NCBI GenBank assembly: GCA_003695915.1
Contig: RFGF01000108.1
Coordinates: 1 to 39,136, forward strand
Reading direction: 5' to 3'
DNA: 39,136 nt
From: Nitrospirota bacterium
GTDB taxonomy: Bacteria; Nitrospirota; Nitrospiria; Nitrospirales; UBA8639
The position numbers were made by a program, and so were the translations under genes. The stretch's first letter is position 1. Each line of letters begins with the position of its first letter. Shown in pieces: positions 1 to 39,136 of the stretch. The notes beneath the pieces are model-generated. The model had not been told where the DNA came from and did not search any database. It saw only the letters and a list, made by a program, of their open reading frames with translations.

Positions 1-2
1 CC

Positions 3-1001
3 CGTACCCTCTCTGTGGACGCCCATCTCCGGATGATGGCCGCCGCCCAGCCCTTCTTGAGCGGGGCCATCAGCAAAACCATCAACATGCCCGCCGAGGC
101 GACCGTGCACGATGTGCAAGCCGCTTATCTTGAGAGTTGGCGCTTGATGCTCAAGGCCGTGGCCCTCTATCGCGATGGCTCGAAACTCAGTCAGCCGCTC
201 AGCGCCGCCCTCGCCGTGCCACCGCGCGCGGACGCGGACGATGCCGTGCGCACGACCGCTCGCCAGGCCACGGAACGGGTGATGGTGCGCTATCTGGCCA
301 AGCGCCGCCCGCTTCCGACGCGACGCAGCGGCTACACGCAGAAAGCGATCGTGGGGGGGCACAAGATTTATCTCCGCACCGGGGAATACGAAGACGGCAC
401 GCTGGGTGAGATCTTCCTGGACATGCACAAAGAGGGCGCGGCCTTCCGGAGCCTCATGAACTGTTTTGCCATCGCCATCTCTTTAGGCCTCCAACACGGG
501 GTGCCGCTGGAAGAATTCGTCGATGCCTTTCTCTTTACCCGCTTCGAGCCCAATGGGCCGGTGCTCTTGAACGATCATATCAAACTGTCCACCTCGATCA
601 TCGATTACATCTTTCGGGAACTGGCGATCACCTACTTGGGCCGATACGATCTGGCACAGGTCGTGCCCGACGATCTGCGCGGCGACTCCGTCAAACAGGA
701 TGCCCCGATCAAGGACGAGGAAGATGCAGACTTGGTCGATCCTCATGCTCTTGGGTCCACATCGATCAGTCCGAATATCTTTCCAGCCCGCCGGGCCAAC
801 GGCAATGGCGCTCGTGGGAAAAGCGGCGTGGCCCACACCGTCGAAGTGACTCGCGAGACCCTCACCTACACGCAGATCCAACTCGCACGGCAAAAAGGGT
901 ACGAAGGCGATCCGTGCCCCGAATGCAAGCAGTTCACCATGGTGAGAAACGGCACCTGCCTCAAATGCGAGACCTGCGGCGCGACGAGCGGCTGTTCGTA
1001 G
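3..1001 (+). CDS. nrdJ: Adenosylcobalamin-dependent (class II) ribonucleotide reductase, C-terminal part
   Basis: This is the C-terminal third of a vitamin B12-dependent ribonucleoside-diphosphate reductase, which makes deoxyribonucleotides without needing oxygen. The frame is open from the first complete codon at position 3, so the gene begins upstream of the window. A GTG at 15 lies inside the conserved stretch [19 protein letters not shown], which is internal to the family and not a real start. The final 30 residues form a Cys-rich zinc-ribbon-like tail ([12 protein letters not shown]), which is typical of NrdJ. A linker of low complexity precedes it. The gene ends at a TAG and is followed by an AT-rich 79-base gap before an unrelated ATPase gene. 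Family assignment is firm. Nothing can be said about its promoter or N-terminal domains. Confidence 0.93.
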
Positions 1002-1015
1002 CAGTCTTTTTATAG

Positions 1016-1070
1016 TATCTTTTCAGTAAGGTAAAGCTTAAAAGATAGTAAAGATAGTTTAGATACGTAA
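1016..1070. repeat. Inverted repeat and three 9-base tandem repeats upstream of the ATPase gene
   Basis: The short gap between nrdJ and the ATPase gene holds TATCTTTT (1016-1023) and its exact inverse AAAAGATA (1040-1047), 16 bases apart. Overlapping the right arm are three adjoining imperfect 9-mers, GATAGTAAA, GATAGTTTA and GATACGTAA (1044-1070). The last ends 10 bases before the ATG at 1081 and contains the weak AAGG ribosome-binding region nearby. The array could be an operator or a leader hairpin controlling the ATPase gene. That role is inferred from position only. Confidence 0.4.
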
Positions 1071-1080
1071 GGTTGATCCT

Positions 1081-2742
1081 ATGAACTTTAAATTGGATAT
1101 TCCAGATGAGAAAAAGGGAACTATTCCCCTTACCCTAGAAGTCGGCCGATGCCTCTTCGTGGTTGGGCGAACTGGATCTGGCAAATCGGGCCTTTTGCAG
1201 AAACTCTTCAAGGATCATTCTTCGGCTGCACGTTGGATACCTGCTTATCGACAGATTTGGTTTGTATCGGGTTTAGTTTCGATCACACCCGGTCAAAAGG
1301 ACAATTTAGAAAAAACCATTGCTGGCTATAGCAAAAACAATGAAGAGGCCCGCTGGAGAGACTATTCTCCTTTTGATCGAGTACAGATCCCCATTTTTGA
1401 TCTTGCTGCAGCCGAGAATAGCCGAGCTCGCTCGATAGCCAAAGCTGTGGACGACAATGATCCAGAGAGACTTGAGCAATTAAAGCAAACACCCTCGCCC
1501 ATTCAACAAATCAATGAATTATTTCACTTGTCTAACATTCCCATATCCTTGAACATGCCCAAAGACGGGGAATTCCAGGCTGTCAGATCTCAAGGCGAAG
1601 CGTACGGCATTGAGCAGCTTTCCGATGGTGAACGCAATGCCTTGCTCATTGCTGCAACAGTTTTAACTGCACCAGGAGCAACTTTAATTCTCATTGATGA
1701 ACCGGAGCGCCATCTTCACAGATCGATTGCTTCGGCATTTCTTACCCAATTGCTCCAACAACGGCCAGATTGTGCCTTTATTATTTCGACACACGACCTT
1801 ATGCTCCCGCTCGATAATCCTTCTTCGCATGTCTTGATACTTCGCAATTGCCGGTTCCAGGGGAACGCTATCCACTCGTGGGAGGCGCATCTTTACCCCT
1901 CATCAACGAGCATCGATGAATCCTTGAAAAAGGACATTCTCGGAAGTCGGCAAACCATTCTTTTTGTCGAAGGGACCGAGCAAAGTCTTGATAAGGCCTT
2001 GTATGGATTGCTCTTTCCGAATGTCACGGTGATTCCTAAAGGAGGCTGCCGAGATGTTCAACATGCCGTTCAGGCTATTCGATCTTGCAGAGATCTGCAT
2101 TGGCTTCAGGTCTATGGCCTGATCGACAACGATTATCGCCCACCTGATGAATGTACAAAGCTACTTCAACAAGGGATTGTTACCACTCCTTATTATTCCG
2201 TTGAATCAATCTATTATCATTCAGAAATTTTAAAAAAGATTGCTGAACGCCAAGCCAAGGTCGATGGAAGAGATGCAGGGGGAAAACTTGAATCGGCAAA
2301 GAGAGAAGTCCTCCAAAAAGTATCTTATGAAAATCACAAGGAGCATCTTGTCAACCGTATTGTTGAAAAACGCGTTCGAGCACAATTCAACAGTTCTTCA
2401 CCCACCAAAGAACAACTTGCTAGCACAAAACCAATCACAATTTCGATCGATGTCCCAAGGATTCGTCAAGACGAAGATGAAAAATTGAAATTATTCATCG
2501 ACAACAATAGTTGGGAGGAGATTCTCGCGCGATATCCTGTCCGGGAAACACCAGCTCTTGATGCCATAGCAAAGGCATTAGGGTTTCAAAATCGTGCTCA
2601 TTATGAAGAGGCGGTGTTAACACTCCTAAAAGAAGATCATCAACTGATTGATTGTGTGAGAAAAGAATTTGGACTTTTATTTCAAGAAACCGTGCATAGT
2701 GCAGAGGCTCTGTCATTGCAACCAGTAAAACAATTAAACTGA
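1081..2742 (+). CDS. ABC-type ATPase with C-terminal TOPRIM-like domain (OLD/PARIS-like, putative phage defence)
   Basis: Residues 1-250 form an ABC/AAA ATPase. The Walker A is GRTGSGKS (29-36), an ABC signature-like LSDGE is at 180-184, the Walker B is TLILIDEPE (201-209) and the H-loop is STHD (236-239). After residue 290 comes a TOPRIM/DUF4435-like half. It has ILFVEGTE (Glu298), a GGC turn near 321-323 and LIDND (348-351), which supply the acidic residues of a possible metal site. The order ATPase then TOPRIM is that of OLD-family nucleases and of fused AriA-AriB proteins of PARIS defence systems. At 553 residues it is shorter than two separate PARIS subunits combined. The gene is visibly AT-richer and its codon use differs from nrdJ and polA, which suggests horizontal acquisition. 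No partner gene is adjacent. The exact family is uncertain, but the two-domain reading is well supported. Confidence 0.75.
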   Translation: MNFKLDIPDEKKGTIPLTLEVGRCLFVVGRTGSGKSGLLQKLFKDHSSAARWIPAYRQIWFVSGLVSITPGQKDNLEKTIAGYSKNNEEARWRDYSPFDRVQIPIFDLAAAENSRARSIAKAVDDNDPERLEQLKQTPSPIQQINELFHLSNIPISLNMPKDGEFQAVRSQGEAYGIEQLSDGERNALLIAATVLTAPGATLILIDEPERHLHRSIASAFLTQLLQQRPDCAFIISTHDLMLPLDNPSSHVLILRNCRFQGNAIHSWEAHLYPSSTSIDESLKKDILGSRQTILFVEGTEQSLDKALYGLLFPNVTVIPKGGCRDVQHAVQAIRSCRDLHWLQVYGLIDNDYRPPDECTKLLQQGIVTTPYYSVESIYYHSEILKKIAERQAKVDGRDAGGKLESAKREVLQKVSYENHKEHLVNRIVEKRVRAQFNSSSPTKEQLASTKPITISIDVPRIRQDEDEKLKLFIDNNSWEEILARYPVRETPALDAIAKALGFQNRAHYEEAVLTLLKEDHQLIDCVRKEFGLLFQETVHSAEALSLQPVKQLN

Positions 2743-2999
2743 TGACGGGCTTCTGAATACCGATTATAAGGACTATCTTTCTTCCCAAAGGTGTGCTAGA
2801 GTAATTTTGTTTTACCGCAATGGGCTTGGCGGTGAAATCAAAAAGTGCAAAGCCCGGTATCAATCAGTGGTGTTGTGCCCGAGAATCCCCTCGGAAGTTT
2901 GAACTCAGTCGCCTCGGCGTTCATGTCCGCGATCTGCTCCTTCCAGCCGGTTTTCCGTTCTCGAGCTTAAGACCATCTCAATTATCAAGGAGGACCTCC

Positions 3000-3320
3000 A
3001 TGGGTTCAAAAATTTATGTTGGTGGATTGCCGTATTCTTCAACCGAGTCCGAGCTCGCTGAGCTGTTTTCGACGCACGGGACCGTCGAATCGGTGAATGT
3101 CATTACAGACAAGTACACCGGTCAATCGCGAGGCTTCGGCTTTGTGGAAATGTCCACCAAGGAAGAAGCGCAAGCCGCGATCGCTGCACTCAATGGTACA
3201 GAGTTGGGGGGGCGAACATTGACAGTGAATGAGGCTAGGCCTCAGGCTCCTCGTTCAAGCCAAGGTGGATTTGGCGGGGGTCGCTTTGGCGGCGGGAACA
3301 AGCGCCGAAGCCGGTTCTGA
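3000..3320 (+). CDS. RRM-type RNA-binding protein with glycine-rich tail
   Basis: This 106-residue protein has a single RNA recognition motif (about residues 3-80) followed by a Gly/Arg tail ending in RRSRF. The RNP2 motif is KIYVGGLP near the N-terminus and RNP1 is RGFGFVEM near residue 44. Both carry the aromatic residues that stack on RNA bases. The start at 3000 is chosen because AAGGAGG lies just upstream and the RNP2 strand follows immediately. A longer in-frame extension to 2820 has no family similarity. Proteins of this kind are common in cyanobacteria and some Proteobacteria and are often cold- or stress-induced; which RNA this one binds is unknown. A strong intrinsic terminator follows 30 bases downstream. 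The roughly 255-base gap upstream may hold a structured leader, with a short CCGC/GCGG stem around 2811-2837. Confidence 0.9.
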   Translation: MGSKIYVGGLPYSSTESELAELFSTHGTVESVNVITDKYTGQSRGFGFVEMSTKEEAQAAIAALNGTELGGRTLTVNEARPQAPRSSQGGFGGGRFGGGNKRRSRF

Positions 3321-3350
3321 AAATATTACGGAGATCTCGCGTTCTATCAC

Positions 3351-3381
3351 AAGGCCCTCGTTTTCGAGGGCCTTGCTTTTT
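3351..3381 (+). terminator. Rho-independent terminator of the RRM gene
   Basis: A perfect 10-base-pair stem, AAGGCCCTCG with CGAGGGCCTT, encloses a TTTT loop. It is followed by GCTTTTT. It lies between the RRM stop codon and the 3' end of the convergent phosphohexomutase gene. The T-run is on the plus strand, so it serves the RRM transcript. Confidence 0.9.
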
Positions 3382-3400
3382 CAATGCTGGGCTTTGTCGA

Positions 3401-4825
3401 TTATGTCTCGCACAGCCACGTCCGGCCCGCCCGCATAATTCGCTCCAATTGTTCGGCTGTTTTGGCCTCTCCGTAACAGCGAACAATCGGTTCCGTACCC
3501 GATGGACGGAGCAGAAACCAGCTTCCATCACTCAAGATCAACTTGCAGCCATCCAACCGATTCACGTCAACGACTTCCATGCCAGCCAATGATGATGGCG
3601 GATGCTCGAGTTTTTGATCGAGGAGTTCGCGCATACGAGACGTGATCGGGAGATCCTCGCGTCTCGTCCAGACTCGGCCCACGCGATGATACAGATCCAT
3701 AACCAATTCTTGGATGGTCTTCCCTGTGACCGCCACCATCTCGGTCACCAGTGCACAGGCCAACATGCCGTCTTTTTCCGGCACGTGTCCTTGAATAGAG
3801 AGTCCCGCACTTTCTTCCCCACCCAAGATCACTGCCCCTTTTGCCAACAGCTCACCGATATATTTAAATCCAACCGGCGTTTCGTACACCGTCAACCCAT
3901 GATAAGCAGCGACCAAATCGATCAAATGGGTGGTGGCGACAGATCGTGCGATTCCTCCTTTCCACTTTCGGTGCGCCACAAGATAATCCAAGACGAGAGC
4001 CAAAATCACGTTAGGTTCGATAAACGTCCCATCAGCATCGACCACGCCAAATCGGTCTCCATCTCCATCCGTGGCCACTCCGAGATGAGCCTTTTCCTGC
4101 CTCACAGTCTCACGCAATTCCCGGAGAGTTTGCGCTGAAGGATCAGGGCGACCCCCACCGAAATAAGGATCCCGCCAATGATGAAGCACGGCCAGTTTAG
4201 CGCCAGCGTACCGACGCAAAAACTCGTCGAGATAGCCGCGGGTTGTGCCATAGAACGGATCCATGACAATTCGCAAGCCACGTTCACGGATTCGTTGGCA
4301 ATCGATCAACCCTTCCAACGCCGTCAAATATTCCGGACGCGGATCGTACCATCGCACTAGTCCGTCTGCTTGCGCGCGCTCCCATGGCAACCATTTGATA
4401 TGCTCTCCGTGCAACAACGGCTGAATGCGTTGTTCGATAGCCCGCGTGGTTTCCGGAAGGGCTGGCCCGCCCCACGAAGGCGTAAATTTGACCCCATTGT
4501 ACTCCGGGGGATTGTGGCTGGCCGAAATATTGATCCCACCCGCCAACTGATGCTTCACGACATGATAGGCGATTGTTGGCGTCGGAGTTTCACGATCGCA
4601 GAGGAAGGCCGGAATCCCGTGGGCCGCCAAAACCTCGGCAGCCGTTCTGGCGAATAATTCCCCGAGAAATCGAGAATCGTATCCCACAATCACGCCTAGC
4701 TGCCCGATCTTTTCTTGACGGAGATACTGAGCGATTCCCTGCGTCACAATGCGAACATTGCTAAACGTAAATTCGTCAGCCAGAATTGCCCGCCAACCCG
4801 ATGTGCCAAATTTGATGGTTGCCAT
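3401..4825 (-). CDS. Phosphoglucomutase/phosphomannomutase family protein
   Basis: This 474-residue alpha-D-phosphohexomutase interconverts sugar 1- and 6-phosphates for glycogen, trehalose or surface-polysaccharide precursors. All four family motifs are visible. The phosphoserine loop is SASHNP (catalytic Ser about 103), the metal loop is DGDGDR (253-258), the sugar-specificity loop is GGEES (335-339) and the phosphate-binding loop is RPSGTEP (440-446). The start gives MATIKFGTSGWR, the usual N-terminus of the family, and GAGGG lies a few bases upstream. GGEES leaves glucose versus mannose preference open. A HAD phosphatase gene lies 102 bases upstream on the same strand, so the two could act on related sugar phosphates. 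The substrate cannot be fixed from sequence alone. Confidence 0.92.
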   Translation of the reverse strand: MATIKFGTSGWRAILADEFTFSNVRIVTQGIAQYLRQEKIGQLGVIVGYDSRFLGELFARTAAEVLAAHGIPAFLCDRETPTPTIAYHVVKHQLAGGINISASHNPPEYNGVKFTPSWGGPALPETTRAIEQRIQPLLHGEHIKWLPWERAQADGLVRWYDPRPEYLTALEGLIDCQRIRERGLRIVMDPFYGTTRGYLDEFLRRYAGAKLAVLHHWRDPYFGGGRPDPSAQTLRELRETVRQEKAHLGVATDGDGDRFGVVDADGTFIEPNVILALVLDYLVAHRKWKGGIARSVATTHLIDLVAAYHGLTVYETPVGFKYIGELLAKGAVILGGEESAGLSIQGHVPEKDGMLACALVTEMVAVTGKTIQELVMDLYHRVGRVWTRREDLPITSRMRELLDQKLEHPPSSLAGMEVVDVNRLDGCKLILSDGSWFLLRPSGTEPIVRCYGEAKTAEQLERIMRAGRTWLCET

Positions 4826-4927
4826 TATTCCCTCAGTGACGCATCATGAGACACCACTGAATCGTGCCACTCGTCTGTCACCTTCCCTACCATAGGTATT
4901 GCTCACCCTTGCCCCAACGCAGGATTC

Positions 4928-5647
4928 CTATAGCTCATGGAGCATCTCGATCCACCGATCACGGTTCTGGGTTGTGCACGAATTCTGCTCTCGGTCACGC
5001 GAAGCCAGCAAGTCATGAAGCACTTCCACCACACCATCCGGGCCGGGAAGTCTAGTTACTCGCCCGGCTCTGGTGCGGAGACTCGGCACGGCATCTTGCA
5101 CCGCAATGCCAAGGTGAGCCATCTCGAGCAACGTTTGATCATTTTCTCCATCGCCGAATGCGATGACTGGTTCACCATCCAGCCCGGCATAGGCCAGCAG
5201 CTGCTGGAGTCCCGATGCTTTGTTCGCCCCTCGAGGAAGAATCATCAACGCCCCTTTGTTGTACTCAAAAGTGATGCGATCCTCGTACTTTGCTGTGATG
5301 GGCTGTAGGCGCGGTTCATGGTGGGCCCAAGTCGCAGCGATCGCTTTCCCGCGAATCACTTCGATACCCAACTGCGTCAGTTCATGAATCATGGCATCAG
5401 GAATTGTTCCAAACGGGAGCGCGATATGACAAGACGGAAGATGCTCGATCACGGCACCGTTTTCCCATACAATGCCGGTCAACCATGGCACGATGGCGTC
5501 GATCGAGGCTTGTCGATACAAACGCCCCGTTACCAGAAACAAGGCATACGACTGCGCGGCAGCTCGACGCAAGGATTCGACCACATTGGCCGGGACCTGT
5601 CCATCTTTGGCAATGGTGCCGTCGAAATCAAAGGCCAGTAGACACAT
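4928..5647 (-). CDS. HAD-superfamily (Cof/SPP-like) phosphatase
   Basis: The 240-residue product begins with the HAD nucleophile motif AFDFDGTIA, with Asp7 as nucleophile and Asp9 as acid/base. Motif II is LFLVTGR, and motif IV near the C-terminus is IAFGDGENDQTLL, the metal-binding acidic loop of Cof-type (class IIB) members. Such enzymes dephosphorylate sugar phosphates or related metabolites. I start it at the ATG at 5647, not the longer frame at 5737, because the catalytic strand begins within a few residues and GGGG lies just upstream. The upstream extension is inside the exonuclease III gene. The start overlaps the end of that gene by 20 bases, which implies translational coupling. The substrate is unknown. 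Its position next to a phosphohexomutase makes a sugar phosphate plausible. Confidence 0.85.
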   Translation of the reverse strand: MCLLAFDFDGTIAKDGQVPANVVESLRRAAAQSYALFLVTGRLYRQASIDAIVPWLTGIVWENGAVIEHLPSCHIALPFGTIPDAMIHELTQLGIEVIRGKAIAATWAHHEPRLQPITAKYEDRITFEYNKGALMILPRGANKASGLQQLLAYAGLDGEPVIAFGDGENDQTLLEMAHLGIAVQDAVPSLRTRAGRVTRLPGPDGVVEVLHDLLASRDREQNSCTTQNRDRWIEMLHEL

Positions 5648-6452
5648 CGTGACCCCATTCCGTGAGCAGGGGACGTGGCGGCAGATCCGCAAGTTCACAC
5701 CAAACCGGTGCATGATCGGAAGGTTTAGCTTGATCACGAGGTCCCTTGTCCACGCCCGATGCGATCAATCGATCAGCCGCCTGCGGGGATAAGAGCAGAT
5801 GATCGATACGGAGTCCCTCGTCCTTGTGCCAGCGCCCACCTTGATAATCCCAAAACGTATACACTCCGGGCTCAGGATGAAAAACACGGACCGCATCCGT
5901 CAGCCCCAAATGACAGAGGGCTCGAAACCGCGCTCGCGAAGCCGGATGACACAAAGCATCCTCGGCAAAGGCTTGCGGATCATAGACATCGCTATCTACA
6001 GGACACACATTGAAGTCGCCACCCAGCACCGTGGCTTCCTCCAGCTCGAGCCGCGAGCGTACATGCGAGAGAAGGCGATCCATCCAGCTCAGTTTATAAG
6101 AAAATTTCTCGCTTGCGATAGGATTGCCGTTCGGGACATAAAGTGACGCGACGCGAACATTGCCGATGACTCCTTCGACATATCGCGCCTGTCCATCGGA
6201 TGTCTCGCCTGGCAACATCAGATGCTCCACTTCCAATGGCCTCCGTGAAAGAATCGCGACGCCATTGAATCCTTTTTGACCAACGACGGTTGCGTAATAC
6301 CCCAATTCCTCGAACACTTCGGTCGGAAACTGTTCCGTTGGAACTTTGACCTCCTGCAAGAGAAGGACATCGGGAGAATGGGCTGTCAGCCACGCAACGA
6401 CGTGGGGCAGCCGCATCCGGATGGAATTCACATTCCATGTCGCGATTTTCAT
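5628..6452 (-). CDS. xth: Exodeoxyribonuclease III (AP endonuclease)
   Basis: This 274-residue enzyme of the exonuclease III/APE1 family nicks DNA 5' of abasic sites and degrades 3' ends in base-excision repair. The active site is complete. Asn7 lies in TWNVNS, Glu34 in LLQEVK, Tyr105 in SLYVPNG, Asp146 and Asn148 in GGDFNVCP, and the terminal Asp-His pair in SDHAPVW (about 246-247). Length is normal for the family. The ATG start gives the canonical MKIATWNVNSIR. Its last 20 bases overlap the HAD phosphatase start. The DNA polymerase I gene lies 146 bases upstream in the same direction, so two steps of abasic-site repair are encoded together. Confidence 0.95.
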   Translation of the reverse strand: MKIATWNVNSIRMRLPHVVAWLTAHSPDVLLLQEVKVPTEQFPTEVFEELGYYATVVGQKGFNGVAILSRRPLEVEHLMLPGETSDGQARYVEGVIGNVRVASLYVPNGNPIASEKFSYKLSWMDRLLSHVRSRLELEEATVLGGDFNVCPVDSDVYDPQAFAEDALCHPASRARFRALCHLGLTDAVRVFHPEPGVYTFWDYQGGRWHKDEGLRIDHLLLSPQAADRLIASGVDKGPRDQAKPSDHAPVWCELADLPPRPLLTEWGHDVSTGL

Positions 6453-6598
6453 ACGAAACCTGACCCTTGCCTCGTCGTGGTTCTTTTTTCAGTTGACGTT
6501 GCGACGATACCCAGAGACAGACGATGCCAACTCCCGATCAGATGACGGAAAATCAATCCATCACCCTAACAAGCGGTGACGTGCATCCGCTGAACCGA

Positions 6599-9418
6599 TC
6601 AATGGGCCTCGGCCCAGGATCGCCCGATTCCGACGTCCACGACGAGGGGCACCGACAATGAAATGGCAGGAAGGGGTGCCGTTTCCATGATTTTCTTTAC
6701 GACGTCGGCAACATGCGCGACGGCATCTTCACGTACTTCCAGCAGCAGCTCATCATGGACGGTAAGCAGCAGCCGCGTATGTGGACTCAGACCATGCTGT
6801 TCCAAGGCTGGAGGCACGCGAATCATCGCCCGTTTCAGAATATCGGCCGCCGATCCCTGGATCGGGGCATTGATGGCTGCCCGTTCGGCAAAGCTGCGCC
6901 GAGCTGGATTTTTGTCATGGATTCCTTGAACGTAACATCGTCGACCGAACAATGTTTCGACATAGCCATGCTCGCGGCAAAACTGTTTGGCCCATTCCAT
7001 GTACCTTTGGATGCCGGGATATCGATCGAAATAGGCCTGGATATACTCCGCGGCCTCGCTTTGCTCTACACCCAACTGTCTCGCCAATCCAAAAGGACTG
7101 ATGCCGTAAATAATGCCGAAATTGATGGCCTTGGCCTTGCGGCGCAATGCCGCATCCAAGGCATCCGCTGGAACACCAAAAACCTGACTGGCCGTCAACG
7201 CATGAATGTCCATTCCCTCCCGAAAGGCCTGTTTCAGCCCTTCGACATCGGCGATGTGAGCGAGCAGACGCAATTCGATTTGCGAATAATCGAGCGACAC
7301 GAGAAGATGCCCAGGCTCTGCGACAAACGCCTGACGGATTTTTCGCCCTTCTTCGGTTCGAACGGGAATATTCTGCAAATTGGGATCCGTCGAAGCGAGT
7401 CGTCCCGTCGAGGCCGAGGCCATGGAAAACGAGGTATGGACACGACGAGTCCGAGGATGGATTTGCTGCATCAGCGCATCGGCATAGGTGCTTTTCAGTT
7501 TATCGAGGTGCCGCCATTCCAGCACGCGTGCCGGCAACTCATACCCCTGGATGGCCAATGATTCGAGAACGTCCGCGCTGGTCGCATAGGCGCCGGCTTT
7601 TCCTTTTTGTCCCCCAGCGATCCCCATTTCCTCAAAAAGAATGTCTCCCAGTTGCTTTGGCGATCCGATGTTAAAGGGGCGCCCCGCCAATCGATGGATG
7701 TCGGATTCCAAATTCGCCAATCGCTGGGCAAGATCGGCGCTCAATTGTTTCAGCTGCGCGAGATCGACGGCAATGCCATGCTGCTCCATAGCGGCCAGCA
7801 CGGGAATCAGCGGCCGCTCGAGCGTCTCGTAAACGGTCACCATGTGCTCTTTGACCAATCGAGGCTTGAGCACCCGATAAAGCCGCATCGTGATATCCGC
7901 ATCCTCCGCAGCATACCGCAAGGCTTTGTCTAACGGAACTTGCTCAAAGGGAATTTGCGTTTTGCCACTGCCAGCGACCTCTTTGTATGTGACCGTCGTA
8001 TAGCCCAAGTACAACTGCGCCAATTCGTCCAACCCATGCCCGTGTGCGCCCCCTTCCAAGACATAGGATAACAACATGGTGTCATCGACGGGTGCGAGTG
8101 TCAGTCCGTATTGAGCGAACACCACGGAGTCATATTTGATATTGTGACCGATTTTCAGGACAGACGGATCCGCGAATAAGGGGCGCAGGGCATCGAGCAC
8201 GAGATCGAGCGAAAGCTGGCGAACAGATATCTCCTCGCTCGATTGAGCAAATGGCAATGTATCCGGACGCATCCCGTTGGTATGAGCCAAAGGAATATAA
8301 CAGGCATGGAATGGTTCCACGCACAACGAGATGCCGACGAGCCGCGCTTGCATCTGATCCAGCGAGGTGGTTTCGGTATCCACGGCCACATATCCTGCCT
8401 CGGTTGCGCGTGCGATCCATTGCTCGAGCGCGGCCAGCGTCTGCACTAGTTCGTAGCGAAGCGTCGGTGTTTCGTGCTCGGAGGGATTCTTGGAATTAGG
8501 CTGAGAAAAGATGCCCGAGCAAGACCCGTTTTGAATCCGGGCCGCAATGGATTTGAATCCCTGTTCTTCCAAAAACGTCAGCAACGTCTTTTTATCGATG
8601 GGGCGCCGCACCAGTTGCTCGACCGGAACCGGAACGGGCACATCGGTTCGCAGGCGGATCAATTGCCGCGAAAGCCTTGCCGTATCGGCATGAGCCAACA
8701 GGGCCTCCCGGCGCTTGGCTTGTTTGATCTCCGAAGCCCGGGCCAGCAACGTCTCCATATCGCCATATTGCCGAATCAATTGGGCTGCCGTTTTGATACC
8801 GATCCCAGGTACACCGGGAATGTTGTCGCTCGTATCGCCAGCCAAGGCGAGCACATCGATCACTTTTTCCGGAGGAACGCCGAATTTCTCCTCGACTTCT
8901 CGAGGACCGATCCATCGATTTTTCAGGGGATCATACATCTGGACGCGATCGGAGACTAACTGCATCAGATCTTTATCCGACGATACAATGATCACGCTCG
9001 CACCCTTCTCCAACGCCTGCTGCGTATAGGTGGCAATGAGATCGTCCGCTTCATAGCCCTGAACTTCCAGACAATCGAGATTAAAGGCCTGCGTCGCCTC
9101 CCGCACCAACGGAAATTGAGGCACGAGTTCTTCAGGCAACTCCGGTCGATTCGCTTTGTATTGAGCGGAGAGTTCGTTGCGAAACGTCGTGCGGTCGGCA
9201 TCGAACAAGACCCCGATATATTCCGCCTGCATATCGGTGAGCAGCTTGATCATCATGTTGGTGAATCCGTAGACGGCGTTCACGGGCGTGCCATCCGACC
9301 GCGTGAGAAAGGGGATGGCGTGGAAAGCCCGAAAGATGAATCCGGACGCATCCACCAAATAGAGTCGTTGAATCTCGGATTCTGTCGTCGCGCGATCTGT
9401 CATCGATGCTTCAACCAC
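6599..9418 (-). CDS. polA: DNA polymerase I
   Basis: The 939-residue product has all three domains. Residues 1-300 are the 5'-nuclease, with YLVDASG near 20 and the acidic SSDKDLMQ near 146. Residues about 325-530 are the 3'-5' proofreading exonuclease, with intact DTET (347-350), GHNIKYD (424-430) and YAAEDAD. The rest is the family A polymerase: motif A DYSQIELR (710-717), motif B RRKAKAINFGIIYG (759-772) and motif C VHDE (887-890). The proofreading acids are all present, unlike in many thermophile homologues. A GTG start at 9418 is preferred because GAGAGG lies eight bases upstream. The ATG five codons later has no clear ribosome-binding site. It would fill gaps left by ExoIII, encoded just downstream, and by Nth, encoded elsewhere in the window. 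Confidence 0.97.
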   Translation of the reverse strand: MVEASMTDRATTESEIQRLYLVDASGFIFRAFHAIPFLTRSDGTPVNAVYGFTNMMIKLLTDMQAEYIGVLFDADRTTFRNELSAQYKANRPELPEELVPQFPLVREATQAFNLDCLEVQGYEADDLIATYTQQALEKGASVIIVSSDKDLMQLVSDRVQMYDPLKNRWIGPREVEEKFGVPPEKVIDVLALAGDTSDNIPGVPGIGIKTAAQLIRQYGDMETLLARASEIKQAKRREALLAHADTARLSRQLIRLRTDVPVPVPVEQLVRRPIDKKTLLTFLEEQGFKSIAARIQNGSCSGIFSQPNSKNPSEHETPTLRYELVQTLAALEQWIARATEAGYVAVDTETTSLDQMQARLVGISLCVEPFHACYIPLAHTNGMRPDTLPFAQSSEEISVRQLSLDLVLDALRPLFADPSVLKIGHNIKYDSVVFAQYGLTLAPVDDTMLLSYVLEGGAHGHGLDELAQLYLGYTTVTYKEVAGSGKTQIPFEQVPLDKALRYAAEDADITMRLYRVLKPRLVKEHMVTVYETLERPLIPVLAAMEQHGIAVDLAQLKQLSADLAQRLANLESDIHRLAGRPFNIGSPKQLGDILFEEMGIAGGQKGKAGAYATSADVLESLAIQGYELPARVLEWRHLDKLKSTYADALMQQIHPRTRRVHTSFSMASASTGRLASTDPNLQNIPVRTEEGRKIRQAFVAEPGHLLVSLDYSQIELRLLAHIADVEGLKQAFREGMDIHALTASQVFGVPADALDAALRRKAKAINFGIIYGISPFGLARQLGVEQSEAAEYIQAYFDRYPGIQRYMEWAKQFCREHGYVETLFGRRCYVQGIHDKNPARRSFAERAAINAPIQGSAADILKRAMIRVPPALEQHGLSPHTRLLLTVHDELLLEVREDAVAHVADVVKKIMETAPLPAISLSVPLVVDVGIGRSWAEAH

Positions 9419-9654
9419 TGGCCCAGCCTCTCGTTTCAGAAGAACAATCTACCTGATCATGGAAACGATGTCGATAGGAGCACTCTGTGAACGGCGAGAC
9501 GGTATTCTTTGAACTATAGCGCGCCAAAGCTAGTCACTTGGGAGAAGTCGGCACGTCGCCGCGGCATCACCCACGGTCATTCCCGAATCGACCATGTTCA
9601 ACAGAAACGAGCGGCGTGGGCTGACTCCGCAAGACGAGAGACGTCGATTAGAAT

Positions 9655-10089
9655 TTATCGAGGCGGGCGGGGATCGAGAAGCGAGTAGGAAATTGTACGT
9701 AGTTCATGAAGATTATACGGTTTCGCCAATACTGCTGATGCCCCAGAGCGATACGCATCTTCCTTCAACGTGCAGCTCAAATTTCCGGTAAGAAAAATAA
9801 TCGGAGGACTTGCGGTTGGAGATTTGAGAGTCAGCCGCTGTAAGAGTTCCAACCCTGTGACTCCCGGCATTTGATGATCGGTAATAACCAAATCAAAAGT
9901 ACCTCGATCGAGCCGGTCGAGAGCAGCCGTCCCATCTTCGGCTTCCTCACATTGAAACCCATCGGCTTCAAACAGCATGCGGAGCAATCCACGAGTCAAG
10001 GTATCGTCATCGATGATCAAGATCCGCTTTGCCTTCTCCATATCTTCATGCGCTGCACTGTTCGGTTGGCGAGAATGATTCCTACTCAT
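9655..10089 (-). CDS. Single-domain response regulator (receiver domain)
   Basis: The 144-residue protein is a lone CheY-like receiver. The acidic pair is Asp27-Asp28 in ILIIDDD. The phosphoacceptor is Asp71 in LVITDHQMPG, the switch Thr is in FLTGN (about 101) and the conserved Lys is in LAKPY (about 123). No DNA-binding or enzymatic output domain follows, so it probably acts by protein-protein contact or as a phosphorelay shuttle. The start at 10089 has GGAGC eight bases upstream. It gives a 16-residue polar lead before the domain; an internal Met at residue 17 is a weaker alternative. No histidine kinase gene lies nearby, so its partner is unknown. The stop falls 236 bases upstream of polA. 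Confidence 0.9.
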   Translation of the reverse strand: MSRNHSRQPNSAAHEDMEKAKRILIIDDDTLTRGLLRMLFEADGFQCEEAEDGTAALDRLDRGTFDLVITDHQMPGVTGLELLQRLTLKSPTASPPIIFLTGNLSCTLKEDAYRSGASAVLAKPYNLHELRTISYSLLDPRPPR

Positions 10090-10601
10090 TTTCTTGCTCC
10101 TTTATCTGTTCACCTTGGCAGCCATACCTTCCCTTTGTTCTCACGTTTGATAAGACGATCGCTGCTAACCCCCACCGCGTAGCGGCCCACCAGTAATGAG
10201 CTCCAGCGATTCACTTCAACGGGAGTTGCGCCAAATGACACACATGCCGCCAATAAGCCCAACGATGGTCACCACGACGATAACGATCAAATCCACTCCG
10301 GTCCGCAAACGACATTGGAAAAAGATCTCTGCAGGATATCCATGCAGGCCAGCAAAGTTCGGGCCATCACATATTCTCCTCCTCTTCACGGAAGTCTCCA
10401 TATCAACTTCTTGATTCTTCAAGACTTGTGTATCGTTCGTTTTTCCGATTCACAAAACAACCAGCCAACCTGCACTGAAAAGTGTGTATCCAACCGCATG
10501 ATCTTGTATCTTTTTCGATAACACCCTTGGGACCGCGCACTGCTTGAGAGCCCACCTGAATCCAGCCAATGGGCGCACGCCCTGTTCCAGCAACCGCTTG
10601 A
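10090..10601. other. Gene-poor 512-base interval between response regulator and FtsX permease
   Basis: Apart from the possible 61-residue membrane protein listed separately, I see no supported gene here. The plus-strand frames are low in recognisable content. The minus-strand frame running into the permease 3' end is a shadow. The promoter of the response regulator should lie in the first 100-150 bases (minus strand). No strong terminator hairpin was found for the permease gene. Confidence 0.5.
10216..10401 (-). CDS. Possible 61-residue single-pass membrane protein
   Basis: A short frame starting at an ATG at 10401 gives a basic N-terminal half (KRRR near residue 6) and a C-terminal hydrophobic helix, DLIVIVVVTIVGLIGGMCVIW, from about residue 37, before a basic end. 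An upstream TTG extends it by seven residues. The ribosome-binding region is weak (AAGAAG five bases before the ATG). It matches no family I know. The coherent charge/hydrophobic layout supports it being real. Weak initiation and an isolated position argue against. Confidence 0.3.
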   Translation of the reverse strand: METSVKRRRICDGPNFAGLHGYPAEIFFQCRLRTGVDLIVIVVVTIVGLIGGMCVIWRNSR

Positions 10602-13250
10602 TTATTCTTCTCGAAGGACGCGCAAAGGGGGAGGGGCCAACAACCGAAAAGTCCCTAAAAATCCCAGGACAAGGCCAAGGCACGCGGTCAGAGCGAAGGC
10701 AAGAGCCGCAATAGTTGTACTAAACGTCCATGGAATATCGAGGAAAACGCGGACGACGATCCACGACAGGCCGGTAGCCATGCCAATTCCGGCCAATCCT
10801 GCCAGTGCGCCCATGACAAAAAATTCTATGGCAAAAATGCGGAGCACTGTTCCCCGCGCGGCTCCCAGCACCTTGAGAACGGCCGCTTCAACCATTCGAC
10901 GATATCGAGTAGACGATAGCGCTGTGACCATCACTAACACTCCGTTGAGTAGGCAGAAAACCGCCAGCCCCTCTGCAGCCCAGGCTATACGCCGAATCAA
11001 CCCGATCACCTGCTGGAGCACGTCGCCGATTTTGATCGCGGTGACATTGGGAAGGGCCATGACCAACGCGCGTTGCAAGGATGCTTGCTGCTCCGGAGCG
11101 ACATACGCAGTCGCAAGATACGTCATAGGAGCCTTGGCGAGCGAACCAGGAGAAAGGATCATAAAGAAATTCGTATTCAACGATCCCCAGTCGACTGTTC
11201 GGAGGCTGGCGACCGTGGCAGATAGTGAAATCCCTTGCACATCGAAGGTCAACCTATCCCCGATCGTCACCCCCAAATGTTTCGCTGCTTTTTCTTCCAC
11301 TGAGACAAAGTGCCGCCCTAAATGCACAGAATCAACCGAACGCGTTGCCAGCTCTTTGTCCCACCATCTTCCTTGAACAATGGCATTCCCCTCAGGAAGC
11401 TCCGCGAGCGCTGTCAACACGTACTCTCTGGTCAAATACCACCGATCGCGCTTTTCTCGAGATTCAGGATCAATCGGTCGGCCGTTGATAGCCACCAATC
11501 TCGATCGAACCACCGGCGTCACTTGGAATTGCCCATCGACCACGTCATGGTCCGAGAGCATCCGCTCGAACTGTTCGCGTTGATCCGGTTGAATATCGAT
11601 GAAAAAGAAGGTGGGAGCCGTCGTCGGGATATGATCGATGAATGCCGCCACGAGCGCATGCTGGCTGAACATCATCCCGGTCATCGTCATGACGCCAATC
11701 CCGATTGCCACGATCGTTCCTGTGGTATAGCTTCCCGGCCGCGCTAAATTGTGCAGTGCGTTTCTGATCGCAAAGGATCTGGGCATTGGAAGACGGAGAA
11801 TCCCCTTGACTAGGCCGGTCGCGAGCAAGGCAAATATCCCCAGGGCAGCAACCATCGCGACGGCAAAACTTATCCCCAACATCCAGTCACTGGCCTGCCA
11901 CAAGTTCAACCCGACAAGGGTGATCCCTATGATCGCGCTCACGAGGAACCGTCGGCGATCTGCAAGCATCATGCTGAACCAACCGCCAATCGAGCGAGGG
12001 AGCAGGGATCGATCACCGACATTTGAGCATTCAATAGATCGGCGGAGTACGAGGGCCGGGGGAATGCTGCGGACGGCCAGCAATGGCCACAAAACCGAAG
12101 CCAGCGGACACAGAAGACCGATGGCCATGCCTTTGCCGAGAGAAGACCATGAGATGGTAAACGGCACCGGAAAAGACACGATCTCTTCTAAGAGCCCCGA
12201 CACACCGGCATATATCCCCATCCCCACGCCGAGCCCGACCGCGCTTCCTGCAGCACCGATCAAGGCACTGAGCAGGACAAAAATGAGGATTATCGTGCCG
12301 GAATCTGCGCCGAGCGTTTTAAGGATTGCGATATCCAACATTTTTCGAGTCAGGTGTCCATGGATCGTGCACGTAATGCCGATCCCTCCTATGACCAAGG
12401 ACGTCAATCCAATCAATCCCAAATATGTCGCCAGTTGATCTAAAAACCGACGGATTCTTGGGTGCGCATTTTGGTAGGTGACGATTCTGGCTCCCTCGGC
12501 CGCAAGCCGTGTTCTTAACTCTCGAACCAGTGAGTACACCGAACTGTCCGGAGGAATTCGCAACAAATATTTTTCACGTATCCGACTTCCTGGTCGAACC
12601 AATGCACTAGCCCGCAATGCTTCGTGCGAAATCAAGACGCGCGGTCCCAACCGAAATGCCGTCGCCATGCGATCCGGCTCTCGAACGAGAACGCCGGTAA
12701 TCTTTAACGCGGCCTGCCCCACCATAATGATCGCACCGACCTCGGCCTGAAAATGATAAAGCAGCGACTCCTCGACAAGCGCGCCAAAGCAGAGAGCCTC
12801 GCCGCACTCCGGCGACTGCCGAGCAAGCGCGCGTTGAAGAGACTGAGCCGGGCTCGCCACGATGGTTCCGATCAACGGGTAGTCTTCTGGAACCGCCTTG
12901 ACCTCGACCAATCGTGGCTGGTGCGCAATTGCTTCGATCGGCCCCGCTCTCTTCCCCAGAGTTGCCATTGCCACCAACTCCCTGACATGGATCACTTTGA
13001 CTCCATGGGCATTTAACGATGCCAAAAATCTGCGGCCAGCAGGTTGCAATGGATGGGAGAGTGTCACGGCAATATCCCCGCCTAAAAAACTTTTGGCATC
13101 ATGATGAATCGCTTGAGCGACGGTATCCGCAAGCTGATCGACCGCAACAACAGCCCCCACTCCCATGGCTACCGATACGAGAAAAAAGACAAACCGAGAC
13201 CAGTGTGCCCGGCATTCCCGCACAGCCATCTTCCAAACAAACGATGCCAT
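10602..13250 (-). CDS. ybbP: FtsX/MacB-family ABC transporter permease (YbbP-like)
   Basis: This 882-residue membrane protein is the permease partner of the ATPase encoded just upstream. It has an N-terminal membrane anchor (FVFFLVSVAMGVGAVVAV), a large extracytoplasmic MacB-like domain, and a first FtsX block with several helices from about residue 260 to 375. A central pair of helices, a second periplasmic domain and a C-terminal FtsX block (about 770-880) follow. Its size and double FtsX layout match YbbP-type permeases rather than LolC/E, which are about 400 residues. The family extrudes or extracts lipophilic molecules by a mechanotransmission mechanism. The ATG at 13250 lies 15 bases after the ATPase stop, so the two are cotranscribed. 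In E. coli the same pair sits beside tesA, as here. The substrate is unknown. Confidence 0.9.
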   Translation of the reverse strand: MASFVWKMAVRECRAHWSRFVFFLVSVAMGVGAVVAVDQLADTVAQAIHHDAKSFLGGDIAVTLSHPLQPAGRRFLASLNAHGVKVIHVRELVAMATLGKRAGPIEAIAHQPRLVEVKAVPEDYPLIGTIVASPAQSLQRALARQSPECGEALCFGALVEESLLYHFQAEVGAIIMVGQAALKITGVLVREPDRMATAFRLGPRVLISHEALRASALVRPGSRIREKYLLRIPPDSSVYSLVRELRTRLAAEGARIVTYQNAHPRIRRFLDQLATYLGLIGLTSLVIGGIGITCTIHGHLTRKMLDIAILKTLGADSGTIILIFVLLSALIGAAGSAVGLGVGMGIYAGVSGLLEEIVSFPVPFTISWSSLGKGMAIGLLCPLASVLWPLLAVRSIPPALVLRRSIECSNVGDRSLLPRSIGGWFSMMLADRRRFLVSAIIGITLVGLNLWQASDWMLGISFAVAMVAALGIFALLATGLVKGILRLPMPRSFAIRNALHNLARPGSYTTGTIVAIGIGVMTMTGMMFSQHALVAAFIDHIPTTAPTFFFIDIQPDQREQFERMLSDHDVVDGQFQVTPVVRSRLVAINGRPIDPESREKRDRWYLTREYVLTALAELPEGNAIVQGRWWDKELATRSVDSVHLGRHFVSVEEKAAKHLGVTIGDRLTFDVQGISLSATVASLRTVDWGSLNTNFFMILSPGSLAKAPMTYLATAYVAPEQQASLQRALVMALPNVTAIKIGDVLQQVIGLIRRIAWAAEGLAVFCLLNGVLVMVTALSSTRYRRMVEAAVLKVLGAARGTVLRIFAIEFFVMGALAGLAGIGMATGLSWIVVRVFLDIPWTFSTTIAALAFALTACLGLVLGFLGTFRLLAPPPLRVLREE

Positions 13251-13265
13251 CGAGAGAAACGTCTA

Positions 13266-13946
13266 TCAGCGCAAGGTCATCGCGTCATCGGAAACGATAC
13301 GCCCATCCTTCAATACGAGGGTCCGGGTGGCACATCTAGCCAAGGAGGGATCATGAGTCACCAGCACCAGCGTGCTTTTCTGCTGCCGGTTAAGCTCCAA
13401 GAGCAAGGCGATTATGTGTTCGCCTGTCGCACTGTCGAGATTGCCGGTTGGTTCATCCGCAAACAAAAACGGCGGCGAAACGGCAAAGGCTCTTGCAATG
13501 GCCACCCGTTGTTGTTCTCCTCCTGACAATTGAACGGGATAATGGTCCACACGATCCGCAAGTCCGACGTGCGCCAATAACTCGTGGGCCCGTCGATGAG
13601 CATGACCGTCCCCGCTGAGCTCGAGTGGAAGCGCCACATTTTCTAGCGCCGTCAGAGTAGGCAGAAGATAAAAGGATTGGAATACATATCCGATGTGCGC
13701 TCGACGGAAATGCACCATTTCCTTTTCCGAAAGCTGAGTGATATCGGTCCCGTCAAGAACAATATTTCCCCGCGTGGGCCTTTCCAATCCGGCTAAGAGC
13801 CCGAGAAGCGTGGATTTACCGCTGCCTGACGGACCCACGATAACCGCAATTTCTGCATCGGTAAGATCAAAAGAAATATCAGATAAGATGGAGAGCGTGC
13901 GAGCGCCCACACGGAAGTCCATATATAAATTTCTCACGCTGATCAT
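13266..13946 (-). CDS. ybbA: ABC transporter ATP-binding protein (YbbA/LolD-like)
   Basis: This 226-residue MacB/LolD-type ATPase drives the permease encoded downstream. The Walker A is GPSGSGKST (38-46), the Q-loop [16 protein letters not shown] lies near 89-104, the signature is LSGGEQQR (140-147), the Walker B FLFADEP (160-166) is followed by TGNLD, and the H-loop is VTHD near 198. The extended TGNLD D-loop is typical of this subfamily. Length is standard. The start at 13946 yields [11 protein letters not shown], a normal first beta strand. The 92-base space to the divergent esterase gene should carry promoters for both directions. Assignment to the YbbA branch rather than LolD rests on the large YbbP-like partner and the tesA-like neighbour. 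Confidence 0.93.
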
Positions 13947-14038
13947 CTACAATAGAAGACGATATCGCTCAGCATGATGCATAGCAAGTACATACACACA
14001 ATCCTTCGTCAGCAGGCGTATATCTCTCGAAAAGACAC

Positions 14039-14824
14039 ATGAAATTCCATCCCTTCTCTTGGTTCCGACCTTATTTTTGGCTGTGCGTGCTCATGGCAGG
14101 ATTCTTTCTCGTCGGTTGTAACACACAGCCCGAGGATGACAGTTCTCAACCACGCATCCAGTCGCACTTCTCCAAAATAGAGAGGCCCAATAGCAGCAAA
14201 CCCGACTTTGACTCAAAGACACCGTTTCGTTTGGAGTCAAGACCGCGGATCGTCGCCTTTGGCGATAGTCTGACGGCAGGCAAGGGTGTTTCGTTTGCGG
14301 AAGCGTATCCGGCTCAGCTGCAAAGAAGATTGGATGAATTAGGTTATCGCTATGAAGTGATTAATGCCGGGGTGAGCGGAGAGACGACAGCTGGCGGTAT
14401 TCGCCGACTCGATTGGATACTCAACCTTCAACCTCAAATCGTGATTCTCGAACTCGGAGCCAATGACGGCCTACGTGGCGTACCGATCACTCACATCTAT
14501 CGTATTTTGGAAGCAATTATACAGCGTTTACAAAAGAATCAGATCACAATTATTCTGGCGGGAATGGACCTCCCCCGGAATTATGGAGAAACGTACGTCA
14601 CCGAATTCCGAGCTATTTATCCGCGATTAGCTCAAAAATATGGGATACCTTTGATTCCCTTTCTCTTACAAGATGTAGCGGGGCGCTCTCATTTGAACCA
14701 GGAAGATGGGATACACCCTACCGCAGAAGGTTATCAAATCGTCGTAGATAACGTAATGGCTATCCTCGAGCCAATGTTAAAGCATGCTTCGCTTTCTTCT
14801 AACCAAAGGGCTATTCTTTTTTAA
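14039..14824 (+). CDS. tesA: GDSL/SGNH-family lipoprotein esterase (TesA-like)
   Basis: This 261-residue SGNH hydrolase is related to E. coli TesA (thioesterase I/lysophospholipase L1). Its N-terminus is a lipoprotein signal: a hydrophobic stretch ending in the lipobox LVGC, with Cys27 the lipidation site. A polar linker of about 40 residues follows. The four SGNH blocks are present: FGDSLTAG (Ser77), NAGVSGETT (Gly114), LGANDGLRG (Asn142) and DGIHPT (Asp223 and His226). E. coli TesA is periplasmic with a cleavable signal, so membrane anchoring is a difference. The gene is divergent from the ybbA-ybbP pair, with which tesA is linked in many bacteria. This suggests lipid or fatty-acyl chemistry shared by the three. 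Its last 14 bases overlap the convergent small gene at 14811-14987. Confidence 0.92.
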   Translation: MKFHPFSWFRPYFWLCVLMAGFFLVGCNTQPEDDSSQPRIQSHFSKIERPNSSKPDFDSKTPFRLESRPRIVAFGDSLTAGKGVSFAEAYPAQLQRRLDELGYRYEVINAGVSGETTAGGIRRLDWILNLQPQIVILELGANDGLRGVPITHIYRILEAIIQRLQKNQITIILAGMDLPRNYGETYVTEFRAIYPRLAQKYGIPLIPFLLQDVAGRSHLNQEDGIHPTAEGYQIVVDNVMAILEPMLKHASLSSNQRAILF

Positions 14825-14987
14825 AGAAAATATCATACACACCATAGCCAAGAATTATAGCAATGATGGTGTAATACATAGCCGTAATACCTTCATATCC
14901 TCCGCCTGGTTCATTTGCCATCGCCGGGTTTGCAAAGATTCCCATAGAAAACACCACACCATACATCATTTGCCAAATTCGTTTCAT
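14811..14987 (-). CDS. 58-residue small exported/membrane protein
   Basis: I read this small gene directly from the minus strand. The ATG at 14987 is preceded by AAGGAGG at good spacing, and the frame ends at a TAG inside the 3' end of the tesA-like gene. The product has a basic start (MKRIWQ), a hydrophobic core and an AMA-like signal-peptidase site ending PAMA before NEPGGG. After a Gly-rich link comes a second hydrophobic helix, ITAMYYTIIAIILGYGVYDI, and a basic end (FFKKE). It would be either a signal-cleaved single-pass protein or a two-helix one. The size and layout resemble accessory subunits of respiratory oxidases, but I recognise no family. A reasonable promoter lies upstream. Its function is unknown. 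That it is a gene is well supported by the ribosome-binding site and the protein architecture. Confidence 0.75.
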   Translation of the reverse strand: MKRIWQMMYGVVFSMGIFANPAMANEPGGGYEGITAMYYTIIAIILGYGVYDIFFKKE

Positions 14988-15008
14988 CGTGTTTTACCTC
15001 CTTGCTGA

Positions 15009-16436
15009 AAGAAACATGGAATCCTCAATACATCCAGGGGAGCAAATTTTATAAAAAAAGGAACAATTTCGCAATCGCCTCCTTGGTTGTTTTCCTTCCT
15101 TCTTTCAATCGGTATTGCTTAGAAATGGTCCGAGAATTTTAGCAGGCCCATAACACCATAAGATGATACCTGCTGCCAATCACGGCCTGATAGCGCATCG
15201 ATGATAAGCGTGGACAAAGGCACGACCACCTTGACAGAATCATGTCTCAGCATTGGAATGCAACATGGCCGTGGCTCCGATCAAAATCGAATAGATGGCG
15301 GCGACCTCGCGCAGCCTTTCGCAAGGCCTCAAAATCAAAGGACAAAATAGAGGGGCTGTCTCTCTAATCGTACGACAACAATGATGGAAGGCGGTACACC
15401 TGTTCGATGTCCCGTGGAGCAGTAATAGCGATATGCCAAGATTGGAGAGATGACGCGAGAAAATGTTTGTTGAAAATATTCATTCTTCGTAGCAATCGTT
15501 CTGATCTCCCGCAGTCATTGGCCCTCGCTGACCAAGCAGACAAGAACCATGGGGATCATCTGGACAGTTTCAATTAACGACAGAACCCTGCTACAAGTCT
15601 GATCTACGCCCATGAATCGCCCAGCGTAGCGAAAGCTGGAATTCTTTTTTCGATATCCTTATTCTTTGGGCCCATTGGCACGGCAAAATCAGAGCGTGCG
15701 CATAACCATGCGCTGTGGCTGATGGGCAAGATTGGCCTGGAATCTGATACCCGATGCGTGATCCATAAGGCGTTATCCTCTCTCGTAAGACTATCTGTGT
15801 TTTCGCCGTGAGCGGTCATATGTCTTCTCTGCCTTGTCCATTCTGTTTTGGGTGATCGCTACCACCTCAATCCCACTGTCCATGGGCTGTGTCTTTGCTG
15901 GCCTTGCCTCTGAGTTTTCCGCTTAGTCCTAGCCTTGCATGTGTCGATTGCCTTGCATATCAAATCTTTGTTTAAGCTATCGATGCTAGCTTCATCGCAT
16001 TGAAGCCTTAGCTTCTCAATTCTGACAAAGGCAATGCGTATTTAAATTACCTTTTGCTGCCTTTTCCTACCTTAGTAGATGCGACAAGGCGTTCGACTCA
16101 TCATTGAGTGCTATGGGGCCTTGGGAGAGATCAATCTTTATCGAATGGCTCGTCAATCGCTAAACGTCAAAGCCTTCGTTTGCGCTGCCTAGGGCTCTGG
16201 GCCATCACTCACTTTCGATAGGGATCGCAATGTTCTATTTGAAAAAAGCACTGCCCCTCAAGTTGATCTTGCAGGCTGACGATGGATGTTTTTTCAGACA
16301 AGCCGTGGCCTAGCGCCCAGTCTTTTGCAGTAGCGATTCTTATCATCGAGAATCGAGTTCGTTGACAGAAATTGTTCAGCATTAGCCGAAATAAGCTCGC
16401 TACTCGCCACGCAGCACGCAAATAATCATGATAAAT
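15009..16436. other. 1.4-kb interval with no recognisable gene
   Basis: Between the small-protein promoter and the nxrAB terminator there is no frame longer than about 71 codons, and none of the short ones has a convincing ribosome-binding site or a known motif. Base composition is intermediate and stop codons are frequent in all six frames. Fragments such as REVAAIYSILIGATAMLHS (minus strand near 15,300) look protein-like but are quickly broken by stops, as expected of decayed genes. No tRNA, RNase P, tmRNA or SRP RNA signature was seen. It may be a graveyard of pseudogenes or hold undetected small RNAs. Confidence 0.5.
15046..15074 (-). promoter_or_regulatory. Sigma-70-like promoter for the 58-residue protein
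   Basis: On the minus strand TTGCGA (15074-15069) and TAAAAT (15051-15046) are separated by 17 bases, inside an AT-rich tract. Transcription would begin near 15039 and give a leader of about 50 bases carrying the strong AAGGAGG site. This is a consensus match by eye only. Confidence 0.4.
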
Positions 16437-16470
16437 GAAAAGGGCCGGGGATTTTGTCCCCGGCCCTTTG
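16437..16470 (-). terminator. Intrinsic terminator of nxrAB
   Basis: A perfect 13-base-pair GC-rich stem, AAAGGGCCGGGGA with TCCCCGGCCCTTT, encloses a five-base loop 26 bases beyond the nxrB stop codon. On the minus strand the stem ends in TTT and continues TCATTTAT, a short T-rich tail. Its strength suits a highly expressed operon. Confidence 0.85.
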
Positions 16471-16495
16471 GAAAATTAATCGTTCAGATAAGACA

Positions 16496-17785
16496 TCACA
16501 GCCAGTTGACCCGCTCTGCCGGTCTGATATAGATCGGTTCTTCAACTTGCTGCCTGACGCATTCCTTGCCTGACTTATTGAATCCCAGAACGGTATCGTT
16601 ATACATCTCGAATTTGCGTCCGTGAATCTGGGTTTCAAAGACTTTGGGACCAGGAATAACATCATAGCGAAAGATAATCTGCTGACTTGCACGCCAAAGC
16701 TGTAACACGGCCAACAGCTCGCGGCTTGGTACCAGATATTTTTCGATAGCACTGTCCACACCAGGACCAAACATCTGGCGAATATATCCCCGCGGTGCCT
16801 GTCGCGGCGGAATATAATATCCGTTCGGTTCAGTGCCCCATTGCGGGTACAATGGCAAGGCGACCTGCTCAACTCTGATGGCATAATAGAGTGGATTCCA
16901 GCGATCTTCAGCCCAGAGACCATCGTCGCCAATTTTTACCAAACCTTGTAGACGAATCTTGCCCACGCACGCAGCCATACACCGTGTTTCCATCGGCTCG
17001 CCGCCAGTCAAAGGATCTTTTCCTTCGATACGTGGATAGCAAGCGATACATTTTTCTGTCACCCGTGTCGTGCCGCGATACATTGGTTTTTTGTATGGAC
17101 ATTGCTCCACGCATTTCTTGTAACCACGGCATCGATTCTGGTCGATCAAAACGATACCATCCTCAGGCCTCTTATAGATGGCTTTTCTTGGACATGCGGC
17201 CAAGCAACCCGGGTAGGTACAATGGTTGCAAATCCTCTGGAGGTAGAAGAAATACGTCTCATGCTCCGGAAGACTGCTTCCCGTCATTCTCCAAGGTTCT
17301 TCCTTCGTGAACCCGGTCTTATCAATCCCTTCAACAATGGCACGCATGGATGTGGCCGTATCTTCATAAATATTCACGAACCGCCATTCTTGGTCCGTCG
17401 GGATGTATCCGATCGCCGCCTGACCAATTTTGGCCCCAGCATCAAAGATGGTCATCCCTTCGAATACCCCATAAGGTGCATGGTGTTTCCTTCCGACACG
17501 AACGTTCCACACCTGGCCTCCGGGATTCACTTGCTCGATCAACTGGGTGATTTTAACATCATAGAACTGTGGATACCCTCCATAGGGTTTCGTCTCCACA
17601 TTGTTCCACCACATGTATTCTTGGCCTTTTGAAAAGAGCCAAGTGGACTTGTCCGCCATGGAACAGGTCTGACACGCCAAACATCGATTGATGTTGAACA
17701 CGAATGCAAACTGCCATTTGGGATGCCGCTCCTCATAGGGATACAGCATTTTCCGTCCTAATTGCCAATTATAAACTTCTGGCAT
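16496..17785 (-). CDS. nxrB: Nitrite oxidoreductase beta subunit (iron-sulfur electron-transfer protein)
   Basis: This 429-residue protein passes electrons from the molybdenum subunit to the respiratory chain through four iron-sulfur clusters. The Cys sets are visible. They are Cys35/38/41 in CLACQTC, Cys186/189/194/198 in CNHCTYPGCLAACP, Cys219/225/229 in CRGYKKCVEQCP, and Cys246/249 with Cys269/273. In the third set a Tyr (222) sits where a fourth Cys would be. NarH has Trp there and holds a [3Fe-4S] centre, so the same is expected here. There is no signal peptide, so it would be exported by hitchhiking on NxrA. The ATG has GGAGG six bases upstream. It follows nxrA by 95 bases. Length and sequence fit the Nitrospira type closely, and nxrB is the usual marker gene for that genus. 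Confidence 0.97.
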   Translation of the reverse strand: MPEVYNWQLGRKMLYPYEERHPKWQFAFVFNINRCLACQTCSMADKSTWLFSKGQEYMWWNNVETKPYGGYPQFYDVKITQLIEQVNPGGQVWNVRVGRKHHAPYGVFEGMTIFDAGAKIGQAAIGYIPTDQEWRFVNIYEDTATSMRAIVEGIDKTGFTKEEPWRMTGSSLPEHETYFFYLQRICNHCTYPGCLAACPRKAIYKRPEDGIVLIDQNRCRGYKKCVEQCPYKKPMYRGTTRVTEKCIACYPRIEGKDPLTGGEPMETRCMAACVGKIRLQGLVKIGDDGLWAEDRWNPLYYAIRVEQVALPLYPQWGTEPNGYYIPPRQAPRGYIRQMFGPGVDSAIEKYLVPSRELLAVLQLWRASQQIIFRYDVIPGPKVFETQIHGRKFEMYNDTVLGFNKSGKECVRQQVEEPIYIRPAERVNWL

Positions 17786-17880
17786 GGTATCCTCCGTATT
17801 GTAATGTTTCTTTCAAGCTTTCTTATTTACCAAGTGGAAGGGAGGGACCAAAATGCACTGGCCCCTCCACTATCTCTTCA

Positions 17881-20800
17881 TTACACCTTGATCTTAATGT
17901 GATCACCTTTGAGCCATTTGATCATAAACTCATTTTCCTGACCTGGCGTAAACCCGGTCCGGACAGGCTCCCATGGACCACGGCCACCAATACCGCCGTC
18001 TTCCGCTTTCGTGATACGGATCAGACATTCCTTCGGTACTGTGTTGACCGCGTGGTTATCCACTTGGTACCCGAATTTAAACTTCCACGCCACCGCATGC
18101 TTGCCAGGCAGCGAGTCAAGCTGATGCATCGGCATCAACCAGTCACGCGTAAAGGACTGCTGCGCGCCATACCGGAAGTTCGATTGATATCCGGTATCCA
18201 TGGCGATCGCACGACCGTCAGGCCTCGTTTCATGGCCTTTCACCGACTTGGCCGTTGCGACATATGGCGCGTGCTTTGCCATAGTGACGTGGTACGGATA
18301 TGCCGGGTTATATTTGGCTCGAATCATCAACCGTGCGACTTTATAATAGGGATCGCTCGGTTTCCATCCACGATACGGCCGATCAACTGGGTTTCCATCG
18401 ACGTAAACATAGTCACCGTCGTTGATCCCTCGATCCTTGGCCGCTTGCGGGTTGATATGCAACTGGTGCTCGCCAACACCCGGCGTCCGTTTATCCATGC
18501 GGTACGGATCGCCGAAGTTGGACTCGTACATCTGTACCCAGTCGTTCACGGACCACTGACTGTGGACACGGTGTCGCGTTTTGGGAGTGACACAGTAGAA
18601 CTGATACCCCTTCTCCCACAAAGGATTGGAGTACCGTTTGATCTCCTGCCACGGCAATTTGATGTTTCGCACCGTCTTATCGTCATGGTGCTGCGCCGTG
18701 ATCGGAATTCCATAGTCATCCGGACGTACGTACGGGTTTGTGGTAAAGATCGCATTCGGCAGATACGGCGTGGCTTCCGTCCCTTCACGATGCGAAATGA
18801 AGTTTTCCCCGTACTCGATAGCTTCAGGCTCGATACGATAGTTCTCATATCGCCCAGTCCGCGTCCACATCGGCTTACTTTCGTTCGTCTCTTCCCAGAA
18901 CGGCTGACGCGGATACGTCCGGGTCAAAACCATCCATCCTTTTTCGGACTTCAGCATGGTATCCACGTTGTATCCGTACCCTGTGCAGCTCGCATCCAAC
19001 AACCGCTGGACGTAGACGTCAACACGATTGTCGTACACGAACTTGAAATAGTCGCGGAATCGACGATCACCCGTCATTTCCGTCAGCTTCGCCGCAACAC
19101 CAGCAACGGTGTCGAGATCGTTCCGAGTGTCGTACAACGGCCGAATGCCGCCTTTCCACACTTGGAACCAGGGATTAGACACTGTCGCCGTATGCTCAGG
19201 ATAGGTAAACTCCATCCACGTATTCACGCCGAAGGCTACGTCTGCGTGGTTCACGTCGGAGGTCATTTCCACATCCTGGGTGATGATGGTCTCAATGTGC
19301 GGATCAACGTTTTTCACCATGTCATAATGGTGCTTGGCGTTGTTCAACACGTTCACATTGGCGACCCATCGGAATTTGCTCGGCGTCGGCATGTGCGTTT
19401 TACCCGTGAACACCCGGCGTCCATATTTGGGCGTATTCACGATCAAGGCCGTATCACCATGGTTCCAGTAAGCAACCTCCTCACCATAGTAATAACCACG
19501 AACGTGAATTTCCTTTCCGTGGGCATTTGGATCGAGCGTGATCTTGAATGGATTTTCGCCGGTATGGGTTCCCAATCCTCCACCTGACCAAGGCGTGGAG
19601 TTCCAAATACCTGCCTTGTAGTTTCCAGCCCATGTATGCTGACCCGTTCCAAATTTCCCGACGTTCCCCGTGATGATCAACACCATCGCGGCGCCTCGAG
19701 CGACAATGGTCTGATGGAAGTAATGGTTGGTCCCTTCACCGTTATGGATCGCAGCAGGTTTAATGGTGCCGCTATCCCGGGCCCAACGAACAATCAGATC
19801 CTTCGGTGCACGGTTGATTTGGTGAACGGTATCCAAATCATAATCTTGGAAGTGGACTTGATACATCTGGAAGATCGGCATTACGTCGACTTCACGGCCA
19901 TTGAGCAGCTTCACACGATAGGTACCTGTCAAAGCTGCATCAATCCCGCTCTTTTTGAAATGCCAGCCGACCAACTCGCGGTGAATAGGCACAGCTTGAT
20001 TCTTGTTCAAGTCCCAAACCATAAATCCGCCAAGTCGTGCAATCACGGCAGGCGTCAACGTTTGGACCTTCCCCGAATAGGTATTGGAAAAGTCAGGGAA
20101 TTGGTAATCCTTGATCACCTCGCGCGGATCCAGATATTGCAGCGTATCGGTCCGCACCAAAATCGGCATATCCGTGTAGGCTTTGCAGAAGTCATGATCG
20201 TACATATTCTCATCGATGATGATCTTCATAGCCCCACAGAACAATGCCCCGTCTGTTTCCGGACGAACCGGAATCCAGTAATCCGCCCGATACGCGGTCG
20301 GGTTATATTCTGGCGTAATCACGACGAGCCGTGCGCCGCGCTCAATGGATTCCAGTTTCCAGTGGGCCTCCGGCATTTTGTTTTCGACAAAGTTCTTTCC
20401 CCAACTCGTATTGAGCTTGGAGAAGCGCATATCGTTCATATCAATGTCTGACGTCTGCACACCTGACCAGAACGGATGAGCAGGATTTTGGTCACCGTGC
20501 CAAGTATAGTTCGACCAGTACCGGCCGCCCTGCGCTTGGTGCGGTTTCACTTTTCGGACCCACGTATCGAGCAAGGCTCCGCAACCACCGTTCATTCTGG
20601 TGATCCCCATTTTCCCGATGACACCGAGGATGGGCATTCCAGCCCTGAACTTGAAGCACCGAATGGCCGATCCTTTGGTCATCTCGATCATTTCCGGTGG
20701 ATACCCTTGCTCACGCAACCGACGGGCACCGGCTTCCCCGCTATACCGCTTGGCGATGATGATCATCGCTTTGGCGATGTAGGTAAATGCGGTATCCCAT

Positions 20801-21318
20801 GAAACACGCAACATATCATCGAGATATCGCGCGTTGAATTTATATTTGGTCATCACCTGAGGCGTAAACTCTGGACTGCCATCGTCCATCCATTGCTTCC
20901 ATCCTCGACGCATCAACGGACCCTTCAGGCGGTACGGCCCGTATACCCGACGATGGAACGTGTAACCCTTCAAACACATCCGCGGGTTATGAGCAAACGT
21001 GCCTCGGTTGCCATACAGGTCTTCATAGGTCTGATGGTCGTAGTTTTGTTCGACCCGCATCACCACACCGTTTCGAACAAAGGCTCGAACCCGGCACGCA
21101 TGGGTGTCATTGGGCGAACACACCCAAGTAAACGAGGAGTCATATCGGTATTGATCGTGGTAAACACGCTCCCATGAGCGATCCGGATATTCCCCGAGAG
21201 GGTTACCGACTTCCACGACAGGCTGGAGAGCAGTCAGGGCCAATGCTTTATCGGCCAGCGCGACCGCCGCCACAGTACCTGCAGAAACCTTTAAAAATTG
21301 ACGCCTTGAAAGAAACAT
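17881..21318 (-). CDS. nxrA: Nitrite oxidoreductase alpha subunit (molybdopterin, Tat-exported)
   Basis: This 1,145-residue type II DMSO-reductase-family enzyme oxidises nitrite to nitrate at a bis-MGD molybdenum centre. The ATG at 21318 is chosen over a GTG three codons earlier because AGGAGG lies eight bases upstream. It opens with a twin-arginine signal, SRRQFLK then a hydrophobic stretch ending ALA, so the enzyme faces the periplasm. The FS0 cluster region reads Cys67-x3-Asp71-x3-Cys75, with Cys115 in MCLKG. Asp thus stands at one usual Cys position. Asp276 in WHGDQNP is the likely molybdenum ligand by analogy with NarG. The subunit pairs with NxrB encoded downstream. No gamma subunit or NarJ-like chaperone gene is adjacent. 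The leader is AT-rich with a possible sigma-54 element. Confidence 0.97.
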   Translation of the reverse strand: MFLSRRQFLKVSAGTVAAVALADKALALTALQPVVEVGNPLGEYPDRSWERVYHDQYRYDSSFTWVCSPNDTHACRVRAFVRNGVVMRVEQNYDHQTYEDLYGNRGTFAHNPRMCLKGYTFHRRVYGPYRLKGPLMRRGWKQWMDDGSPEFTPQVMTKYKFNARYLDDMLRVSWDTAFTYIAKAMIIIAKRYSGEAGARRLREQGYPPEMIEMTKGSAIRCFKFRAGMPILGVIGKMGITRMNGGCGALLDTWVRKVKPHQAQGGRYWSNYTWHGDQNPAHPFWSGVQTSDIDMNDMRFSKLNTSWGKNFVENKMPEAHWKLESIERGARLVVITPEYNPTAYRADYWIPVRPETDGALFCGAMKIIIDENMYDHDFCKAYTDMPILVRTDTLQYLDPREVIKDYQFPDFSNTYSGKVQTLTPAVIARLGGFMVWDLNKNQAVPIHRELVGWHFKKSGIDAALTGTYRVKLLNGREVDVMPIFQMYQVHFQDYDLDTVHQINRAPKDLIVRWARDSGTIKPAAIHNGEGTNHYFHQTIVARGAAMVLIITGNVGKFGTGQHTWAGNYKAGIWNSTPWSGGGLGTHTGENPFKITLDPNAHGKEIHVRGYYYGEEVAYWNHGDTALIVNTPKYGRRVFTGKTHMPTPSKFRWVANVNVLNNAKHHYDMVKNVDPHIETIITQDVEMTSDVNHADVAFGVNTWMEFTYPEHTATVSNPWFQVWKGGIRPLYDTRNDLDTVAGVAAKLTEMTGDRRFRDYFKFVYDNRVDVYVQRLLDASCTGYGYNVDTMLKSEKGWMVLTRTYPRQPFWEETNESKPMWTRTGRYENYRIEPEAIEYGENFISHREGTEATPYLPNAIFTTNPYVRPDDYGIPITAQHHDDKTVRNIKLPWQEIKRYSNPLWEKGYQFYCVTPKTRHRVHSQWSVNDWVQMYESNFGDPYRMDKRTPGVGEHQLHINPQAAKDRGINDGDYVYVDGNPVDRPYRGWKPSDPYYKVARLMIRAKYNPAYPYHVTMAKHAPYVATAKSVKGHETRPDGRAIAMDTGYQSNFRYGAQQSFTRDWLMPMHQLDSLPGKHAVAWKFKFGYQVDNHAVNTVPKECLIRITKAEDGGIGGRGPWEPVRTGFTPGQENEFMIKWLKGDHIKIKV

Positions 21319-21618
21319 TGCGTACACCTCCTAGATTAGAACCATAGATGGACCTTCATCATGCCATCTTTACCAAAAATAACCGCTTACAGTAGGCTCC
21401 CATCACCTCCTTAATTTTGATTTGGTTTACTTTGTTTCAAGCTCTAAACAGCAATACCTTCTAGAAAATGCTCGCTCAAATGTGATGCAAATTTTGATCC
21501 AGGCTATTTTTCTGTACAATATTGCGTTTAAGCTATTGATAAATATAAGAAAATAAAAAAATTTGTCTTTATTCGAAAATAAATAAAAGGTGAAGAATTG
21601 GTAACATATTAAAAAATC
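21319..21618. other. AT-rich nxrA leader and nth 3' flank
   Basis: This 300-base gap separates nxrA from the upstream nth gene on the same strand. The half nearest nth (about 21,520-21,618) is very AT-rich with A-tracts, which could serve as an UP element or bend. The half nearest nxrA holds a second AAGGAGGTG site (21404-21412, minus) directly before an ATG that opens a 14-codon frame ending at 21359. The spacing of two bases is too short for efficient use, so a leader peptide is only a possibility. Confidence 0.5.
21486..21502 (-). promoter_or_regulatory. Sigma-54-like GG-N10-GC element upstream of nxrA
   Basis: On the minus strand CTGG, eight bases, then TTGCA match the conserved cores of a -24/-12 promoter with exact spacing (GG, ten bases, GC). 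The CAC of the -24 box is poorly matched. Transcription would start near 21,474, giving a leader of about 155 bases. A good sigma-70 pair was not found in the same stretch. Activity is inferred. Confidence 0.35.
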
Positions 21619-22281
21619 TTATTTATATGCGTTAACTCCGATTCTGTAACACAGGTGCTCAATACAACAGCGTGAACACCATGGAGAAACGGGACGGCAA
21701 ATATATTGACCGAATGGAACGAGAAGATCGTTGAATTCTATCCAGTAACGAATTGGTAACTTCTGACGTAAGACAGCCTCCGTTTTATCAGGAGTTGGTG
21801 TATTCACATAACCCCAACGATTACAAATTCGATGAACATGGGTATCCACACAAATACCTGGCTTGCCATATCCTATCGTGACCACTAAATTAGCCGTTTT
21901 TCTTCCGACCCCCTTTAACTTGATCAGTTCCTCAATAGTAGAGGGAACGACTCCTCCATACCGGTGAAGTAGGTCCAAACAAATCCGCCGAATGTGCTTG
22001 GCTTTTGATCGATAAAATCCAACCGGATAAATGGCTTTTTGAAGTGTCGCCAAAGGAATTTTTGCCATCGTTTCCGGAGTTTGAGCTAGTTCAAATAACC
22101 GGCGCGCCGCAGAAGCCGTCGTCTGATCCTTTGTTCGAAGGCTCAACACACAAGCGATCAGAATTTTAAAAGGATCGTGAGTTTCGTTTGCAATAACCCC
22201 GACAACAGGAATGGGCCATTTTTTTCTTCTTCGCTCAATCTTGAGCAAACGAATAGCCTGATGAATCTCTTCATTGTTCAT
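21619..22281 (-). CDS. nth: Endonuclease III (DNA glycosylase/AP lyase)
   Basis: This 220-residue enzyme removes oxidised pyrimidines and cuts the abasic strand. The helix-hairpin-helix is LKGVGRKTANLVV, with catalytic Lys128. The catalytic Asp146 is in CVDTHVHR. The C-terminal [4Fe-4S] site is Cys195-x6-Cys202-x2-Cys205-x5-Cys211, the exact spacing of the family. Length is normal. It lies between rpsU (102 bases upstream, same strand) and the nxrA leader. Readthrough from rpsU is possible, since no clear hairpin separates them. Confidence 0.96.
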   Translation of the reverse strand: MNNEEIHQAIRLLKIERRRKKWPIPVVGVIANETHDPFKILIACVLSLRTKDQTTASAARRLFELAQTPETMAKIPLATLQKAIYPVGFYRSKAKHIRRICLDLLHRYGGVVPSTIEELIKLKGVGRKTANLVVTIGYGKPGICVDTHVHRICNRWGYVNTPTPDKTEAVLRQKLPIRYWIEFNDLLVPFGQYICRPVSPWCSRCCIEHLCYRIGVNAYK

Positions 22282-22383
22282 AAGTCGAAAGGCCTCTGGG
22301 GATGTTTGAAGATTAAGAATATAAATATAAGGGAAATGGGGAAGGGAAAGAACGAGGGATTATTATTGAGTGTCGGTGATCAT

Positions 22384-22578
22384 TCAGAAAGGACGATGCT
22401 TAGCAAGCCATTTCTGACGACGACGAGCGGCCTCTCGTTCTTTGGCTTTTCTTTTGACGCTGGGCTTTTCGTAATATCGCCGTCGTTTCAATTCTCGAAA
22501 CAGACCATCGGCAGCCAACTTTTTCTTGGCTACCTTCAATGCCTTATCCACATTATTGTTAATCACTTTAACTTCCAT
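22384..22578 (-). CDS. rpsU: 30S ribosomal protein S21
   Basis: The 64-residue, strongly basic product begins MEVKVINNNVDKALKVAKKK and contains RELKRRRYYEKPS, the diagnostic S21 core that helps mRNA recruitment on the small subunit. A basic tail, rich in Arg and Lys, follows. The ATG at 22578 is preferred; an in-frame TTG lies one codon earlier, and AGGATGG precedes both. The Asn at positions 8-10 and the spacing of the RRRYYEKPS block match bacterial S21. Confidence 0.95.
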   Translation of the reverse strand: MEVKVINNNVDKALKVAKKKLAADGLFRELKRRRYYEKPSVKRKAKEREAARRRQKWLAKHRPF

Positions 22579-22720
22579 CAATCCATCCTACCTAATTCAA
22601 AAACCCGATAAATAGCCTCCAAGGCTATCACTATACCATCCTTCATCGCAGCGTGACAAGCAAACAGACCGATTCTTGAAAACGATTGCAAATCAACAAA
22701 TTATATGCCTCGACTGGATA

Positions 22721-24112
22721 TTAGGTCTCCTTTAAAGCTGCAATGATATCCAAGACCATTTTCTTGCCGTCGCCAAACAACATGAGGGCATTATCCATTG
22801 CAAAGAGGGGGTTGGGAATGCCTGCAAAACCGGGGCTCAAACTCCGTTTGATAATCACCACCGTTTTGGCTTTATCCACATCGATTATCGGCATCCCAGC
22901 AATGGGGCTCGATGGATCTGTTCGAGCTAAAGGATTCACCACATCGTTTGCCCCGATGACAAGCGCGACATCGACTTGATCCATCGTGGGATTGATTTCG
23001 TCCATATCTTTCAAAGCTTCATAGGGCACATCTGCTTCGGCTAACAAGACGTTCATATGACCCGGCATGCGACCAGCTACGGGATGGATGGCATACTCGA
23101 CGGTAATCCCTCTGCTCTCCAACAACGCAGCCAAGCTGGCGACGGGATGTTGTGCTTGCGAGACCGCCATTCCATAGCCGGGAACAATGACCACTCGTCT
23201 GGCTGCATCAAATAAAAGGGCTACTTCCTCGGGTGTCGCCGATTTGACTTTTCCGGCATACACTTCGTCAGCCGTCGCACTGCCTTCACCTGCCGGAGCC
23301 ATGACACCAAATAACACATTGGTCAGCGATCGATTCATCGCCTTGCACATAATTTGGGTCAAAATAATCCCCGATGCGCCAACTAACGATCCGGTGATAA
23401 TCAACACATTATTTGACAAGACAAACCCTGTCGCTGCTGCAGCCAACCCTGAATACGAGTTCAACAACGCGACAACCACAGGCATGTCTGCACCGCCGAT
23501 CGGAATGACCAACAGCACGCCAAGAATGGAAGCCACGCCGACCAGCACCCAATACAGCGTCGTTTGCGAAGGATCGAGAACGACCAAAATGGCCAACGCC
23601 AAACACGCAGCCCCTAAAAGCGCATTCAGAGCCTGTTGCCCGGGAAACAAGATCGCATTTTCTGAAATCAATCCTTGCAGCTTGCCGAACGCGACTAAAC
23701 TTCCCCAAAAGGTCACTGCACCGATAAGACCAGACGCCGCTGTTGCGATCGTCAACTGGAGAAGAGGAATTCCCCCGCCGTACGTTTTTTCGATCAAGGC
23801 TGCTCCGGCAACCAACGCAGAGGCAGCACCGCCAAATCCGTTGAATAACGCGACTAATTCCGGCATGGCCGTCATTTGAATCTTGATGGCCAGCACCGCG
23901 CCCACAGCGGCTCCTATCACGAATCCCAATAAGATCCATTGATAACTCACAATCTGCCGATCCGTAAGCGTCAGGAGAACGGCAATGAGCATCCCAACGG
24001 CTCCCATGAGATTCCCACGAACGGCCGTTCGCGGATGGGTCAATCCTTTGAGCCCCAAAATGAAAAGAACCGCTGCGACCAGATAACCGATATTGATGAG
24101 ACTTGTAGGCAT
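22721..24112 (-). CDS. pntB: NAD(P) transhydrogenase beta subunit
   Basis: This 463-residue membrane subunit of proton-translocating transhydrogenase couples proton entry to hydride transfer from NADH to NADP+. The N-terminal 260 residues form several membrane helices rich in Gly and Ala. The C-terminal domain (about 290-463) binds NADP(H), with VPGYGMAVSQAQHPVA and the downstream GANDVVNP loop, both hallmarks of domain III. The gene is last in the pntAA-pntAB-pntB run and starts 20 bases after pntAB. In a nitrite oxidiser it would supply NADPH for carbon fixation at the expense of proton-motive force. A weak hairpin (ATAGCC/GGCTAT, 22612-22628) lies about 95 bases downstream. Confidence 0.96.
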   Translation of the reverse strand: MPTSLINIGYLVAAVLFILGLKGLTHPRTAVRGNLMGAVGMLIAVLLTLTDRQIVSYQWILLGFVIGAAVGAVLAIKIQMTAMPELVALFNGFGGAASALVAGAALIEKTYGGGIPLLQLTIATAASGLIGAVTFWGSLVAFGKLQGLISENAILFPGQQALNALLGAACLALAILVVLDPSQTTLYWVLVGVASILGVLLVIPIGGADMPVVVALLNSYSGLAAAATGFVLSNNVLIITGSLVGASGIILTQIMCKAMNRSLTNVLFGVMAPAGEGSATADEVYAGKVKSATPEEVALLFDAARRVVIVPGYGMAVSQAQHPVASLAALLESRGITVEYAIHPVAGRMPGHMNVLLAEADVPYEALKDMDEINPTMDQVDVALVIGANDVVNPLARTDPSSPIAGMPIIDVDKAKTVVIIKRSLSPGFAGIPNPLFAMDNALMLFGDGKKMVLDIIAALKET

Positions 24113-24132
24113 GGAGACAATGAACTTCTCGA

Positions 24133-24414
24133 TTAAGATTTTTTCTTAAACATTTCGAGCATTCGATTGGTGACCATAAATCCACCGACCACGTTTATAG
24201 TGGCAAAAATGACCGCCAAAAATCCTAAAACCGTAGTCAGAACTGTCTGCTGCGTGCCGGCTGACAAGACAGCTCCTACCAAGGTGATCCCCGAAATCGC
24301 GTTAGACCCGGACATTAGCGGGGTGTGCAAGGTCGGCGGAATTTTCGTGATGATTTCGAATCCGACAAAAATAGCCAGCACAAAAATGGTCAAGGACATG
24401 ATGAAGGCATCCAT
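24133..24414 (-). CDS. pntAB: NAD(P) transhydrogenase alpha subunit, membrane part
   Basis: This 93-residue protein is the short membrane half of the split alpha subunit. It has hydrophobic helices beginning LTIFVLAIFVGFEII, the conserved TPLMSGSNAISGI loop, and a final helix ending in GGFMVTNRMLEMFKKK. Both the loop and the terminal helix are diagnostic of PntA domain II. In E. coli this domain is fused to the NAD-binding part; here the two are separate genes 36 bases apart. It starts within the three-gene pnt operon. Confidence 0.95.
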   Translation of the reverse strand: MDAFIMSLTIFVLAIFVGFEIITKIPPTLHTPLMSGSNAISGITLVGAVLSAGTQQTVLTTVLGFLAVIFATINVVGGFMVTNRMLEMFKKKS

Positions 24415-24450
24415 TGCTTTACACCAATTCTTTTTGTATGTTTCCTAGCT

Positions 24451-25626
24451 TTAATGAGCAGAGATCTCTCCAAGTCCTAGCGCTTCGCGAATCCGAGGAT
24501 GGGCAACCTCCCCATCCCGAGCGAGCAACGTTTCCTTGGTAATTTCATCGTTCAAATCGATGATCAGTTCGCCTTTTTTCACCAGATGCGACAAAAAGGC
24601 CGCAAGGTTTTTTGCATACATTTGACTGGCATGATAGGGGACCGTGCTCGGAAGATTATCAGGTCCTTGAATGGCCACCCCATGATAGATCACAGTTTCT
24701 CCCAGCTTGGTTAATTCGCAATTTCCACCTCGCTCTGCAGCTAAATCGACAATCACCGACCCCGGATTCATCTGCTCGACCATTTCCGCGGTAATCAGAA
24801 TAGGAGCTTTTTTCCCCGGAACCGATGCTGTCGTGATCACGACATCGCTGGAAGCCACTACGCGGGTCAACAATTCCCGTTGGCGTCGATAAAACGATTC
24901 ATCTTGGGCTTTGGCATATCCGCCTCGATCTTCGGCCTCCGCGGTTTCGAGAGGCAACTCGACGCATTTCGCCCCCAAACTCAAGATTTGCTCTTTCGCG
25001 GCCGGACGAATGTCGTATCCTTCCACGGCAGCCCCGAGCCGACGTGCCACAGAGATGGCTTGCAACCCGGCAACCCCTGCCCCGATCACGAACACTCGCG
25101 CTGGGGTAATCGTTCCAGCCGCGGTCATGAGCATGGGAAACATTTTGGGAAGCGAGCATGCAGCAAGGAGCACAGCCTTGTATCCTGCCACCGTGCCTAT
25201 CGACGAGAGCACATCCATGCTCTGAGCGCGCGTAATCCGCGGGATCAATTCGAGCCCGAACACGGTCACTTGCCGAGCACTGAGTTCTTTGACTGCTTCC
25301 GGATTCGCTAACGCCTCAGCCATGCCGATCAAGATCTGGCCAGGACGAAGTAACTCCAAGTCGGCCTTTCCTCGTTCTGGATTGGCACCCAGCAATCGAA
25401 CCTGAAGGATACAGTCAGCGCCTTGAAATACGGCCGCGCGCGATTCCGCAAGACGAGCGCCTTTTTCAAGATAACTCGTATCGGGATATCCGGCCTCCTG
25501 GCCTGCACCTTTTTCCACTACGACTTCGATCCCGTTCTTTTGGAGCGAAGGGAGCACAGCGGGAATCAACGCTACGCGGCGCTCTCCCGGATATGTTTCC
25601 TTGGGCACCCCCACAATGAAGGACAT
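24451..25626 (-). CDS. pntAA: NAD(P) transhydrogenase alpha subunit, NAD-binding part
   Basis: This 391-residue soluble subunit (domain I) binds NAD(H). It shares the alanine-dehydrogenase/PntA fold: the N-terminus is VGVPKETYPGERRVALIP, the Rossmann motif is GAGVAGLQAISVARRLGA, and the mobile-loop region follows near EDRGGYAKAQ. It is first in the pnt operon. The ATG is preceded by AAGGT. The promoter should lie in the 329-base gap upstream. A single-enzyme alanine dehydrogenase is excluded by the adjoining pntAB and pntB. Confidence 0.96.
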   Translation of the reverse strand: MSFIVGVPKETYPGERRVALIPAVLPSLQKNGIEVVVEKGAGQEAGYPDTSYLEKGARLAESRAAVFQGADCILQVRLLGANPERGKADLELLRPGQILIGMAEALANPEAVKELSARQVTVFGLELIPRITRAQSMDVLSSIGTVAGYKAVLLAACSLPKMFPMLMTAAGTITPARVFVIGAGVAGLQAISVARRLGAAVEGYDIRPAAKEQILSLGAKCVELPLETAEAEDRGGYAKAQDESFYRRQRELLTRVVASSDVVITTASVPGKKAPILITAEMVEQMNPGSVIVDLAAERGGNCELTKLGETVIYHGVAIQGPDNLPSTVPYHASQMYAKNLAAFLSHLVKKGELIIDLNDEITKETLLARDGEVAHPRIREALGLGEISAH

Positions 25627-25955
25627 AATCGTTTTACCTTAATAAACACCTAGAGGGGACGAACACGACCATAAAAAGAGAGACTCGCTAGCCACCTTTC
25701 CTCTGTTTCCCCTGTTCACACTTGCACGAGTTTCGGAGTTCGTAAAAACATCAAGTGTGCTTTTGCATATGCTTGCAATGGGAGGGATGAGTATCACGGG
25801 CAAGCAAAAGGAATCAATATGCCATTGGGTCCTTTCTTTTTGGTCCTATAGACCTACACGAAGGCGCAACGAACAGGGTAGGAGAACTTTTCTTCAGGCT
25901 GAAGTCTTCGGGCTGATAGACCGAAACAGGGCAAATAGTGGCCTCTTTGAAGCAC
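25627..25955. other. Intergenic region upstream of the pnt operon
   Basis: These 329 bases lie between pntAA and the 3' end of the next minus-strand gene. No supported gene is present; the plus-strand frame that crosses into the neighbour has no recognisable content. It should contain the pnt promoter on the minus strand. A short palindrome CTTCAGGCTGAAG lies near 25,894 but has no T-run, so it is not a clear terminator. Confidence 0.5.
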
Positions 25956-27302
25956 CTAATTCTTTGATGCCAGATTCCGCAAAAATATGTCTACGATCTG
26001 CTGCGTATGAAACAACATCGTAGATACTTGCGTATAATGTCCATGGCCATAGAAATGTTCACGAGGAGAAAGCGTCGGTGGCACCTGATAGTCGATCAGA
26101 AGACACTGACCGTCATTGTGGCACCGCGTTCCTCGACGTGCACATTCCAACCATCGCTCAAACCCATCATAAGGCTCCAAGAGCACGCGGAGTTCTTCGT
26201 TCGCCCAAACCTCATCCGGAGACAGAGGGACAGCATCGGTTCCGGCCACTGCAAGTTGTTGGACATAATCCCCTCCAGCCACCATGGGAACTTCCCACGC
26301 AATCTGCGGAAGTTCCATTTTGGCCAGCCAAGGTTTGCCTTTTCCTCGAATAGGCCGGTGATAAATGATATGAAGTAACTGCCCCAAACTTTCGAGTTCC
26401 CACCCATATCGAACCGGCGTGCCGTATGTGACCACATCAAGCACTAGTCCTTTGAAAACATTGCCTTCGCTCAGTTGACGATAGATCGCTTCCAAACGTT
26501 CCAGCCGAGAGGGCTCTGCCCCGATTGCTTCATAATGTTGCATGAGAATGTCAAAGATCGTTTCCCGAGTCGGCGATTCACTTTTGGCGAGAAAATTGGA
26601 CAAGAGTGCGACAACCAACCCCGCATGTCCATGAGCCTGCAAGATGATCCGAGACGGATGGTGATCTAAAAACGGTCGTGTCCACCCCTCTAGGAACTCC
26701 AGAAGATCGAGCGCCGCTTCGACCCGTCCCAAATGATAGCGACAACCTGACCACACATACCGATCTGTGACAATGGGTAACTCGCCGTCGTTCGTCAAAG
26801 CCTGATGAAACTGCCTTACATACTCGAACGAGAAGTTTCCGCGATCGCCGGTTAACCGATCGAGGATCTCCTTGGTTCGGTCGTCGTTTTGAAACGGAGG
26901 CGCGAGATCCTCATCTGCAGCACGCAAGCCGTTGGTCTCTGGACGCATCAACGCCAACAGCGATTCCAAACCGGGGATACCACGTGAATACCCGCGCTTC
27001 AGTCCGCCCACCTCGTCCAATCGTCCTACCCCGAACAAGTCCGTAAACGGCGAATCATGAACAAAGAGCACACCCCTGACCCCTGCCTGAGACAGGGCTA
27101 CCCCTGCTTCGCTCATCGTCTGGCGCCAAGCGGCCGAGCCCGGCTCTGGACCCGGATCAAATTGGAGATAGTTGACTCGTTCCCCCGGATCGGAACGCGA
27201 ATACGCAGCATGTTGAAAGTTATTGTCTACAGGCATCTTTACACCAAACTCGAGAATCGTCCCGTCATCTCGCACATCTTCCGACCTGCGTCGAACCTGC
27301 AT
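25956..27302 (-). CDS. Alpha/beta-hydrolase-like protein lacking the nucleophile serine
   Basis: I do not recognise this 448-residue protein as a named enzyme. It has the outline of an alpha/beta hydrolase. VRGVLFVHDSPF (75-86) resembles the first core strand and oxyanion turn. A stretch at 218-231 (RIILQAHGHAGLVV) lies where a GxSxG nucleophile elbow would be, but reads AHGHAG with Gly at the Ser position. A strand DVVTYGTPVRYGW near 289-301 resembles the family's acid-bearing strand. The end contains HFYGHGHYT, a possible His loop. It may therefore be catalytically inactive, or may use another residue. There is no signal peptide or membrane helix. Neither the start at 27302 nor an internal Met at 27236 has a good ribosome-binding site. 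It is divergent from the AP-superfamily gene. Confidence 0.6.
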   Translation of the reverse strand: MQVRRRSEDVRDDGTILEFGVKMPVDNNFQHAAYSRSDPGERVNYLQFDPGPEPGSAAWRQTMSEAGVALSQAGVRGVLFVHDSPFTDLFGVGRLDEVGGLKRGYSRGIPGLESLLALMRPETNGLRAADEDLAPPFQNDDRTKEILDRLTGDRGNFSFEYVRQFHQALTNDGELPIVTDRYVWSGCRYHLGRVEAALDLLEFLEGWTRPFLDHHPSRIILQAHGHAGLVVALLSNFLAKSESPTRETIFDILMQHYEAIGAEPSRLERLEAIYRQLSEGNVFKGLVLDVVTYGTPVRYGWELESLGQLLHIIYHRPIRGKGKPWLAKMELPQIAWEVPMVAGGDYVQQLAVAGTDAVPLSPDEVWANEELRVLLEPYDGFERWLECARRGTRCHNDGQCLLIDYQVPPTLSPREHFYGHGHYTQVSTMLFHTQQIVDIFLRNLASKN

Positions 27303-27551
27303 GTGCTGTATACGATTTCAACACGATACCACACTGTCATGCAACTTGACCCAGAACCGTCGTTGTCCCTACTCGCTTCTTTATCCATTCACCCCTTATC
27401 TCTGCGAGCCGGCTTTCGCTAAGCGCCTTTGCGTTCAGGGTGCTCATCTCCATCCCTGTGCCAGTTGACCGTCCAAAAAGACGCGTGATAACGTGAATCG
27501 CAATTTCAACTGATCCACTTTTGATGAATTTCTTGCACCTCATTGGTCATC

Positions 27552-28607
27552 ATGCACAATATCCATCTACAAACTTCTTCTCCTTCTACTCGTCCTGGGG
27601 TGTGGCTAGGGCTTTGGATTCTCGGTCTCTTCTGGATCGCTAGTCCTTATACTTCCGATGCCTATGCGACAGGCACGTCGCAAGCTGAGCACGTCGTCCT
27701 GATTGTGCTCGAAGGCCTTGGCAACCAGGTTATTCAATCGAATCCTGATTCCTTACTCGCCAAATTGGCAAAAGAAGGAGCGGCATCGTGGTCCGCTCGA
27801 TCAGTGTCTCCACCCCTGACTGTGCCGGCTATGGCTTCACTCCTCACAGGCCTGCCGATCGAGAAACATCGCGTCACACCGGATTGGCAACGATACGATT
27901 TTGCACGATCGTTCCTCCGCTCTCCCACCATTTTCGATTATATGGACTTGGCCGCCGGCAAAGACAGCGCGGTGTTCTTTATGGACGAGAGGCTCTATCA
28001 ACTCTCGCGACCGGAAATTTATGTGGACTCTCAAATTTGCGGCATCGCCAAACCAAACTGCACTCCACAAACCGTCGCAGCATATATCGAGGATTATTTA
28101 CACAAGGTGACGAGCGAGGGAGGATTCGGATTTCGGCTTTTTGCGATTCCGGATTTACTTTTGGTTCACCTGCCGACACCGGCACAAGCCGGCATGAAAT
28201 TCGGCTGGGATTCTCCGGCTTATCGTCAGGCCCTTCAATCGGTCAATGAGGCCGTCGCCAAGATCATCCAGGTGTATAAAGACCATGGGGTGCTTCACAA
28301 AACCATGTTTCTTATAACCGGCTTGAACAGTCCTCCCACCTTGTCATCAGGTGATACCAACCATACCGATTCCCAGGCCGCGAGGAAGCTTCCTTTATCG
28401 CCAGCCATTCCTTGGATTGCTTGGGGCGCTAACGTCAAGCCAGGGTACCGGATCACCCAACCCGTCTCGCTCTTAGATACGGGAGCAACGATTCTCTATG
28501 CCCTCGGTCTCGAAACTCACACGGAATGGGACAGCAAACCGATCACAGAAATTTTTCAAACCGTTCCCCAGAAGCAGACCACGGAAAATGAGCGTTTTTT
28601 TCAATAA
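27552..28607 (+). CDS. Alkaline-phosphatase-superfamily protein with lost metal ligands
   Basis: This 351-residue exported protein has a signal peptide ending DAYA. It shows the fold marks of type I phosphodiesterases: VVLIVLEGLGN, where enzymes have an Asp before the Gly; PPLTVPAMASLLTGL, whose Thr90 is the nucleophile position; and a late strand ending in a short turn. Other metal-binding positions have changed. The expected D-x-x-G-H pattern reads HLPTPAQAGMKFGW (about 206-219). The SDHG strand turn reads LITGLNSPPT (about 254-263). So most zinc ligands are missing and hydrolysis is unlikely. I start at the ATG at 27552, not an upstream TTG; neither has a clear ribosome-binding site. It heads a run with a small exported protein and a HEAT-repeat gene, which suggests a binding or scaffold role. 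Confidence 0.7.
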   Translation: MHNIHLQTSSPSTRPGVWLGLWILGLFWIASPYTSDAYATGTSQAEHVVLIVLEGLGNQVIQSNPDSLLAKLAKEGAASWSARSVSPPLTVPAMASLLTGLPIEKHRVTPDWQRYDFARSFLRSPTIFDYMDLAAGKDSAVFFMDERLYQLSRPEIYVDSQICGIAKPNCTPQTVAAYIEDYLHKVTSEGGFGFRLFAIPDLLLVHLPTPAQAGMKFGWDSPAYRQALQSVNEAVAKIIQVYKDHGVLHKTMFLITGLNSPPTLSSGDTNHTDSQAARKLPLSPAIPWIAWGANVKPGYRITQPVSLLDTGATILYALGLETHTEWDSKPITEIFQTVPQKQTTENERFFQ

Positions 28608-29094
28608 AAAGAAGGGGATGGCTAACCCCTTGCTTCCCGTTCGACCGTTCTGGCGAAGCCTGCTCTTGGTCGCGGGTTGCCTGTCGATCCTTCCACTGAC
28701 CAATGGCATCTTGGCCGCCGATTCCAAGCCGGTCAATCCCCTGTTAAAAGAATATACCATCACGATTGATCCAACGACGCTCCAGCCACCTACGCGATGG
28801 CACATTCCCGGCATTACCCCTCTAATTTGGACGGGTGATCCCGCAAGTTCACCGGCTTTTCAGACCACCGAAGTTCGACAGGTCAAGCTCAAGCCAGGCG
28901 AGTATCGTTTTGGTACATTTACGTTTGATTTTACGTTCAGAGTGACTCTTTCAGGGACTCTTGATTATCCCTCGACCTTGGATCAATGTGTCAGTGGCCG
29001 AGGAACCCAGAGGTTGACCATTCGATGCAGCCATACACAGCCTTATCCGCAAGAACCTGATTATTCGTACGATTCACTCAACGGAGTACAGTAA
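28588..29094 (+). CDS. Small exported protein of unknown function
   Basis: The 168-residue product starts with a Lys-rich n-region and a long hydrophobic stretch, LLLVAGCLSILPLTNGILAA, which looks like a signal peptide cleaved after the final Ala. The internal VAGC resembles a lipobox but lies mid-helix, so lipidation is less likely. The mature part is Pro-, Thr- and Phe-rich with alternating strands such as YRFGTFTFDFTFRVTLSG, like an all-beta or cupredoxin-style fold, and has two Cys near the end. I know no family match. I choose the ATG at 28588, which overlaps the preceding gene by 20 bases. An ATG at 28618 directly after AAGAAGGGG is an alternative. It lies two bases before the HEAT-repeat gene, so the three genes are probably coupled. 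Confidence 0.65.
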   Translation: MSVFFNKKKGMANPLLPVRPFWRSLLLVAGCLSILPLTNGILAADSKPVNPLLKEYTITIDPTTLQPPTRWHIPGITPLIWTGDPASSPAFQTTEVRQVKLKPGEYRFGTFTFDFTFRVTLSGTLDYPSTLDQCVSGRGTQRLTIRCSHTQPYPQEPDYSYDSLNGVQ

Positions 29095-29096
29095 CC

Positions 29097-30482
29097 ATGT
29101 CGCAAAGCGTGCAAGATTGGCTTGAAGCGTTGGAAGATGTCGATGACGCCACGCGAGAAGAAGCTGCCAAAGCCCTTGCAGAACTCGGAGACCCGCAAAC
29201 ACTCGATGCGCTCCTGACCGCGCTGGAAGACGAGTACTGGGCGGTTCGCGCTCAGGTCGCATGGGGGTTGGCGAAGATCGGGGGTGCCCGAGCCATCGAA
29301 GGGCTGATCACTCTCTTCAACGACAACCTCATGGAAGTCCAAGCCGAGGCGGTCAAGGCTGCCGCCTCCATGGGTCCTGCCATTGTTCCGGCTCTTCTCC
29401 CCTGCCTCAAGGATCAGCGATGGAAAGTGCGTGAACAGGCAGCGAAAGCATTGGGAGAATTGCGCGCAACGCAAGCGGTCGAGAGCTTGATTCTCGCATG
29501 CCGCGATCGGGATGGCGCGGTCAAAAGCGCCGCCGCGGAAGCGTTAGGGAAGATCGGCGACCCGAAAGCTGTTCCGACCTTGGTCAAGCTTTTCAAGGAT
29601 CCGTCGAAAATCGTGCGAGAAACAGCGGGAACGGCTCTGGTGCACATCGGTGAACCATCGATCGACGCACTCTTGGACTCCTTGAACGATCCTCATTTCG
29701 TCGTCCGGTGTCATGCGGTTCGAGCATTGGGGGGCATGACGACCGACTATCAAATGGGACGTGCTTGGACCAGAGATCCCCGAGTCGTCGACGCGTTGAT
29801 TCGATTGCTCAAAGACCCGGACCGCGCCGTACGCGAGGATGCGACGATCGCCCTTGGCAATATCGGAGATCCGCGTGCGGTCGATGGCTTGATCGAGGCG
29901 ATGAAAGATGGAGCGGTCAAGCGGCATGCCATTGCCTCGTTAGGCATGATCGGCGATCCCCGAGCGCTCCCTGCTGTCTTGGATGCGCTCAAAGGGCGAG
30001 GCATTCAGCAAAAAGGGAAACCCACTCCCGGCTGCATCATCAGCGAAGAACAGCTCATTAAGGAAGCCGCTGCCACCGCCTTGGGACATTTCCGGCAACC
30101 CAAAGCCATCCCGGATTTGATTTTTTTATTGAAAGATCTTGTCTTGCGCGATTATGCCTCGGCATCGCTCGTCTTAATCGGCGATTCAGCCATTGAACCG
30201 CTCGTGACGTTCCTCCACGATCCGGATCTTTCCAAAGTAGAAAAGGAAAGCGAACGAGTATTGGCCTTTGCCTCTTCCCGCACGACAGCCTCTCGAGCTT
30301 TGAAAAAGATCGTCCTGGAAACGCTGGAGAAGTTAGGATGGGAACCGCCGGCCGAGGAGTTGGAGATGCCAGCCGAAGGCCCCGAGTACACGGATCCGTC
30401 CAAAGTCTTGGGAGAAGAAGGTCGCTTTGGACCGGCCGGCGACTTTGCAAGGCCAGCCAAACCGCCGAAGATCGAACGTTAG
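29097..30482 (+). CDS. HEAT-repeat (PBS-lyase-type) protein, 461 residues
   Basis: About eleven HEAT/PBS-lyase-type repeats fill residues 5-415. Each has the pattern VR-x-x-A-A-x-A-L-G-x-I-G-D-P-x-A, for example VREQAAKALGEL and VREDATIALGNIGDP. Between repeats near 215-230 is a short insertion (YQMGRAWTRDP) and another near 305-320. The domain closes with LEKLGWEPP, after which a Pro/Glu-rich tail of about 40 residues has no repeats. There is no signal peptide or catalytic motif, so a cytoplasmic binding scaffold is the natural reading. It starts two bases after the small exported protein gene. It is convergent with the betaine methyltransferase, and a weak hairpin (ACCGC/GCGGT near 30,540) lies between. 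Some relatives (CpcE/CpcF) attach bilins, but nothing else supports that here. Confidence 0.85.
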   Translation: MSQSVQDWLEALEDVDDATREEAAKALAELGDPQTLDALLTALEDEYWAVRAQVAWGLAKIGGARAIEGLITLFNDNLMEVQAEAVKAAASMGPAIVPALLPCLKDQRWKVREQAAKALGELRATQAVESLILACRDRDGAVKSAAAEALGKIGDPKAVPTLVKLFKDPSKIVRETAGTALVHIGEPSIDALLDSLNDPHFVVRCHAVRALGGMTTDYQMGRAWTRDPRVVDALIRLLKDPDRAVREDATIALGNIGDPRAVDGLIEAMKDGAVKRHAIASLGMIGDPRALPAVLDALKGRGIQQKGKPTPGCIISEEQLIKEAAATALGHFRQPKAIPDLIFLLKDLVLRDYASASLVLIGDSAIEPLVTFLHDPDLSKVEKESERVLAFASSRTTASRALKKIVLETLEKLGWEPPAEELEMPAEGPEYTDPSKVLGEEGRFGPAGDFARPAKPPKIER

Positions 30483-30549
30483 CAGCGGGATTCTGCAACA
30501 ACTTTCCACCACCGCCTCACTTTATCATCGATACATCACCGCAAAGCGG

Positions 30550-32205
30550 TCAGGGTTTTTGAAAGAGCAGAATGCCCCACCGCAGATGGCCGGCTTGTCC
30601 CCCTTCGATCCAATGGGTGAGACCGGCTTGCATCTTGTCAAGATATTCCTCGCTGCAGACCCGAACGAGCTGGTGATATTGCGCACGGATTTCATCCAAT
30701 ACCCGGGCGTAATGAATAGGGAGATGCTCCGACAAATCGATGACCTGAACTTCTTTCAGACCCAATTCCGACGCCATCTGTCGATACGCGCCCACCGAGC
30801 CGAGCGAATCGAGATGAATTCGGTTCAAAATCGGTTGTAAGCTCTCTCGAGGGCACTCTTCGCTTTGCATGGGATCCGTGAAGATAAACAGCCCACCCGG
30901 AGCCAAAACCCGATCCACCTCTTCAAAGATCCTTCGCCGATTCCCACTATGCAACATGGCATCTTGCGACCACACCACATCGACACACGATGCCGGCAGC
31001 GGGATATCCTCGAAGCTGCCGTCAACGACATTGATCGCCAAGCTCAATCCTTGTGCACGATTGAGTTCCCGATTTCGATGATTTTGCACCTCGCTCAAGT
31101 TGAGACAGCCCACATAACAGCCGTAAGTCTTAGCGAGATATCGAGCCGACCCTCCATATCCTGAACCAATATCCAAGATTCTGGTCTTGGCGTTCAGCGG
31201 CGGTAATAATGAGGCCATTTTTTCGACGGTGCGGCGGCTGGCTTCGGCGATCGGATCGGTAGGAGAGGTATACAGCCCGATATGAATATCTTCCCCTCCC
31301 CAAATCGTCGCATAAAATCGATCAGCATCCGAACTATTGTAATAATCCCGAGCCACCTCGACGGTGTTTGAATATCCGGATACGAGCACGGATTTTGCCG
31401 TGCGGGCCTCTCCGTGTTTGTATCGCTTTTCTGCGACATGAATAAAAAAATCGGGGTCTTCGACTCGATGCGTTTCTTGAAAGTCCGCGTAGGTTTTGAC
31501 CCGCTGAAAGCCGACTTCGTACATCAATCGTCGCGTGTATTCCTTCCGAAGCGGAAACATATTGAGATGATATTCCGATCCATCGGGGAATTGGTATCGA
31601 AAGCGCGCAAGTCCCTCATCCACATATTCCGGCTCGGCCCTGACATTCTCGCCGCAATAATAATACACATGTTTCGAGGTAAATCCGTCATCCAAAATCC
31701 CGTCATAGTTCCGCTGATCCAAGATCAAAATTCCGTCATGATCCAAGGCCGCATAAAATTCAGCCAAGGCTTTCCGGCGATCTTGTTCGGAAAACAAATG
31801 CGTCAGCGAGTTCCCCAAACAAATGACGGCATCATATTTGTCGACGATGTCGCGACTCAGCCAACGCCAATCCGCGTGGACCGTTCGCATGATCAAGCCC
31901 GCACGTCTAGCGTTTTCAAACGCCTTGGCCAACATCTCAGGGCTCCCATCCGCACTAATGACATCGAACCCGGCTTTGAGCAACCGAATCGAATGGAATC
32001 CCGTGCCCGTGGCCACATCGAGCACACGTTTCACACCATGCTCTTGTAAAATGCGGATAAAAAAATCACCTTCAGCAGAAGCCCGAGCATCCCAATCAAT
32101 TAACTCGTCCCATTTTCGGACAAAGCTATGCACATATTCTTGTTTGTAAAGGTCGGTTCTCCGCTGGGCAATGGGATTTTGCCCATATTGCTGATGCTGT
32201 CCCAT
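30550..32205 (-). CDS. Fused glycine/sarcosine and dimethylglycine N-methyltransferase (betaine synthesis)
   Basis: This 551-residue protein joins two SAM-dependent methyltransferases. The N-terminal half resembles glycine/sarcosine N-methyltransferase, with the SAM loop VLDVATGTGFHS (61-72) and a following acidic residue in SADGSPEM. The C-terminal half resembles sarcosine/dimethylglycine N-methyltransferase, with ILDIGSGYGGSARYL (343-357) and FIFTDPMQ. Together they would methylate glycine three times to give glycine betaine, an osmoprotectant. In Halorhodospira and cyanobacteria these are usually separate genes; fused forms are known in Actinopolyspora. The ATG has AAGGAGGTG seven bases upstream. 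The gene is divergent from a BCCT betaine carrier, which supports the pathway assignment. Confidence 0.9.
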   Translation of the reverse strand: MGQHQQYGQNPIAQRRTDLYKQEYVHSFVRKWDELIDWDARASAEGDFFIRILQEHGVKRVLDVATGTGFHSIRLLKAGFDVISADGSPEMLAKAFENARRAGLIMRTVHADWRWLSRDIVDKYDAVICLGNSLTHLFSEQDRRKALAEFYAALDHDGILILDQRNYDGILDDGFTSKHVYYYCGENVRAEPEYVDEGLARFRYQFPDGSEYHLNMFPLRKEYTRRLMYEVGFQRVKTYADFQETHRVEDPDFFIHVAEKRYKHGEARTAKSVLVSGYSNTVEVARDYYNSSDADRFYATIWGGEDIHIGLYTSPTDPIAEASRRTVEKMASLLPPLNAKTRILDIGSGYGGSARYLAKTYGCYVGCLNLSEVQNHRNRELNRAQGLSLAINVVDGSFEDIPLPASCVDVVWSQDAMLHSGNRRRIFEEVDRVLAPGGLFIFTDPMQSEECPRESLQPILNRIHLDSLGSVGAYRQMASELGLKEVQVIDLSEHLPIHYARVLDEIRAQYHQLVRVCSEEYLDKMQAGLTHWIEGGQAGHLRWGILLFQKP

Positions 32206-32553
32206 GAATCACCTCCTTGATCGCGTCATCGAAAACTGCCTCGTTCTCAGACGAAAATCCCGAAGACGTTGCCGGCGGGATAACGATTCGCATTGACTGC
32301 TCGGAGCGGGCTCATTGAGCGAGCCTGCTTCGTCAGGATGAGCCCTGCACGTAAAGTTGGGGGTTCAGTCTACAAATTGAAGAAACCGAATGGCAACCCA
32401 TTTGAGGAGAGCAGTCCGTCTCGCGTATGCTTGCCAGACCGACGCATTTCTGTGAGGCCCAGGCGCCATGCCGAGATCTTCGACACCTGAACACGTTCAA
32501 ACTTTCTGCGGAGTGATCGGAGCGCCTGGATACCTCGGCACAAGGGAAATCCT
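32206..32553. other. Divergent promoter region of the betaine genes
   Basis: These 348 bases hold the start regions of the methyltransferase (leftward) and the BCCT carrier (rightward). A short plus-strand frame at 32293-32490 has no ribosome-binding site or motif and is rejected. The notable element is an 8-base inverted repeat listed separately. Promoters were not resolved by eye. Confidence 0.5.
32308..32345. promoter_or_regulatory. Inverted repeat GGGCTCAT-N22-ATGAGCCC
   Basis: Two perfect 8-base arms lie about midway between the divergent betaine genes. It could be an operator read by a dimeric regulator or a hairpin in one leader transcript. No regulator gene is adjacent. Confidence 0.35.
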
Positions 32554-34062
32554 ATGCGCAGCATGACACCGGTTTTTAAGATATCCGTATTGCTGGCATT
32601 GGCGTTTTTGGGCTGGGGCGTAGGGCTTCCCACGCAGCTGGCGCATGTCACGCAAGCCGTTCAAGATTCTCTCACCGATTTCTTCGGTTGGCTCTATCTC
32701 CTTGCAGCGTCCACCTTTTTATGCTGTGCGCTGTACCTGGCAGTTTCCCGGTACGGGGACATTCCGCTTGGACAGGATGGTGAAAAACCGGAATTTCCCT
32801 TGCTGACCTGGTTTGCCATGTTGTTCTGCGCCGGGATGGGAATCGGCTTGGTCTTCTGGGGTGTCGCCGAACCCATTGCCCATTTTCACCATCCGCCAAG
32901 CGGAGAAGGCGGCACCCCGGATGCCGCCCGGCAAGCTTTGCAATATGCTTTTTTTCACTGGGGCCTTCATCCCTGGGGCATTTATACCGTCGTGGCATTG
33001 ATCTTGGCGTATTTCCAATTCCGTCGCCGAGCCCCCGGGTTGATCAGCGAGACATGCCGCCCGGTGTTGGGCGCGCGTACCCAAGGCGTCATCGGATGGA
33101 CCATCGACTCCATTGCCGTTTTCGCCACCGTCTTTGGCGTCGCCACATCGTTAGGGTTCGGCGCCGTCCAAATCAGCGGAGGGTTGGCCTACGTGTTCGG
33201 CATACCCAATACGCTCGCCACGCATCTTGCGCTCATCGCCGGCGTCACCCTGCTGTTTATGATCTCTGCTCAGACAGGGCTCCAACGGGGCATCAAATAT
33301 TTGAGTAATCTCAACATGATATTAGCGTTCAGCTTGCTCATCTTCTTGTTGATTGTAGGCCCCACTCAATTCCTTTTGGATCTTTTTACATCCACGCTGG
33401 GCAACTACATCCATCACTTGCCGTTGATGAGCCTGAATCTGCAGCCATTGGTCGACTCGTCCTGGATCAAAAACTGGACCGTGTTTTACTGGGCATGGTG
33501 GATCGCCTGGGCTCCGTTTGTCGGCACGTTCATCGCACGGATTTCAAAAGGACGGACGGTACGCGAATTTGTCTTGGGTGTCCTGCTCGCTCCCACGCTA
33601 TTCTGTGCCGTCTGGTTTGCGGTGTTCGGAGGAACGACGATTTCGTTGGAACTTCATCACGGCACAGCTATTAACGAGGTTATCGAACGCCATGGTATCG
33701 AGGTGGCCTTGTTCACCGTGTTGGAACGCTTTCCTCTCGGCACGCTAATGTCGATTCTAGCCATTGTTCTCATCGGGACGTTTTTTATTACGTCCGCCGA
33801 TTCCGCCACCTTCGTGCTCGGTACACTCACGACGCAAGGCAACCTTAACCCGCCCAACGCCGTGAAATTGACATGGGGAGTCATTCAATCGTTTTCCGCT
33901 GCCGTTCTGCTGTGGTCCGGAGGCTTGAACGGCCTTCAAACCGGCGCGATCATCGCCGCCTTTCCCTTCATGTTCATTATTTTCCTGATGATCATCGCGC
34001 TTCTGAAGGCTTTCAGCGTGGAGCTCCGCACCGCCTCCCTCCCCACTCAAGCACACGACTGA
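32554..34062 (+). CDS. BCCT-family glycine betaine/choline transporter
   Basis: This 502-residue secondary carrier has about twelve membrane helices. The family's substrate- and ion-site motif GMGIGLVFWGVAEP is at 94-107, and the signature helix WTVFYWAWWIAWAPFVGTF is at 308-326 with the RISKGRTVRE loop after it. Trp and Gly residues that line the betaine pocket in BetP and CaiT are conserved in those segments. The C-terminal cytoplasmic tail is only about 20 residues, shorter than the osmosensing tail of BetP, so activation may differ. The ATG at 32554 has AAGGGA seven bases upstream. Divergence from the betaine biosynthesis gene suggests import of betaine as an osmolyte. Choline or another quaternary amine remains possible. 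Confidence 0.93.
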   Translation: MRSMTPVFKISVLLALAFLGWGVGLPTQLAHVTQAVQDSLTDFFGWLYLLAASTFLCCALYLAVSRYGDIPLGQDGEKPEFPLLTWFAMLFCAGMGIGLVFWGVAEPIAHFHHPPSGEGGTPDAARQALQYAFFHWGLHPWGIYTVVALILAYFQFRRRAPGLISETCRPVLGARTQGVIGWTIDSIAVFATVFGVATSLGFGAVQISGGLAYVFGIPNTLATHLALIAGVTLLFMISAQTGLQRGIKYLSNLNMILAFSLLIFLLIVGPTQFLLDLFTSTLGNYIHHLPLMSLNLQPLVDSSWIKNWTVFYWAWWIAWAPFVGTFIARISKGRTVREFVLGVLLAPTLFCAVWFAVFGGTTISLELHHGTAINEVIERHGIEVALFTVLERFPLGTLMSILAIVLIGTFFITSADSATFVLGTLTTQGNLNPPNAVKLTWGVIQSFSAAVLLWSGGLNGLQTGAIIAAFPFMFIIFLMIIALLKAFSVELRTASLPTQAHD

Positions 34063-34082
34063 CGGCCTAAGTGTGGACAATC

Positions 34083-34171
34083 TTTTTGGTGGCCCCCACT
34101 GGAGGAGGGTCTCCTTGCTCGATTTCCAACTCACTTGTATCCTTCAAAGACGATGAGTTGACCACCAAAAA
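34083..34171. repeat. Long-loop inverted repeat TTTTTGGTGG/CCACCAAAAA
   Basis: Perfect 10-base arms at 34083-34092 and 34162-34171 are separated by 69 bases, just after the BCCT stop codon and ahead of the HEAT-repeat gene run. The spacing is too long for a simple terminator. It could mark the edges of a small inserted element or form a large leader structure. Confidence 0.35.
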
Positions 34172-34248
34172 ATTACCATGGTAAGGTGATTTCCGGCTCG
34201 TCAAGGCATATATTCCATCTTTTTTCAATCGCTATGTATGACTGAATT

Positions 34249-35343
34249 ATGTCGGATAGCGTGGCCGAACACATCGCTGCTCTACATGACGCCGATTGGG
34301 GGATCCGTGAAGACGCAGCGTTAGCCTTGGGGACCTTAGGGGATCCCCGAGGGATCTCCCCTCTCATTCAAGCCCTCAACGATTCCGATCGGGCCGTCCG
34401 CCAGGCTGCAATCTCGTCGTTAACGAAGCTCGGTCAGGCTGCCGTCGAGCCGCTGGGCATGGCCCTTGAAGATCCGAACCTCATCGTTCAAGAATCAGCC
34501 GCGTCGATTCTGGTTCATATCGCCGATCACCGCGTCGTTGACCCTTTGATGACCGCTTTGCTCAGCCCCAATTGGATCGTCCGTATGTATGCTGCCCAAG
34601 CCCTTGGACGCCTAACCGTTCCCCAAGCCATCGACACCTTGATCCTGCTACTCCAAGACAAGGTCAAGGCGGTTCGTGACGCAGCCATAACCGCGCTTCA
34701 AGCAATGCGGGAACAAGCCGTTCCGCGACTGCTCGACACACTGGCTCATCAGGACTGGTCCGTTCGGCTCCGCACGGTGGAAGCGCTGGCGATCTTGAAA
34801 CCCCGGACGGCTGTGCCCGCATTGCTCGATCGTCTCCACCAAGAACCCGACACCGCTGTTCGCCAAGACATCATTCGCGCCTTGGGTGAAATCGGCGATG
34901 CCAGTGCAGTCCGACCGCTACTTGCTTTGTTACACGATCCTCGCGTCAAAACGCAGGTTATCGACGCATTGGGCAAGCTCGGCGATCCAGCCCCGATTCC
35001 GGCATTGATCGACATCGTCCAAGATCTTACACCGCAAGATTATGAGGATCGGGTGTCCGCGTGCACGGATCGGCGGTACCAGGAAGAGCTTCCGGTTGCC
35101 ATTGCTGCCGTCCATGCACTCGCCAGACTCGGCGTTCCAGATACGCTTCCTGTTCTCATTCAGGCGTTGCGTCTCACGCCGATTCGATCGGAGGCCGCCA
35201 AGGCCTTGATCTTGTTCGGCAAGGCTGCTGTTCCTTCCTTGATTCAGATGTTGAAAACAGAACAGGATGAAAATATTCGCTATCATGTCAAAGAAACACT
35301 GGCCCAGCTTGGCTGGCGACCCGGTCAAATTCGACTTGCATAA
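34249..35343 (+). CDS. HEAT-repeat protein, 364 residues
   Basis: This protein is composed almost wholly of about ten HEAT/PBS-lyase-type repeats. Well-formed examples are IREDAALALGTLGDPRG (18-34) and VRQDIIRALGEIGDAS near 207. An insertion near 268-290 (QDYEDRVSACTDRRY) breaks the regular pattern, at a similar place to the insertion in the 461-residue paralogue. It ends with the cap LAQLGWRPGQ. There is no signal peptide. It is first of four consecutive HEAT genes on this strand. The next begins 14 bases after its stop. The start at 34249 gives MSDSVAEHI, similar to MSQSVQDWL of the 461-residue protein and MSDSDRISQ of the 255-residue one, which supports common origin. Confidence 0.85.
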   Translation: MSDSVAEHIAALHDADWGIREDAALALGTLGDPRGISPLIQALNDSDRAVRQAAISSLTKLGQAAVEPLGMALEDPNLIVQESAASILVHIADHRVVDPLMTALLSPNWIVRMYAAQALGRLTVPQAIDTLILLLQDKVKAVRDAAITALQAMREQAVPRLLDTLAHQDWSVRLRTVEALAILKPRTAVPALLDRLHQEPDTAVRQDIIRALGEIGDASAVRPLLALLHDPRVKTQVIDALGKLGDPAPIPALIDIVQDLTPQDYEDRVSACTDRRYQEELPVAIAAVHALARLGVPDTLPVLIQALRLTPIRSEAAKALILFGKAAVPSLIQMLKTEQDENIRYHVKETLAQLGWRPGQIRLA

Positions 35344-35357
35344 CATGCTAGAGTGCC

Positions 35358-36458
35358 ATGCCCAAAGAATCGCTCGAAACGCTCATTTCTGAACTCGATC
35401 ATGAAGAAGACTGGCGCCGAATGCGGGCCACGGCCGCATGCCTCAAAGGCGGCCCCAAGGCCGTGGATGGGCTCATGCGGGCCATCGCGACGGGGACGCC
35501 GCGCTTCAAGATCGAAGCCATTAAAATGTTAGCGCGTATTCGAGATCCCCGTTCAGGACCGTGTCTCGTTCGGCTCGTCACTGACGCCGACGACGCCGTC
35601 AGTCGCACCGCTTTGACCGCTTTAGCCCAAATGGCCGGCATCCTCGATGAAGAAACAGCTACCGCCCTCGTCGCCTTGCTCAGGGACGACCGTCATCGCG
35701 AGGCGGTGACGAACTTGCTAGGAGAAATTCCAACGTGTATCGGCCCGCTGACCGCTCTCCTCCAGGATCCTGAGGAATCCGTACGCGTGACAGCCGCGAC
35801 GATTCTCAATCACTTGCTCGATCCTCGATCGGCCGATGCGCTCGTCGATGCCATGGGAGACCTTGCGATCCGAGACATCGTCATGGATACGTTGAGAAAA
35901 CTGGGAGCGATTCGAGACCGCATCGATCAGATTATGGACGACCTTCGGAACGTCGAAGAACTCGAACTGCGTGAGGGCGCACGACAAGAAGCCGTCATTC
36001 GACTCCATCCCATTGGCCGTCCTGGCGTGGAAATCCTCATCGAATATCTGCACGACGAAGATTGGGTCGTTCGAGAAGCGGCTGCGGACGTGTTGGGAAA
36101 AATCGGTGACCTTCGGGCGGTCGAGCCACTCATGGAACGGCTTCGCAACGATCCCGACACGGGTGTGAAGGAATTGGCCACAAAATCGCTCGGACTGTTG
36201 GGCGATGCACGTCCGGTCGAATTGCTCATCGAAAGCATCCAATTTCGCCCTCTCCGCGTATTAGCCGTCGAAGCTTTGGAAAAAATCAAAGACGTGGAAG
36301 TCCTCCGGCCGTATGCTGATCTGTTCAAACAGCTCAAGACCGATCGTGACGGATTGGTGGCCTATAATTCAGGTGTCATTCTCGATAAACTCGCAGCCGC
36401 TGCTGCCCAGATGAAAATGCACGAAGAGGCATTGGCGGGGAAGGAACCTACGACGTGA
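35358..36458 (+). CDS. HEAT-repeat protein, 366 residues
   Basis: HEAT-like helical pairs fill most of this protein. They are more divergent in the N-terminal half (RMRATAACLKGGPKAVDGL near 21-39). The clearest repeat is VVREAAADVLGKIGDLRAVE near 236-255. A non-repeat linker, NVEELELREGARQEAV, sits near 198-213 and may divide two superhelical halves. Unlike its neighbours it lacks the terminal LGW cap and ends in a Lys/Ala-rich helix and KEPTT. It overlaps the next gene by four bases (GTGA), a strong sign of translational coupling. Its function is unknown; a scaffold role is inferred. Confidence 0.82.
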   Translation: MPKESLETLISELDHEEDWRRMRATAACLKGGPKAVDGLMRAIATGTPRFKIEAIKMLARIRDPRSGPCLVRLVTDADDAVSRTALTALAQMAGILDEETATALVALLRDDRHREAVTNLLGEIPTCIGPLTALLQDPEESVRVTAATILNHLLDPRSADALVDAMGDLAIRDIVMDTLRKLGAIRDRIDQIMDDLRNVEELELREGARQEAVIRLHPIGRPGVEILIEYLHDEDWVVREAAADVLGKIGDLRAVEPLMERLRNDPDTGVKELATKSLGLLGDARPVELLIESIQFRPLRVLAVEALEKIKDVEVLRPYADLFKQLKTDRDGLVAYNSGVILDKLAAAAAQMKMHEEALAGKEPTT

Positions 36459-37222
36459 GCGACTCCGATCGAATTTCGCAACTGCTCGCCGCGCTGCGCG
36501 ACGACAATGAAGAACTGCGGAATCACGCAGCCGCCGGACTCAGCCAAATCGGTCCGGCGGCGGTGCCGCATCTCATCGAACTGTTTCTGCATGACGATTT
36601 GGTGATTCGCGAAGCCGCCACCAGTGCCATCGTCCAGATTGGCGAGGCAGCGATTGAGCCGCTGCTGGACGCACTGGACGATGATGAATGGGCTGTGCGG
36701 GAGCAAGCCGTCTCTGCATTGGGCAAATTGAAAGCCGCCCAGGCTGTGGAACCGTTGATCCACACCCTTCGACACGACCGAGATGGCGCTGTGCGTTCGG
36801 CTGCGGTCTTGGCGCTCGAGCGGATTGGGGATCCGGCCGCCGTCCCCGCACTGGTCGAAGCGCTGATGGACACCTTGCTTCGCGAAGACGCAGCGAGGGT
36901 GCTGAAAAAAATCGGAGACGCGCGAGCGACCGAGGCGTTGATTCAAGGACTGCAGGGGTCGAATTGGATCGTTCGGCGCCATGCAGCGGAAGCCTTAGGC
37001 AAAATTGGCGATCCCCGAGCCATCGAGGCCTTGATCGAGGCCCTGACCGATGAGGATTGGCTCGTGCGGCGCAATGCCGCCGAATCGCTGGCACGCTTGG
37101 GCGATACGCGGGCTGTCGACTCGCTCATTCCCCTATTGGACGACGAAAACGAAATGGTACGTGATACAGCAGAAGGCGCTCTCGCCAGTTTGGGATGGAC
37201 GCCCAATTCCAAGAACGCCTAG
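36455..37222 (+). CDS. HEAT-repeat protein, 255 residues
   Basis: About eight regular repeats of 30-31 residues run from the N-terminus to the cap ASLGWTPNSK. Examples are VREQAVSALGKLKAAQAVE and VRRHAAEALGKIGDPRAIE. The repeats are closest to the HEAT consensus of all five family members in the window, and acidic Asp-Asp-Glu/Asp turns (DDDEW, DDENE) recur at the repeat ends. The GTG start overlaps the previous stop by four bases. The acidic convex surface suggests binding of a basic partner, but no partner can be named. Confidence 0.85.
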   Translation: MSDSDRISQLLAALRDDNEELRNHAAAGLSQIGPAAVPHLIELFLHDDLVIREAATSAIVQIGEAAIEPLLDALDDDEWAVREQAVSALGKLKAAQAVEPLIHTLRHDRDGAVRSAAVLALERIGDPAAVPALVEALMDTLLREDAARVLKKIGDARATEALIQGLQGSNWIVRRHAAEALGKIGDPRAIEALIEALTDEDWLVRRNAAESLARLGDTRAVDSLIPLLDDENEMVRDTAEGALASLGWTPNSKNA

Positions 37223-37284
37223 TGTAGACGATCATGGTCCTTTGAGGCTCATGGTTTTAATTTAATTTGGAGAAGGGAACAACT

Positions 37285-37953
37285 ATGGCGGATAACGTCA
37301 CACCAACGAAACTAGTCCAGATCACCCCTAAAGGGGCGAAAAAAGATGGATTCAATCTTGTCACCGAAAATGTGACGGCGGTCGATCTCGAAGCCAAGCA
37401 AATCGAGGTAGAATTGCTGGCCTATGATGGTAAAACGGTTCTGTTGGATGTCGCAGAGGAAGCGCTCGAGGATCTCCAAAAGATCAAAGTCGGCGATGGC
37501 GCGACGCTGCGCATCGTCGAAGAAGACGGGAAGCGGGTCGTCAAACACTTTCGCATTCGCCCGAAGGACCCAGCCGTTGCCAAAGCCGATGCGGCTTTGT
37601 TGGATCTCCATGATACCCATTGGTTGAATCGCAAGCATGCAGCGGAAATCCTCGGGGAATTGAGAGTGGTTTCGGCGGTCAAACCCCTGGTCGAAGCGCT
37701 CCAGGACGAAGTAGGGGATGTTCGGCAGCGGGCCTATGAAGCCCTGATCAAAATCGGCGCTCCATCGGTGCCCGAGGTAATCCCGCTTTTGATGTCTGAA
37801 GAAGACGACTTACGCCAAGCCGCGACCGAGATTCTTCGAAAAATTGGGAAACCCGCCGTCGAACCGATGGCCGCCGCCTTGGCGGAAGCGGATGAGCGCT
37901 TGCAGAAGCGGATCCTCAAAGTCTTGGATCGGATGGGATACAAACCGAAATAG
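37285..37953 (+). CDS. HEAT-repeat protein with N-terminal beta-rich domain, 222 residues
   Basis: The first 95 residues form a separate beta-strand domain without HEAT repeats, from KLVQITPKG through VELLAYDGKTVLLDV and ATLRIVEEDGKRVVKHF, like a small barrel. About four HEAT repeats follow (WLNRKHAAEILGEL, VRQRAYEALIKIG, LRQAATEILRKIG), closing with LDRMGYKPK, a variant of the LGW cap. The ATG at 37285 is preferred over an in-frame TTG six codons earlier because GAGAAGGGA lies at normal spacing. It is last in the four-gene run, and a strong hairpin lies 25 bases downstream. The extra domain could be the effector or ligand-binding part of the set. Confidence 0.83.
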   Translation: MADNVTPTKLVQITPKGAKKDGFNLVTENVTAVDLEAKQIEVELLAYDGKTVLLDVAEEALEDLQKIKVGDGATLRIVEEDGKRVVKHFRIRPKDPAVAKADAALLDLHDTHWLNRKHAAEILGELRVVSAVKPLVEALQDEVGDVRQRAYEALIKIGAPSVPEVIPLLMSEEDDLRQAATEILRKIGKPAVEPMAAALAEADERLQKRILKVLDRMGYKPK

Positions 37954-37978
37954 TCTTCTTCCTGCCAACATGAATACA

Positions 37979-38017
37979 AGAACCCCTTGGCCGCTTAGCC
38001 AGCGGCTAAGGGGTTCT
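37979..38017. terminator. Bidirectional hairpin closing the HEAT run and ugd
   Basis: A 17-base-pair stem with one G-T wobble (AGAACCCCTTGGCCGCT with AGCGGCTAAGGGGTTCT) encloses TAGCC. The ugd stop codon (37995-37997) lies within the hairpin, so the last codons of ugd form one arm. The minus-strand tail is TTGTATT. The plus-strand tail is T-poor. It most likely terminates both convergent transcripts. Confidence 0.75.
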
Positions 38018-39136
38018 GTCCAACCGGCGGACGACCCACCGAGACATATCGAAATCCGGCTTGAGCCATTCGTTGCGGATCATAGACGTTGCGAAGATCG
38101 ATCATGATCGGGAATCGCAGCAGCGATTTCAGCTGAGCCAAATCTAAGTTTCGAAATTGATTCCACTCCGTCACCAATACCAGGGCATCGGCCCCTTCCG
38201 CGGCATGATAGGCATCCCGACAAGGCACTAAATCCGGGAGAAGCTGACAAGACTCTTCTAGGGCTTCTGGATCATAGGCCCGAACCAGCGCACCTTCCCG
38301 CATCAAGGCTTGGGCGATATCGAGCGCCGGGGAATCCCGTATATCGTTCGTGTTGGGCTTGAAGGAAAGGCCCAACAGTCCGATCGTTTTTCCTTGCACG
38401 CCGTCGAGCGTAGTTCGAATTTTCTCGACCATCCGCACACGCTGTTGCTCATTGACCTGCTTCGTCGCCGCAGCGATCTTCAACGAGTACCCAGCCTGCT
38501 CGGCGATATGAATGAGCGCTGCAGTGTCCTTGCCGAAGCACGAGCCCCCGAAGCCCGGTCCAGCATGAAGAAATTTGGGGCCAATTCGTTTGTCGAGCCC
38601 CATCGCTTTGGCCACCACCTGCACATCGGCATTGACAAGCTCGCAAAGATTGGCCATTTCATTGATAAACGAAATCTTCGTCGCCAAAAACACGTTGGAG
38701 GCATATTTAATCATCTCCGCTGTGGCAATATCCGTGATCACGATCGGTGTTTCGATCAGATACAGTGGACGATACAAATCTTTCATGATCGCCACGGCTT
38801 CCGAACTGTCCGCGCCGATGACGACCCGATTTGGTCGCATAAAATCCTCAATGGCCGATCCTTCACGGAGAAACTCCGGATTGGACACCACGCCAAACGG
38901 GCAGGGTGTTTCCTGATGTGACTCGATCAACTCCCGCACGCGCCGCGCAGTCCCGACGGGCACAGTCGACTTGGTCACCACGACTTTGTAGCCGGTCATC
39001 CGGCTGCCGATGCTCCGGGCGACTTCATCGACAAAGGTCAGATCCGCAGAGCCATCCGGACGCGAGGGCGTGCCGACGGCAATGAAGATGACCAATGATT
39101 CGTCCACCGCTCGTGCAAGATCGGTCGTAAACTTCA
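37995..39136 (-). CDS. ugd: UDP-glucose 6-dehydrogenase, N-terminus cut by window end
   Basis: The product oxidises UDP-glucose twice to UDP-glucuronate for capsule, lipopolysaccharide or exopolysaccharide. The visible part holds the end of the NAD domain (FIAVGTPSRPDGSADL), the SNPEFLREGSA loop, the catalytic Cys in GPGFGGSCFGKD, and the UDP-binding C-terminal domain (GLSFKPNTNDIRDSP). The frame stays open to 39134, coding KFTTDLARAV ahead of an in-frame GTG at 39107, which is internal and not a start. About 75-80 N-terminal residues, including the first Rossmann motif, lie outside the window. The stop falls within a terminator hairpin. Confidence 0.95.
   Translation of the reverse strand, partial: KFTTDLARAVDESLVIFIAVGTPSRPDGSADLTFVDEVARSIGSRMTGYKVVVTKSTVPVGTARRVRELIESHQETPCPFGVVSNPEFLREGSAIEDFMRPNRVVIGADSSEAVAIMKDLYRPLYLIETPIVITDIATAEMIKYASNVFLATKISFINEMANLCELVNADVQVVAKAMGLDKRIGPKFLHAGPGFGGSCFGKDTAALIHIAEQAGYSLKIAAATKQVNEQQRVRMVEKIRTTLDGVQGKTIGLLGLSFKPNTNDIRDSPALDIAQALMREGALVRAYDPEALEESCQLLPDLVPCRDAYHAAEGADALVLVTEWNQFRNLDLAQLKSLLRFPIMIDLRNVYDPQRMAQAGFRYVSVGRPPVGQNPLAAG

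Follow-up and report, generated by a model that had tools for sequence, protein, structure and literature searches.

The gene at the beginning of the analyzed contig is a merged, single-gene PARIS gene that encodes AriA and AriB in one chain, a form that has been in print since 2022. The N-terminal half of the protein (approximately residues 1-270) forms an AriA/OLD-type ABC ATPase in which the nucleotide-binding motifs are intact, and the C-terminal half (approximately residues 285-546) is an AriB-like TOPRIM/DUF4435 domain in which the acidic residues are intact. By analogy with the PARIS system of E. coli, the protein is predicted to provide abortive-infection defense in a PARIS-like manner, which we consider its probable function. 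The gene is an ordinary member of a widespread family and was probably acquired horizontally. The window, that is, the whole stretch of DNA analyzed (39,136 nucleotides), coincides with the entire contig, and the 5' part of the upstream reductase gene is lost at the contig edge (Table 1).

Table 1. Coordinates of the merged ariAB gene, its neighbors and the motifs of its product in the window (conservation is given over the 95 rows of the family alignment)
Feature	Position	Strand	Remarks
Merged ariAB gene (single-gene PARIS)	1081..2742	+	intact ORF, ATG start, 553 aa
Upstream neighbor: B12-dependent ribonucleotide reductase gene, 3' part, cut by contig end	3..1001	+	
Downstream neighbor: RRM RNA-binding protein gene	3000..3320	+	
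Walker A, residues 29-36 (GRTGSGKS)	1165..1188	+	G29, G32, G34, K35 in 95/95; position 36 is S (86 rows) or T (9 rows)
ABC signature, residues 181-184 (SDGE)	1621..1632	+	S181, E184 in 95/95; D182 in 94/95
Walker B and catalytic Glu, residues 206-209 (DEPE)	1696..1707	+	D206, E209 in 95/95; E207 in 94/95
His238 of the ATPase	1792..1794	+	95/95
Stretch linking ATPase and TOPRIM (approximately residues 273-289), modeled with lower confidence and probably flexible	1897..1947	+	from pLDDT
TOPRIM/DUF4435 core, residues 291-398	1951..2274	+	
Glu297, catalytic-type TOPRIM glutamate	1969..1971	+	E in 95/95
TOPRIM DxD, Asp349 and Asp351	2125..2133	+	both 95/95
Helical C-terminal part of the AriB-like fold, residues 381-546	2221..2718	+	C-terminal model pLDDT 94.1

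Domain composition and family models

Both domains exceed their Pfam cut-offs (27 bits each), with scores of 47.1 bits for AAA_21 and 55.6 bits for DUF4435, the latter over residues 291-398; AAA_15 reached 20.7 bits, below its own cut-off. The fusion of an ABC-type ATPase with a TOPRIM/DUF4435-like domain, read by the first-pass annotation from a single compact gene with exactly this extent, is thus borne out, as is the likeness to merged AriA-AriB that it had proposed: the merged AriAB model of PADLOC (PDLC02982) gave 235.9 bits over residues 98-528, compared with 50.4 bits for the runner-up defense model among the best 25 of 85 PADLOC matches, and each half is matched by solved structures of PARIS subunits (see below). 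The GajA model, which represents the OLD family, gave 29.7 bits. The HMM search that the annotation had suggested as a check returned a significant DUF4435 match and, among the best 25 of 76 NCBIfam matches, no housekeeping family or other model near its cut-off. DUF4435 was matched by 93 of the 95 members of alignment A4 at an E-value of 0.01, and the source genome contains a single match to this domain.

According to Rousset et al. 2022 (PMC9122126), PARIS combines an AAA_15 or AAA_21 ATPase with DUF4435 and is encoded either by two genes or by a single-gene fusion. The 27-bit figures given there apply to the two-gene pairs, and the fusions were found with a dedicated HMM at a threshold of 20 for AAA_21+DUF4435; the PADLOC AriAB model was used here in place of that HMM. 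Like the merged PARIS proteins that this model represents, the window protein is a single chain with both domains, has a similar length (553 aa versus 570 model positions) and is encoded by a lone gene, and we found no feature by which it would differ in kind. Among the papers listed for PARIS together with Nitrospira, and for merged or fused AriAB, none concerned this gene in its title or the opening of its abstract.

Structural comparison and active-site residues

The sequence profile built from the 95 aligned sequences (A2; 94 relatives and the window protein) retrieved AriA first from the PDB (8ux9_B, E-value 2.1e-11; 8v45_A, E-value 2.2e-11); a smaller profile built before (A1, 9 sequences) had placed other ABC proteins ahead of AriA. 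From both A2 and A4, 9 of the 103 locus proteins (near-duplicates or shortened copies) were left out, and the relatives had been chosen via one or two conserved motifs, which favors this subfamily. The full-length structural model has a pLDDT of 92.3 and a pTM of 0.71, with the relative placement of the two halves being unsure. In its ATPase half, this model is about equally close to AriA (8v46_B, Z 15.0 over 237 residues; 8ux9_B, Z 14.8) and to the PtuA protein of a retron (9vhe_C, Z 15.4), so that the two are not told apart by the fold of the ATPase.

Modeled alone (270 residues, pLDDT 94.1), the nuclease half is most similar to AriB (8ux9_A, Z 10.2; 8v46_D, Z 10.0; 206 residues each), with the match spanning model residues 4-255, which correspond to protein residues 287-538. 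This match comes from a second comparison over the 1000 best chains of Foldseek itself; Foldseek with the C-terminal model produced no match under an E-value of 0.001, and the sequence profile of the C-terminal half matched no AriB chain in the PDB. OLD proteins come next (Z 7.3, 7.2, 7.2 and 6.8), over 167 residues compared to 206 for AriB, in line with the resemblance to OLD nucleases noted in the first-pass annotation, and are followed, apart from one designed protein (Z 6.3), by Gabija GajA (Z 6.2 and 6.0).

These comparisons bear on the strongest rival reading, namely, that of an OLD-like nuclease of class 1, a single-chain DNA cutter rather than a tRNase, that acts with no release of a subunit. 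Class 1 OLD proteins (6njv, 6nk8, 6p74) combine an ABC ATPase and a TOPRIM domain in the same order in one chain, their C-terminal folds are related to that of the window protein (Z 5.4-7.3), and a 2023 review (PMC10568477) is, in the section concerned, undecided on whether fused AriAB make up a separate OLD class or work in a mode unlike that of class 1 proteins. Nevertheless, AriB scores about 3 Z units higher and aligns over more residues, and the window protein differs from the OLD proteins by the AriB-type DUF4435 nuclease domain. The matches to DUF4435 and to the AriAB model are specific, and the GajA model reaches only 29.7 bits. We consider the OLD-like reading unlikely and regard OLD as a more distant cousin than PARIS.

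The assignment to merged PARIS is further supported by the active-site residues. There are 18 invariant columns in the alignment, including K35, S181, E184, D206, E209, H213 and H238 in the ATPase and E297, D304, G346, D349, D351 and E375 in the nuclease half; His238 is presumably the switch-type histidine of ABC ATPases. The same positions are retained in a separate set of eight plasmid homologs, except for a replacement of D206 by E in one of these. In the family-profile alignment, K39, S367 and E393 of AriA (numbers counted by hand) align with K35, S181 and E207, respectively, and E393 is the residue replaced in the AriA E393Q structure according to the PDB title of 8v49. Between the two domains, the mean pLDDT drops to 79 for residues 271-280 and to 60 for residues 281-290, and this probably flexible stretch is followed by a conserved LGxR motif (residues 287-290; G288 in 95 of the 95 rows, position 290 being R in 82 rows and K in the other 13).

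The TOPRIM glutamate, which the first-pass annotation had placed at position 298, turned out to be residue 297; residue 298 is a glycine. E. coli AriB is described in PMC12409363 as a two-metal tRNase that no longer cuts when E26 is replaced by alanine and in which lysines K60 and K64 are required for defense. E297 closes the first TOPRIM strand and, judged by this position, would be the counterpart of AriB E26. Counterparts of K60 and K64 could not be placed in the window protein; R334 lies at a distance from the glutamate that is similar to that of the AriB lysines, and this position is R or K in just 82 of the 95 rows.

The E. coli PARIS, a two-gene system (AriA 8ux9_B and 8v45; AriB 8ux9_A and 8v46_D), has ATPase motifs that align with those of the window protein, and the AriB fold is shared, but the two subunits are encoded by separate ariA and ariB genes, whereas here the nuclease belongs to a single chain from which it is not releasable. 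The second difference is the compactness of the ATPase. The distance from the Walker A lysine to the signature serine is 146 residues in the window protein, compared with 328 in E. coli AriA (8ux9_B) and 356 in the AriA from a two-gene pair of Paraburkholderia sabiae, the two two-gene AriA proteins compared. The resulting shortfall of about 180 residues relative to E. coli AriA rests on the profile alignment and the fold range rather than on a residue-by-residue map, and a three-row alignment with a two-gene pair was too divergent for use. Across the 95 rows, this spacing spans just 132 to 162 residues (145 in 71 rows), so the compact ATPase is a trait of this subfamily.

Distribution and genomic setting

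The gene is rare among the relatives of the source organism. Within the same order, a long match to the AriAB model was found in 1 of 59 genomes, the source genome itself, and ten other genomes contained short matches scoring at most 28.5 bits. In one of these ten, a genome of the same family (loci L004/L012, G027:C48:19774-20553), a 551-aa frame has weak matches to each half of the AriAB model (24.6 and 23.7 bits) and may encode a distant ATPase-TOPRIM relative. In the phylum sample, 4 of 395 genomes, the source genome included, match at 1e-10, with up to 3 candidates scored per genome among the matches listed. Of these four matches, only the window copy looks intact: the copy in G133 is split over two frames, that in G394 is a partial match with an internal stop, and that in G147 (L016, G147:C206) is an internally deleted remnant that retains residues 1-103 and 432-532 only. 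This remnant adjoins what look, by eye, like recA and a toxin-antitoxin pair. With the gene described here, an intact merged PARIS is added for a phylum in which such genes are rare in the sample searched.

Outside this sample, homologs were detected in 51 plasmid records and in one Oenococcus phage (two records, 74% covered); a profile scan of genome contigs matched 326 of 385 candidate stretches, of which the best 80 were taken, and 23 of 108 candidate stretches on viral contigs matched as well. A scan of the genome contigs with the single sequence found no relative. The closest relatives among the matches listed share 43-48% identity with the window protein. In a tree of the 95 rows, built by a quick method with no bootstrap, the phyla are intermixed, with 20 label changes (minimum 12, mean of shuffled labels 33.8), more than one label change being no proof of transfer. 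The tree leaves the window protein unplaced; by path length, the nearest sequence is a cyanobacterial copy (47% identity).

On the Paraburkholderia sabiae plasmid pPs24235_1 (L187, positions 7538-11813), a two-gene ATPase and DUF4435 pair is encoded directly upstream of a fused gene, so that both forms of PARIS adjoin. On two small E. coli plasmids (L021 and L022; 5.3 and 6.4 kb), the fused homolog is the largest annotated gene, and the 6.4 kb plasmid additionally carries a gene for a toxin of the ToxN/AbiQ family.

The neighborhoods of the homologs contain no conserved partner gene: in a survey of 2010 mechanically called open reading frames of at least 90 aa from 97 loci and the window (6 of the 103 loci, near-duplicates, omitted), the commonest neighbor family occurred in 4 of the 97 loci. 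Neighbors common to three loci each were seen in L108, L112 and L144 and in L090, L094 and L167; by eye, these look like type I restriction (HsdR-like) and tyrosine-integrase proteins.

In the window, the ariAB frame starts 79 bases after the end of the reductase gene and ends 257 bases before the RRM gene that starts at position 3000, and these neighbors agree with the earlier statement that no reverse transcriptase or second subunit adjoins the gene. The source genome, a draft assembly, comprises 135 contigs and has a contamination of 2.98%, which leaves a small chance that the contig is misplaced, although both flanking genes have their best matches in genomes of the same family. A second copy of the B12-dependent ribonucleotide reductase gene is found elsewhere in the same genome (G000:C87:1719-2417), with 89% identity over the first 233 residues of the window copy, the last 99 being unmatched.

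We compared this setting with 13 relatives, drawn from 30 genomes other than the source that have a reductase match; the same-order set included no genome of the same genus. In these relatives, stretches of 2.1 to 9.8 kb that follow the reductase gene on its downstream side contained neither ariAB nor the RRM, PGM, HAD and ExoIII genes of the window. Presence of the gene in a syntenic position, which the first-pass annotation had singled out as an argument against a defense role, was accordingly not observed in the relatives examined, and the comparison yielded no clean empty site. A search for flanking repeats as marks of insertion found short two-copy families only. The patchy spread and the lone gene fit a mobile defense gene.

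The base composition of the gene, as the first-pass annotation had pointed out, differs from that of most of its neighbors. With a GC content of 0.444 and a GC3 of 0.395, it ranks second-lowest among 24 non-overlapping open reading frames of at least 150 aa, picked greedily from the mechanically called frames of the window, 22 of which span GC values of 0.476-0.614. Because the endonuclease III-like gene at 21619-22281 is even lower (GC 0.434, GC3 0.376), AT-richness alone is not special in this window.

A second rival reading holds that the gene is a merged PARIS by descent but was brought in by a mobile element as a silent passenger and at present has no function in this host. The AT-richness relative to most of the window and the state of the other three matches among the phylum genomes (interrupted, internally deleted or partial) are compatible with this view, as is the result of the promoter scan, in which promoter-like sites were no commoner than in shuffled sequences (2 sites, both on the - strand and none on the + strand, versus 3.4 expected). 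The full-length frame, in which all catalytic positions are intact, argues against it, and we consider a silent passenger quite improbable, somewhat more so than an OLD-like nuclease. The scan for terminators found 4 terminator-like sites versus 2.7 expected, and searches of the window for Rfam families and tRNA genes produced no match. The source genome contains 4 matches to N6_Mtase, which would suit a PARIS host, although such genes are also present in 13 of 14 control genomes.

The last rival, in which the protein is an ABC ATPase with a housekeeping role or belongs to a retron or Septu system, can draw on the tie between AriA and PtuA in the ATPase fold and is nonetheless highly improbable, given that the nuclease half is TOPRIM/DUF4435 rather than HNH, the neighbors are the reductase and RRM genes, the best 25 of 76 NCBIfam matches include no model near its cut-off, and the gene is rare in relatives. 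We rejected a housekeeping ATPase on this NCBIfam result, and a retron, Septu or Gabija system because no reverse transcriptase, PtuB HNH nuclease or GajB helicase adjoins the gene: PtuA is accompanied by PtuB or a reverse transcriptase, and GajA, likewise an ATPase-TOPRIM chain, has GajB as its helicase partner.

Two other groups of genes in the window were noticed in passing. At 16496-17785 and 17881-21327 (- strand), adjacent genes encode two subunits of the type II DMSO-reductase kind, one with iron-sulfur character (429 aa) and one a large molybdopterin subunit (1148 aa), both below the NCBIfam cut-offs; the pair looks like nitrite oxidoreductase NxrB and NxrA, in agreement with Nitrospira. 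Three consecutive genes at 34249-37222 (+ strand) appear, by eye, to encode HEAT-repeat proteins.

Predicted mode of action

In the two-gene PARIS, a hexamer of AriA holds three AriB subunits, Ocr or other phage proteins bind AriA, and the released AriB dimerizes and cuts tRNA (PMC11455837 and the corresponding parts of PMC12409363). By extension from the E. coli system, the ATP-bound ATPase heads of the merged protein would assemble and keep the nuclease inactive. A phage protein, which in the case of E. coli PARIS is an anti-restriction protein such as Ocr, would then bind the ATPase and alter its shape, and the nuclease domains would pair and cut tRNA, so that translation and phage growth stop.

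Release of the nuclease is impossible in the merged protein because the nuclease is part of the same chain. The tethered nuclease might instead be freed by a hinge movement at the flexible stretch around residues 273-289, with two tethered nuclease domains meeting within or between assemblies. Given that the ATPase is about 180 residues shorter than E. coli AriA between Walker A and signature, trigger recognition and assembly may differ as well. We therefore tentatively suggest, as a scenario that we find less likely than not to hold in full, that the compact merged PARIS differs from the two-gene system in responding to other triggers and in being activated in place, through a rearrangement of the tethered nuclease, a mode between those of OLD and PARIS. 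If the compact, tethered form does work without release of the nuclease, this would settle the question posed in the relevant section of the 2023 review (PMC10568477), namely, whether fused AriAB are a separate class or act in a mode unlike that of OLD proteins. The alignment of 95 sequences pinpoints the residues for mutation.
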